Assembly (NCBI GenBank): GCA_037355855.1
Contig: CM074762.1
Span: 3,162,001 to 3,226,000 of the forward strand
From: Pseudo-nitzschia pungens
Taxonomy: Eukaryota > Bacillariophyta > Bacillariophyceae > Bacillariales > Bacillariaceae
DNA: 64,000 nucleotides
Direction of reading: 5' to 3'
The notes under the pieces were generated by a model. The model had not been told where the DNA came from and ran no database searches. It worked only from the letters and a program-made list of their open reading frames with translations. The position numbers and the translations under genes are program-made. The number at the start of each line of letters is the position of its first letter. Positions within the stretch are counted from its first letter, which is position 1. Shown one piece after another: positions 1 to 64,000 of the stretch.

Positions 1-2005
1 ATGGAATTCGAGTGTTGATAATAGTTTCTTTCCCGCAGACGAAGAAAGTTATATTTGAAGCAGGGTCAACGTAGCTCGTGCACATTCAAGTTCGCATAAT
101 AGCAAGAATCTTCAGACGCAGCAAGAGTATTTTTTCATGGGGGAAGGGAGTAGGAGTAGGTAACTTCAAGTTCGCACGTGTCTTCGGCCAGCATTGATGA
201 AGGCGGTCGAAACAACAATCTTTTGCACATGAAAGGAAGGAATGTTTCGTGCGTGTGCCAAACGTCCACGTGGGAAAGAGTTTGAGGAACAAAAAAGTAT
301 TTCTTTGCCCTTTCTAATGGCGAGGCAGTCTTGGGAGTAACACAAAGAATCGTCGTAATGACCTTTTTTCTTCAGTTTCAAGTCTGAGGTGACGGAAGGA
401 AAGTGTGAGTACCAGTACCAGTACCAGTTCGTAGAGTAGGGGAAGTATCTGAAACCGGGAAAAAACCTTGTTTCTGTAGTCACTCGATGCAGCTTTTCTG
501 AATGTATTCGAAGATAGCATTTAGGCTCTACTTTTACTCAAATCCATGCTTTCCTGACATTGATGATCAGTGCTCGCGATCATTAATGAATGACACGATT
601 GAAACGATGTCTCATCGACTGAAACCAATTTCAGAAAAGTTGTAACGTGCAGCATCGATCGACACTACCAGTAGTACTATGAGACTTGCTAAAAACATGG
701 CGAGAAGGTGAATTCACCGGCATTAAACAGACGCCATGCTGTCGACGAATAATGGTCAATGGATAGCTATTGTTTGTCACGCAAATTCCCACCGTACATC
801 ACTCTCCTGTCACTTTTAGTGCCATCTCTTTGTTGTTGCTCCATCAATTCTTACAATTTCTCTTCCGCCACAAATTTAATTTGTCAATAACAATAGCCGA
901 CTCTCGCAGAAGCCTAACCCTCTTGAACAAATGCAAACGAAATCTGTACGAGTACGAAAATGCAGTTTAGTTTGAGCCCAAGGTGCTATGTACTTTTTCG
1001 TTTTGTAGAGGCGTTGTCCGACACAGGAAACTCGCACGAAGTAATATTTTTCGTTCAATCTATTGTTTTTTTTACTGAAAATAATTTAAACATGGAAAGT
1101 GATCTTGTTTTTTTTTTGTTCAGAAAAAGAAATGAAGGATCAGATCTAAACTTACGGTAACTTACGTAACCTTACTACGTACTATTTCCGTCTGAAAATC
1201 ATCATGCAGTAAGTTTAGTTAAGGTCGTACTACCGATGATATTGACGATCGAACTATTTTCATTATTATTTCGTTCTTACTCGTAGTCGAGGAGCAAAAT
1301 TTTGAACGACGAACGAACTGTAATTACGACTAATCACGACTATTCTCGGATTTTTCTTGCACCCACTCGAAACGTACATAGAACGAAGCAATACGTAGGA
1401 GGTCAGTATTCGCGCATTCACAAGTGCGCAACACACGCCTTGTATTTCCACTCCACACGAAGAGACTCGACCCGATCAAAGAAGAACTCCACTAACGTAC
1501 TTATTGCTGAGTCACTCTGAGTCACAAAATATCATCGATTCTCATTCATGTTGCAGTCAAGCGTAAAAAGTAGTCATTCGCATTAGTCCTTCGTAACAAT
1601 AATGCACGCAATTGTACGAGAAGAGACATCACAATGACGGTGAAAAACAAAAGAGAGTACGTATCTTTCTGGAATAGATCGCTATCGTACGGTAGATACA
1701 AGTCCTCTGACAAGTACGTGCCCCTGCCATCTACTTGTAGTAACCTTACCGTATGATTTTTGTTGCGTGCTTACCATGATCGTTCAGAATGAATCGTCCA
1801 CCACCGCAGCTGATGGCCATCAGTACCACGATTCCAGTTCAGTCTCGTTCTGCAGAATTTTCGTTTAAGTTACTGATTCGTTCGGTACAGTACAGTAATG
1901 ATTTTGTTGATGACCTCAATACGCTTCCTCAAAATTTGGAAACCATCAGAGCTGAGTGTTGGTAGCATAAAAAGATAGTTGACGAAGTACACAAGAACAG
2001 CAACC
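1..2005. other. intergenic region, no gene recognised
   Basis: Only short ORFs without recognisable domains occur here. The stretch contains diatom-like short motifs (for example TTACGGTAACTTACGTAACC around 1152) and T-rich tracts. The last 200 bases must hold the promoter of the peroxiredoxin gene that starts at 2006, but no TATA box is convincing. Confidence 0.6.
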
Positions 2006-2615
2006 ATGAAGTTTGTTTCCGCTATTAGTCTCCCTTGCCTGCTTGGTCACGTCTACCTGACGCTTTTGCTCCTTCGGCTCCTGCCTACGAAGAGCACAGC
2101 ATTGAACCTCGCCATCGGAGAAGCCGCTCCCGACTTTTCCCTCGTCGACCAAAATGGGAAGACGGTGCAAGCGATCTTCCATCAAGAAGCCGCTTGTTGT
2201 GTATTTCTACCCAGCAGATTCCACTCCGGGCTGCACCAAGCAAGCCCAAGGCTTCAACGCACGTATTGAGGACTATCCGGAAGACGTACGGCGCCTGACG
2301 TTGTAGGTAATTTCGGGACAAGGTGTCGAATCTAAGCAAGAGTTTGCACAAAAGGAGGGTTTGACATTCTCTATCCTGGCTGACGAGGATGATGCTGTCC
2401 GTAAGGAGTTTGGCGTGCCCAAGGCTGGATTTGGTCTCTTCCCTGGCCGTGTGACTTATGTCTTGGACAAGACTGGAGAATGTGTCTTCGTCTACAACGA
2501 TCTTGTCGACGCCGAATCTCATATTGAAAAGGCAGTTGAGGCACTTGAAGAAATCAAGACCAGCGCTCCTTCTGGTGGAATTGGTGGATTCAAGATTCCA
2601 AGCTTTGGTCGATAA
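2006..2615 (+). CDS. peroxiredoxin, PrxQ/BCP (AhpC-TSA) type, frame-disrupted
   Basis: Thiol peroxidase of the AhpC/TSA family, which reduces hydroperoxides with thioredoxin-type donors. The ATG at 2006 opens a hydrophobic leader (LTLLLLRLL) typical of a secretory or plastid-bound protein, followed by [16 protein letters not shown]. The peroxidatic cysteine lies in [12 protein letters not shown] (about 2206-2240). The C-terminal half from [12 protein letters not shown] to the TAA at 2615 is open and family-like ([26 protein letters not shown]). The position five residues after the active cysteine is Gln (CTKQAQ), where two-cysteine PrxQ proteins have the resolving Cys. The frame changes four times between about 2165 and 2310; each change is one extra base (near 2168, 2277, 2296 and 2309), and no plausible intron repairs them. 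It is therefore a pseudogene or contains consensus errors. Family assignment is firm, function of this copy is not. Confidence 0.8.
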
Positions 2616-4205
2616 TCATGTTGCACTGATGGTCATCTGCTGTTCATGTATTGCTGAAAAAGTGCCAGTTGTACTGTGAGGCACAGAATAAGTCTGTGTC
2701 ACCTGATAGAGTAGATGAAGGAACAACATGTACCGACAGGGATAATTTTTGTAACCATTATGATTGATACATACATATTTTGTCGATACACTTCGGTAAC
2801 CTGTTTCATTGATTTGATTATTTGTCGTGGCAGATTTCGACCACATACGATACAACGAAGCGCAAACATGAGGTAACGCACAGCCTGTGATGTTTCCGAC
2901 GTTGACGACAACAGTTATTGTTGTAGTTATGTTCAGGATGTGAGCTTAAAGTCTCTGGATTACAAGAAGAAAACCCATTTCGAGCGGCCGATGCACGAAG
3001 AAAGTACGTAACTCTGTCTTCAGTCTAAGCTTCTGGTTCAATCTGTGTATCCATCTTAGATATTCCTTCACTAAATCGATACAAATATGAAACGTGAAGC
3101 ATACCAGTCAGAAGTCAGAAAATCGAAATGCACCTATTACTCCTCTGAATCCATTCCAACTTGCTTCGATGGAACAGCTGGTTTCCAACTATTGACCAAC
3201 TGAGAGCACAACCGGTCACATGAAACTGGTGACCCCTGCAAGTAACAAAAAAACACACGCTCACACATTATTCTTTGCATTACAAGAAGTACTATTATTA
3301 TTTTTTTTATATATTTATATTAATATATTCTGTATTGTATTGCATTTTGTAGCGAAGAATATTGCACCGAAATATCTAGATTCAGAAAGCTGCCATATTC
3401 ATGTTCCAGAGAGGATATTCACCAAGCTAACTGGCTATTGAAATAAATTCTTATTTTCTTTCATTTGAACCTCCTGCAGGACATTTCGAAATGTACTAGT
3501 CAATGTGTTATTTGCCTTGCTCACTTACTCACTGGTAAACTTACTGCAAGTATCGTAGAAGTAATGATTTGAGGTTTCTTCAGTTGTTGGACTCAAACTA
3601 GACGTAAATGGATGTTGCAAGCGCACAGCAACGTAGAATAAAATGGTGATCAGCATTGTTAATTTTTTGTTGATCATTTTCTTTTCACGTTCCCCTATCC
3701 ACAGATTATGAGCAGCGCTGTTGCACGTAAAGAAGAAGGCCCGATTTGTGCATACTGGCATGCCTATTTGTGTTATTTTATCTATTATAGCGTGAATGAT
3801 TGTAACAAGCCCTTGGTAGTGTACCGGTAGCGTATTTTTGCTCCGATTTCTTTTTGAACTGACCCAAAAGCTTCCAAAAACAGCTACGACCGAAAAGAAA
3901 TGAAAATTTGTGTCATTGAATCTTTTTCTCCACTCGGAGTCAAATCATTTCGAAATGATTCCAAAAATCTTTGAAATTTTGCTTCGATTCTCTTGCTTTA
4001 TTCATCGCCAAGGCTCCCGATGAAAACTGCAACAAGGTTCATATAATTCTCCGGATATCTCTATAATAATTTACAACAACATCAGAAATCGAAGCGATCG
4101 TTTCAATTTTTGGATTCTCGTCTCCTCAACCAGAAAGGATAGTATAGGATAGGACAGGAAAGCACACGACAAAACTGTGTTATTTTCCAAACAGATTGGG
4201 CTCAA
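2616..4205. other. intergenic region, no gene recognised
   Basis: This gap lies between the 3' ends of the convergent peroxiredoxin and ARF-GAP genes. It is AT-rich with short ORFs only (for example around 3220-3441 and 3525-3761) that show no domain or codon bias. No RNA gene or repeat was recognised. Confidence 0.55.
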
Positions 4206-4867
4206 CTATACCCCACCGGATAACTTTTTACCCTTGCCTTGGCGTCGCTTGTTCCGAAAGGTCATACCGACCGTGGCAATTGCACCAACGGCAACAGCTC
4301 CCAAGCCAACCAACACGTTTTTCCGATTATCCTTCTCTTCCAAATCAGACGGATGCGGGCTGCTCCCAAAACCTTCCATGATCTTGACCGGCGGAGAACC
4401 GACAGCACCACCGTGAATCGCGTCGTAGCTTTTTTTGTCGTCGTCTTTCTTCTGCGGCTCTGGCAATTCCGTAGGCTCTGGTTTGCCTTCCACTCTCGCC
4501 TTGATGACCTGTTGATACAATTGTCCTGCGGGTGAGTCATATTTCCGTTGGATGGGTGCCGTCTCACCAGGTTAAACTCGGAGCCATATTGATTCCCCAT
4601 TTGGATAAGAAGGCCTTGCAGGCTTCGTTGCCTCCTCCAGCGGTCATTGTGGCAATTTGTTCCGGACTCCACGAATCCATCTTTACACTTCTGACGAAAG
4701 AAACATGGGTTCCCAAGCTTCTGTGTATTCCGCTAGCACTCTAAGCATATGAAGATGCCAAGTTTCACCGAGGCCCATACAGGGTTCTTTCGATCGCAGT
4801 CGATACACCGATCGTTTCCAGGTAGTGCCCGGAGAGCGGCGGCGTCTTTTGGGTCCATACAAGTCAT
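4206..4867 (-). CDS. ARF-GAP domain protein with C-terminal membrane anchor, frame-disrupted
   Basis: GTPase-activating protein for ARF small GTPases, which act in vesicle budding. Reading from the ATG at 4867, a C4 zinc finger is clear: CIDC, sixteen residues, then CLEC, the standard ARF-GAP spacing. The invariant continuation [16 protein letters not shown], including the arginine finger in IHR, follows one base out of frame (TGC TAG C, near 4720), and [13 protein letters not shown] lies further on. A second one-base shift near 4568 (TGG TGA G) leads into the last 104-residue frame. That part ends in a hydrophobic helix ([18 protein letters not shown]) and a basic tail, so the protein (about 218 residues) looks tail-anchored, perhaps at ER or Golgi. 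Both breaks are +1 and fall exactly at stop codons. The stop is TAG at 4206-4208. Confidence 0.82.
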
Positions 4868-6735
4868 GTTTGACTTCTATGTTTCGTTCAAACTCAGTTC
4901 AATTTAAGTCGGTTAAAGATCCAGTACAATTGGCAGTCTACACGTTGACACAGTCGTTGTTGGGTCGCTGAAATGATAGTCTGAGCCTAGTGACGGCATG
5001 ACTAAATTTTAATTCTCAAAAATGGTTGCGACGAGAGTTCATAATATGTGAAAGAAGCCGGCGAAAAACGATGACACCCGCCAAAATTGGAGAAACAGAA
5101 AGGAAAACTCGTAGGTGCGCCGTAATCACCGGTAGAATACAGGGGTCATAATTGTAATACGCATTCGAACGACGACTATAGCAGCAAATTATTAATCGCC
5201 GGAATAACCTGTTAGGCCTCTCTTAGATTGAGCTATTTTTCATTTTTCACCAAAAAACGAAGGTAGGGAGATTATTGAGGGCAATAACGTGAAGACATTT
5301 AAGCTGAAATAATTTCTGAACAACAAAGAACTAAGATTGAGGTGCATAATTTCTTGTAATAACTTCACTGTTTTTGGCAGTGCCCAGGTCAAACATTGAA
5401 TTAAGCTGCATATTATGTTGCAGAGGAGCAACAAGTAAGATCTTATTCAAAATACTGCTGCATTTCAATTGATGTAGTTTTGTGAGTACTAACTTCATGA
5501 TGTTTTGGTAAATGTGCTCCTCTATTTTGATCTCTGATTGACACTAGTAGTCATGAGAACCAAGCACCTTGGTGCTCATCTCAAGCAATCTATCATCAAA
5601 ATTCCTGGAAGCGTATCCACCCAAAGAATTTTGTCTTCAAATCCTTATCACAATTTAGATTAGTTTCCATGGCTACAATAAAACTTCAACCAAGAACATC
5701 TTGCATTTGAAGATCAAAATAACAACTTTTGAATATCGTCAATTGTTGAGAGAAGTTGCACAATAGGATCAGCTAGATTGTATTGTTGTTTGTTCTTTCC
5801 AATTTCACTCTTTATGAGAGAACAGTTCGTAAGATTACCATAAGGCTACGTATGGATAGCGTTAGTAGTTCGTAACCTTACTCTTACTATCTGGGAAATT
5901 TTGCTTTTCTGATGGGTCGATCAAGTCGAACCCCTCGAATCAATTCGATCCGTTCTTAAAAATAAGAAGTATCGATCACATCCGACTTCGACCAATCACA
6001 AAATCTCTTGAGAGAGATGCTTCAGATTTTGAGCTTCGGTCTCGAGAAGTGTTCATGTGTGAAACCAAAGTAAAACCTTACTCGTATGATAGGCGAACCT
6101 TTTGACGTCACGCGCTGACGCACTGAGTGTGGATGCCGCCGATGGAAATGAGATTTCCTATGTCTCGTACGACCTTGACCACGCACGATCCTTCCATGTT
6201 GAAGGCAAATCGAGAAGACGTGAATAAAAAATGACTCATAGTACGTGGTTTTCTCGTTACCAGCTGGTATCACATCATTCTCCTTTTCTTGGGTAAAAAC
6301 GCGACTCTCTCCTCTACTCTCCACACGTGTAATGTCGACGAGTCAAGCGGCCAACCAATCCATCATCAACACAAACAATCTGCTCATCTGGTTTTCATGC
6401 ATGTCGTCAATTCCAACGATCTAGCTATCGGCCCTTCAATATTCTTTCAAAGAAAGAAACAAGCATAACAGCGCATCGGGCACGAGTTTTCTTTTCATTT
6501 ACTCTCAATATTACGAGTATCCCACTTCCGATATCCGTTTTCTTTTCGGTCAATTTCGCGCTAACCCATTGCCGCCCACAAGTAGCATCAGCAGTTGCTC
6601 AAAAGCCTGGAATCTGGAAGTAACTCCTTCTTCTGAAAACACAACAATACACTAGGAAAGACTCTGCTTCATCTCACCGGCATACGAAACAGTCTGTCCT
6701 CAAGAAAATCGTCAATTTTATTGTTTGCTTTCAGA
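4868..6735. other. intergenic region between divergent genes
   Basis: It separates the ARF-GAP start (minus) from the desaturase start (plus), so it should hold both promoters. Short ORFs only. Motifs such as CGTAACCTTACTCTTAC (about 5872) and AAACCTTACTCGTA (about 6072) belong to the interspersed TAAGGTTAC class seen across the window. No core promoter element is certain. Confidence 0.55.
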
Positions 6736-8621
6736 ATGAAAATTTCAAACAGCAACAAGATTCCAGCAGCCGCTCTGGCGTTATTGCCAGCAGCAACTGC
6801 GTTTGTGATGCCAAACACCGGGCGAATGACCAATGTGCCGGTTCTATCATCGGGATCTTTGATTTCTCCAACATCCCTGATTGCCTCCACTTTGGAGAAC
6901 CCAACCATAGCTGTGGGTGAGGACTCACGGGATTCGCTTGTCGGGGAGGCAAAGCCCCGAACCTCTTTGGATGTTCGTATACATGGGGAGTGGTACGATC
7001 TCACAGGTAGGTGACAACCATTGCCACGAGATAGAAACATCATACAGAGAGGAAGATCCCATGCATTTAAAGACATCGGGAAAGGTTGCATTCCGGTTGA
7101 CAGAGATAAGGTCATGAAGTACTTTCATTTTTGTTCATTGCCGTCAGCCGGTAAACAAACTCTATGGATGGCAATTCTATGTCTGCGTTGAACTCTCCAC
7201 TCAACAATTTGCACAGCAATTTAACGTCGCTAACCTTCTTTTTGTAAACTGCATCTCCTTTTCCGTCACAATAGGCTGGAGAAAGGCCCACCCAGCTGGA
7301 GAACACTGGATCGACTGGTATGATGGTCGAGACGCGACGGAGGTAATGGATGGTTTTCACTCTGATAAAGGTCGTATGATGGTTCAGCGATTGCCAAAGA
7401 GTAAACCAGAGGATTCGCGACGTTTTGGAAGCCAATGCAGTGCCGGACAGTGACACTCAGATTGCCTTCCGCAAGCTTCGCGACGAGCTTGAAAGAGATG
7501 GCTGGTGGAAGCGCAATCCCGTGCACGAATACAAATTGTTGGGCATTTGGGGTTCGCTTGTGGCGGTTGGTGCGATTGTCGCCAGAACAAATCCCATTGT
7601 GTCGACTGTGCTGCTCGCCCTGTCAATGACGGCCGCTGGTTGGCTCGGACATGACTACATTCATGGAGTGGATCCCTTTGCGAATAAGCTGCGAAACTTC
7701 GCTGCGCTGGCAGCTGGTTTGCTTCCAGTTTGGTGGTCTGATAAGCACAACAAACACCACGCACTAAGTGAGTACACGCAGACGATTTCTGAGTCGATAG
7801 ATAATGTCCTGAATTGCGAAAAAATTGTAACAGCAGACGAACATTGTTATTGGTGCTTCTAACACATGTTGTTAATTATCATAGCGAACGAGCAGGGAGT
7901 TGACGAGGACATCGCCACTGATCCATTCTTGTTTCAATGGGCACCTTCTCCCGAAAATGACCACCCGCTCCGAAAGATCCAACACCTGATCTTTTATATT
8001 CCCTTCAGTTTTTTGTTTGCTCTATGGAGAGTTGACTCCGTGAAAGTGGCAATTTCCAGTGTGAGACAGAAACGTCCCGGATCTAAGCCTGGGCTTTACT
8101 CGCTAATCTTTCACTACGCCTGGTTGTGGACTCTTTTCCCAGTAAACGTGTGGTTGCCTGCCATCTTCATGTCCGGTTTGCTCAGCGCCTTGATTGTCAC
8201 CCCTACGCACCAATCGGAAGAAATGTTCTCCGAATATCAACCTGACTGGGTGACAGCCCAATTCCAATCCACTCGTAACGCCGTGGCCACAAACCCCTTT
8301 TCGGAATGGCTTTGGGGAGGCATGCAATATCAACTCGAGCATCACTTGTTCCCATCCATGCCACGCATGAATTACCCCAAGCTTCGCCCGATTTTGCAAA
8401 AGTTTGCCAAAGAAAACAATGTGCCCGGTGGATACCGTGAGTCGGGAGAGTTTGAGATTCTCAAAATGAACTGGGATTTGTATCGACGAGTTGCGAAAGC
8501 TGATCCTGTCCCCGGAGCCCCATCGTCCAGAGGAAAGATCGGTCAGCAGGGAGGCATTCTTGATTCAGCAAATAGCCCTGCTGCAGCTTTGGCGCGATCT
8601 TCTCAGACTGCGTCTCCTTAA
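6736..8621 (+). CDS. plastid-type front-end fatty acid desaturase (cytochrome b5-like N-terminus)
   Basis: Membrane desaturase that places a cis double bond between an existing bond and the carboxyl end of a fatty acyl chain (delta-5/delta-6 class). Exons are 6736-7006, 7275-7767 and 7885-8621; both introns are GT-AG. The leader ALALLPAATAFVMP has a signal peptide and an A/F cleavage site, the pattern for diatom plastid import. A degenerate cytochrome b5 domain follows, with HPAGEHW where HPGG is usual. The three histidine boxes are HDYIHG, HNKHH and QLEHH; the Gln in the third is the hallmark of front-end enzymes. The frame breaks once in exon 2 by one extra base around 7405-7425, between QRLPKSKPE and VLEANAVPDSDTQ. 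Substrate and exact regioselectivity cannot be read from sequence. The C-terminal tail is low-complexity and Ala/Ser-rich. Confidence 0.85.
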
Positions 8622-10459
8622 GGAATGAAACGAGAGAGAATGCGAAGATGTGAATGGATGGCATGTCTGCTTTCAACCTCTCAACGACCATCCTCAAATC
8701 TGCCTGCCAGTAGATAATAAGGATAGCTATGCACGCAACTCCACAAAAGAACGGAGGATGACCTCTGTGGCTCACCCGAAACCAATGGTGAATGACCTAT
8801 TGACTTGTATATGGATCGGCCCGATATCCTCAGCATGAATGCACAGCCTGGCATTTGTTTGGCATATGGTTTCCCAGCCAGATTTCTGAAATACGAATCA
8901 TCTAAACCACCATGTATAATAATAAATACAACGCTATATCATTTTGAAGAATATCACAGCTCCTTCGAGACTAGTACGATAAATACTGAAAACTCAAAAG
9001 TCAAAGAACGTCCTGATAGACAACGCTATTGTATTGCGTCTTCATTTCCTACACGTAAGATTTACTCAAGTCTGAACATTTTGCACCTCAGATTCAGGTT
9101 TGTTTATTCGTTACTCTCTTCGTGACGGCAGGTGCAAGAGATTCACACCATTCAGAATTCGTTCGATTCATGAAAATTTCATTGTGCTGCTTGACAGAAA
9201 GAACGAAAAATATTTTTGTATCGATTGTGAGGGTTAGGGTGAACAACCTCACTCTCCAGTGTAAACACGTCTTCGTGCGCACGATAGGGATCACAGGCCT
9301 TTTGAAGTTTGTCTATTTGTATTTCACAGATTCAGTTTCAAAACAAAGATGTTTAGTTGTCTAGTCATTGTTACTGAATTAGTTTTGTGACAATAACACA
9401 GCTCATAATCCTCATTATCATGCCCTCTCAAATTCTTTGTCCTCTTCTCGGAGGAAACTTCTTTTGTCAAATATAATATCAGCAAATCTTCTCGACTTAT
9501 TTCTTCTTCCCATCGTCTACTAAAATGCTGCTGCACAGCAGTTTTGAAAATGAACTCACTCAAAAAAACATCCAGCTCAATTGGCTGGTGCAATTGTACA
9601 CTATCAGTTCAAGCATCCCAATGGGGACTTACAACAAGAAGGTACTACTACTACTACTACTACTAGTGTCTGATTGTCATTTGGGACCTCCTTCTGCTGA
9701 ACATGGCAACATCTCTTCATTCCCTATCAACATCAGGAGACGTATTGAATGTATCAGATGCTCATCATGAAAGAACAAGACCCCCCAGTGTTTTGTTGAA
9801 ACCGTAGATGAACTTCCAGATCCGAAAGAATGCCTAAGAGTGCCACTTCTTGTTTGTAGTAAACAGCACCGAGGTAACACACCACAAAATCATACATTTT
9901 GACGGACGAACTTATTCTAGTAGTAGTACTGATGGTTCTGGTGCTGGTATTAGTGAAATCGAAACCAAGTACTAGTACGTGTACTAGAGAGACGGCGGTG
10001 CTGTTATTTTTTTTCTCGTGCACCACAGTAAGGTTTACTGTCTGTCAAATTAGAAGCTTGGTAACGTTGTGAGAATCTCCCTAATCACATCGGCTCTGAG
10101 TACGAGGAATGCACAAGAAGGGGAAGAAAAAGAACCAAGATTTGGACCAGAAGATCATGAGAGCAAACAGATGAGGAGAAGCGAGGAATGTACGGTAAGA
10201 TCTTATGTCATGCGCATTGCAAAGTATTTTTTGACGACGAGAAGACGAATCATACCGGTAGATGTTGATCCCATCGACACGGCACGATTGAAATTGAAAA
10301 AAATGGCAGTTGTGTTTCTGTAATTTCTGATTGATGAGAATCTTTTCCAAATACTCGTCTCAAACAGAGTAATTCGGAAAGTTTTTTTGAGAAGCACTTG
10401 ATCGATTCATTTTATGCAATAATCACAGAAAACCATTCATTTCGCAGCTCTCATCGATC
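8622..10459. other. intergenic region with a CTA microsatellite
   Basis: Only short ORFs without domains. A (CTA)n tract lies at about 9643-9665, and CTAGTAGTAGTACTGATGG-like sequence follows near 9915. The interval between the co-oriented desaturase and O-methyltransferase genes presumably contains a terminator and the promoter of the latter. Confidence 0.55.
9643..9665. repeat. (CTA)n microsatellite
   Basis: About eight consecutive TAC/CTA triplets in intergenic DNA. Confidence 0.9.
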
Positions 10460-11212
10460 ATGGGGAGTCAGGGCTCAAAGGCAGTCCCAACTGCGACAGG
10501 AGGCAGCGGTGCTGCTAAATTCCATAAATCGATCTTTCTCGATCCTAAGGTTTACCAGTACAGCATGAAATATGGATTCCGGGAGTCTCGAATCGCCGAG
10601 AAATTGCGTGTTGTAACGGATCGTCACAAATTGTCTGTTATGATGGGGCATCCCAGCGAAGCCGCCTTGTTTTCTCTGTTGTTGCAAGCGATGAATGCGA
10701 GACGGGTAATCGAAGTTGGTGTTTTCACGGGATACACCACCCTGGTCATGGCACAGGCCCTAAAAGAAAGTGCCGGGGGAGAAGATGGAACAGCAAAACT
10801 TGTAGCACTCGACGTTTCCAATGAGTACGTCGCTATCGGGAAAGATTACTGGAAAGAAGCTGGAGTGGAAAATATTATCGATCTCCGCATCGGCCCGGCC
10901 AAAGAATCCATGCAGCAAATGATTGATCAAGACGGAGAAGCAGGCACGTATGACTTTTGCTTCATCGATGCCGATAAACCCAACTACAGCGACTACTACG
11001 AATTATGCTTGAAGCTCCTCCGAACTGATGGAATCATCGCGATCGACAATGTGTTATGGTCTGGCATGGTAGCGGACGATAAGATAGACGATGAAAATAC
11101 TGTTGCATTGCGAAACATTTCTCGGCGAGTGCAAGAAGATCATCGCGTGGAGCACGTATTGCTTCCTTTTGCGGACGGTGTGACGCTCGTTCGGAAGAAA
11201 AAAGAAGAATAG
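10460..11212 (+). CDS. SAM-dependent O-methyltransferase, family 3 (caffeoyl-CoA OMT-like)
   Basis: Single-exon 250-residue enzyme that transfers a methyl group from S-adenosylmethionine to a hydroxyl, usually of a catechol-type substrate, with a divalent metal. The AdoMet-binding motif I is VIEVGVFTGYTTLVMAQAL (residues about 79-97). An acidic residue binding the ribose follows in LVALDVSN, and the metal-binding/substrate motif is FCFIDADKPNYSDYYE (about 168-183). IAIDNVLWSGMV and the C-terminal PFADGVTLVRKK also match the family, and the length is normal. No signal peptide is evident, so it is probably cytosolic; the start MGSQGSK could be N-myristoylated (Gly2), which is inference. The physiological substrate is unknown. 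Confidence 0.92.
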   Translation: MGSQGSKAVPTATGGSGAAKFHKSIFLDPKVYQYSMKYGFRESRIAEKLRVVTDRHKLSVMMGHPSEAALFSLLLQAMNARRVIEVGVFTGYTTLVMAQALKESAGGEDGTAKLVALDVSNEYVAIGKDYWKEAGVENIIDLRIGPAKESMQQMIDQDGEAGTYDFCFIDADKPNYSDYYELCLKLLRTDGIIAIDNVLWSGMVADDKIDDENTVALRNISRRVQEDHRVEHVLLPFADGVTLVRKKKEE

Positions 11213-11327
11213 ATTGTTCGCAGAGGTTCGGAAGACAGGTCTGATTTCTAGCGGTACAAGAAAGACGTGTCACTTTTAGTTGTATTAGTCTACAGAGAAC
11301 AAAAAATTAAGAGGAAATTTGACACAA

Positions 11328-14300
11328 CTATATCTCCGCCTCATTGTCTTCGAGGTTTTGAGCCGAGAGACGTTGCATCATAGCTTCCACTCGAGCGGCT
11401 GCCAATTCTTCGGCAGCTAGTCGTGTGGCATCAGAGGTTGTGGGAGCCGAGTTGCTTTGCAAAGTTGGAAAAGCTCCAGTCTTTTCGTATTCTTCCTGGA
11501 TGCGTCCTTTGTTTTGCGTGCGGCCGGCCATGCTGTCCATCATATCATTCATTTCTTCCGAAGCATACTGTTCCGCACGACCGGAGACTTCGGATCTGCC
11601 AGGAGACTGAGGAGGACGCTGAGGAGTTGATCGCCGCTCGTCCTTGGAAGCTCGTCGATCAAGAAATTGCTGAAACTTTTCCGAATGTTTCGCATTTCCA
11701 CTATTACTCACAGTCGACCCGGGCGATGATCGTCTGGAAGTGGCCGTGGTAGCACTTGCTTCTGATCCCTGAGAACGTCTCTTTTTCTTCTTGGATCCTC
11801 CAGCAACTGCGGCCTTCATAGCAATGGCTTCCAAGTAGGCAGACTTGGCCCCAAATCCATCCGAAATCACACTGCTGAGATCGTCCTTGTTGGCACTCTG
11901 ACGAGATCGAGGATTCGAGCGCGATCTCGAATTTTTGTCCTGGGCTTTCTTATTCATATTGGGAGGTGGCGGACTTTGCAATGGAGACCGAGATGGAAGG
12001 GATTCTGCGATGGTGCTTTCATCTTCCTCATCTTCGACGATAACGCCCGGTCGGCCACACATGCCGGCCGACGCTTGCAAGATGCCACTTTTGCCTCTAC
12101 TCATGAGATTGTTGGGCGATGAATTTTTGTCCGGGCTGCCACCCACACCGGGATTGCTCCTCAAAAATCCCAAATGTGCAGATATGGGACCTTCCGAAGC
12201 ACAATTTGTGCCGCCTTTCATCACTGGAGCCGCACACGCCTGCAACCGTTGGAGAAACGTCGTTCCTTGGAACACAGCCGTGCTTGCCTCGGAATTTTGT
12301 CCAAAATCGCTTTCGGCATCATCATTTTGGTGACGAATGGGTGAAAGTTCTGATATTTCGTCAAACGCTGACCCATCGTCGGGCTCACCTGGTTTGCTGC
12401 TTACGCTGCCTCGTTGTCTTGACTTCTCCAGAGAAGACCTCGGCATATTTGCATCAGAATCAACATCAAAATCAAATACTGTATCCCGCTCATCAGCGTC
12501 ATCCATGTCTCGAGTAGTTGCGGCCGAAGCGGCAGCACTCTCAGCTTGGACCTTTTTCTTTAAAAATGACTTCCATTCTGGGTTGTGCGAAATAGTTGGG
12601 GCACCATCGGGACTTTCATTCCTGGGAGATTCGCGTCGGTAAGAATCTTCCTTATCCCAACTAGTTGTTCTCGCCTCCCACAACCTATGCAATTCAGAAA
12701 GCCTGGGTGAAGCCTTTCCGCTGGGGTTGTTGTCATACTCATCGTTCTCATGCGGTTCGTGTTGGGCAGATTTTGTGGAATAATCCTGGGCAGATTTTGT
12801 GGAATAATCCTGGGCAGATTTTGTGGAATAATCCTGGGCAGATTTTGTGGAATCATCCTGGGCAGATTTTGTGGAATAATCTTGGGCGGATTTTGTGGAA
12901 TCATCCTGCAGGGCGGATTTGATGGAATCATCCTTATTTTCCAAGCGAACAATGATGGGAGTTATGGTTTCCTTGAATGGGCTGCGTTCCTGGAAAGGGC
13001 TTTTACTATCCTCTGGAGAGTAGCTAGGCATTGATGCCGTTGGCGATACTGTGGTCCTCTTCTTGTTTGCCCGAATGGGCGAAGTATCTCTTTTCGGTGC
13101 AGCAAGCTTTGGTATTGACGAAGTGCCCGAATCAAACGACGCCTCGCTCTGAGCTCTGGAGTTGGATTTGTTGGAGTTTGGTCGAGATGAGACAGAACTT
13201 ACATCCCGAATGCTGATCTTCAATCTTGGGACAGGTTTTCTGCCGCGCGAATCTACTGTTTCGTTGGCAGCATCATCCGCATCCCACGAGAAGTCCGACG
13301 CCGCATCGAAACTTTCATTGCTTTGAGACTCGTAAATTTTTTGATAAACTTCGTTTGCATCCGGACCGGAAACGATTTTTTCTTTCTGATTCGTAGGGAA
13401 GGCCGTGGCGTAAGGTTCTTGCTCGTAGAGAGAATCGAGATCAACTGGACCGCTTCCCTTCTGTCGTTCCGCCGATTTTTGGAACATGTCGGCTTCTCCT
13501 TCGTCAAGGTTCTCCCTTTTAACATTTACCATCCTTTTTGGATTTGGATCAGCCCTAGATCTTCGGTAATGGCTTTGGATGGACCCCGTTTCGGCAATCT
13601 GAATGTATCTTCCTGAGTTTTTGCTCGTAGACTTTGTTGCACTCGATTGATCTCCATCGACTGTCGTTTCTTCTTCTCCGTCGATGTTATTTGCTGCATC
13701 ATCTCCTAAGGTCATCCTTCGATACGAATTCAAAGTTCCTGTCCTGCTGTTTAGCCGTTTCGTCCAACTGATCTTCGATTCCGAAATCTTGCATGTCTGA
13801 ATCAGCCGTGATGGCAACATCATCAGGCAAGTCCCGCCGTTGACCGTCGTACATACCAACTTTTCTTGCTTCCTCCTCACTAAGTCCGACCCATCCCTTT
13901 ACGGGATCCCATTCTTTCCCGTCCATGTTAAATCTTGCGGTCGCGGCCTTCATGGTCTCCGCCCACCCTCGCGGCCTGCCATCCTTCGGACTCATCACAA
14001 GCTTCTGAGCCTTCCTCTGCCTGCCAGGAGTGGATCTAGCAGGTGATCTCGGTGATTTGCCAACGCTACGACTTGGACTTCTTGGTTCCGATGGTGATGC
14101 CACATCTGTTTGCTGCTGTTGTGGTCGCCGAGCGGATGCCATCGCCGCAGAACCGCCAAAGAAATCGTCGGTCGGATGCTCTATTTGGTTTGGATCAACA
14201 TATTCTCTCCATCCTACTTCTGGATCCCATACCCTGCCCGCACGAGCTGCTGCTGCCTCAATGGATTCATGCCATCCGTGCGACTTGCTGGTCACGCCCG

Positions 14301-17093
14301 ATGTATTCAACGCCTCTTTTTCCTTGTCACGGCGGACCTTGGCCTGACCCGGCCGCCTGCTTCGCGTCGAGTGAGAGGTGTAGTTCGTCCCTGTCGTGTA
14401 AGACGTCTTGTGTGACTTTCCGCTCACGACGGATATCGCATCAAAGCTACGGCCTGTTCCACCGCCGCCCATTTGCGACATGGTTTCCGAAATGTAGGCA
14501 TCCACATCCAAGTTGTTTTGCAAAGCGACTTTCTGCACGACGGTTGATTCTTGGTTGGTGCTATCAACCTTTTCAGTTGCAGCGGCAGGTGCTGCCACCG
14601 CCAGCAGTTTGGCTGTCATGGCATCCTCTATGGCGTCCTCCATTGCATCGTCGATGGCACTGTTTTGTGCTTCCATCTTCTTATCTTCCAGCTGATTATC
14701 CACGTCACCATCGTCCAACAACGATTCCTTTGACATGGTCTGCAAGATCCCATTGTTTTGGTAATCGTTGGATTCCAATGTTTCTGGAAGCAGCCTGTGA
14801 CTCGTACTCTTCATTATCGTAATTCATTTGTTCGGTCTCGGTTTCGGTTCGGTTTCGGTTTCGACCTTGACTTCGTCCTCGGTTTCGGTCTCGACCTGCT
14901 TCGTCCTCGGCCTCGGTTTCGACTTCGTTCTGGTAGTCGTCAGCCGTCAGCGTCCTGAGGGTCGTCACCATCGTTCGTGTCGTAGTCGTAGTCGTCTTCG
15001 GCTTCTTCGGGCACCGGAGTAGCCCTGGGACTCGCATAGTTGTTCTTGAGCTTCGAAATGCTCCCCTTGATGCTCTTTGGAATAATGTTGAGCTTTCGGG
15101 ATTTCTTGCTGCTAGTCGAGGTAGTGCCGCTTCCGGCCAGATCGTCCAAGTCGTACTCCGCAGAACGGTCTTTCCGAACCGCATCATAATACTTGATTCC
15201 GGATTTTTCGAATTGGTTGTCGTCCTCGTCCTCGTCCTCGTCCTCTTCTGTATCTGCAGTGGCAAGCTCCGTCGGACGGTTGTGACTCTCGTTGTTGTTG
15301 TGACTCTCGTTGTTGTTGTTGCTGTTGCGATTGTGACTCATGCTGCGATGGAGATCTCCAATGATTTCGTTCGCACCACGGACGGCGGTTTCCTGGGTTT
15401 TGGATTGAGCTGCCTTTTTCGCCCTGGAATTCGCTCTGTTTTCCTCCCTTTCTTCCTTCAGAAACTTCTTGATCTCGTCGCCAACGTGTTCGCAGCTGCT
15501 GGTGCTCTGGCTATCGTCGTCTTCGCCACTGTCGTTCCTTTCGGGTGCGGGATCTCCTCTGGTAGCAGCAGTCTTCTCCGGGGAGGTTTTGGGAGTCACC
15601 ACCGATCCGACGGGGGCTGCTCCCTTGTTCTTTCGTTTCCAAAACGCAAGCTTGTTGATGCCCTTTTTGCCGCTCTTGACCGCCACCACGGAGCGCCGGT
15701 CTCGCCCGTCGCCATGCTCGTCGTCCTCGTGCATGCCCGGGTAGTCGCTGGGTATGCTGCTTTCCGCCACACTGGGATCGTCATCGTCTCGTTCGTCCCG
15801 ATTCCGACGGTCTCGCAAAATCTTGCTGGTGGCGTCCGTGGGGGAGACCCCTCCATTGATCAGCTGAAGGAATTTTCTCTTTTCGACGCTGCTAAAAGTA
15901 GCATAGACATTGTCCCGGTTCTCTGCCTCCGATCCCTGCTGCGATTGCGATTCCAATTCCAATTCGGCAATCTCGTCGCCGGTCGTTCCCTTCCCGTCCT
16001 CGGCTGCTCCCTTCTTCTTCTTCTTCCCCCTCGTTTTGTAATCGTCCTTGGCACGCCTCGTCATGGCCTTGAGGAGGGCGTTCTTGCGTTTCGGAGACGA
16101 GTAGTCGGCACCGTCTTCTTCGCCTCCTCGTCCCCGATACAGGGGCTCGACGTACTCGACCTCTATCGCCGTTTGCTCCTCGACACCCGAGGCTCCGTTG
16201 TGGACCGAATGTTTTTCGCCCAGCCTCAATTTCCGCCTCGTCGCCGCGGATGCGGATGCCGAGGGGGTTTCGGAAGCGTCCCCGTCGTCGAAGCGGCGGC
16301 TTTCCGCGTTCGCAACATACGTTGCGGCGTGCGTGCTTCCGTCTCCGTCTCCGCCTCCCCCTCCGGCACACAGCTCGTTCATGGCGCGCAGGGCCGAGTC
16401 GCAAAATTCGGGCATCCCCTGCGAGCCCTCCCCGTAATCGCACAGCGCCAGTGCCTTCATCTCGTCCTCGTACTCCCGGCGCTCGTCCATGGGCATTTCG
16501 TTCCTGTACGATTGTCCCCTCGCCAGACTCTCCCGCGGCGGAGAGGTGTCGCCCTCCTCTTCGTCGTACTCGTTGTAGGGCTGCGAGTAATCGTTGTTGC
16601 TGTAAGCATTGCCGGTGGTGGCATCCGCGTAATCGTCCTCGTCGTCGTTCTCGGGACTGCCATTGCGGCCGTTGGATCTCCACCGGCCGGGAGCGTTGGC
16701 GTTGCCCTTTTGGTAGTCTTTGGGATCGTCCAATCCGGCGCGGCTGGGTGGTGACATGGGGCGGGTGTGGGTCGATCTTCCACCCGTGACGTTTCGTGTC
16801 AGAGTCGTCGCTTGCGAAAGGGCGCTGTCGTTCAGGGCGGCCTTCTTGTTCATGCCCGAAGTGGCCTCGTGTACATCGACCGTGCTGCTCTGGCTGTTGT
16901 TGCCGTTGCTAGCAGCACTGGCATGGCTCGTGCTCATGGACAAGGCGGGAAGGTCTCCTCCCTCTTCAAAGACGTAGGACGAAGGCCGCCGGTTGTAGTT
17001 TTCATCGAGGGAAGAATTTGCCTTGACGACATCAAAGGGTTGATCCTCTTCCATCAATGCGATGGCCACGTTGCTCTCGGGAGGCCCGACCAT
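11328..17093 (-). CDS. very large intrinsically disordered protein, probably one gene in several frames
   Basis: Function not recognised. Three long minus-strand open stretches follow one another: 17093-14940 (717 residues), about 14820-13699 (frame of a 371-residue ORF) and about 13720-11328 (frame of an 850-residue ORF). I read them as one gene of about 1,900 residues. All parts share an extreme Ser, Asp, Glu, Lys, Asn and Arg composition and lack globular domains, membrane segments and a signal peptide. Two related units stand out in the middle: SHGWHESIEAAAARAGRVWD with GWREYVDPN, and PRGWAETMKAATARFN with WDPVKGWVGL. The 24-bp minisatellite at 12762-12909 encodes repeats of the type QDYSTKSA. 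Near 14830-14940 a hexanucleotide tract encodes VETETE-like repeats. The joins near 14940, 14705-14820 and 13699-13720 each fit a +1 change; introns are possible at the first. It ends at TAG 11328, convergent with the O-methyltransferase. Confidence 0.55.
12762..12909 (-). repeat. 24-bp minisatellite inside the disordered gene
   Basis: Six near-perfect 24-bp units (TGGGCAGATTTTGTGGAATA plus ATCC on the plus strand), with a degenerate seventh. Units differ mainly at AATAATCC/AATCATCC, which swaps Tyr and Asp in the encoded octapeptide. The unit length is a multiple of three, so copy number can change without breaking the frame. Confidence 0.9.
14830..14935 (-). repeat. hexanucleotide repeat tract (GAAACC/GAGACC-like)
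   Basis: Degenerate repeats of GAAACCGA-type units encoding Glu/Thr or Arg/Asn depending on frame. The reading frame of the surrounding gene changes on both sides of this tract, so slippage or misassembly here is plausible. Confidence 0.7.
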
Positions 17094-19197
17094 TGTTTCG
17101 AGATTCTAGTTTATTCTCGGAGGCAGCGAAAGAAGGAGCAAAGTGTGGTTCGTGTTCCGTAATTACCGATCGCAGTGGCATAGGAGTTTGCTTTCTGCTT
17201 TCTTGCCGTTTCCAACCCGGGCAAATCGTGGTTTCGTTGTTCGCTGATTACCGATGCAATGGGTTGCGCTTTGTTTCGCTTCTTGCATCAATTATTTCTG
17301 ATTTCTATCGATCCAAGAACTGTGTTGTTGTCACCGCAAATAATATGATTTTTGTTGACTTCTTTCCGCCTCGATTTCGTACGGAAACTCCATGCAAGAC
17401 CTAACCGGATTGCACTCGTTGTTGTCCTCTTCGTTCGACAAAGGAGGAGTAGAGGAGTGCAGCAGGGACTCTCCCTCCGGTTTTGCTTGATTGCTTTAAC
17501 TTGTAGCCTTTGACGTTGCTACGAGTTTGCCATTGCCTGTATGATTGTTAACTTACGTCGTACTTTGGATTGTTCGGTCTTTTTTGTTTTTTTCATCGAT
17601 GGGAGTAGCTAACGGTGCATTTGCTTTGGGCGCTGCTCCGGCTAGAGAATCTTCGTTGCTCGTAAGGAACGATGAGGTGCGCCTGCAGCTGGAACGGCTG
17701 CACCTACCTAACTAAAATCACAACCATCTCCGGGCTACGAGTAAGGCCTTACTTGTAACTTACGAGTAAATCTTACAACAAACAGAACATCAATTACCGG
17801 AAGCACATCTCCCTCCGAGATCTCCGAGACAAGGTACGACTCGACTCCATGTGATACTCGAAAATTTTCCGCGCCGGTTGGTTCTAGACTTTTTAGGGTT
17901 ATATAAATTCAGTGAGTAGACCCGTTGAATGAGACGAAAAAATCATAAATTTTTGTCTATGGAAAAAAGCTCAATAGCGTAACGGAGAGTGCAATCGTAC
18001 TTGAACCCTCATGATCCAATGATTCTCGAAGGGGTGCACGTGAACTGACCGTTACATTCAAACGGGCTATTGTGTCATTGTAAGATGGCGTGCGCGACAT
18101 GAATGTTTTAAAAAATAATACATACCGAAAGTTCCGCTGCACAAGTAAATTACAAGCGAAATTCGTACGTACCGGTACGAGTAAGGTTTTTACGAGTAAT
18201 TAAGGTTACTTGCGACCATCATTAGTACCGGTACATGATGTCCCAGGTGTCATAAGAACACTTTCTCCTTGCATAATTCTCAACTTGTACATAAACTTAC
18301 TTTTACTCTACTGTACCGTACCGTAGCTTATTGTGGATAAGTTATGCGTGACTGTTTCTTAGGATCACATTGTTTCATTCGTGGATTTTTTCTTCACCTC
18401 TTCCTTCACATCACGTATCATCATGTTGCTTTTGATTTTGAATCTCGATTTTTGGCCGTCCTTTTGCTTCCGTAAAACAAACAAGAAAAGAATTTTAAAA
18501 ATGATTTATGTGCCGTATCATATACGGTAGTATGGAGTATGAGGATATGTGATGTACGTATGATATCGTATGCTATATGCTGTGTGCGATGCAATCTACG
18601 AAGTAACGAAGTACGAGTAAGGTTACCTTACGTACGCACGAGTCCGGGTATGCACCAAAAACTGGCAAATCGTTCTAGTATCAACTGTGACTGGTGTGCA
18701 GTGTCTGCGTTCGTACTCGTACTTCTTCTACAATACAGGTTGGTTTTCCTCACAATTTGAACCGGAGCCTTGCGACATTGCTCATCGAGCACGATTACTG
18801 CCCATCGGAAAACAGCCAAAAACCGCCAAACGCTCCCAAACCACGGGCAGATATAACGGGGCAGTCACGATAAAAAACCGTGCCCCGTACCATTGCGAAC
18901 ACTATGCTCTACAACAAGGGAACAAAATGGATGGCCTAAAAAATCCCACGGCAAACGAAACTGTTCGGTTCCAAACACCACGAGTCGAAAACAGCACAGA
19001 CCATTGCAGTACCGTAGAATACAAGTAATTCAGTATCAATCACATCTCGATTTCTAATTTATCATCAAGAATCTCTTCACAACAAGTGTTGCATGATTTT
19101 GTTGCACTGACACTACGACTACATACTACAGTACACCACAATACACTCCGCGCTCGACATCGACTCGTTCGCAGCCTCACCGTTTGCGCGGGTCGGG
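17094..19197. other. intergenic region rich in interspersed short motifs
   Basis: Upstream of the disordered gene and downstream of the monooxygenase gene. No coding ORF. It contains several clusters of GTACGAGTAAGGTTAC-like and TACCGGTA-like words (about 17741-17780, 18165-18240, 18600-18635). Confidence 0.55.
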
Positions 19198-20936
19198 TTA
19201 GGCGCTCTGCTGCTGCCGGCTCCGAAAATACTCCCAAAATTTCCGGTTGCTGCTGTCGGTATTGTCTATTTGATGCACAACCTCCTCCGGGGAGATGGAC
19301 CCGACGAACTTCTTAAAGAGCCAGCACACCAACCGGTTGGACGAATTGGACAGGTCGCAGATTAATCGCGCCATCCGGACGTTGGTTTTGCTGGACTTGC
19401 GGCGAAATTCGACGTCGCACCATTCAATGGCGCTCGGGAGATCCCCGCCGTGGCTCGGATTGCTCTCGTCGAGACAATCCGCAATGACACTCGCGTAGAT
19501 GTATGCGTCGGTGATGGCCATGTTCACTCCCTGCCCGAGGTAGGGTGTTTGCGGATGGGCGGCGTCTGGAATCGGAATCGAATCAGAATCGGAAGCAAAG
19601 CAAAGCAAAGCGCAACGTATCCAAATCAAAAACAAAAGCGGTGAGCAAGGAAAACCAAGGAATATCCTTGTCTGCGATACAAACAACGGAACGGGACAAG
19701 GCAAGCCGGAAGGATGCTCGTGTACCTACCACCGAGCAACGCCACAAGTTTCCCTTTGCTTGTGAAGGGCAGGTCGAGATTTTTTCGGTCGTAAAAACCA
19801 GCTTCGGTGATTTCCCGGGCGGGAGTTGCCTTCAGGAGTTCCTCCAAGAGCGGAAAGTCCTGGATGCCCTCCAGCAGGCTGCCGGTGGAATTTCGTTTGC
19901 CACACCAGCCAAGCCCGCTCCAACCATTGCCACCGCTCGGAAGGTCTTTGCCGAACGAGAGCAACTCTGTCTTTTGGGCTTCCGTGAGCACCCCACCGCC
20001 GCGGCGTGTCGAATCACCCCCGTCCCTTCGCGCAGCCGGTGGCTTCTTCGAGGCAATGGTAAGGCCCCAGTTGAGCATGGTTCCATGGTCGTACTGGGAT
20101 GATTTCGATGGCACTATGAAGAGGACGGCCGGAACCTTGGGTGTTGCCAGGGCCAAGACGAAGGAGGTCTTGTGTGTGATTACCGGATGTCCTTCCTTGG
20201 GGTCGGCCGGCGATGACTCTTGCTGTAGTTTGTGCTGTTGCGTTTTTTTGAATTCTCGCGCCAGCTCCGAACCATTGGTAGCCAGGGTTTTCCCCCAGTA
20301 GCAGATGGAGTTGCAGTAGTGGAGAGGATCGGTTTCGGGTGGGTGCATCACGGACCGGCACTTGGAATGAATCCCGTCGCACGCCAACAAAGCGCATCCA
20401 ACAAGTTCGCGGCCCGAGGCCAGCTTGACCACCACATTCGCAATCTTGCCTCCCTCCTCCACCTCGCGGTACGAGTCAATGCCGGAACCGCACAGCAACA
20501 CGCCCTCTTCGTCTTCGGGTGAGGCAAAGAGATGTTCCAGAAGAAAGTTTTGCATCTCGGCGCGGTTGACCGATCCTCCCTTGTAGCGAGACGGGAGCTG
20601 TGCCGTTCGGAACACCTTGCCCTCGACAGTCATGAAGCACATGCCTTCATAGGTCGACAAAAAGTTGGAAACTTCGATTCCGAGACCCTCCTGGAGAATC
20701 TCGATGGCGGTCGGGGCTAGCTCGAATCCGCTACCGGCGTTGGAACAAATGGTGGATCGGGAAACCTTTTCGACAATCACAAACGGAATGTTGCGCTGCT
20801 GGAAGGTGGCGGCGGCAACGAGTCCGCAGGGTCCCGCGCCTGCAATAATTACCGGAAGTTGTTTCGGATCCTTGGAGGGTGAAGCCGTTGATGCCAAGTC
20901 CACGGCGGGTGCGATAGGTTCGGAGGGGTATGTCAT
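19198..20936 (-). CDS. FAD-dependent monooxygenase (aromatic hydroxylase/UbiH-like fold)
   Basis: Flavoprotein of the PHBH/salicylate hydroxylase/zeaxanthin epoxidase superfamily, using FAD and NAD(P)H to insert one oxygen atom. Exons are 20936-19730 and 19565-19198, with a GTAGGT...CAG intron; the spliced product is 524 residues. The Rossmann motif is VIIAGAGPCGLVAAA (about residues 28-42). The DG motif is LLACDGIHSKCR, and the FAD-binding GD motif is restored exactly across the splice as GGDAAHPQTPYLGQGVNM, which supports both splice sites. There is no obvious plastid leader or membrane anchor. The C-terminal region (about 80 residues, WLFKKFVGSISPEE) has no recognised domain. Substrate unknown. 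The ATG at 20936 is the first in frame and precedes a Pro/Ser/Ala-rich extension. Confidence 0.88.
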
Positions 20937-22503
20937 GTTCGTGTCAAGAGTTGTCTTGATTCAAATTTGTGTCATGTATTTTGTACTTGTATTTGTTTTA
21001 GATTATGGAATCAATTGCGAGGGAGAGATACTGTCTACGGAATAGACTGCATGAAAGAAAATACTACTTCGTAACCTTACTTCGTAGTAATGATGTTCGA
21101 TGTTCTTTTTGTTCCAAATCAAGTCGGGGATCGGTGAAGTAATTTGGATTCTCGATTGATTCTCTGTTCTCTGTTGTCGATTATCGATCAGGCACGAGTT
21201 CGATCATAAATTATGGCAGACCCACGTACCCGCTACGGTATTTACGATTAGGTGTTTGTGACAGAGTTTATGGAATTTTGTACCCGTATTTACTGGAGAC
21301 ACCGTTCGGCGAAGGTAAAGAATGAATTATCTACCAGAGTTAAATACTAGTACAAAGTATCAATAATCATGATCATCGCGCTCGGTACAAAATCATGAAT
21401 ACTTTTGTGTGGCCTGCAAAGCATTGAGATTGATTCATTCATTCGTGCTTCGAAGGAAGCAATCTTTGTTAGTAGACGTAATCTTACTTGTATTACGTAT
21501 TTTGATTTTTTACTTCGTTCCACGTACCGTACGGTATTTTTATTTTAAGTCAAAACCAACTTTGCCGATGGAATCGATGAAAGAAAGTTTCTACGTATGT
21601 CAATTTCAATCCAGCCTGGGTAAATAATCCATCGCTTTGAGATATGTCAAAGGTGTTGGCCTTAAAAACAATCAATCCAAAAGGGTCGTAGGAAGATGAA
21701 TCTACGAGTTATCTTACCGCATCCAATTTACAAAAACAATGTTTTTGGATTGGGCTAAACGAACATCATGTCGGACTCACAAAAGTGAGAATGAATAAAT
21801 GAATCGACCACTGGCGATGAGGTATGTCTACAACTATGAAAAGTCGCTAGCTGTACATACTTTACTACATGGTGATGCATATTCTGGTAATCAAAACTTT
21901 GTTTAATACAGTACTTCTTTGACTTACCTCGCACTCTATCCATGTGGTTTTTGAAGGTATCTGAATGATTATTGGAAGCTGGAATGATTTCGTTTGAAAC
22001 CGTGAGCATTGGCATAGGATATGCCGCAGAAGAGAACCAATTGAGATTAATGTTATTTTTGGAATGGATTGGGCTTGACACTCTCGTGTGTTGCGAAAGG
22101 AATCATTTCATCACTAAGAATCCAAGGGCCCGTGGGTACTGTTTTGCATTTTGAAAGAAAGCGGAAAAACTGCATATTGTCCTCCCCAACAAAGAGGTCA
22201 TTTAGTGATTCACAATATCTTCAGAGTTCACTGCGTACCGAAACACAATGCGAACGGTTCAGGGCATCGTGTTGAATTTCAGACTTGCGTTTCATTGCTT
22301 CCTAGGAAGGAACCAATCTTGATGAGGTGGAATACAAGGAAGACTTTGTATAGGGGCTAGTATTTGTTTTGCCAAATGTTTGTCAAATGCTTGATCCTTA
22401 AAAGTGGGGAAAGAGTCGGAACTGTTCACACCCCTATTTTAGATGCAGCAAATACCAGCAATTCTGCTTCGTGTTCGAATCGAATCGAATTAAAAATCGA
22501 CCC
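20937..22503. other. intergenic region, no gene recognised
   Basis: Lies upstream of the monooxygenase and downstream of GH63. Only short ORFs without domains; the interspersed motif CGTAACCTTACTTCGTAG occurs at about 21070. Nothing else recognised. Confidence 0.55.
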
Positions 22504-25500
22504 TCAATAATACCCAGCTTCCAAGATGCCAATCAAGCCATTCAGGGCACCCCAATGATAAAAGAACGATCCAGTACAATCGCTCGCGCTTCGATAGGGA
22601 CTGTAATTTTCGCAAATGTGTCGATTGGCACTCCACTGGTTCATTAGCAAAGCCCTCATTTGCTTGCACAATGATCTTCGAGCTTTGTCGATGATAGCGA
22701 TGGATGACCTTGACTCTGTTGCATCTGATGCAAATGACAGACCTTGTAAGCTCCAGTAAACAAGTTGTGACATTGGACCCCAAGAGAGACCTCTCCAGTA
22801 ATTCCAATGACCAGTTGCCATGTAGGTCGGATCGTCGGCGCTGACACTCGGCAGTCCCCAGTAACAAACGTCCGGGTCGTTCTCCGCAAAATCTCCATTA
22901 CGCGAGATGCAAAATCTCTTTGGATTGAGAAACCAATTGTTGATCAATTCTTCCACGTCTATCTGCATCAAAGCACGTATATTCTCTTTGGTGGGGGGAA
23001 GAAGAAAAGGGTAGAAACTGGTCGGGGTTATGTGGCTGACAAATGACAAATTGTGGGGAAGTTGATATCTATTCGCAAAGATCTTTCGTTCGGGATCCCA
23101 TAGATGTCGCAGAATACCATCTTGCAACTCATCTCCCCTTCGACGCAATCGATTGCCAACTTCTGGAGCTTTACCAATGACATCAGCAAGTTCCGCAAGA
23201 CAATATGCTTCATTTGCCACCAGCGAGGACATACCGACGTCATACATCTGCATCATATGGGTTGAGTTATCGTAAGAGTCACCGTCGTACCTGATTGATT
23301 GAACATAGGAATGAAAACCGTGAGACAGCGCAGCTGGAAAATCGCAATAAACAACACAAAAATCATATTGAATATTTACATTGGAGAATTATCCAGGCCG
23401 GACTCGTATCGCGCAGCTTGCATGTCATTCCGTTCCCCGTCGTGGTACGCCGCCGCATCACCAGGATGGTGCGATGCCTCATAGTAACTCCCCAATGCAA
23501 TCAGTCCGAAGGGCTCCAGCTTCCGATTGGTCACAAACCAGTCGTTCCAATCCCGCAAATCGTCCCAGAGCGCTTCCACGATCCATGTTTCGTTGTGCTT
23601 GCGAAAAAGCTCCAATAGAATCTTGGCTCCTACCGGGGGTTCGGTTCGGTCGCTCGAATGAAGCACTCCACCGCCCGTGCTCCAGTTTGGGACAAATCCT
23701 TTGGGACTTTTCGATTTGACGACCTGAAATAAATTGGAATACGCAATCTGCTTGTGCTCGAGACCCGCGAGCAACGAAGCAAAAAGATTGTCCCACTCTG
23801 TTGTTATTGAATTGGACACACAATCCGTAAAGATCCAAACGGGGTTAGATGCTCGAAGGGACGATCACCGTTGTTTTTTGTGTTCAATCGAACAGGTCCA
23901 TTTTGCATTCCATCAGTAGCAGCTAAACAGACAGCACCATGCTCAACCTACCAAAAATGACGTAGGTCCAATCGGGTGTCATCGCACCCGCTCTCTCACC
24001 AAAGGATGCCCAGTTCTCGCTTCTCGACACGGGCAAGAAGGGACCGTTCTCGATAGGGTTGTAGATCAACGACCACATCACCGCGGCTTGGATGGCGGTT
24101 GCGACTTCCGTGACTTCGTTGCTGCGGTTGTATCGTTGTTGGATCCGATCTTCTTCCTTGCGTTCCATGGCGCGTAGAAAGTCTTCGACGCACCGGACGG
24201 GTTGCGATTTCGAAGATGGTGCGTGCAAATGGTCACGCCTCTCATCGTCCGAATGCTCGTGATCGGTGGCCAAGCCCGCGACGATTGCAATCTTTTGCCC
24301 CCTCCTCGCAATGGGTATCCTGAATCCGCCGGCCTGGGAGGCATCCTCTTCGGAGGACGAGGAAGCAAACCAAGACACATCGAAGGAGTCGGATGCTGCG
24401 TCCGTGGTGCTGGCTCTCTGCCGTCGTCGTGCCGATGTGATGGGATCGCTTCGGACAGGTTTGACATCCATTTCCTGCAGTACTCGAGCTTTCACGACCC
24501 CGAGCCCTGGTGAAGAAAAGGAAAAACTTTGGGCATTCCGCTCTGCGACGACGGTTCCGGGCCGAAACCAGGCGTAACCGGGTGTCACTTCAACAACAAA
24601 CTCCCCGTGTTCGTCGTTGTCGTTGCTAGTAGATGTTTCGTATTCGACAACCGTCATTAGTACCCTTAGTTCCTCTTGGTCTTTTCCCGACGCGGACGAC
24701 TCAACTTTCAGGGTGATGCTACTCCTGCTGGTGTCGTCATTGTCGTCCTCGACCACCTCGGGAGCAAACGTGATGTTGTAGGATGCATACGATCGGTCGT
24801 AGGAGTGTCGATCCATTCGGAGGATTCCTTGGGAATCGGGAACAGCAGAGTTCAGACAGTGACGATATAGCTGGTTGAGTGAGACTGTGTCGTCCTTGTC
24901 CTTGTCCTTGTCCTTGTCCTTGTCCTTGTCCTTGTCCGCGACGATGCCATTGTGTTGCTGCCAACAAATCTTCCAATCCAGGACGATACCTTCGGGTAAC
25001 TTGACCATGCTCGTGACATCCCTTCGCAACCAATATCCCCAACCGAGCTGCAGTGACCGCTGGAGATCGTCGCGGTGTTGTTCGGGGGCTGGGAGTGAGG
25101 GGTTCAAGAGCCACGAAACTTCTTCGTTGTCGGTAGGGAACTGCTGCTGCTGCTGCTGCTGCTGTTCTTTCGCGTCGGTTTGCCCCCTTCCACCAGAGAG
25201 TTGGCCGTATTTGAGAGATGTTGTCGTTGTTGCCGCCTCCGTCGTCGAAAGCCATCGAAATCCGGTGCTCTCGAGGAATGATCTCTTTCGATCGGTTGCT
25301 TTCATCCAGTATACCTCGAGGCTCGGAGTCTCGGAACGAGCGGCGGTGGTTGTGACGTTGCTCGTGATTTGGGCTCGAAAGGGGTAGAGTTTGTCCGCTC
25401 GGAATCGGATCGGGTCATTGACCAGTTCTTGGGCGAAGGCATGCCTATCGTGGCAGACCAAGTGGCCATCGATCTTTACCCATCCCGTCGAGGTGCTTCG

Positions 25501-26085
25501 AAAGATGCAGCGAAACACAATCCAGAATTCGTCGTCGTCGTCGTCGTCTTCTTCTTCTTCTTCTTCTTGCCAGCCGTTCACCTCGCTAATTTTTTTGGTA
25601 CCGTTTGCGATCAATATGCTTCCCATTAATTCTCCCGACAGCAATATGGTTTTCGGTTCCGTTTGTCGAATGCTTTGGCTCTGGGGTTTTGGTGATGTTG
25701 GATCTTGGAGCGATATTCTCGCTAAGGACGTGATTCCTTGGTAACGGGGTAGATTACCGCTCAATGCTGCATTGTCGTAAAGTTTATATGTGAGTCCTTG
25801 TCGGGAGGGATTGTTCGGGAATGGGCTTGGAATCGAGTTCCCTTTGTTAGTGTCGTTTTCATTGCTGTTGTCACTTTTGTTGATGAAATTGTTCTCAGGA
25901 TTGTCGTCAGCATTTTTGGAGGGTGGAAAACCCGAAGAGAATTCAGAGGTGGTGCTAGGATCGAATTTGTTCGCTGGTGTCCGCGATGAGGGGGAATTGG
26001 TAGCAGACGGCAAGATTGCAGTCGTCAGAAAGAACAAACATCCCAACATTCGGAGCTTTTCCGTGATCCTTGTTGTCGCTCTCAT
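22504..26085 (-). CDS. GH63-family glycoside hydrolase (glucosidase-like)
   Basis: Family 63 glycosidase (the (alpha/alpha)6-barrel group that includes processing alpha-glucosidase I and bacterial GH63 enzymes). Exons are 26085-23952, 23797-23380 and 23290-22504, product 1,112 residues. The first splice creates VIFEWDNLFASLLAG and the second SGLDNSPMYDGDSYDNSTH; both rebuild family-typical motifs. Later motifs are MYDVGMSSLVANEAY, GHWNYWRGLSWGPM and DCTGSFFYHWGALNGLIG. The N-terminus has one hydrophobic stretch (MLGCLFFLTTAILPSA), a signal peptide or anchor, so it probably acts in the secretory pathway. The first 700 residues are mostly a non-catalytic region with low-complexity tracts: Asp/Glu (about 25532-25570), poly-Gln (about 25141-25170) and Lys-Asp repeats (24888-24939). 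An in-frame GTG lies just upstream; the ATG at 26085 is the better start. The glycan substrate is not predictable. Confidence 0.87.
24888..24939 (-). repeat. (GACAAG)n repeat encoding Lys-Asp dipeptides
   Basis: Eight or so consecutive 6-bp units inside GH63 exon 1, giving a charged KDKDKD tract; the frame is kept. Confidence 0.9.
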
Positions 26086-26276
26086 CACCTCCTTCGAAAT
26101 CGTTGCAAGGAAAACAGGCGGGCGCTATTCTCAGCGATCGAAAAGGACAAAGTGAAAAGTTGGGATGAACGGCACCACCACAATGGCTCCCAGCAGGGCC
26201 TTGCAGTAGCTCTCAAACGGAGGGCAGTTTCAAAAGTTTCAAAATCGTTGGTGATGGATGGGAAAAAGCGACGAAG

Positions 26277-26281
26277 AAAAT
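26277..26281. repeat. left target-site duplication AAAAT of the copia element
   Basis: AAAAT directly precedes the LTR start TGTTGAATTC and is repeated exactly at 46332-46336. Five base pairs is the usual Ty1/copia duplication. Confidence 0.92.
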
Positions 26282-26377
26282 TGTTGAATTCAGTAGGTTT
26301 TACTACGAAACCTTAAAGAGTAAAATTAACTCTGTTGGTTAGATACAACTAATTAAAATATGCGTACTCATGGTATT
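26282..26377 (-). repeat. 3' LTR, distal fragment (96 bp)
   Basis: Identical to 46005-46100. It stops at GGTATT, where the Helentron begins. Confidence 0.95.
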
Positions 26378-26384
26378 GGGCCTT

Positions 26385-26405
26385 AGAGGGGGCTAGTGGA
26401 GTTGT
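26385..26405. repeat. Helentron 3'-end inverted repeats (AGAGGGGGC plus TAGTGGAGTTGT)
   Basis: Two inverted words adjacent to each other near the 3' terminus; their partners at the 5' end are about 69 bp apart (40132-40140 and 40209-40220), so the two ends are not mirror images. Confidence 0.8.
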
Positions 26406-26469
26406 TGTTATGGTTTGAGTACGTAGATAAGTGTAAAGGTAGATTTTTAAATAATGTCTTATGGTATGT

Positions 26470-26582
26470 TATTAGGTCGATGTTGTATTTAGGGGAAAAA
26501 AAAAAGTACGGTTTTGAACAATTTTAGTATTAGGTCGACGTTGTATGTAGTAAAAAAAAAGTACGGTTTTGAACAATTTTAG
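26470..26582. repeat. tandem duplication near the Helentron 3' end
   Basis: Two units of about 55-58 bp (26470-26527 and 26528-26582), each starting TATTAGGTCGA and ending GTACGGTTTTGAACAATTTT. They differ by a few substitutions and by the length of an A tract. They lie just downstream of the Rep-helicase stop codon. Confidence 0.85.
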
Positions 26583-26656
26583 TATTCGTAGTGTTTTGGT
26601 GAACAATAATAGTCGTACTCGAGTACTCGGGAAGTGGTTTTGATGTGAAAGTACTA

Positions 26657-29600
26657 TTAATTTACTGTAGTAGTCCTTGTTGGATCTGAAATGAATGACA
26701 TAATCTTGTCAAGTAAGAACTGAGGAGGTTTCTTATGTGTTCTGAAATATGAATAGAACTTTCTGATTTCAGTTGAAATTTCCTTGCATCTGTGTATTTG
26801 CAACGGGGTCAATAAGTATAATCCTTGTAATGTTCTGCATCGAGAGAGGACGACATATATCCAATTCTCCATGGTGTAGTTCCACGTTGATATAATTAGG
26901 TGGTCAATTGATCTACCTTGCAGCTTGTGAACTGTTCTTGCGTGAGAGACGTTGAGACGAAATTGTTGCAGTTTGACTAAAAGTCCATTTCTTGGTGTTT
27001 TATGTGTGATTTTTTCTGCAAATAGAGATGGAAATTTGCATTTAGTGTAGATAGGTTTGTCAGATAGTTCCAAGGAGTATGAAGGAGGATTGTCACATCT
27101 GTCGTCATCTGTATTAATAATTTCAACAGATTGTACATATTTTGCCTCGATGCAGCGTACATAGTATCCATCAATAATTATAGTCTCCACCACCTCTGTA
27201 TTTGAATTGTTGTCTTTAAGTGTGATACCTTTGAATCTTGACATTGTTCCATTAGCTATGCATTCTTCGACGTTGATATTGTCTGTGACCATCACTGGAC
27301 AGTCCACATAGAGTTTAAGTAAAGGGTCGATATGTGAACTGCTACTTTGCTCTGTAACATGAGCGTCACTACAGGCAGCAAAGAAAACATCACCTTTGTC
27401 TGGAAATGGTTTGTATTCTTTTTTGGCAGAGCTGTATTTGTACTCAACATTTGATGCTCGGATGCAAATTGTATGGTTTGGAATTGGTACAGATGGGTCT
27501 TTTGAGTGTGTCTTGGCAAGATGTTTTGCAAAAATGGCATCATTTATTGCACATCTATCTTTATTTTCTGCAACTGCATATGCTGTATTCTCTGGTAAAA
27601 ATTCGTCTTCTTCCACAACCCTTGAGTTTATTATTGTTTCATCCTGGTGAGTTTGGCTCCCTTCAGCGAATCTAGATAACATGTTTCCAAATGATTTATC
27701 TTTGTCAAATCTATGATTTGTTTTGAGTTCAATCATAGTGTCCACAGCTTCGCCAAAATATTCAGAATGAACATTTTTGTATATTTTATTTCCTCCAATT
27801 GGAGGTAACTGGTTGAAGTCGCCAGCAAATAAGATGTCAAGTCCTCCAAACTTGGATTCGGCTCTGGGGACATCCTTTAATTCATTGAGACAGAAGTTTA
27901 GTTTGGTCATAAGTTCTGTACTTGCAAATGAAATTTCATCAATTATGATCATCTCTGTGTCAATCCAATCATCTTGAAATTGTTGTAACTTGTCATAACT
28001 TCTATTGTTGTTGTGGACTGGTATGTGACATGCTTTGTGAAGGGTTGATCCATGAATAGAAACAGCTGCACAACCTGTCAAAGCAGTTACCACAATTGTG
28101 TTTCTTGTAAATTTGAGGTTCAAATTGTCACAAAAACCCTTACAATAAGCCAATATCCCTTTTATGACTCTGCTTTTTCCTGTTCCTCCAGATCCAGTCA
28201 ATAATAAAATTGTCTGTTTCTTATGTCGATTGATTTGGTTTAAATCTCTTTGCAAAGCATTGTAGAGTGTGCGCTGATGTCTTGTTACTTGGCCATAATT
28301 TGTATCATCCATATCATCATTGAAGTTTCTTGTGTGACTATCTGTATCTGCATTTGCTTGTTCTCTCCTGCATATGCGCAAGACAAATCCTGAAACAACA
28401 TATGCAAATGCAGCCATTTGATGAATATCACCTTTAAAAATGTTTTCAGCGAATTCCATTATGTTTTCACAGGTTCCTGTAGGTGATGAACCTGTGAGTT
28501 CACTGTCTGTTACAACATCTCTCTTTTTAATCATGACTTGTATCATGTCACGAATGTGAATGGTATTCCAATTTCGCTGGGCATGAGTAGGATTGTCTTG
28601 TGGTGTAGTTTCAATGGTTTGAACATGTTGTGAGGTATGAAAAGCTGATACATTTTGAGGAACAATGGGTGCTGCAATAAGTTTGTCTCCACAATTGTTT
28701 GCTCCAGCTTTGACAATGACAGAAGTTTTCATTGAAAACTTATTGGTTTCTGTTCTCAATGAATTAGATTGATTGAGACCTAAGGATGTAGCGTCAAAAA
28801 TATCCAACTCCTCTATGTTTCCAATTCCATCATCATGAGTTTCCTCAGACATAAAATCTTCAGTCAAAAAAGCAGCATGGGGACCAATGGTTGTCCTTTC
28901 AAGCATATCAAGTTGTCTTTCACACTGTAGACTGTTATGTGTGTTTTGAATGTTCTGAAGTATTTTGACATGGTCTGGTTTTAAGCAGCCATTGAGCAGC
29001 CATTGTTGGTAGAATGGGAGGAATTTGTTATTGATTTTGATGTCTGATAAGTCCCTGAATGGGCAGAAAAGAGTTGCAGCTGACTGTGCATAGTCTTCCA
29101 TTTCTTTTTCAATTACTCTGTTGCATTGGTCTTCCGAACAGGGAACAAAAGTTCTTATATCATTTTTGCCAAATTTTTTAGTTGACTTGAAATTATAATA
29201 GGCAACAGTGGGAATCGCCTCATGTTTTCTCTTGTAACAAAATATGTTTTCTTTGGTAGGGTGTCCATCAATAAAGGTCAAGAAGCGTTTCCTTTTTCTT
29301 GGTTCAGATTTATAGAACTTGGTATAGTCATACAAACACATTTCACTGAGTTTGTCAGGTCTGTAAATGTAATCAGCTACATGGGACATGTATGTTGGCA
29401 ATTTTTCCTCATCTTCAGTGAGTCTTAAAATTCCCTCTTTTATGCCCTGAGTATGAAAGCGTCTCAGATAGATTGTAGCGAAATTGTCAGAAGAGAACTC
29501 AAATCTTGTAGAGTGTCTGCTGAGATAAGCAGCCATTGGAGCAGACATTATGTTGTCTTGAGTCACTTTAAACAGAGTATTCAAAATAGTTCTCAACCCT

Positions 29601-32479
29601 TTTTTCTCTCTAAGGATGTCATCTTCTTGCTGTTCTTCATTTAGATTGCCTTCAATTTGTTGGTTATTGGCTTGAGTAGTTTCATTTTCATTCAATTCTT
29701 CTTGTTTTTTGGCAATTTGGTCCAAGACTTTTTGAGCGACGCCATTGATTTTTTCTTTGTCATCCTTTTGTGTACTTTTTGAGGCATAGCATGTTAAGTA
29801 AAAAATACCTGCCCCATCAACACCCCAAATAATGTTATTGTTTGAATGAAATATTGAACTTATATATGGATTGTTGGGGTTTGCAAAACAATCCTGATGA
29901 GTTCGTTGATATTCCCATTGAAATAATTTTCTTTGTTTGTATTTCCCAAAGCAGTCATACCAAGTTGTCTCCTTGTCATCAAAATGTATTTTGTTTTCAG
30001 AAGCCTGTCGCATAGGCAGCTTAAATCTGCAATCTCCTTTTTTATCTTTTTTGAAACATGAAGGGACATGGGTTGACTTGTGCATGTTCCTGAGAAGTGA
30101 AACAATGTTCAGGGTGTCTTTGAAATCATTTGAATGAATAGCAGGTGGTCTTTGTAAAGCTGACAACGGATTTATGGTTTGTGATAACAATTTGTTATAC
30201 AAAGCCATTTCCAAAACAATCTGACACTTTGCTCGTTTTGTTATCCCATTTGAGAACTTGTGATACATGAAAAAGGTTGCAGAGTCTCTGGTGTATGGAA
30301 TTGAGTTTAGTAATGAACAATTTGATCTTGCAATGTCTTCACTGGAGTAAGTTTGTTGACACTCTTTGCATTTGATGATTGCAAGCCCACCTAAAGAGGT
30401 TGTACCATTTTTTCTTCTCAAATTTCTTAAATCTTGGTCTGAGCATTTCTCCATGGTTTGACTTAACAGTTCATTGCAATTTTCACCTCTGCATCGCGTG
30501 GTATCAAAATCTTGGTGTAATTTTGTGGTCAAAATGTTCTCAGCATATCTTTTCATTGAGTTGATAGCCTGTTGTTTTTTCTCTGGAATGTACAGGTCTT
30601 CTAGTAATTGATTCCACTTCTTAACCCACAAAACAAAGTGTGCATGCAATGTTCCTCTACCTTGCTCTTCAATTGCAATTGAATATGCATCAAGATCGCC
30701 AAACAGTCCCATTTTTGGGTTATTTCCTTTGTTTTTTCCTGTTTTGTTCCATCCCAACAAATATTGAATGGTAATATCGATTACATTTTCAAATTCTAAT
30801 GCACAAAGTCCAGGGAATGATGTACGTCGAATGTTGGACTCCAATGCAAATTGAAAAAGATCTTCATCTGGGGAGAAAAGATTTGGAACCTCGTTTCCTG
30901 GATGGAAATTTGTGCGACTTGACATTACTTGTATCCTGAAATTGATGGAATCATCAGGCGTTATAGTAAATAAAATGCATGGCATTCCATGGATTGCCAT
31001 TAGTTGAAACATTCGTTGTCTAGCTGCTTCTGACGCTCCTCTAGTGTTTCCAAGAGATCTTGTGATACCTTTGATCTTTGAAAGAAATATTTCTTCATTT
31101 GTTGTTGGTGTGGCTCCTTGGAGAAAATTTGCAGCTGCCTCTTTTAGTTTGGATGGGTTTAGGTCTCCAAAAATGCATCTCTGATTCTGAGTAGTTCTGA
31201 GATAGGAATGTTTCACCATTTTTGTCCTTTGCTGAATGTTGCAGTTGACAGATACAAAAGTAGGGACATGAAATTCGTTTGAAGATAATTCTGATAAATA
31301 CTTCAAGTATTGAGGTCCCATCATATCTTCTCCCTTCATGTTCACATTCCCTATACCATAAGGGAATTGCAAAGGGAAAGCTTTAATGAAATTAAGACCC
31401 TCATAATCTTTCAGAGAATTGCTTGACGATCTGCATATCATGGTTGAATCATTATCAATGAGGTCTTCAATGCAATGGTCTCTTAGATCTTTATCAGTAT
31501 CAAAACCTGCATTATGTTTTGATGGAGCATGTTCATCTGGAAAGACAACCATCATTTCAAATTGTTGTTCGATGTTTGAATTAGTTGATTGCACTGTGTC
31601 GCTTTTGTCAAAGAGAATGGGAGAGATTATTGCTGTGTCATTGATGTCTTCTTCCTTGAGATACCAGATATTTCTTTTCATCCAATTCAGAGCTGCCTTA
31701 GCTCTTGTTATGTTAAAATCCATCTTTTTCATAATTTTTATTTTCTGTTGTTGTGTAAATGGCCCAGAAAGCACAACTTGAATTTGTTTTTTTCCAATTT
31801 GCTCCATGTAGTTGAAAACTCCACTTGTATAGGTAAGGTTATTTTTCCTGAGAATATGATAACCTTTTATCATCTGATGCTGTCCTCCATGAAAGCAGAA
31901 CAAATGGTGGTTTAGTCTGACGTCTGAAATAAGTGCTAGTTCAGTTTCTGTCAGCTCTAGTAGTTCTTTTGGAGGATACCCTTTCATCAGACCATTAGCA
32001 ATTGCATATGTAGGAGGATGAGACATGAGTTCATCATTTTTCTGCATTTTTTTCATTCCATTAAAGCATTCAGAGCAACATCCAAAATATTTCACAGATG
32101 ATCCAGTTGGTCCAGTTTTTACAGCATATGTTCGTGGAGATAGAATGAAATTGTCCATACTGTATCTTTCTTCCTTAATTCTTCTTCTGTTTGGGACACA
32201 TTTTTGTCTGTATTGGCTGAGGACGTGCTTTCGAACACGTTCTGATACAAATTTTACAGGAGCGTTGTCCCAGTCAATCATAGTCTTGTCAAAATGTCTT
32301 CTCACATATGGATGGACGAGCCAATCAATTTCAAATTTTTTTTCATCATTATGTCGTATAAACCTATCACAAACACAGCACACTTTTGCTGAAATAATCC
32401 CTTGGTTACAGGCAAGTAGACTATTTCTTGCCTTGAATGCTTTTTTGTATGCTTCAATGATGTTGTCAACTTCAATCAT
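26657..32479 (-). CDS. Helitron Rep-helicase transposase (RepHel)
   Basis: Transposase of rolling-circle transposons: an HUH endonuclease nicks and joins single strands, and a PIF1-type helicase unwinds them. The 1,940-residue ORF has no intron. The N-terminal 250 residues hold Cys pairs (CCVC, CCSEC) and PPTYAIANGLMKG with LTETELALIS, the domain usually found at the start of Helitron proteins. The HUH motif is GRGTLHAHFVLW (about residue 608) and the two-tyrosine motif is YLTCYASK (about 895). The helicase has Walker A LTGSGGTGKS (about 1430), Walker B MIIIDEIS (about 1511), and the C-terminal HARTVHKLQGRSIDHLIIS. All catalytic residues I can identify are present and the ORF is uninterrupted, so it may be active. 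The reading frame stays open for several codons upstream of the ATG at 32479, so an extra 5' exon is possible. No OTU or apurinic endonuclease domain was seen, unlike many animal Helentrons. Confidence 0.95.
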   Translation of the reverse strand: MIEVDNIIEAYKKAFKARNSLLACNQGIISAKVCCVCDRFIRHNDEKKFEIDWLVHPYVRRHFDKTMIDWDNAPVKFVSERVRKHVLSQYRQKCVPNRRRIKEERYSMDNFILSPRTYAVKTGPTGSSVKYFGCCSECFNGMKKMQKNDELMSHPPTYAIANGLMKGYPPKELLELTETELALISDVRLNHHLFCFHGGQHQMIKGYHILRKNNLTYTSGVFNYMEQIGKKQIQVVLSGPFTQQQKIKIMKKMDFNITRAKAALNWMKRNIWYLKEEDINDTAIISPILFDKSDTVQSTNSNIEQQFEMMVVFPDEHAPSKHNAGFDTDKDLRDHCIEDLIDNDSTMICRSSSNSLKDYEGLNFIKAFPLQFPYGIGNVNMKGEDMMGPQYLKYLSELSSNEFHVPTFVSVNCNIQQRTKMVKHSYLRTTQNQRCIFGDLNPSKLKEAAANFLQGATPTTNEEIFLSKIKGITRSLGNTRGASEAARQRMFQLMAIHGMPCILFTITPDDSINFRIQVMSSRTNFHPGNEVPNLFSPDEDLFQFALESNIRRTSFPGLCALEFENVIDITIQYLLGWNKTGKNKGNNPKMGLFGDLDAYSIAIEEQGRGTLHAHFVLWVKKWNQLLEDLYIPEKKQQAINSMKRYAENILTTKLHQDFDTTRCRGENCNELLSQTMEKCSDQDLRNLRRKNGTTSLGGLAIIKCKECQQTYSSEDIARSNCSLLNSIPYTRDSATFFMYHKFSNGITKRAKCQIVLEMALYNKLLSQTINPLSALQRPPAIHSNDFKDTLNIVSLLRNMHKSTHVPSCFKKDKKGDCRFKLPMRQASENKIHFDDKETTWYDCFGKYKQRKLFQWEYQRTHQDCFANPNNPYISSIFHSNNNIIWGVDGAGIFYLTCYASKSTQKDDKEKINGVAQKVLDQIAKKQEELNENETTQANNQQIEGNLNEEQQEDDILREKKGLRTILNTLFKVTQDNIMSAPMAAYLSRHSTRFEFSSDNFATIYLRRFHTQGIKEGILRLTEDEEKLPTYMSHVADYIYRPDKLSEMCLYDYTKFYKSEPRKRKRFLTFIDGHPTKENIFCYKRKHEAIPTVAYYNFKSTKKFGKNDIRTFVPCSEDQCNRVIEKEMEDYAQSAATLFCPFRDLSDIKINNKFLPFYQQWLLNGCLKPDHVKILQNIQNTHNSLQCERQLDMLERTTIGPHAAFLTEDFMSEETHDDGIGNIEELDIFDATSLGLNQSNSLRTETNKFSMKTSVIVKAGANNCGDKLIAAPIVPQNVSAFHTSQHVQTIETTPQDNPTHAQRNWNTIHIRDMIQVMIKKRDVVTDSELTGSSPTGTCENIMEFAENIFKGDIHQMAAFAYVVSGFVLRICRREQANADTDSHTRNFNDDMDDTNYGQVTRHQRTLYNALQRDLNQINRHKKQTILLLTGSGGTGKSRVIKGILAYCKGFCDNLNLKFTRNTIVVTALTGCAAVSIHGSTLHKACHIPVHNNNRSYDKLQQFQDDWIDTEMIIIDEISFASTELMTKLNFCLNELKDVPRAESKFGGLDILFAGDFNQLPPIGGNKIYKNVHSEYFGEAVDTMIELKTNHRFDKDKSFGNMLSRFAEGSQTHQDETIINSRVVEEDEFLPENTAYAVAENKDRCAINDAIFAKHLAKTHSKDPSVPIPNHTICIRASNVEYKYSSAKKEYKPFPDKGDVFFAACSDAHVTEQSSSSHIDPLLKLYVDCPVMVTDNINVEECIANGTMSRFKGITLKDNNSNTEVVETIIIDGYYVRCIEAKYVQSVEIINTDDDRCDNPPSYSLELSDKPIYTKCKFPSLFAEKITHKTPRNGLLVKLQQFRLNVSHARTVHKLQGRSIDHLIISTWNYTMENWIYVVLSRCRTLQGLYLLTPLQIHRCKEISTEIRKFYSYFRTHKKPPQFLLDKIMSFISDPTRTTTVN

Positions 32480-33164
32480 GTTTGCTTCTGATCTAAGTCC
32501 TTCAATTCAAGGTACAATTGCAGAAAAAAAAAGAAAATCAGAAAATTTCTTTCGCGATACAATGTTCTGTGAACGAACACAATTCCAAAAGTGTTTCGAC
32601 TCCGAACAATTTTTATTATAGCCCGTAGTCTTGTGTGGCTTTCTTTTCGTTAAACACGAAGTCGATTTGAATTGAACAATTTCACTTGGACGAGAACTCT
32701 CAGTGTTATCAAATTTGTTCATTTTTGCACAATTTTATTAACACGCAACTCTTAGTGATATCGAAATTATTCATTTTTGCACAATTTTATTAACACGCAA
32801 CCCTCACTCATATTCAACAATTTTGACAATAACCCTGTTGTGCCCATAATACCGTAGTTCCAATTAATTGCGTAACAAAGTGATCGTAGATCACGCTAAT
32901 TAAACAAAAAAGTAGTTCTTCTCTTGATTAAAACATGTATGCGATCGCAATAAAGGTTGAACTTGTTAAGTGCAGGAACTCACCAATATTAATTCGGGTT
33001 CTCTTTTCGTTAAATCGTTTTCTTATTTTTATGACACTTTTCTACTGACAATTATTTTTGGATTGAAGTAAGAGATCGCTGTTCTGCATGAAAATTCGAA
33101 TGAGTCAGTCTGAATATTAGACAAAACATTGCCTTAAGTCATCAACGGTCGCATTGGAACTTAT
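32480..33164. promoter_or_regulatory. RepHel upstream region with two motif copies in tandem
   Basis: Two copies of a roughly 52-bp unit (about 32717-32768 and 32769-32820), each holding the rc of AATTGTGCAAAAATGAAY, precede the transposase. In the sense strand the 3'-most copy starts a 71-codon ORF (ATG at 32722). I infer a promoter or 5' leader; no TATA box is certain. Confidence 0.5.
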
Positions 33165-33908
33165 TTAAGCTTGGTAATTGAGTCCTTCAGGGTATCCAAC
33201 GAACTTAATGGCGTAGAAGCTGAACTTTCCGTCCAAATGACGAGTGTAGATGTCGTCAAGTTTAGTTTTGGTGATGATTTGATACTTCGCTTCGGGAGTT
33301 TCAGCGTCTTCTGGGATATGATAGTTAGTCAAGATGTGATCCACGGATTCATCCAAAAAAATCTTGTCCAAGGCAGAAAAAGGAGCAATCCCTGCAGGTT
33401 CACGGCAATGGCTTGGCTGAAATGGGGCAAACGTGGATTCTGCATTTTTTTGTTGTTCCTTGCAGAAAATCTCGACAAGAAGATCACGAAACTCCTTCTT
33501 TACGTTCATGTCAATGTCTGGATATTTCTCGGAGTTGGGATAACTGACGAAAGCGATGCGTCCATACTTGCTGTTTGGATTGTTCTTGATGATGACATCT
33601 TGCTCATGAGACTTGCGAAGGAGAAGCGGGGATTTGCATTTGATATCAAAGAATTCTTCTCCAATCTTCGGATACTTAGCAACGTCGCCAACAGTAATGG
33701 CGTCCAAAATCGGCTTCGAAAATCCACCATATCCATTGGATTGCAACATTACACCAATCAGAAACCTTCCATCCTCTCCTGCTTGAAAGATTTCGATGAC
33801 GTTTTTAGAGTTTCTTTCTGGTCGTACCACCGGGGTTCTCTTAACTTTCGCTCGTCTTGGAGAAGCCTTGACTTGAGGAGAACTGTTTTTGGAGTTAACT
33901 GGCGCCAT
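33165..33908 (-). CDS. hypothetical protein of the Helentron (247 aa)
   Basis: Family not recognised. The start MAPVNSKNSS at 33908 has a good context (ACCATGG); an upstream in-frame codon is only TTG. The first 35 residues are basic (PRRAKVKRTPVVRPERNSK) and could bind nucleic acid or direct nuclear import. The rest looks globular and soluble, with IEIFQAGEDGRFLIGVM, VGDVAKYPKIGEEFFDIK and a C-terminal DGKFSFYAIKFVGYPEG; no Cys clusters, no membrane segment. The position directly upstream of RepHel, on the same strand, suggests it is a co-mobilised element gene. A single-strand-binding role, known for some plant Helitron proteins, is a guess only. Confidence 0.75.
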   Translation of the reverse strand: MAPVNSKNSSPQVKASPRRAKVKRTPVVRPERNSKNVIEIFQAGEDGRFLIGVMLQSNGYGGFSKPILDAITVGDVAKYPKIGEEFFDIKCKSPLLLRKSHEQDVIIKNNPNSKYGRIAFVSYPNSEKYPDIDMNVKKEFRDLLVEIFCKEQQKNAESTFAPFQPSHCREPAGIAPFSALDKIFLDESVDHILTNYHIPEDAETPEAKYQIITKTKLDDIYTRHLDGKFSFYAIKFVGYPEGLNYQA

Positions 33909-34576
33909 GGTTAAATTTGGAGATGAAAATGAACACAATTTGAAACAAAAAAATTATTGTTCAAAACGGGCAAGTACTCGTATTGTAATTAATGAGACTT
34001 GACTGAATACCGTTAATTCGTTGAACACCGTAAACACACACGTTGTTTTACCTTATACATCACATAATTTCCGAGTGGTCGGTAAAAAACTACATTCAAT
34101 TGTCGTAGAAAACCTATTCGCAATTGTCGTACACGATGTTACAACCACAAATTTGTTTCAATTACGTACGTGGAAAATGATGTGCAAACACAGGAACTTC
34201 GTCGATAAATGAACCCATGGCTAGAAATTCACAATTCGAATGTCACGTTCTATTTTTTTTTTTCACGTAATACTGATTGGATAAAATGTAATGATGTCAT
34301 ATCAAGGTGTGATGATTACCTTTGTAGTTGTATCAGAACCACTCGTTTCCAATTCTACTTACTGTTGGAGCATCCAGGAACAATTTTGTGAGAACCACTC
34401 GTTTGTATCTTTTGTGACCAGAATGAAAAATGCTATAAACGTCGTCGTCACAGTATGATTATATGTGGGACATCTACATTATCATGTTTCGATTATTAGG
34501 GTGAACTGTCACGACCAATCAATATAATTTTTCTTTTTCAAATTGACGTCAACATTTTCATAATTATTGTCTCTAC
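33909..34576. other. AT-rich spacer inside the Helentron
   Basis: Between the 247-residue and 642-residue genes. No ORF with coding character and no clear copy of the AATTGTGCAAAAATGAAC motif were seen; it must contain the promoter of the downstream minus-strand gene. Confidence 0.5.
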
Positions 34577-36505
34577 TTATGCGTCACTTCGTCGAAGACG
34601 AAATAATTGTTTATTGTTTGCTAATTCCATCAACTTTTTAAATTTTGGGGTTCCACCCAACAGATTGTTTATTTGTGTGAACTCTTGAATAGTGTTCTCG
34701 ACGCCCGGTATGTTTGCAAATGTGCCACTTGCAGTTTCTTGATATGCTTTACCAGACACTGTGTACATGAAATAAATCAAACTAAGCATATAGATCTTGT
34801 CATCTTCATGACAGAGATCATGCCAAACATTTTTTGCAATATCAATAACTCTTGACAAAGCAGTTTCTTGGGTATCAGAATCATATTCGCCGATTTCATC
34901 TCTCTTATTCATCGTCCAGAATAGAAGAATTCTGAGACTGTTATTTGTTGTTCCTGACCCAGCATGACAAATTCCTCCATTCAGTTTTAGAAAAGAGAAT
35001 GTAGGTGCGTTCAGCAAGCGAATGGTGTTGTAATCAAATTCATTGGTTTCAAACTTCCCTGTTTTCAAGTTGTATGAATGTCTCTGCTTTACTTCATGAA
35101 TCATTCTGAACAACTGCCCATATTCAGGTTTGAATGATGTTTTCCCTGAGTCCAATTGTTTTAGCCTCGAAAAGAATTCATCTGGGGGCTGTGCCCACGA
35201 CATCTCTGGATAGGATAACATCCCATCTCTAATCAAATCAATAGCTTTGTCATAGCAAACTTCATTTTCCATTTCTTTCTGAGGAAGGTAAACTTTAGTG
35301 GTAGCTTGTCCTGGCGATAACATCATACCGAATTGCTTTTGATTTGAACCAAGAATGTCAAGATGAACTGTTTGGCATGTGTCTTGAGTAGTAATGATTA
35401 AACTTGGCGTTGCAAAATTCCAGTTTTCCACATCGTTTGAATTCAGTGCAACCTCTTTTGTAATTTTTTGAACAAAGTCCAATAATTCGCTCATTTCTGC
35501 TGGTGTAATTGATGTTTCTCTTGTGAAAGCTTTCCATGTTTTATCTGATTTCATTTCCTTTTTGTCGAAGCTCATTTTCAATTCATATCGATAGCTCTGA
35601 ATTGTCATTGCATTTGAATTGTTGGAAACTGATTTTTTCTCTATCCACGTCTTGAGATTTTCCCAATTGCATATGATTTTGGATTGCAGATTTTCGACAA
35701 ATTGAAGCGGTTTTTGAAACAACTCAGTATTTTCTTGATTTGGAACATAGAAGACACATTGTTCATTGCTTCCCAAGTCCAATTTAGAGAATCCACTGTG
35801 ACCAGATGACTTAAATTTTGTTTCGCCGAAATTTGTGCACTGCAGCTGCCACCTGTTTGTGAATCCTTCTTCCAACACAACATTGTGACTTTTTCCATTA
35901 TTTTGAAAGCTTGTAAGCTTCTTCTCTGGAGATTTGTCATATTCTTTTTGACATTTTTCCATATGTGGACAATGCTTGAGATGGGTTGTCATCTTATTGT
36001 AACATGCTCGGTGTCCACAAATGCAAAGCAAAGAAGCATGATTCAAGTTCATTTTCAAATGAAGAGTCTTCTTTCTAACCGAATATTCTGGAATTGTAAA
36101 TGGATCTGACTCGTTTTCAATTGTTTCACAATTACCAGTATGCCTGAATGCAGCCCTGAGATTCGTGAAAACTTGTTCGCATGGGCAAAGATATTTCATC
36201 ATGTTTGACGAAATAACATAAGGAAAGTAACGTGTTTCGCAAGTCCCTGTTGAGTTGTAGACGTTGTGTGCGTAAAAATAGGCTCCTCTTGCGTTCATCA
36301 TATCCAATACTTTGTTCTTATCTAACTTGTCGAAAACAAGATTGTAAGCAGTGGCTCCAGTTGCTTTTGGAGGCCTCTTTTTTTTTGGCTCGGGCTCGTC
36401 TGACGATTGGTTGCCATTGTCTTCTGATATTTGCAGCGATCTCTTTTTAGATGTGTTGTTCTCTGGCGAGGCAATTAATGGGGAGGTTCTATCTGATTTT
36501 GTCAT
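34577..36505 (-). CDS. putative zinc-binding protein of the Helentron (642 aa)
   Basis: Family not recognised. The N-terminus is hydrophilic with a nuclear-localisation-like stretch (EPEPKKKRPPK). Cys/His clusters then suggest two zinc-binding units: CPCEQVFTNLRAAFRHTGNC (about residues 107-126) and CICGHRACYNKMTTHLKHCP with a following MEKC (about 160-185). The remaining 450 residues contain no motif I know; a segment with FGETKFKSSGHSGFSKLDLG and a later LNGGICHAGSGTTNNSLRIL might be part of a globular domain. It is a single exon, intact, on the same strand as RepHel. A DNA-binding accessory protein for transposition or a transcription regulator would fit the Cys/His units and the location, but this is inference. 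Confidence 0.8.
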   Translation of the reverse strand: MTKSDRTSPLIASPENNTSKKRSLQISEDNGNQSSDEPEPKKKRPPKATGATAYNLVFDKLDKNKVLDMMNARGAYFYAHNVYNSTGTCETRYFPYVISSNMMKYLCPCEQVFTNLRAAFRHTGNCETIENESDPFTIPEYSVRKKTLHLKMNLNHASLLCICGHRACYNKMTTHLKHCPHMEKCQKEYDKSPEKKLTSFQNNGKSHNVVLEEGFTNRWQLQCTNFGETKFKSSGHSGFSKLDLGSNEQCVFYVPNQENTELFQKPLQFVENLQSKIICNWENLKTWIEKKSVSNNSNAMTIQSYRYELKMSFDKKEMKSDKTWKAFTRETSITPAEMSELLDFVQKITKEVALNSNDVENWNFATPSLIITTQDTCQTVHLDILGSNQKQFGMMLSPGQATTKVYLPQKEMENEVCYDKAIDLIRDGMLSYPEMSWAQPPDEFFSRLKQLDSGKTSFKPEYGQLFRMIHEVKQRHSYNLKTGKFETNEFDYNTIRLLNAPTFSFLKLNGGICHAGSGTTNNSLRILLFWTMNKRDEIGEYDSDTQETALSRVIDIAKNVWHDLCHEDDKIYMLSLIYFMYTVSGKAYQETASGTFANIPGVENTIQEFTQINNLLGGTPKFKKLMELANNKQLFRLRRSDA

Positions 36506-37288
36506 GGTGTGATATGATTTATTTTGGTTTGACGATTTGCGACGAGTTTATTGATTTATGTTTGGAATAGCAATGTGTTGTCGACCACTCGTCGTCTTTC
36601 GTCTTTCGTTTGTCGTCTCGTTATGTTTTTTGTTTGCAAACTTCACACCGAAACAGATCGTCGGACACAACTAAAATTGTTCATTTTTGCACAATTCAAA
36701 TTTGCAGTAAGACTGACCGTACCTCTCCCGTGGTCATTTTTATTCACAGTACTAGGTTTACCGTTCGTCTACTATGATCAGAAAAAGTTCATTTTTGCAC
36801 AATTTTTAAATACAGTGACATCTAACTGTTTCGCGGATGCTGATATAGGTAAATACATTTAACGTGTTCTTGGCGTACCTCTGGTGACGTCAAGTGACAT
36901 CAGTTTTATTTTCAGTTATATTTTTTGAAAGTACGTTATTTCTACTCGAATCAGAAAATGTTCATTTTTGCACAATTCTAAATCATAGTAAAATGTCTCC
37001 GTACTTTTCATAGTAAAAACTCTCCGTACCTTTCCTTTTGTTATTTCAACGACAATAACACATACGTACCTCTTTTGTGGTTGCATGGTATGTACCATAA
37101 CCTTTGAATTCACGAAATACATTTATATATCGGTGGTTTGTTAAACGTTCTTTGTTATGAAAGCGATAGTATAAGTAAAAAATTGTTCACGATTTAACAA
37201 TTAAAACATAATTTACTATTTCCTTTTTTATTTAATTAATCTCTGTGTCGTGATCCCACCGGAGTCCGGAAATGACAATCACAATTTC
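36506..37288. promoter_or_regulatory. upstream region of the zinc-binding gene with three motif copies
   Basis: Copies of the motif (plus strand GTTCATTTTTGCACAATT) at about 36679-36696, 36788-36805 and 36960-36977. In the minus-strand sense each contains an ATG in the context CAAAAATGAAC, opening mini-ORFs of 4 codons (two copies) to 13 codons. Spacing is irregular (about 109 and 172 bp). This looks like a shared cis-element; a role as transcription initiator, upstream ORF or Rep-binding site is open. Confidence 0.55.
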
Positions 37289-39182
37289 TTAATTCTCTTC
37301 CGAACCTTTCGATTTCTTAAGGAACTCATTTAAGGGTTTTGCCCTTGAACCCATTACCTTGACATCCAGATCTTCTTCTTTCTCAATGATCTCATATTTC
37401 TCAGAGTTAGTTTTCAAATCAGATAAAATCAACGACAACACATTTTTATCTTGTTTCGAAGCAATTATCAATCGTTGTGGAAAATTTCGAATTGGATTGA
37501 AGCTGTCGCCTTTGCGCTCGGGAAATTCATTGACAGGGTTAAATACAACTCCAAAACAATGTGTTCTTGGAGTGTTCACATTTGCGAATTCATTTTTGTA
37601 TCTGCAAGTTGATTGATAACAAAACATGCGGTGTCCCATTTGATACAAAGCGGCACGATGTGCGTCATCATGGTATGATTCCAAAGAATGTGCACGTTCA
37701 GCCTTTCTGCGATGTCCTTGTTGTGCTTTAGATGCTTCTGCCTTTTTGGACCGATTACGCTTTTTTTTGAAACTTTTGATAAACTTGATAAAACTTTGAT
37801 CCTGTAGTTTCAACTGACCTTTTTGATAATAAGTAGAATCATCGAAATACAGTCGGCAGCGTTCGAAGAGCCTTAATTCTCGATTGGACACTTTATCATT
37901 ACCAGGTGGTGCAATGACTTTTGTCTTCTTAACGGATGGTTTCAAAGTCCTATACTGTCGACAGAAATGTTCAAGAATGAAAACCAATTTTGCTAGGTCT
38001 TTCCTAATCATAATCACATCATCTGGTGCGCGGTAATGATCAATTTCCAAATCTCCGGCTTTGACATAGGCGTAGGAGAAACTTGGGACGTTCTTTCGTT
38101 CAGACATGACGGCAAATCGATTGAGAAGACATTCATAACCACAAGACCAACCATTCTCTTGGAAAGGCACTATGACAAAAAAGAAAGAACAATTAAGAAT
38201 AATTAAAAAAAAAAGAATGCAAAATCTTCGAAAAAGACAACTTACCAGGAACCGAGACCAGAGGAAGGCTTTTCTGGTTGCATTTATTTTTGTCAAAGAA
38301 TCCTTTGGCTCTTCCATACTTGTTTAAGAATGAACGTAGTATTCTCGCCACGTTAACTCCCCGGTGATAACTTGCGTTCGAGTACAGTTGTTCACCTTTG
38401 GAATTCATAAACAACATAAAGGGAAAATGTACATCATCTTCTTTGAACTCCTTTGTACCAACTTTGCCGACGTTAAACAACAAAACCTGAGAAAAATGAT
38501 CTTTTTCATAAACGGTGATATCAATGACCTTGAAATCGAATAGATTTTTCCCAAGTTTTTCGAAGGGTCGCAAAGAATTGAGATATGAATCTGTTTCTCC
38601 TCCTATCTTAAAGTCACCTCTCGTCAGCGAAGAAAAAAAACATGATGGAAGACTCAACCACTCATGATATGTATCGATAAATGTCCACGAAGAGGCAAGG
38701 TCCAGAATAGGTGAAGTTATCCAAGCACTGCATTCATTTCGAGTCGAAGTTCCAGATGAAACCAGGGAAGTAAGAGCATCAAAATCTGATTCCAATACGG
38801 TACTTCCTTTGAAACAGAAACTAAAATCATTAAGTTCGATTCCGTGGCGGTAGAATTTCAGTGCATCATGCTCAAAGAAATCGTCAATGATCTTGACAAA
38901 GTCGACGTTCATGAAATGTGATATGGTCTCGTGTGAAAAAGATTCAAAGACTGCGTCGCTTTTCGTAAAAGTTATGTCATACAGTGGGGCCTCTTTCTTC
39001 TTTGAATTGTCATTCTTTGAGTTGTCGTCCTGTGTCTTTGAATTGTCATCCTGTGTCTTCTGCTTACGCCGAGTGGAATCGGGTCGGTTACAACTTTTGT
39101 ATTGATTTGCAGCTTTCGCTCGACTGTAATAAGTTCTTGTTGGCAAAGAACCGCTTTTGTTAGACATTTTTGACGTTCCCAT
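37289..39182 (-). CDS. Ulp1-like (C48) cysteine protease of the Helentron, spliced
   Basis: Cysteine protease of the Ulp1/SENP fold, a family that removes ubiquitin-like modifiers and is carried by several eukaryotic DNA transposons. Exon 1 is 39182-38246 (ATG in TCATCATGGGA context), the intron 38245-38170 (GTAAGT...CATAG, 76 bp, T-rich), exon 2 38169-37289; product 605 residues. The splice restores VSVPVPFQENGWSCGYECLL, which has the family's Gln and catalytic Cys (QENGWSCGYE). The likely catalytic His is in KDHFSQVLLFNV and the third residue in FMLFMNSKG, where Asn stands for the usual Asp. N-terminal 70 residues are Ser/Lys/Asp-rich and contain a short DDNSKTQ repeat. The end of exon 2 has strongly basic patches (KSFKKKRNRSKKAEAS), probably nuclear targeting. 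Same strand as the other element genes. Confidence 0.78.
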
Positions 39183-40223
39183 GATGAGAAATTGAACATT
39201 TCATCAATTTGATGAAGATTGATCGAAAATTATGGCACAACATATAGAACCACAGAAGACAAAACAAAACAAAACATCAAAAAGCACGGGAAGACAAAAG
39301 AAAACATCAGAACACCTTTGTCTTCAAACCACTTACTTCCAACTGAAAACATCGACGATTGACGACAAATTAGAAAGACTAACAGAAATGAAAACAGAAT
39401 CGCAAACGACAACCGACAGAAACGGATCAAACAAAACGACAGCAAAATAAAGTTTATTGTGGTTTACCGAAATATTCTTACGCGGAAGTACGGAGTAGAA
39501 GACAAACTAGGCAGATTCTTGAATTGTCAAGATAAAATTATTTAAGTCGGCAGAAGCTTCCTTTATTATTATTCAAAACTGAGCAATTGTCAGTACGTAT
39601 AATTATTAATTATTTAATTATGAATGCTAATTATTAATTATGTACATATGACTAAACCGATACGTTTAAATCAAATTATTCAAAAATGAACAACTTTAGG
39701 ATCATGCCGGACGAGTACGAGTACGGTACGGTTTATGGTTTTAATTAAAATAGTAAATTATTCAAAAATGAACAATTTTTCGATCATACCATTCGTACCA
39801 ATAAATACATGGTGAGAATAAATTTTTAATTAATAATATTCATCAATCCATTCGTACCAAAATATATAACGGTATATAACTAAGTAAATCAAAAGAGACG
39901 AATTATATTTTATATTACTAACTGTAGATATGAAAACTTAGTGAACAACAATTTCTAACGAATTTAAATCCAATCAAAATACTTGTAGAACGTTATAATA
40001 AAATATTGCCCACCAATAGAAAACCGAATAATTGTTTATTACAAAAGTAGAATTCTTGTCCACAGTTTTAGCTGTTAAATTCCTACCAGGCCCACGACAA
40101 AATAATTCTTTTGACAAGTTTTTAACAGAAGGCCCCCTCTCAAACTCTCCCAACTCTCCGAGTAAGAGTTACGTTGCAAATTCCAATATGGTTACGGTTA
40201 ACAAATTTACAACTCCACTAATT
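39183..40223. promoter_or_regulatory. 5' terminal region of the Helentron with inverted motif copies
   Basis: No coding ORF. Very AT-rich. Copies of AATTATTCAAAAATGAAC-like sequence on the plus strand at about 39674-39693 and 39756-39780 (and a weaker one near 39575) are inverted relative to the copies at 32.7 and 36.7-37.0 kb and share the downstream word GATCATRCC/GATCATA. The segment ends with the 12-bp terminal inverted repeat at 40209-40220. Confidence 0.6.
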
Positions 40224-40454
40224 AGTCCTGTGAACCAATGGCACCCTGGTTGGATTCACTTCAACCACGTGTGTTGATTTCACTGAAGAATATCATTCCA
40301 GAATATCAACACAACACGTATGTTCTGTGAGCCATCGGTATCCCACTGCCACCACGCTCTTCAACCACATGCTAGTTGTGGTCGTATCAACTGGTCATAC
40401 CATGTGTACCCTCTCACATGTAATCGCGCATTGCTACTTGGCATATTCCCAACA
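40224..40454 (-). repeat. 3' LTR, proximal fragment (231 bp)
   Basis: Identical to 46101-46331. It resumes at AGTCCTG after the Helentron and ends CCCAACA, next to the gag-pol 3' side. Confidence 0.95.
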
Positions 40455-40498
40455 CACTCCTGCTGTATTAGGGGACACAGTCGCGTACATATAGTAAC

Positions 40499-43400
40499 TT
40501 ATGCCTTTTCCTTGCGCATGGCGTACTGCCTTTGGTATTCGTTGAATTCCAGTTCGGTAACACCCATAATGGTGTTGCGGAATTTTCTGAACAAAGCCCC
40601 CTGTAATGGCTTTGTAAAATAGTCGGCCAACATGTCCCCGGTGGGACAGTATTGGATTGTTATCTCTCCTTGTTTGACACGATCCGTAATCAGGAAGTAT
40701 CTGATGTTAATATGTCTAGTTCTTTTGGTGCTTGAGGACTTTCCATTCATTTCCAGCTTCATGGCACTGGTGTTGTCTTGATGTAGAATGTTCTCCTTTC
40801 CAAAGTATGCTGCTCCCATATCGTCGGCGGGGTCTATACTCTTCTCCGGCTGTGACAAATACCCCTGCCACTCGAGGTAATAGTAGCACCAAAGGTTGTA
40901 GGGTAAGGTATCATCGACGCCCACCAGTTCGGCCTCGGTCGAGCTCTTCGTGTTTAGCTTCTGCTTAGTTGATACTGCCAGAACAGCTCCTTGACCAAAC
41001 GTGAGCACACCACCGGTGTGGCTCTTCATGTCGGAGTGTACTGCAAACGACGCGTCCACATACCAGTGTGCATTTCCGGACTCGTCCCACCCCAGCACAA
41101 GTGGGAGGAACACTGTGTCTCGCACGTAGGCGAGCACTCTTCGTAGTTTCTTCCAGTCATCTTGATCAGGATGGGCTACTCGTGTACAAAGGAATGCGAT
41201 TGCTGTCTGTATGTCGGGACGCGCTCTCTTGCTTGCAAACAGGAGCTGTGCAACGTGTTTGTGGAACAACTCGGCGTCAACCCGATTCAGTTTGTTGTCC
41301 CCGGTCGTATTCACCTTGAACAGGTGATCAGATGCTGGCGTTGGAATGATCCTGGACTCCCTCAGTGACTCCGGTAATTCGCTAATGATCCCTTCGAGGT
41401 AATCAAACATGCTGAACTTGACCTTGCCTTTCTCACTGTAGTCTATTGTCATCCCGACGTAATCATGTACTTGTCCTCGTGTGACTGTAAGTGGTGACTC
41501 AATGCCAAACACCCTGTTCAGATCATCAAGTATCCCCGTGACAACGTCTGGATCCTTGTGTGAGATCTTCAGGTCATCGACATGCCACACGATTGTACAT
41601 TGTGACCCATTGATCATCTTGTTGGCGGTGCAGGTATCGTACGGGTTCAGCTCAAACCCCCAGTCAATTAGTTGACCGGAGAGACGCTCCCAAAACAGCA
41701 ATGCTGCCCGCAGTGTACCGTAGATCGCCCGGTCAGCTTGGGTGTAGAGTGTCTTGTGTCCTTTTCGGTTGAGCACGAATTTCTGGTACGTGGTGGGGTC
41801 AATTTTCGCTAACAGCTCTGCCATTGGCCCGTCAAACCTGATGTGCACCACCTCCCCTTCTGGCATTGGGGTTTGGAGGAAGGCGCCAGGAATATCTGCG
41901 GTGGCCACGTCCCGGCCCTCGATTGCATCAATCAGACAGGTCAGCATGAGCCCATGCAAGGAAACTGTGGGTGAGTATGTGTCTTCTCTCGAAATAAAAT
42001 CTCGCTGGGACCTACCATCTGCACATCCTCGTGCCTTGATCTTTCCACAGCGTTTCCTCTTTAGGAACATCAGATATGGTAGTGCTCGTTTGATTTCCTC
42101 TCTGGTCATTTGCCTAATGTCCACAGGGTGGACCACCTTTCGGTCATGCAGTTGCTTCAACTCAGTGAGCACGGCGTCCACTCCTGCTGTCCCAAACAGC
42201 TTCAGGCCTGCTTTGATCCCATACTGTCGCGTCACCAACGATGCGTCAATATTATTGTAAGAAGCTATTGCGTTGGAGATGAACACGTATTGGTTGTGGT
42301 CGCTCTCAAGCTTGTGGACGGCATGAGCGAAACCTCCACTGAACACGTTGCTGTGAGTGTGGGCAAGTGCCCGCTGGTGTATGCTGCCTTCATAGCCTTC
42401 GTTTGGTCCGAACTTGTTGTGTCCCCTGGTTACCCGGGGACGTAGTCGTGAGCTCACTGGCTCTGCAGTGGGGTCCTCCCGTGTATCAGCGCTGTTTGCG
42501 GCACTGTTGTTGTCGCTGTCGTCCTCGCCTAAATTGTCCACGATTTCGTCGTCCGGCGCGTCAAGCGGCTCGTCGGGCTCGCTGTTAACAGACGCCCCAT
42601 CGGCATTGGTGCTCGCCTGGCTTCCTTCGCTATGGACGCTTCCGGCGTCTGTCGGCTCAACGGACCCGTTGTGCGTCTCTGTGTGGTTGGATGACTCGGC
42701 GCTGCTCGCGGACCTCTCGTCTGAGCTAATTCGACGTGGATCCATACTGGCCTCGTCGTTGTTGTTGCCATTATCATTGTTTCCGTTGTTATCTACGTTG
42801 ATTTCCTCCACAATGGCACTCGCCACTGATGCGGCGTCCGCATCGGCCTGTAAGTCATGCAGCTCGTCTGGTTCTAGCGCCTCAGTAATGTCACTGTCGA
42901 CTGTGGCGTTGTCATCGGGGACAAAAGAGCGGTCTGACGCGTCGTCATCGCTGCCCACGGTGTCGGTTTCGAGGTCAAATATTGTCGTGTGTCCCTCGCT
43001 GTTCCCGAATGTCAGCCCTATTGGTGCATTCTGGTCGGTTGCGATCTGATCCACTCGTGATATCACGGCGTTAGTCATATGTGCGAGAGTTGCAGTGCGC
43101 CGCCGGATGCGTCGTCCGGTCTGTAGGTCAAATAGGTACATTGCCCCGCTCCGGTCACCGGTCGGCCGGAGGTATATTGTGTCTCGAGCGCGAGGGTTCA
43201 TTGTATTGTCGCTGGAGTCCTCGTGTGCGAGCACATAGTCCCCGAACTGAAACTTACAATGCTTGCTGGCATCGATTCTTACGCCGGTCATTAGGTGCCT
43301 GGGTGATATGGTCTTAGAAACCCCCACTCTATTGCACCAATTGTTTAGCCAGAATATCCCGGCTGACACCATGTCGATGGTCATTCGGCGGGGAAGTCGT

Positions 43401-45841
43401 TTGAATGGGACAGAAGCGAATATGCAGCGAATGCGTTCTTTGCAAGTTCTGTTGTCACGTTCCACGAAAGGTTCGTGTTGGTTCTTTGCAACCCCTTCGA
43501 ACCGGATTGGTGGTGTCTTGCTGAGGAGATGGTTGACAGCACAGTTGAACTCGTTGTCCCCAGTCACGGTGGCAACGACGAAGCCCCTGCTGGCGTACAC
43601 TCCCACAATGGCGTCAAGTGTCCGTTGAATGGTGTTCTGCGTTGAATCCTCAATTGGTGTAACTGTACGGAAGTATATATGTCTGGACACACTCCGGAAG
43701 AACTTAATCCCGTTTACGGTGAAGATGTCAATTCCCAAGGTAACATTGCGATAACGCGAGAGAATGTTGGCTGGCACGGGTGTGATGTCCTCGCGTGTGT
43801 GTTCTGGTTGTTTTCTCACTGCCTTTCCTTTTACTATGTTGGTGTTTGCCCCGAAGATGTCATCTGCGATCAGTACGTCTCGGCGTGTCACTGGGCAGTT
43901 CAGGAGCATGTTGTTGTCAATGATGTGTAAGTAGTCTCGTGTACTTGGAAATCCAAGAGTCTCTTGGAGTTTGCGCGCCTTAGTGGCTCTTCGTATATCC
44001 AGGTCGGAGTACAGTTCCTTCTGCCCCTCCACTGATGTAATTGCCAAGATGGTACCGTCTGCTTCTTTTAAATTGCAATAGTAGAGACCGGTGGGCGACC
44101 GATCGAAGCGTCGAGTAGTGCCATCAGGCTTGTGTACGAAAAACGACTGAGCGATGGAGGTGTCGAGGGTCACGCGATAGCTGTTGGACACGAGGCTTAA
44201 AGAGAGGATGTTCGCCATTCCCCCTTCCTGATACCAGACCAGTCCAAACCCCGGCAGGTCCCCTACATGGTCGAGAAGCACGCTACCAGCGTTGCAGTGG
44301 ATTCGCACCTTCCGGCCTTCCGGGTGTGGTCGGATGTTCTGGAGGAGTTGTGGGTTGCTGATGCAGTTGCACGTGGCCTGGCTGTCCAACAGTACCCAGT
44401 ACGGGTTAATCTCTCCAGGTGATTGCGAGAACATGGCCTCCACGTCTTCGCTAATCCAGTGTGTTTTGATGACGACGTCCTGCTCACTCCTGATTGTCTG
44501 GGTGGTAACGTCGCGCTCACTCCTGGGCTTTTGGGTGGTACCCTGCGCACTCCTGGGCTCCCCGGTGGGATTGCCGACCGTGCCTGCGTTGAGGTCGGAT
44601 GCTGTGGTGCTCGCCTGTACAAAGCACAGCTCGTCGTACACGGTGTCATCGGCAATGCCGGCCATTAGTATTTGATGCGCCTCGTCGACTGTGGGGCTGG
44701 TGTTCGTCCCATTGGCCACGAGGGCAGTTTCTTCGGTGATCCTATCTTCCTTGTGGTGGTTCGGATTCTGGTTTGATTTCTCAGCCCGTTGCATCCCGCC
44801 ACCACTGGGTGATTGGTTGTTGTTCCTTGTTGACTTGTACTGATGCATCAGTTCAAGTGCACGTGGTTGCGTGGTAGGATAAACGTCGCTACCAAGGCTG
44901 TAGTTATCCTTGAGAACACCAGAGAGGTTGCGGTGTGTCTTGTTGTTGCTGCCGTTAACGATGACGACCGACAGTAGCATTTCTTCCATGGTGGTGTGAA
45001 CCTTGCGCTTGTTCGCGTCGTCCATTTTCTCGTATTCGGAGTACGTTTTTCCTGGGTTTGTCTTCTTGAGCGCTAGCTTGATCATGTCCTTGGACCTGAT
45101 GGTGATGCCGGCAGAGACGAGAACGTCAAAGCGGGCCTTGGTCTCTTCAGCGTATGACGCTGCGTCCTTGCTTCCATCCTGCTTGCACGAGAAGAACTTG
45201 ATGATCTTGTTGGCGGCGTCCACCATTGGGTGCACCTTGGTAGAGCTGTCTCTGTAACAGTATTCTCTAAGTATCTCGAGGAGCTTGAGAGTGTCTTGTT
45301 TGACTTCGGTATCGTTCCATGATTCATCAGTTTTCAACTGTTGCCGCACGCTTGGGCTAAGCTGTCCTTCGATGGTGGAGAACAATCCTTTTAGGTCTTC
45401 CAGGTAGAGCTCAAACTTTTTTGCGCTGCGCTCCCCTTTCTTCACCCATAGTTCTTCGAGCAGTCGCTTCTTGTCGTTGTCGACGACCTCCTCGTTGTTG
45501 GCGTTGACGGTCGTATAGTCCGCCCGCTTGGGTACTTCTGGTTGGAATGAGTTTTCAGTCAGCACTTCCATGCTGATGAGCGTGGTCTTGACCTTTGAGT
45601 TCTTCTTCCCTGCGACAATCTTGAGGGCCTCAAAGAGCTTGTCGTATTGAGTGGACTTGGATCCATCCACCACGATTCCTTTGAGCTCATCCTGATTCAG
45701 TCCGGTGAACTTGCGCTCGTTTGATTGGTTTCCTGATGATCCTTTTCGGTTGCGGTTACGGGATCTAGTCCCTTGCTTGCCGTTGCTCACGGGTGGGTTC
45801 CCGCTGCCTTGGTTCTTGGTGGATTTGTTCAGGTAATCCAT
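40499..45841 (-). CDS. Ty1/copia gag-pol polyprotein
   Basis: Single intact ORF of 1,780 residues from the ATG at 45841 (MDYLNKSTKN); upstream in-frame codons include only TTG. Gag occupies roughly the first 430 residues and has no visible CCHC zinc knuckle. The aspartic protease active site reads WVLLDSQATCNCIS, DSQ in place of DSG. Integrase residues are D in TLGIDIFTVNGIKF, D in VTGDNEFNC and E in EPFVERDNRTCKERIR; the usual N-terminal HHCC finger is not evident. An acidic linker (about residues 950-1120) follows. Reverse transcriptase has DVATADIPGAFLQTP and the active-site box WHVDDLKIS. RNase H has HWYVDASFAVHSD, SSTEAELVGVDD and the final DMLADYFTKPLQG. The domain order PR-INT-RT-RH identifies Ty1/copia; it resembles the diatom CoDi lineages. 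It appears fully coding-competent. Confidence 0.95.
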   Translation of the reverse strand: MDYLNKSTKNQGSGNPPVSNGKQGTRSRNRNRKGSSGNQSNERKFTGLNQDELKGIVVDGSKSTQYDKLFEALKIVAGKKNSKVKTTLISMEVLTENSFQPEVPKRADYTTVNANNEEVVDNDKKRLLEELWVKKGERSAKKFELYLEDLKGLFSTIEGQLSPSVRQQLKTDESWNDTEVKQDTLKLLEILREYCYRDSSTKVHPMVDAANKIIKFFSCKQDGSKDAASYAEETKARFDVLVSAGITIRSKDMIKLALKKTNPGKTYSEYEKMDDANKRKVHTTMEEMLLSVVIVNGSNNKTHRNLSGVLKDNYSLGSDVYPTTQPRALELMHQYKSTRNNNQSPSGGGMQRAEKSNQNPNHHKEDRITEETALVANGTNTSPTVDEAHQILMAGIADDTVYDELCFVQASTTASDLNAGTVGNPTGEPRSAQGTTQKPRSERDVTTQTIRSEQDVVIKTHWISEDVEAMFSQSPGEINPYWVLLDSQATCNCISNPQLLQNIRPHPEGRKVRIHCNAGSVLLDHVGDLPGFGLVWYQEGGMANILSLSLVSNSYRVTLDTSIAQSFFVHKPDGTTRRFDRSPTGLYYCNLKEADGTILAITSVEGQKELYSDLDIRRATKARKLQETLGFPSTRDYLHIIDNNMLLNCPVTRRDVLIADDIFGANTNIVKGKAVRKQPEHTREDITPVPANILSRYRNVTLGIDIFTVNGIKFFRSVSRHIYFRTVTPIEDSTQNTIQRTLDAIVGVYASRGFVVATVTGDNEFNCAVNHLLSKTPPIRFEGVAKNQHEPFVERDNRTCKERIRCIFASVPFKRLPRRMTIDMVSAGIFWLNNWCNRVGVSKTISPRHLMTGVRIDASKHCKFQFGDYVLAHEDSSDNTMNPRARDTIYLRPTGDRSGAMYLFDLQTGRRIRRRTATLAHMTNAVISRVDQIATDQNAPIGLTFGNSEGHTTIFDLETDTVGSDDDASDRSFVPDDNATVDSDITEALEPDELHDLQADADAASVASAIVEEINVDNNGNNDNGNNNDEASMDPRRISSDERSASSAESSNHTETHNGSVEPTDAGSVHSEGSQASTNADGASVNSEPDEPLDAPDDEIVDNLGEDDSDNNSAANSADTREDPTAEPVSSRLRPRVTRGHNKFGPNEGYEGSIHQRALAHTHSNVFSGGFAHAVHKLESDHNQYVFISNAIASYNNIDASLVTRQYGIKAGLKLFGTAGVDAVLTELKQLHDRKVVHPVDIRQMTREEIKRALPYLMFLKRKRCGKIKARGCADGRSQRDFISREDTYSPTVSLHGLMLTCLIDAIEGRDVATADIPGAFLQTPMPEGEVVHIRFDGPMAELLAKIDPTTYQKFVLNRKGHKTLYTQADRAIYGTLRAALLFWERLSGQLIDWGFELNPYDTCTANKMINGSQCTIVWHVDDLKISHKDPDVVTGILDDLNRVFGIESPLTVTRGQVHDYVGMTIDYSEKGKVKFSMFDYLEGIISELPESLRESRIIPTPASDHLFKVNTTGDNKLNRVDAELFHKHVAQLLFASKRARPDIQTAIAFLCTRVAHPDQDDWKKLRRVLAYVRDTVFLPLVLGWDESGNAHWYVDASFAVHSDMKSHTGGVLTFGQGAVLAVSTKQKLNTKSSTEAELVGVDDTLPYNLWCYYYLEWQGYLSQPEKSIDPADDMGAAYFGKENILHQDNTSAMKLEMNGKSSSTKRTRHINIRYFLITDRVKQGEITIQYCPTGDMLADYFTKPLQGALFRKFRNTIMGVTELEFNEYQRQYAMRKEKA

Positions 45842-45987
45842 TGTTTTTGGTGGTACTGGAGGATTTATTATCAACTGCTACAGTACTGTGTGTCCGGAGG
45901 ATGTTTCAGTGGTATCGACTCGACGTGCACGTTGGAAACACTATGGTGGTTTCTGAAAGAGACAGGAGATCACTGTGTCGATTACCG

Positions 45988-46004
45988 TATTTTAATTAGT
46001 TGTA
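45988..46004 (-). promoter_or_regulatory. primer-binding position, complementary to the element's own LTR
   Basis: In element sense this is TACAACTAATTAAAATA, directly after the 5' LTR, where a primer-binding site must lie. It does not look like the usual initiator-tRNA match. It is the exact reverse complement, over 17 nt, of the LTR segment at 46067-46083 read in the same sense. Confidence 0.65.
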
Positions 46005-46331
46005 TGTTGAATTCAGTAGGTTTTACTACGAAACCTTAAAGAGTAAAATTAACTCTGTTGGTTAGATACAACTAATTAAAATATGCGTACTCATGGTATT
46101 AGTCCTGTGAACCAATGGCACCCTGGTTGGATTCACTTCAACCACGTGTGTTGATTTCACTGAAGAATATCATTCCAGAATATCAACACAACACGTATGT
46201 TCTGTGAGCCATCGGTATCCCACTGCCACCACGCTCTTCAACCACATGCTAGTTGTGGTCGTATCAACTGGTCATACCATGTGTACCCTCTCACATGTAA
46301 TCGCGCATTGCTACTTGGCATATTCCCAACA
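46005..46331 (-). repeat. 5' LTR of the copia element (327 bp, intact)
   Basis: Plus strand TGTTGAATTC to TTCCCAACA. It serves as the empty-site control for the split 3' LTR. Confidence 0.96.
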
Positions 46332-46336
46332 AAAAT
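46332..46336. repeat. right target-site duplication AAAAT
   Basis: Exact copy of 26277-26281. Confidence 0.92.
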
Positions 46337-46957
46337 CCGAACCGTCGAGATTTTGGATCTTTCGGGGAAGACGATACGATCATACAGTATTATGGTCTAT
46401 ATCATCGGCCCTTACCATGCCTATTTTTATATTATTATTTTTTTTTTGTTGATGACAACATTCTATTTTTGTTACACTGCTATTATTATTATTACGAAGT
46501 ATTATTTTTGCTGTATTGCAGTCTTTGGAGTTTTCTATTACAAGTACTTCTATTATTCTCTGTAGAAACTCATTTTGATGTGAAGTTGGACAGAGTAAGG
46601 TTACAGTACGTACGCATGCGGTATTTTACAAGATTTGGTGTTGCTACAGTGTTCTTTTACTACTGTTTTGGTTCCCTCTCTCTTTCTTCCAGTGCTTTGC
46701 ATTCAACTACCATCGAGTTCGGTCACCAGAATGGCTCAACAGGAGCGTTCGCTTTTGTCAACAATCACTTGTTTCGGACTGTCAGCGTGACCGCTGAGTT
46801 TGGATTCTTCAACGAGATTATCTCTATCGGAAAAATATCGGCCGACACCTGGGTTTAAAGAATTTTCGAGTTCGGAGGCACTACGTGTTTGCCAGTGGTA
46901 CCACCCATGCTTCTACAAACTGCAAGATCATTCGAGACCTCAGCGTCTGCGCGAGTC
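46337..46957. other. intergenic region, no gene recognised
   Basis: Between the transposon and the 3' end of the BEACH gene. T-rich with TTATTATTATT runs and one GTAAGGTTAC word near 46597; no coding ORF. Confidence 0.55.
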
Positions 46958-49900
46958 TTACTTCTTCTTCTTGCCAAACATCCCTCCCAGAAATCCAGTC
47001 ACGCCACGCTCTTTCACGTCGCTGGTGATTTCCTTCGAGATGTCTTTTCCGACATCGGCGGCTTTGCCACTCGCGTTAGAAGCCTTACCGAACACATTTT
47101 TGAAGTGCCGTGCCGGACCAGCCATCAATGATCCCACACTCTGCGACAGGCTTCCCTTTTTGTGTCGCTCCGAATAGGCGGAGATGCCGGCCAATGCGTG
47201 CAATCGCAACGTCCCGTTTGTACAAGCTGCAGCAGCAATGACCGGTCGATTCAGGGACGGGCCAAGGTCGATGTCGAGGGCTCGAGTCGCAGACGTAAAT
47301 TCATCCGAATCTGCTACTTGCCACTCGTCGATAAACTCCAGAGGCGTGATCGCGGAAACACGGTGAACCGTCACGCCGCGTCCCGAGCAGACCAAGACCG
47401 TCGTTCCGTCCGGAGTGGCAACAATTTTGTTGGGAATCCCCCTCCAGCTCTCCAAGGGTTTGGAGCCTATAGAGAATCCCTCGAGAGAGAACAAATGCAA
47501 GGTTACAACGCTCCGAAGAGCAGGATTCTTGAATCGCGTTTCGCAGACGGCCACCACGAATCCCTGCACCGAAATCGCTACCGCGCCGGATTTTGCAAAG
47601 GTCGTTGTCATTTCTGTTCCTTCTGGCAAATCAAGGGTATCGGTTGGAGGATTGATAATACGAATGACGTTGCCGTTTCCAATAGAATATAGGCACATTC
47701 GGTTCTCGGACACCGTCACGGCGACGTTGATGGCAGCATTCAATCCAACTGCGTGAATTGGACACGAACAATGGCCCGAAAGGAACACTCTGGGACGCAA
47801 CGGAAGATAGTGACTCGACATGAAGCGCCAAATAGAGGCCGTTCCATCAGAGCTGCCAACAATGGCAAGTTCTCCACCGACTCCTCCGTGACCGGCAGAA
47901 CTCCCGATAGGATCCGTAGCAATACATTGGATACGAGATGTATGGATCGAAGTCACGACCACTTCGCCTCGAACCACACCCTTGGCGGGATCTACCAACT
48001 GCATCGCCAGACCGCCACGACCATCACCATCGGAAAGGACCAACAGGACGGAAATTCCGGCAAACAGCGTCTTCGAAATGGCAACGGCGGGGAATCTATT
48101 GGTTTCGTGGTGGGATGGTTTATGGACCAATCGAGGTACCGTTCGGAAGCGCGGCAACTCGCGTTGCGCAATGAAACAGCCATTGTCTAGCGGGAATTTG
48201 GCGTCGCTGCCGAATCCGGGAATCTCAGTCGAATCCCCCGCCTTCCAAGCCCACCGGAAGTAATGAAAGACACCTTGGGCATCTACTGCCAAACAACGAT
48301 CGGTTCCCGCAAGGCGAACGCTAATCAATGGTGAATGGGGACCGGGGGGTGGTGCATCCAAGTGGATCCAATGAGACATGGGTGCCGAAAAGAATGGCAG
48401 ATAGAGCGGCTTGCCAAAGGTCAAATGAGCCTTTGAGGAGTTGAGGGATTCTTCTTCATCGTTGTCCTCGCCGTTACTTTTCTTTTTCAGACCTTCGATA
48501 CCAAATGTGTAGGCGCTCGTTATTTGATAGAATGTGAGCCTCTTTTTGTTTACGAATTGGACGCGTCTCACATGTGGTCGGACAAACAGTTGCATAGGGC
48601 ACTGACCAAAGTGCGCAATTTGCAATTCTGTTGCTTGGCGCAATCCTTCGTCTTCAATTGCAGCGACATCAACGCTTCCGTAGTATGTAAGGTAAAAAAA
48701 TACGTTATGGGCAGCAATAGCTTCTGGTCCCTGCTGCTTTCGCCCAAAAATCAGATCAATCCAATCGGGGAGCATCGCAGAACAGACATCACTCTCAAGG
48801 GCATTCCTCATCACTTCAATGAATTTTTCCGGAGACCCCTTCGCCCAAGGAGGCAGCACTACATCGCCGATTAATTCACCATCTTGTGACGTTCCTAGTC
48901 TAAATTTGTTCAAATTCTTGAGGAATGAAGGGTTGCAATACCATTCGGGAGTCAATTCCTTCACTTCTGCGGCGGAGGAGCCGGTGCACATTTCCCAAGT
49001 GCGCGGAACAGATGAAAAGAGACGGTCAGCAACATCGAAATGCCCTCCTTGTAACTGCCGGTGAAGGCCGGCAAATGGATGCAATCGAACCAGGAAATGG
49101 AGCACAACTCCAGCGTTCGTTGAATAGTGACTCCCGTACATAAATGGAGGAATGGATGGATCGGCAAAAGTGTTGAAACGTTCGATAAAGTCTTCCAAGC
49201 GACTGGGATTGAGAGCTCCCATTGGCTTCGATAGGTCGCGGTAGTTATCGGGATTGGTAAGATCTGGTATTTCCTCAGAGTGATAATTCGACAGCACCCA
49301 AGGCATAATAGGATATTGGCACGTATCGTTGTAGCTTCGTCCTGCAAGTATGTTCAAGTGAAGAAGATAGTCAAAATTTGTAATTCTACCCTCGACCCAA
49401 CCTAACGTCAACCGACTCAAACTGTCGTGCAAGAACTGAGCACTATGATCGGGCCATTGTTTGATAGCTTGTGGAGGTGCACGTTTCATTATCGCAAATG
49501 CCGCATCGTCACGCCGAGAATTTCCTTCGTAACCCGGTCCAAAATCAAGGAAGAGAGAGGTGGAAGGAGAACACAAACCATATCCACCAAACGAAGCCCC
49601 GCCAGAAGGTATAAAAAATAGTTCGATAGACGAGTCTCTCAGTCGGTACCGACGAAGATACACATGAGACAGTTCCGAGAGATTCCAACGAATGGATTTT
49701 GGGCGTAAGGCAGCAGTTGTTTTGTGGCGTTTCTCAATATCGTCATGAATTTTTTCTTCGTCGGCGACGCCGCCCCCCCTTGATTCTTCTATCATTCGTT
49801 GCCGCTCTGCTTCCTCTGTGGCAGCCATCATTTCCCCTTCGTACAAACCCTCACTATCGATGTCGTACTCTAGAATCAAATGAGTCGAAGTGAGAACCAT

Positions 49901-52900
49901 TGAACACTTCCTTGTGCCCTCAGTCTTAACGTGTAAACAGTTTTCCACGTGTTTTTCAATCAAACCAGCGGCAGCGGAATGCATCAAACCGAGTGTAGAC
50001 GAAGAATTATCCGGTGGACTTGCAAAAGCGCTTGCTGTGATGTTAAAGTGCATCGAGCCAACCTGAGTTTTATCAAAAGCGCTCTTTTCCTCCTCGATTT
50101 TGCCGTACGTATCACTGGAAGAAGATTCGTCAGTAACTGCTTGCTTATCTGACTTTTCTGCTTCTTTCTCGTGTTCATCTGGTCTTGAAATTTCTAAAGG
50201 AGCTTCTGCAAAATCATCGTCAAGTATGTCTGACGAGGGAAGTTCAAGAGCAGGATTTTCTTCTTCGTTGATTTCCATCTTTGTGATGTCAAGGATTTCA
50301 AGATGGCCAGACTCTATCAATGATTTTGTAAAGGCATCGATGTTGCCATCTTCATATGGATCTGACGCAGGTTTCTCCGGTGATGCTTGACTAGTCGACT
50401 TGGAATGGCTGTCCATATTCGAGCTGTGGTCGAGGTATTTTGGAATGAATCGTCTGAATTGTGGTTCGCAAGGTATTGAGACGATGCGACTTCGAACATC
50501 TCGGTTTCCATCTGCGATTCCTCGTTCCCAGAAGTTGTCAACATCATCTTTCTTCACCATTCCCATGTATCTAGGCCAACAAAACCGTTCCATAAAAGCA
50601 GTACAACTACTTCGATGATTTGGGAGAAAAACTTCTGTAACTTCCATCGTTCGAGATTTTTCGGCAGCAGAAAGCTCAATGAATGTCGTCATTGCATCGG
50701 CAGCGCTTTCTGAACCTTCAAGACGAAATACATCTAACTCGGGAAGGAATTCCCTCTTCGACAAATCATCCGATGACATAGAAGTCAGAGTCAAATCAAA
50801 GAGCTTCACCAACTCAGTATCAACTGCATCAACTGCAGCGTATTCATCCCACGCATCAAGAAAAGGCGATAGGGTCGTTAAAACCATTTCTGCAGAAGCC
50901 TTTAAATCCTTCTTTTCGTGATCAATCGGCGTGCCATCAGCTCCGGAACACGCTTCCAATGCAACGCAAAAACCCTCGTATTTGCTCCATTCCATCTTTG
51001 CCCTATTCAAGGTGGACGAACCTCCATTGGAAAGGCCCTCGTTCAACAAAAGAAAATCAGCAGGAACTTGATGGCTGTTATGTTCGGTGTCTGCTCCGAA
51101 AGTTATTTCTTCGGTTTGTTCGGAATTTGTGCCTGACGGAGATACAATCGCATTGCCTAGTATTAATTTTTCGATTGCAATCGAATCTGCTGCTGCTGCC
51201 TCGTCTTGATCGTCGTACGCATCCATGAGGGCAGTTTCTCGGCGACGGTGTTCGCCTTCGTATCGGACTCGGACTTCTTCGGCCACCATACATACCAGAG
51301 ATGTTATCAGTTCAACAGCTCTTTCATCATTTGCATTCTTGTGAGTTTCTATATACCTCCTTAGATTTGCCATCGCATACAATGCAATGTCACGGGCAGT
51401 CGCAAAGGCCAAACCGACAATGGCGGCCATCAGCGAATGTCGTAGCTCCTTACCAACATGCGCCAGAAGATCTACGGTATTTTCGTCTTCATCTCCTTTT
51501 GCGTAAGAACCTTGCAGTGGTGATTCCTTAGGAATCGAGATGAGGGTGTTTGATTTCAGATGTCCGATGCATTCCAAAATAACGCGGAAGGTCGGCTGCA
51601 AGATCGGTAGCATTATCTTTGCAGCTGATACTGCAGACTCATTCCCTCGGCTTCCAGACTGAGTTCCCATGCTTTCCTCTTGCTGCGGAACTGGTGGAGT
51701 CGGCAGAATTAGTTGGCACCAACCTGTACTGTCTCGTCCGTACTTCAAGACGTGTAAAAATGCACATATGAGCAAGATCTGGTCACTTGAATACCTCTTT
51801 TCTGCGTTCAATGGAAAACAAAGCAATTCTTTTTCCTCTACGAGCAGGCAGAGTCTAGATATTGCTGAACTTAACGGCAGACTCCACAACTCCCATTGAT
51901 GCTCTCGTTTGAGACATTTCATCAATACCATGGCAATCACGCGACAAAGAACATTTTTTGTTCTAGGATCGTAGTCATTTTCCGAAGTATTTTCTTTCTT
52001 TGTGACCCTGTAATACGATTCCACCTCACTGAGACTTCCAAGGACATTTCGCCAAAGCTTAGTAGACGCTTCTCCCCCTTCTACCTTCATTGAGTTGCAA
52101 ATCAGCTCTGAAAATGTTGTCAAAATGCTTGTTTGACAAGATTCCAAAATAGAAAGTGTTGCTTTCATGCCATCTACCCCCTTCCCAATCCCATCTGGAG
52201 GCATGCTGACTGAGCCATCGCTTAAGGACGATTCATTCACTGGAGAAGATACTTCAACCCATGTGCCATCATCTGCCCCTTTATGTATCATTGTTGGTGC
52301 CTTGAGTATAGTTACGGCTGATTCTTCTTCCCCAGAAATGTTTTTAAGGATCATGATTGATTGCTCAAGAGTCATTGCAACTACTAAGAAATACGAGAGA
52401 TATAGCTTTGCTGCCCGGGTTTCAACCGAATCATCTTCTTGTTTACCTTTCACATTTTTGGTTCGTTGGGCTCCAGTCGATTGCGTCAAGCCTCCGAAGA
52501 CGCGATAAAATGCCCCTCCCACAGCTGTGACCAGCTCAGTCAATTTGCGGAGAGATTTTTCAGAAGGGATTGGAATAGCATTAGAATTGCTACTACCATG
52601 TGGAAAAGTATCATCTACTTTCGAAACAATTGAGATGACCAGCGATGGCAAAAGAGGCATCATGACGGAGAGACGGTCTGAGAGCAGATCGCTATAAGAC
52701 CATCCGTCGTTTCTGAGAGACGATGCTACTGTCATTGCCATAGATGGATCTGGTAAAAACAAATTACCACAATACGTATTTCCGGCATGTTCCAAGACGC
52801 CCTCAAGGGAGCCGGCTAATCCGGAAGCTAGTAGGAGTGATCCAAGAGACTTTGATGCAGTATTTCCTTCGGGTCCAGCAATCGAAGAGATCCAGGCAAA

Positions 52901-55900
52901 TATCATCAGGCAGAGTCTCCAATTTTGTTGCCACAAAAGCGGAAACGATTCTCCGCTCATGCCGTTACTGTCGTCGAGCGTAGCGCCATTGGAAGAACTT
53001 CGATTCTGCGAACCAGTGTTCATACTATCACCCGACTTGCTATTTCTCAAAGTTGACCGTTCCGCAGAAAAGACTGTTCGACTCAACAGCATGGGAGCAA
53101 TAACATCATGAAACTGTGACATCATCAAATTTCGGGCTAACCGGCTGGCAACTTGGCATTTATGGTCATCATCGATCCGAGGGCCTCCGTCTGGTTCACT
53201 CTTTCCTTCATAATCATCGCCGTTAAAACTTGAAGAGGATTCCACAAAATCTGGTGGAACAATTTCACACCATTCCAATATTCCCACTATGGCTCGAAAG
53301 ATCACGTGGGCACAAACGCTATCCAACGGACACTCCGATAATGCTCCAATGCAGGCTGAAATATCGTGCTCACCCTGAGATATGGAGCGCGAATTGGACA
53401 AGCTCGAGAGCAACATAGCCTTTAAAATATCTCCGCAGGATTGGCCGATGACACGGAGATACCTATTATTCATTTCGTTGCAATTGTTATTATTGCTTGG
53501 GAATTTCTTGTAGCTATCTTTCTGATTGTGGAGCTTGTACTTGAGGGTGTCTAAGAAGTATTGGACCGAAATTTGGCTTCGGACAATAAGTCCATAGGTG
53601 ATACAAACACCGCCATATCGGTCCGAGACAGCGTTTAGAATTCGCGACATGGCTGCCAGATTATTGCCCCACAGATCCCAATCAAGAGCAAATCCAAACA
53701 GAGCGGTTAACGCCAAATCGGACGTCCGTTGGATCCGCATTGAGGGATCGAGCATTTCGACGAAGTCTGCGGGCGGACCAAAGCATGCATCCAAAAAGTC
53801 CAAAACGGCGTCCACTACCAATGGAGCAATCTTGGTGGGCCCCACTGGTAACTGGTCCATAGTGGTTGTCATCATGTCGCTCGTAGCGGCTCGAGCCTTG
53901 ACTAACTCTCCGTAGGTCGAAAATTCGTCTACTCCCAGAAATTCTGCACGAACCAATGACTGCCGGAGAGCACTAGCAAATACGTGTATCGTTCCATTCT
54001 GAAGTACCTGCTCGTGCCACCGACCACCTCCGATTCGCAAAGTAGATGCCAGCGTATGAATCAGGCAGGCTGCATATTTGGCTTGGTGTGAAAATAGGGC
54101 AAACAAGTGTTGTAGGCTTTGCGTGGCCGCACCGAGTTGCAGGTTAAATCGGGTGCCAGGAGGAGGGAGACTCAAGAAGAAGGGTAGAATGATGGCACAA
54201 TCGAGAGCCTGACCATGCAAGACAAGCAAGGAAAAAAGCTTAGAAGTAGACCGGATCACATTGCGAGTATCTACAAGATCGTGAACTTTGTTCGAGATCA
54301 TGTAATCCGATAGGTTATGGTGAATAGAGCAATTGGCCCCGACAATCATCAAGGAAACGGGTGATTCTACTCCCTCCACGCTTTCTGGAAACGTTTCGGT
54401 AGAATTGTCGTCCATGGAGACTGGTGACGAGAATTGCTGGGGTGGAGTTGGCTGAACTAAACCCACCCTAGGAACGCTATGGGTTGTCCCCCGTAGTAGT
54501 GGCATTCTGCAGATGATCCTCTGTTGCGGGATGCTGCATTGAGTTTGATGCCCATTGCTATTGTTGGTGCCGCTGTAAAAGTTGACTTTGGACTCGACGG
54601 CGGACCCCCAAAGAATGCACGATGCTGCCAATTGTTGGACTCGCAAAGACTGTCCGTGGACAACGAGTGGGATTCCGACGTTCGGTCCTTCTAACGACGC
54701 CCCCTTCGACCAATTGGCAACGGGCGGCATTCGCGGGAGCCCCCCATGAGCTTGTAATGCCATATTCGGTCCGGCCTGTGCCAAGAGTGCCTGGACGGTC
54801 GGCGTGAACGCCTCATTGGCCAACAAGAAACTAGATAAATGCAATCGAAGTTCGTGGCGGGGATTGGATCTGGCGAGAGCATCCTTCTGAAGATCACTAG
54901 CTTTTTTGAAGCAGTCATTTTCGGATCGAGTGCACAATATCTCGCAGCCACCATCGCACACGTTTCGAAACAAATTGTTGCATTCCATAATGCCGTTGAG
55001 GGCGGCTTGTTGTCCTGTATCTCCAACCATCCAACTGCTGGTGCCTCCTCCCCCGAGTTGTGGATAGGCGAGCTCCCCATCGGCCAGAGTTTTGCCATTG
55101 ACACAGACCTTCCACTGTGGACGTTTAAGATAGGGAAAGACGTGCGTGATGCCAATCATGGCCCATTCGTTTTCTATCAGTTCCAGTGGTGCCGTGACGA
55201 ATGGAGGCGGATCGAATGATTCTGAAGAAAACATCAGCGGGGATGTCTTAGAAGTTTTCGGGTCCGTGAGATTTCCGTCAGGCAGAGAATATGCGGTCAG
55301 TGTGGCAATCACTTTGCGATGCTTTTGCCGTTGTGGTTTGGAGCTATCCGGGGTCTGATGCTGTTTACCAGTAATCTCGGTATCGTTTTGATTGAAGTCT
55401 TCTTTCATTTCGTTATCGCCGTCATCGCAGCTCTCGATGGCCCGCCACTCTCCTATCGAGACGGCGACACCTGTTGAACAGGTATCGTCCTCGTCGGTTG
55501 TTCCAAATCGGTAGAGGAGACGTTTTCTTCTGGTCAAGCGATTGGCGTCGTCTTCAGCAACTGTGGTCATTGTCTCGTACGCGGCGCCGATTCTTGGTCG
55601 AACCCATAACAAAAGCGTGTAAGACTTTCGAAAATGAACATTCCATTCCAAAGGGGGAAGGATTCCTTCGGTGATTGTTTTGTCGTTCCTTTTATCGTTG
55701 CCTCCTGAAAAGCTCCAGAAGCCATCAATTTCATCCAAGAAAGGTCGGATCTTTTGGGCCCTCTCGAATTTCTCGTGCACGTCCAGGTCTGGGTCAAGAT
55801 ACGAGCCAGTCAATTCATCCGAAAAATACTGCGGTAGAGACTTTGGGACTGGATCAGATCCATTGCTGCTGCTTCCATAATCGTTGCCGGGACTGTTTTT

Positions 55901-56032
55901 CACTGTCGTGGATGGTGGCGTCATCGTTTCTTTCGGTCCGTTAGAATCCGTCGGCGAGGTTCCAGCGTCTTTGCAAGTACGCTCCTTTGATCCTTCACCG
56001 TGGTTATCATTTTCTTTCAATGGTGATGGCAT
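46958..56032 (-). CDS. giant BEACH protein (PH-BEACH-WD40), neurobeachin/LYST-like
   Basis: Scaffold protein of membrane trafficking and lysosome/vacuole biology. Single uninterrupted ORF of 3,024 residues from the ATG at 56032 (MPSPLKENDN); the TTG upstream is not a start. Near residue 120 a ConA-like domain begins (FRKSYTLLLWVRPR). The central 1,700 residues are helical and weakly conserved with acidic, Ser-rich linkers. A PH-like module lies at about 2030-2160 (KCSMVLTSTHLILEYD). The BEACH domain spans about 2195-2480 and has PIMPWVLSNYHSEEIPDL, RYRDLSKPMG-type (NYRDLSKPMGALN), PPFMYGSHYSTNAGVVLHFL and TPEWYCNPSFLKN. WD40 repeats occupy about 2600-2950 (IVGSSDGTASIWRF, TPDGTTVLVCSGRGV). 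The C-terminus is Lys-rich (GMFGKKKK). No intron in 9 kb. Which BEACH subclass it belongs to cannot be settled here. Confidence 0.95.
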   Translation of the reverse strand: MPSPLKENDNHGEGSKERTCKDAGTSPTDSNGPKETMTPPSTTVKNSPGNDYGSSSNGSDPVPKSLPQYFSDELTGSYLDPDLDVHEKFERAQKIRPFLDEIDGFWSFSGGNDKRNDKTITEGILPPLEWNVHFRKSYTLLLWVRPRIGAAYETMTTVAEDDANRLTRRKRLLYRFGTTDEDDTCSTGVAVSIGEWRAIESCDDGDNEMKEDFNQNDTEITGKQHQTPDSSKPQRQKHRKVIATLTAYSLPDGNLTDPKTSKTSPLMFSSESFDPPPFVTAPLELIENEWAMIGITHVFPYLKRPQWKVCVNGKTLADGELAYPQLGGGGTSSWMVGDTGQQAALNGIMECNNLFRNVCDGGCEILCTRSENDCFKKASDLQKDALARSNPRHELRLHLSSFLLANEAFTPTVQALLAQAGPNMALQAHGGLPRMPPVANWSKGASLEGPNVGIPLVVHGQSLRVQQLAASCILWGSAVESKVNFYSGTNNSNGHQTQCSIPQQRIICRMPLLRGTTHSVPRVGLVQPTPPQQFSSPVSMDDNSTETFPESVEGVESPVSLMIVGANCSIHHNLSDYMISNKVHDLVDTRNVIRSTSKLFSLLVLHGQALDCAIILPFFLSLPPPGTRFNLQLGAATQSLQHLFALFSHQAKYAACLIHTLASTLRIGGGRWHEQVLQNGTIHVFASALRQSLVRAEFLGVDEFSTYGELVKARAATSDMMTTTMDQLPVGPTKIAPLVVDAVLDFLDACFGPPADFVEMLDPSMRIQRTSDLALTALFGFALDWDLWGNNLAAMSRILNAVSDRYGGVCITYGLIVRSQISVQYFLDTLKYKLHNQKDSYKKFPSNNNNCNEMNNRYLRVIGQSCGDILKAMLLSSLSNSRSISQGEHDISACIGALSECPLDSVCAHVIFRAIVGILEWCEIVPPDFVESSSSFNGDDYEGKSEPDGGPRIDDDHKCQVASRLARNLMMSQFHDVIAPMLLSRTVFSAERSTLRNSKSGDSMNTGSQNRSSSNGATLDDSNGMSGESFPLLWQQNWRLCLMIFAWISSIAGPEGNTASKSLGSLLLASGLAGSLEGVLEHAGNTYCGNLFLPDPSMAMTVASSLRNDGWSYSDLLSDRLSVMMPLLPSLVISIVSKVDDTFPHGSSNSNAIPIPSEKSLRKLTELVTAVGGAFYRVFGGLTQSTGAQRTKNVKGKQEDDSVETRAAKLYLSYFLVVAMTLEQSIMILKNISGEEESAVTILKAPTMIHKGADDGTWVEVSSPVNESSLSDGSVSMPPDGIGKGVDGMKATLSILESCQTSILTTFSELICNSMKVEGGEASTKLWRNVLGSLSEVESYYRVTKKENTSENDYDPRTKNVLCRVIAMVLMKCLKREHQWELWSLPLSSAISRLCLLVEEKELLCFPLNAEKRYSSDQILLICAFLHVLKYGRDSTGWCQLILPTPPVPQQEESMGTQSGSRGNESAVSAAKIMLPILQPTFRVILECIGHLKSNTLISIPKESPLQGSYAKGDEDENTVDLLAHVGKELRHSLMAAIVGLAFATARDIALYAMANLRRYIETHKNANDERAVELITSLVCMVAEEVRVRYEGEHRRRETALMDAYDDQDEAAAADSIAIEKLILGNAIVSPSGTNSEQTEEITFGADTEHNSHQVPADFLLLNEGLSNGGSSTLNRAKMEWSKYEGFCVALEACSGADGTPIDHEKKDLKASAEMVLTTLSPFLDAWDEYAAVDAVDTELVKLFDLTLTSMSSDDLSKREFLPELDVFRLEGSESAADAMTTFIELSAAEKSRTMEVTEVFLPNHRSSCTAFMERFCWPRYMGMVKKDDVDNFWERGIADGNRDVRSRIVSIPCEPQFRRFIPKYLDHSSNMDSHSKSTSQASPEKPASDPYEDGNIDAFTKSLIESGHLEILDITKMEINEEENPALELPSSDILDDDFAEAPLEISRPDEHEKEAEKSDKQAVTDESSSSDTYGKIEEEKSAFDKTQVGSMHFNITASAFASPPDNSSSTLGLMHSAAAGLIEKHVENCLHVKTEGTRKCSMVLTSTHLILEYDIDSEGLYEGEMMAATEEAERQRMIEESRGGGVADEEKIHDDIEKRHKTTAALRPKSIRWNLSELSHVYLRRYRLRDSSIELFFIPSGGASFGGYGLCSPSTSLFLDFGPGYEGNSRRDDAAFAIMKRAPPQAIKQWPDHSAQFLHDSLSRLTLGWVEGRITNFDYLLHLNILAGRSYNDTCQYPIMPWVLSNYHSEEIPDLTNPDNYRDLSKPMGALNPSRLEDFIERFNTFADPSIPPFMYGSHYSTNAGVVLHFLVRLHPFAGLHRQLQGGHFDVADRLFSSVPRTWEMCTGSSAAEVKELTPEWYCNPSFLKNLNKFRLGTSQDGELIGDVVLPPWAKGSPEKFIEVMRNALESDVCSAMLPDWIDLIFGRKQQGPEAIAAHNVFFYLTYYGSVDVAAIEDEGLRQATELQIAHFGQCPMQLFVRPHVRRVQFVNKKRLTFYQITSAYTFGIEGLKKKSNGEDNDEEESLNSSKAHLTFGKPLYLPFFSAPMSHWIHLDAPPPGPHSPLISVRLAGTDRCLAVDAQGVFHYFRWAWKAGDSTEIPGFGSDAKFPLDNGCFIAQRELPRFRTVPRLVHKPSHHETNRFPAVAISKTLFAGISVLLVLSDGDGRGGLAMQLVDPAKGVVRGEVVVTSIHTSRIQCIATDPIGSSAGHGGVGGELAIVGSSDGTASIWRFMSSHYLPLRPRVFLSGHCSCPIHAVGLNAAINVAVTVSENRMCLYSIGNGNVIRIINPPTDTLDLPEGTEMTTTFAKSGAVAISVQGFVVAVCETRFKNPALRSVVTLHLFSLEGFSIGSKPLESWRGIPNKIVATPDGTTVLVCSGRGVTVHRVSAITPLEFIDEWQVADSDEFTSATRALDIDLGPSLNRPVIAAAACTNGTLRLHALAGISAYSERHKKGSLSQSVGSLMAGPARHFKNVFGKASNASGKAADVGKDISKEITSDVKERGVTGFLGGMFGKKKK

Positions 56033-57420
56033 CGTGTTGATCGTCAAATAGGAACTTGCTGTTCCCCGACGTGTGTATCTTTTGTGATGACAACAATTTA
56101 ACTCGACTTGTACATATCAGCTCGACTCGACAATCGTTCGTTTTTGGTTACCGCAGTTTTTGTCCCTTCAAACCACATACAGTTGGCGATTTCAGACCTG
56201 TTTTGGGTAAGGATCTTAATCGGGTGATAGCCCTCTGGGATTTAGTTGGATTACTAGTTTGTGTGTGGACGTGCCTTATGAAGCAAGCACTGATTTCGAC
56301 TATCAGCCTGGGACACTACGTTATTTTCAGGCTATTTACAAAACATACGGTACTCATGTTGATCTTATGAGAGAAGAGTCATCTTTGCGAAGGGTTCGTT
56401 CATCTCTTGCGCCTTTCACGGTTCACGGTTTATCGCGTCGTACGAGTATTATGTACAAACATATATGATGTATCTAAAAATAATAGGTATGAATATGGTA
56501 CAGAATTTAAACCAAGGGTACCATACTACCGTACGTAAACCTTATTCAATACGCATAGCTGAGCTACCGGTAGCCTACTCGTAGTCAGAAAGTCGACGAT
56601 GGTTGCTGTGGGTCATACTGGTTGTAGCTTGCTTTTAAAATAATGAAAGATATCAACAAAGAGAAGTGTATCACTTTAGTATATCCCAGCTTCAAGTTGA
56701 TCAGTGGTTGCTGAATGCAGTCTGCAAGTCGCCAACTGAAACTCCTAGAGTAGTACTAGTACTAACAGTACAGAACTCAGGAGGAGGAGCAGCATAAGTT
56801 GGATTTCCGAAGGAGCCTGAGATGTAAACTCGACCAGCTCAAAATAAACTTCAGTCAGGTACACCACCAGCTAAGGCGTTTCGCCACCCAAGAAAGTGGA
56901 TCATGATAGTTGTATGTCCATAAATGAGACGGCAGCAAGCAAGGCGTTGGCGAAGGCTACTAGTAGCCTTTGTAGATACTAGGGTCTACTAAAGATGAGG
57001 ACTTTTGCCCTATGAAGCAGATCCCACAGATTGAAAACTGATCGAGAAAAAAATGCAGTTACTGGTTTGAGCGAAGAGGAAGTCTGCAATGGATTTGCGC
57101 GAGGAGCTTCCTGCAAGTCACCTTACCAATTGTTTAAAAGGATTTCGTGCAATCTTTGTTCCTGCGTTCTCATTTTTCTTTTTCCTCGGATAAAAAATAA
57201 GAGATTCTCTTGTCAACGAGCCACACACCGGGATAATCAAATTTAATCTCTTATCGTCTATATCTATCAACAGTCACGCGTTCCGAACAAGTGTTTCCGC
57301 AGTACCCAACTATCAATGGTATTAGTACAATTGGGAGGCAAAGGCAACCGAATTGCGACCCACAGACACCCCAAGAAGGTAGAGATTCGTTGCTATTCGT
57401 TCGTCTTCCGATCCTTCGTT
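56033..57420. other. intergenic region, no gene recognised
   Basis: Upstream of the BEACH gene and downstream of ATG13. Short ORFs only; includes TACCATACTACCGTACG-like words near 56520 and CTACTAGTAGCC near 56958. Nothing else supported. Confidence 0.55.
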
Positions 57421-60400
57421 TCAACCTCCCGATCCCACGCTGGCCGTCAGCGGTGCAGGGGCAGCATTTACACCAGAGGTAGCCATGAGGCTCGCACCAA
57501 ACGATTTAAAATCGGCTAGTTGATCCGCCAATGAATCGACTGCATTGTCGTCGCTCAGGTTGTTGTTGTTGTTGGAAAGCGGGTGCATCGTGTTCTGCGA
57601 CTGTGCCTGCACACTGGTATCCGGAACAGCAGTGTTGTGCTTGCTTTTGTTTTCAAACATAGTCAAGCGTTTGGGCGCCGCCATGCCCATCGAAGCGACC
57701 AGGGAGGCTTGTAGAGACGACATTGAAGCGGACGAAGCCGGAGCACCAGCCTGTTGACCGGGAGCTACGGCAGACGAGGAAATTCCATCGACGGCAAACG
57801 GCATGTCCTCCGCGTCCAAGGAGAGGCCTCCGGCGTAGTCGGGGTTGTGATACAGGTGGTGGTCACTGCCTCCAAAAATGTCTCCGGCAGTCGACGACAC
57901 GGCGCCAGCCGCAGCCATGGCCGAACCGGGATCCATGGGAAGATGGTGATGGCCAAAATACTGATGGTGATCGCCATCGGCTTCGTCGGCACCTAGTGGA
58001 TGGTGGTAATGGTGTTGATAAAAATCGTGGATATAGGTCGTTGCGGCCGCCATGCTGGCATTTTCTTCGGCCTGCAGATAGGACGAGAGTCCGTCTCGCT
58101 GGTTGGAGGATCCCCCTCCAATTCCGTCAAAGGGACTGGAATGCAAGAGGTCCAGCGATGGTTTGTGGTCGTTCTCGCTGGCAGGGGGTGGTCCGATTGC
58201 TCCGTCGGAGCCGGGGGCTGTTCCAGAGGGCCGCAGAGCGCTCGCAGCAGCAGTGGTTGCCACCGATTTTGGGGTAGACTCCATGGGCGCGTGTCCCGAA
58301 AATCCCAGGGGTCGCACAAAGGGAGGAGTCACCGACACTCCTCCCCCGGTGGGAGTCGTGCCGGCAGGAGCCATCGACGGAGCCCGGGCCGGCGGAATCA
58401 GGCCACCTCCGAGGTAGCTGCCCAGAGACGGCGTTCCGCTCAGCAGATACCCCGGCGGGGTAGTCCCCAGAGTGCTGCCAACAGAGGGCGTGGACGGTCC
58501 ACGAAAGGACGACGAGTATTGCGGCGTTGGGGAGGATTCGTCGTAGGCCTGGTGATTGTAGGCGTAGCCGTATTCTCCCACACCCGTGGTGGACGGCGGA
58601 GCGTTGTGCAGCGCGGCCCGTCGTTTTTCCGACGCGGCAATTTCTTCTCGTGTCGGTTGTTGTTGCTGCTTCTCCGGGTGACCGGAATTCGATGTTTCCT
58701 TGTGATTCGCGGTCAACAGAGCCAGCGACAGCGCGCTCAGGTTCTTGCCTCCGCCGATGCCACCCTGGGAAGGACTTTTTTCGGCGGCGGGGGCCGGAGC
58801 GGTGATTTTGGAGTGCAGAGAAACCTGCTCCGTGCTCGGTGTGTATTCCGTCGTGTGCCGCCTCCGAAAATCCGTGCCGGGGTGATAGGACCTCGGTTCC
58901 AAAGCCTGAAGCTCCTTGGTGTCGTTTTGGTTTTGGTGGTGCATGATTCCAGGATGTTGCAGTGGATGGTGGTGGCTCTCGACGGGGGACGAGTGCGACC
59001 GGCGATACCCCCGGAGCCCCCGGCCGGGAGCCGACCGTGCCACAGCGTGCTGAGGCCGCGAGGGAGAGGTGGTAGTCGGCGGCGTGCTGCTGTAGGCTGT
59101 ATATTGTTGTTGTTGCTGCTGCTGCTGTTGCGAGCTTGGCGCGACGCGCATCGGAATGGATCGACTGGCAGTTGCCGATACTGTGTTCGTATTCATGTTG
59201 TTCGTGTTGTAGTTGTTGGTCGTCTGAAAGGAAAGTGGTTGCTGCAATAGTTCGCGCGCGGCTCGTTCTCGTTGTTCCTCGAGCGCCACTAGCTTGCGGA
59301 CGGTTTCCCTCGGTGCCATGTAGACCTTCCAGCCCACGACTCCGTAGGGAGTGGGAACTCCTCCCGGAGTTGTTGGAGCGCTGTCGAATCCCTGCTGCAA
59401 GAGACCACTGACGTCGTCCTGTCCCTCGCTGACAACGTAAATGCAGAATCCAATGGTGTTGCCACTGTTGCTGCCGTTGGATTGGGATCGCCGCCGCAGG
59501 GCCTGGGCCTGGAGCAACCGAGAGTGGCAGTAGAGGGTCCGCAGCCAAACGGTAATGTTTTTGCACACAGTCCGCAGGTGTACGATGGGATCGACATTGT
59601 GCGTAGGGTGGTGCTGCATCACGTTCATCGGCATCCCATTATGGGTGGTGGTCGGTGCGTATTCGAGGCACCATCGCTCGAGGAGTTCTCGTTCTCCTCC
59701 GGGTGATTGGTCGTGCGGATTGGCGTTTGTGCTGGTCTTCGTCGGTGGGTGCTGGTAGTACACATCCAACCGCAGCGGAACGTGCATGGTTCTCTTCCAT
59801 CGTTGCAGAATGGATCTGGAATGGGTATGGTATAATTCGATTCGATTCGATTCGATTCGATTGGAGTTGTATTTTTTTGTTTCGATTTCAATTGATGTTG
59901 CACGTTTGGATGTTGAACGGTATTGGATTCGATTCAGTAGGAAGTGATAAATTGGGGATGCGACATTGACGGAAGGATTCAAGAAAGTATCCCGTCACAA
60001 GCATCATGAAGTGAAATCCGCAAACAAGAAACATAGCAGTGAGCAGAAATATATTGGTGAATTGCGTTAGACATTGGGGCAACGACTTAGTGCCACGAGT
60101 TGCACTTCCTCGCACGAATCCTTGGCCACGTCGTGTCACGCATGCATGCCATAACATGCCACAAGCGGTACCTACCGGACACTCTGGACCTCCGGAATGA
60201 GCAGATTGAACCTCCCGCTTCCGGTGGACGGCGAGGGCGAACCGCTTCCGCTGCTTCCCTCGCCGATCCAGCAACGGCTCGCTACGACGATTTCGGCAGC
60301 CTTGGCGATCGCTTCAAAGACGACCTGATCGCACTGGGCCCGGGGACCCGACGACGTGGTGGCGTTGGTTGTGGTTGTCGCGGGTGCATGCTGCTGATAT

Positions 60401-60486
60401 TGTTGTTGCTGCAGCAACTGCTGCTGCTGCTGTGAGAAGGGGTAACCCCCGGCTCCATTGGGAGGAGAATTCAGCATGCCGTCCAT
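57421..60486 (-). CDS. ATG13: autophagy protein 13 homologue (HORMA-type ATG13)
   Basis: Subunit of the ATG1/ULK kinase complex that starts autophagosome formation. Exons are 60486-60176 and 59815-57421 (GTAGGT...CCAG intron), product 901 residues. The splice joins FNLLIPEVQSV to RSILQRWKRTMHVPL, rebuilding the ATG13 HORMA core. Around it are QVVFEAIAKAAEIVVASR, LLERWCLEYAP, VHLRTVCKNITVWLRTLYCH and GFCIYVVSEG, all in the first 250 residues. The rest is disordered: poly-Gln tracts (one near the start, another at about 59106-59130), Ser/Pro/Gly/His-rich sequence and SLGTTPPGYLLSGTPSLGS, which resembles the region bound by partners in other ATG13 proteins. The ORF also runs open into the intron, but that reading has no conserved features. 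Identity rests on the HORMA part; the tail is not informative. Confidence 0.85.
59834..59861. repeat. (ATTCG)n pentanucleotide repeat in the ATG13 intron
   Basis: Five to six consecutive GATTC units within the intron, close to the acceptor site. Confidence 0.88.
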
Positions 60487-61796
60487 ACCGGTCTATTGGA
60501 GTGATTCGAAGCGAGTTTCTGATCTCGATGGGGAGTTACAATTGGACGGTAGGTCTTGTGTTCGGTTGTACAGATTATCAAAAGCCCAAAATGACTTTTA
60601 TTCGGTGCTGCAACGTAGTGTTGTTTGTCATCTACCGCTCTGTTCGGATGTTTAAAGCAGTGACTGAAGAGATTCCGCAGATGGTGACAGAATGCTCGAT
60701 GTTCTTCCAATCAAATAATTGTGGACCAATGTTGATGGATTGCTATCGTGTTCGGGGGAGGTAAGTTACTCGTACCGGTAACATCGAATGGAACACGAAA
60801 CGTTTCTCTGCACAATGACCAGCGGAGAAAAAGAATAGTGGCAGGTAAGTTATGATAACCTTACCTATCCTACGACGAAGCGTTGTGACTGGTGAAAGAT
60901 TTGGGAACGACGAACTTCACGAAAACGTGTAAGCCGTCCGGTTGTTTGGTTGGTAGAAACCTACGTAGAAAAACATCAGACTATTTTTTTAGCTCTTGTG
61001 CCCGTTCTTGGACTTGTACCACTTGTACGGGCAAGACTAACTGTAAGGTTACCTAAGGTTACTGGAGCCTTGAACCTACCGCATTACGGGAAGAATTCTC
61101 TGTGAATTTTGACTAGTGCACGAGCCATGAACGGTACCTGTAGAAAGATTACCGCATTGTACCGTAGCATGTGAGTGGACCTCAGTTCCGTCTTTCGATG
61201 GGGATGTCACAGAACAAATTAATGATGAACTGTAACCAAAACATTTCTTTTTTGCAATAAGCATTTCAATACATTACTGTTTTTGGGGAATATTCATACC
61301 CCGTTCGTTTCGACGTTCCCATTCGTTCTTTTCGTCACGCTACTGTAACATCACCATCATCATCAATCATCGTCAATCATCGTCAATCATGATGATGTTC
61401 TCCGATCCTCTCTTTCACATACAAGTAATACACACAGCCAATGGTAACTTACGGTATGGTACAGTAGCCGCATTAGATATGACGTACTGAAGGAGACGTT
61501 ACAAACGTGTAGTAAAAGTATCAAGGTCCCGCTCCTCTACCGCCGCAGAATGGTAAGCAAGAACCTATTGGTACTAGTAGTACTAGTATTACTAGTAGTG
61601 GTGGTGTAGTAGTTATTGATTTTCAACAAGAACAAGAACAAGAACAATGATGAGAATAACATTGTTAGCAACATGAACAAGAATACTACGTACAAAACAA
61701 GAAGGAGAAGGCAGAAAGCAAATGATAACAAAGAAATACATGCCAGAAGCATTCTACCAACTATGAGACACTTTCCATTGCTGCTTATTTTCCCAG

Positions 61797-61878
61797 CGTA
61801 GTAGTAGCACTCCATCAATGATACTACTACCGGTAGTAGTTGTAGTAGTAATAGTAGTAGTAGTAGTAGTAGTAGTAT
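61797..61878. repeat. interrupted (TAG)n microsatellite
   Basis: Runs of TAG/TAC triplets in both orientations around ACTACTACCGGTAGTAGT, so the tract can fold as a hairpin. Confidence 0.85.
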
Positions 61879-63599
61879 GTACCAAAAGTATTACTACTAT
61901 TCATGATGCATGATCTGCTCCGATCTCGTACCGTAGTAGTAAGATTACTGTACCGTACAGTTCGTACCATAGCGTACCAGTACGGTTCATACGGTTGCTA
62001 TGAGCTCCGGCATGTTTTGCTAAGGTACCGGTAGGTAAGTTACGAACCATACTCGGTATGTGTTCGAACAACATACGGTACGAACCACCAACCGTACGGT
62101 AACTTACGCATCCTTCCGTTCAAAATAATTCATCATTCTTATCGCTGTTGAGTTTGATTGATGGAGAGATGATACAGTAGTACTCGTACGTACTTTTACG
62201 GTAGGTTATTGTTGTCAGGGGTCAGCCCCCTGATTGTTGTTACCAACGCGCAGCACAACGGACAACGGACACCTTTGCGTCGTTGCCCCCACAGACACGA
62301 CCGAAGAAGCCCGCGGGTACAAGTACACAATTAGCAATAGTACGTAATACCGGTCGTGTGGTTCCAACACATCGATGTGCAACGTACCTGGTTCCGCACG
62401 ATCCAAAGAATGCGAAAACCTGGGCCCATTGGATCACTAAAAAATACTACGTACTTCGTAATACCGGTACTAGTACCGGTACAAGTAACCTTACTTCGTA
62501 ATGTACCGTACATACCGGTAGGCTACGATACTCTTGCATCTAATGGTACTTACCGTTGCATTCCTTACTAGCCTTGCTGTACCGGTATGATTCCAGTGAT
62601 TTCGATCGAATGGCTTTTGTTCCCCGGTCCGATATCCATACCCGACACGTTATGGGATTGGCGGCACGCGTGTTCTTCTTCGTTTGCCCGCGCCGGAAAT
62701 TCATTCATGCGTCTATTCCATCGCACGGATTTCAGGGTCGGACAACGCACTTTTCTTATGTGTAACGTTTGTTCTTTACTTCTTTATGACCGCAGGGCAT
62801 CGTTGGACGGAATTCGGGTGTCACCAGTGAGCAAGTCAGGAAGGTTGGTCATTACCGCGGTCGCAATCCACGAGTAATTACGGTACCAGTAAAATCTTAC
62901 GTATCGTTGGTTCGTGCGTTGCGTTGTGTGGTTCGAGACCAAACACCGTTGGGAACGAAACGAAGCAAAGAAAACACACCTCATGATTGTTTTGTACGGT
63001 AATTTACGGTACCAGTCGTACAGTCACGGGTACGAGTAATTACGAGTACAAGAAGCCTTACCGGTAACCTTTTACAAGTAACAACTTCTACTCGTAAAGG
63101 AAACGCAACGCAATCCTGTTTCGATCGCCGTTCCTGTTTCCGGTTCCGTTCCGCGCTCCGTTCCGTGCTCCGTTCCGTAGTTGATGCGCTGCTCGGTTCT
63201 TTGTTGCTCTCCTTCCGCTCGACAGACGCGGACCATACCGTAATTACTGGCTATTACTTCTTTTTTGGTGGAAGGACCACTTGACCCTTGGGTCATTCTT
63301 CTCCCAGTTACGACAAACGCAATAGCTTCCTAATACCAGTAAGGTTAGCAAACGGATACAGTAGTTACTGTAAGGTTACTGGATTCATCTCAGAATATCA
63401 TCATCGACGAGTCCTTCAGAGTTGTTTTCACATCCCACCATTGCCGACCGGATCCAACCTTCGACGAGCAACTACAGGACAATACATATTATATTAAAAT
63501 AATAGTATTATTCTGTTGGATCGAATTTGGAACCATACGTGGAAGTCTCGATTGATTCCAACCAACTTTTGCGGAATTCACTGCACCGCACCGCACTGC

Positions 63600-63700
63600 A
63601 CTTCGCTGCAATCTAGTCCAGCCCAGTCCAGTGCAGTCCAATTCGATTCAATTCGATTCGATTCAATCCAGTCCAATCTAATCTAATCCAATCCAATCCA
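63600..63700. repeat. degenerate CCAGT/CAATC/GATTC repeat
   Basis: A string of 5- to 6-bp units (CCAGTCCAGTGCAGTCCA, ATTCGATTCAATTCG, CCAATCCAATCCAA) with drifting sequence. Confidence 0.8.
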
Positions 63701-63790
63701 ACGAAAAGGAACAAGGGGATCCACTTCACGAACAAATCAAAAAAATAGTCCTACCATTCTGCCAAATGCCAACGCGATTCCGACTTCGAA

Positions 63791-63830
63791 TGCCACTGCC
63801 ACTGCGACTGCGACTGCGACTGCGACTGCG
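63791..63830. repeat. (CTGCGA)n hexanucleotide repeat
   Basis: Six consecutive units, preceded by two CTGCCA variants. Confidence 0.9.
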
Positions 63831-64000
63831 GATACACACGAATCAAAGAAATCAGTCCTTTCACCAACGATCGGGATCAACCAGGAACCAACAAACTACC
63901 GGTAATTGCAAATAACAGTACTCTACTCTACTGCACTATAGTATACAGTACTATACGGAACTATACTCCTCTGCACTGAACCGAACGGAACCGTACAAAC

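Follow-up and report, generated by a model that had tools for sequence, protein, structure and literature searches.

Canonical Helitrons (Helitron1) end in 5′ TC and 3′ CTRR, and the extra genes found in Helitrons are often viewed as accidental passengers. According to the accessible text of the published descriptions, autonomous animal Helitrons typically carry one gene (PMC4067079), while proto-Helentron-Pi of Phytophthora infestans (PMC4067079) is an element of about 14 kb that has a 5′ TT, inserts between A and T with no duplication, and encodes a RepHel without endonuclease together with several extra ORFs. In its description these ORFs are a SET-domain gene and two hypotheticals, and neither a protease nor a finger gene is named there. 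Helentrons with OTU or VTD domains (PMC4067079, PMC9741609) combine rolling-circle transposition with a cysteine protease that may act on ubiquitin; Helitron2/FoHeli elements (PMC5148889) have asymmetric terminal inverted repeats, no endonuclease and non-autonomous partners; and fungal TET/JBP Helitrons (PMC12730594) carry a dioxygenase presumed to serve as an anti-silencing tool. Transposon-borne genes of the SUMO-protease type are described, in the part of the source available, for Ginger1 and Mutator elements with Ulp1 domains (PMC2836005).

We analysed a stretch of 64,000 nt from Pseudo-nitzschia pungens (GCA_037355855.1, contig CM074762.1, 3,162,001-3,226,000; hereafter the window) that harbors an element sharing features with proto-Helentron-Pi and Helitron2 and, by motif, with the dioxygenase- and protease-bearing transposons, with differences from each. 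Its 3′ end lies 18 bases after a CTA, whereas proto-Helentron-Pi ends in CTAG and has the Helentron Rep signature, which the window element lacks. It differs from the OTU/VTD Helentrons in that its protease is a separate spliced gene with another type of motif, and from Helitron2/FoHeli in carrying four genes instead of one and in its target preference. Its oxygenase, unlike that of the fungal Helitrons, is predicted from a motif, has two fingers attached and finds no match in the oxygenase families searched. Ginger1 and Mutator are cut-and-paste transposons, and the Ginger1 proteases match pfam02902, whereas the window protease does not. In the open-licence PMC literature we found no report of a Helentron with Ulp1. 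Since deubiquitinase (OTU, VTD) Helitrons are in print, at least in the accessible text, the proposal of the preliminary description that such an element may edit ubiquitin or SUMO marks is therefore not new in kind. Taken together, the sequence data make it very likely that the locus is a complete, recently mobile and probably autonomous transposon of the proto-Helentron/Helitron2 type, with its three extra genes as inherited parts.

The element occupies positions 26376..40221 of the minus strand (13,846 bp; 5′ end at 40221, 3′ end at 26376), with the same ends in other copies, and is nested inside one LTR of a Ty1/copia-type element on the same strand. The left part of this LTR is found at 26282..26375 and its rest at 40222-40454, within the remaining host copia (40222..46331), whose intact LTR at 46005-46331 provides a built-in empty site. 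Because the joined flanks equal this intact LTR exactly, over 326 bases, the ends of the element are proved; by sequence, four cut points are equally valid, the last base of the left flank being any from 26374 to 26377. Thus, the complete element announced in the preliminary description is upheld, but its limits of 26378-40223 had to be corrected. At this empty site there is no target-site duplication, a 2-3 bp duplication within the shared AAT letters being compatible with the sequence.

The 5′ terminus, TTAGTGGAGTTG, at 40210..40221 (minus strand), includes the inverted repeat TAGTGGAGTTG and is shared by other copies: it is present in the 10 tabulated ends of families A and B (rows selected by that string) and also in the C12 and family C copies, with an old copy at C1:6.79 Mb deviating at the last bases. 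At the other end, the subterminal inverted repeat CAACTCCACTA (26394..26404, minus strand), compared with other copies, is followed by the tail GCCCCCTCTAAGGCCCAA (26376..26393, minus strand) and then by the target T. The terminal inverted repeats are therefore asymmetric, as in Helitron2, with TAGTGGAGTTG at the 5′ end and the complementary sequence set 18 bases in from the 3′ end. In the flank table, an A stands directly before the element at nine of the 10 5′ ends and a T follows all 13 3′ ends. Helitron2 elements have hairpins or palindromes at both ends; here, stem scoring gave z-scores of −1.53 at the 5′ end, −0.80 at the 3′ end and −0.18 at the family B 3′ end, and a search for a strong 3′ hairpin found none.

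The RepHel gene (26657..32479, minus strand) encodes a protein of 1940 aa in which Pfam and motif alignment identified a DUF6570 domain, an HUH/Y2 Rep domain (Helitron_like_N, PF14214, 8.5e-12) and a PIF1 helicase (PF05970, 1.3e-24). Its catalytic residues (HUH, YxxxY, Walker A and B) are intact, and the motifs LHAH and YLTCY are present in an alignment with 14 of its 26 database relatives. These relatives were retrieved from 5.8 billion proteins, and the only named ones (2/26) belong to the diatom Nitzschia inconspicua. The fusion of an HUH/Y2 Rep to a PIF1 helicase and the lack of target-site duplication place the element in the Helitron superfamily. It is not a canonical Helitron, its termini being 5′ TTAG and 3′ GGCCCAA or GCGCCAA instead of TC and CTRR. 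The end motif of the helicase is located at residues 1846-1883 of the 1940, and no C-terminal endonuclease family was detected in RepHel by Pfam at E values up to 10. Rep motif 2, IEEQGRGTLHAH, has a T where published Helentrons have S and Helitrons have L. The name Helentron, given in the preliminary description, was consequently withdrawn: in the strict sense, and in the OTU/VTD elements as far as their accessible descriptions go (PMC4067079, PMC9741609), it denotes elements with an AP endonuclease and insertion at TT. The undetected endonuclease and the insertion between A and T instead make the element resemble proto-Helentron-Pi, as do the 5′ TT and the size of about 14 kb, whereas the T in place of S departs from the proto-Helentron Rep signature. 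In agreement with the preliminary description, the element is complete and apparently autonomous, and its four genes are open.

Eight near-full RepHel genes were found in the genome, belonging to three families, with the RepHel proteins of the other families 55-57% identical to that of the window. A genome search with the PF14214 profile gave 10 matches, all within these loci, and revealed no other Helitron family. Six of the eight near-full copies had both termini read, namely those of the window, C8 and C6 together with three family B copies; for C12 and family C the reading covered the 5′ end. The copy on contig C8, which has different flanks, is identical to the window over 8,556 of 8,556 bases, and a further alignment of 1,813 columns, reaching 8 bases beyond the element end, shows no mismatches and two gap columns; the 3,487 bases not read as DNA in this comparison stand apart from these figures. 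The RepHel proteins of the two copies are 100% identical. The element appears to have transposed recently, and there is also a partner without genes whose ends match its own. Family B has the same gene set in an element of 13.57 kb, its three copies having both ends in common and no flank in common. One family B RepHel carries an in-frame TAA.

The preliminary description had reported four genes together on one strand, and they do recur in this genome, the finger, protease and small genes adjoining all eight near-full RepHel genes. Since every near-complete copy found keeps all three extra genes, these look like working parts, and hence integral components, of the transposon and not passengers. 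The contrary reading, in which one element captured host or foreign genes that are useless to it, draws on the reported capacity of Helitrons to capture genes (PMC4289320) and on the lack of relatives of the finger and small proteins found elsewhere. It is very improbable, given the presence of the genes in three families and the family B arrangement, where the set is rearranged and retained, the protease gene having been moved and inverted yet kept. Purifying selection also speaks against it in the two comparisons that offered enough changes: dN/dS is 0.18 (dS 1.31) for the finger gene in a pair of family B copies, and 0.23 for protease exon 2 when the partner is an old family A copy. When the window copy was compared with that of C6, protease exon 2 had a dN/dS of 2.1 (8 replacement changes, 1 synonymous) and the small gene one of 0.63; two close family B pairs, with 7 and 4 changes, had 0.33 and 0.75. 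All of these values come from too few changes to weigh.

That the extra genes come from a second transposon, which landed in an otherwise plain Helitron, is the least credible of the explanations considered. A relative of the protease, a 931-aa intronless ORF, occurs at C2 and C7, contigs without a listed RepHel match; the protease can thus exist independently of RepHel, which speaks for such an insertion. Several observations speak against it: gene order is identical in families A and C, 5′ ends are common across families, the complete element went into the empty site in a single clean insertion, and the block is bounded by no inverted repeat, nor by any direct repeat except short spacer units. 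Neither copies lacking the extra genes nor a second transposon, the observations that the preliminary description considered damaging to its proposal, were encountered among the near-full copies; at three of the five broken RepHel loci, one or more of the extra genes gave no match. The preferred reading of the extra genes as integral parts, kept across three families even when moved and inverted, allows a role in rolling-circle transposition to be tested on open, near-identical elements with precisely known limits.

The protease-like gene consists of two ORFs, which a splice model supported by copy alignment joins into a protein of 605 aa. Exon 1 (38246..39182, minus strand) contains the candidate catalytic His and Asn, and exon 2 (37289..38169, minus strand) a Gln-x5-Cys-Gly motif and a conserved C-terminal domain; the intervening 76-nt intron (38170..38245, minus strand; GTAAGT...CATAG) is predicted from the sequence. 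A GT-AG solution exists at the same place in the three other copies modelled (3/3), with alternatives also available. Thus, all genes are open, as had been claimed for the element, but the protease gene requires splicing to be intact. In peptidase C48 and the CE clan the catalytic order is H...D/N...Q-x5-C-G. The window protein follows this order with Asn as the acid, and H, N, Q and C are invariant in the five aligned copies (5/5); in shuffled sequences the arrangement appears with a frequency of 4.5e-5 when the following Gly is included and 0.008 without it. Exon 2 of the family C copy has an in-frame TAG. No supporting match to the protein was found in Pfam, PDB or NCBIfam, and the PF02902 profile identified 21 other places in the genome, including neither the protease-like gene nor its intronless relative. 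A FAM32A match on exon 2 (0.0097) was below its cut-off. The designation as a Ulp1-like protease thus retains its conserved motif but gains nothing from these searches; on the motif, the protein is probably a CE-clan cysteine protease.

The finger protein (34577..36505, minus strand; 642 aa), defined by its ORF and copy alignment, had been described as a Cys/His zinc-binding protein. Two Cys/His fingers, C-x-C-x12-H-x3-C at 36128..36187 and C-x-C-x11-H-x3-C at 35969..36025 (minus strand), are indeed invariant in the five aligned copies, which include two near-identical ones of family B, but the protein may be more than that. The site of 2OG-Fe(II) oxygenases has the form HxD/E...H...R, and a candidate site, H380-x-D382...H513-x10-R524 (34931..35365, minus strand; numbering from the second codon), is likewise invariant in 5/5. 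The HxD...H...R motif, picked after the data had been seen, has a shuffle frequency of 0.0044. No oxygenase family was found in Pfam or NCBIfam (E up to 10), nor any match in PDB, and a single-sequence structure model was unusable (mean pLDDT 32.5). ULD_2 (1/5 finger proteins, best 0.0011) remained below its cut-off; in the profile search of the accessory proteins, Spore_III_AB (3/5, best 0.0082) was also below cut-off and the NCBIfam family Mbov_0729_Cterm (2/5, best 0.00074) was set aside as weak. On this motif, the protein could quite possibly be a DNA-targeted 2OG-Fe(II) oxygenase.

The remaining ORF encodes a small basic protein of 247 aa (33165..33908, minus strand). Neither this protein nor the finger protein had a relative at E ≤ 0.001 in the 5.8 billion proteins, in a search with word and length limits; because RepHel found its 26 relatives there, the database holds such elements, but given those limits the null result is weak evidence of absence. 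Viral contigs searched with the three accessory-protein alignments gave no match, and Pfam, PHROGs and NCBIfam contained no trusted family for the accessory proteins, a PHROG integrase match (0.039) being weak.

Plant Helitrons have RPA, in whose place the small basic protein may, as a guess, coat DNA. RepHel would nick the 5′ end, peel off a strand and insert it between AA and T. We regard as tentative the proposal that the protease-like and finger proteins act jointly against silencing by the host or shield the transposition complex. It is a real possibility that the accessory proteins of an integral element instead have plain jobs in DNA processing or structure, such as a protease cleaving RepHel or DNA-binding coat proteins; this concerns function only and is compatible with the main claim. 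The enzyme functions have no homology support, and cleavage of RepHel by Helentron OTU proteases is mentioned as possible in the accessible text of PMC4067079, while the invariance of catalytic-type motifs in the protease-like and finger proteins weighs against such jobs. The most elaborate form of the silencing proposal, rather unlikely as a whole, would be a rolling-circle lineage with an anti-silencing kit in separate genes, in which a protease of SUMO/ubiquitin type joins a 2OG-Fe(II) oxygenase, guided by its fingers and erasing DNA or histone methylation at the element, and a third, new protein, with an element-encoded regulator acting on TTGTTCA-N4-TGAACAA as operator. The host genome has six matches to the DNA_methylase family. 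If the motifs have the functions to which they point, a protease-plus-dioxygenase counter-defence would have arisen apart from the animal deubiquitinase Helentrons and the fungal TET/JBP Helitrons.

The 18-bp palindrome TTGTTCA-N4-TGAACAA, at up to two mismatches, occurs eight times in the spacers (0.066 expected) and is absent from the coding sequence and from the rest of the window; at up to three mismatches there are further occurrences within coding sequence and two beyond the element. It may be an operator; an element protein acting on it would probably control several element promoters. Two copies are located upstream of RepHel (32715..32784), three between the protease and finger genes (36677..37200, at 36677, 36958 and 37183, with a weaker one at 36785), and three upstream of the protease gene (39569..39775).

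The element occupies positions 26376-40221 on the minus strand, inside a retrotransposon spanning 26282-46331 (the window being bases 3162001-3226000 of contig C5 in the 66.9-Mb, 28-contig genome of P. pungens). This host retrotransposon is classed as Ty1/copia-type from the sequence of its long ORF (40499-45841, between 327-bp LTRs), rather than from a domain search. Its LTRs start with TGTTG and finish with CAACA, and AAAAT is present at both outer sides. One LTR is split by the element into 26282-26375 and 40222-40454; once joined, the two parts are identical to the intact LTR of the opposite end over the 326 bases compared. The 13,846 bp of 26376-40221 therefore entered in one clean insertion, for which the LTR offers four equivalent cut points. 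This exact reconstruction bears out the earlier description of the element as complete, and the LTRs of the retrotransposon that it hit are still identical. The G+C content was 36.4% in the element vs 49.4% in flanking stretches of the window, and GC3 was 0.32-0.47 in its genes vs 0.46-0.65 in four neighbouring ORFs.

A search of the genome with RepHel (1940 aa; 32479-26657) gave 25 matches, grouped here into 13 loci, 8 near full length and 5 broken; these, like the other genome match counts, are lower bounds. Of the near-full loci, three belong to family A (the window and copies on C8 and C6) and four to family B (one on C12, the rest on C1), and a single locus on C1 represents family C. The preliminary description had called for a search for recurrence of the three extra genes with RepHel, and at all eight near-full loci RepHel adjoins the finger gene (36505-34577), both protease exons (39182-38246 and 38169-37289) and the small gene (33908-33165). 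Among the broken loci, those at C1:6.7 Mb and C9:3.7 Mb hold pieces of all three extra genes, that at C8:2.7 Mb holds the protease and small genes with the finger gene absent among the matches listed, that at C5:4.33 Mb has a RepHel end next to a protease piece, and that at C9:2.67 Mb (110 aa) has none of the three. All listed matches to PF14214 (at least 10 in the genome) lay within the 13 RepHel loci, and the search thus turned up no plain Helitron. Family B constitutes an element of its own, 13.57 kb long; three of its copies have both ends, and no flank, in common, in a comparison interrupted by about 220 bases of repeat-rich sequence and with about 4 kb left out in two of the three. In this family the protease gene is located at the opposite end of the element and on the opposite strand. 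If the three extra genes were passengers, the retention of the protease gene in family B despite this rearrangement would be hard to explain. The element is real, complete and recent, with an integral four-gene set.

The C8 copy showed no difference from the window across 8,556 bases, with unrelated flanks; a further alignment of 1,813 columns, extending beyond the end of the element, had 0 mismatches and 2 gap columns. The C6 copy was 98-99% identical to the window, with dN/dS values of 0.27 for the finger gene, 0.22 for protease exon 1, 0.31 and 0.04 for two RepHel pieces, 0.63 for the small gene and 2.1, from nine changes, for protease exon 2. For the latter exon, comparison of the window with an old copy of family A gave 0.23. 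Within family B, dN/dS was 0.18 for the finger gene of two copies (dS 1.31), 0.42 for the small gene of one pair, and 0.33 and 0.75, from 7 and 4 changes, for two close pairs. Two distant pairs in the dN/dS comparison were saturated. A 6.9-kb copy with the element's ends (259-7161 of stretch L080) is a gene-free partner: it has no ATG-initiated ORF above 91 aa and contains long tandem arrays with units of 369 bp and about 145 bp, a feature it shares with some Helentron partners, according to PMC4067079. More end pairs 7-8 kb apart were seen on C1 (two) and C8.

Read along its sense (minus) strand, the element is TTAGTGGAGTTG...CAACTCCACTA-GCCCCCTCTAAGGCCCAA; an inverted repeat of 11 bp stands at the very 5' end and, on the 3' side, 18 bases inside the end. 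In a flank table whose rows were selected by end strings, and which took in part of the listed end matches in the genome, the preceding base was A in 9 of 10 ends and G in one, and the following base was T in all 13 3' ends. The 5' end of the old copy at C1:6.79 Mb deviates from the terminal string. As described in PMC4067079, the Phytophthora proto-Helentron likewise has TT at its start and an A|T insertion site. RepHel matched Helitron_like_N, PIF1 and DUF6570, and retains the LHAH, YLTCY and helicase motifs; of its 26 relatives in the protein database the 2 named ones are both from Nitzschia inconspicua. A domain search of the window's RepHel found no endonuclease domain, and by the features tested the element is not the Helentron it had been called. 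Closest in structure is the proto-Helentron, although the element lacks the published proto-Helentron Rep signature.

The protease-like gene, previously taken as intact, consists of two overlapping ORFs in different frames that a predicted 76-nt intron (GTAAGT...CATAG) would join into a protein of 605 aa; a GT-AG solution exists at the same place in each of three further copies that were modelled, two from family B and one from family C. The catalytic order of CE-clan proteases is His, Asp or Asn, Gln-x5-Cys-Gly. When the window's protein was aligned with four others, which are 27-39% identical to it, the 34 invariant columns included a His, an Asn and Gln-x5-Cys-Gly in that order, which shuffled invariant residues reproduced in 4.5e-5 of trials (0.008 if Gly is not required), for a motif chosen after the data were seen. 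The Ulp1-like label is favoured by this motif, but Pfam and PDB searches with the protein gave nothing, and a PF02902 search of the genome found 21 other places without matching the element protease or an intronless relative. This relative, a 931-aa ORF, occurs at C2:7.10 Mb and C7:4.54 Mb (stretches L020, L021, L040 and L041), loci more than 99.5% identical over the main alignments of 4.8 kb compared, with no RepHel match on either contig among those listed. The PF02902 matches elsewhere sit in repeated long ORFs (e.g. C5:5027330, C6:3323115, C8:2938677, C2:5058244 and C3:5533643) with lengths of 1078 aa (three places), 1157-1242 aa (five) and about 2770-2806 aa (several); these ORFs are probably other transposons.

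The 642-aa protein carries two C-x-C-x(11-12)-H-x3-C fingers and, beyond them, an invariant HxD...H...x10-R (five sequences, two near-identical; shuffle frequency 0.0044). HxD...H...R is the arrangement of 2OG-Fe(II) oxygenases, an assignment for which family and PDB searches gave no supporting match. Among the accessory proteins, conservation is highest (52-61% identity) for the 247-aa one, and database searches with it matched nothing.

The palindrome TTGTTCA-N4-TGAACAA (18 bp) is a candidate operator. With up to 2 mismatches it occurs 8 times in 3,456 bases of element spacer (32715, 32767, 36677, 36958, 37183, 39569, 39676 and 39758), vs none in either the coding sequence (10,314 bases) or the remainder of the window (50,154 bases), and a mean of 0.066 (maximum 2) in 500 shuffles of the spacers; some copies lie within local duplications, and the 8 are therefore not independent. 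They lie upstream of RepHel and the finger and protease genes, and not of the small gene. Allowing up to 3 mismatches raises the number in the window to 18, against an expectation of 6.87; two of these lie outside the element and some fall in coding sequence. The L080 copy has one perfect palindrome, none was found in family B copy B1, and matches in the family C stretch number only four, all with 3 mismatches.

RepHel alone could account for movement: by analogy with its transposon family, it would nick, transfer the strand, leave copying to the host and insert at AA|T. Our preferred reading is that the three accessory proteins may aid the element against silencing or shield its complex. Both themes already exist in its transposon class, in Helentrons bearing a deubiquitinase (PMC9741609) and fungal Helitrons bearing a dioxygenase (PMC12730594). 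The host genome has at least 6 DNA_methylase-family matches, a possible substrate system.
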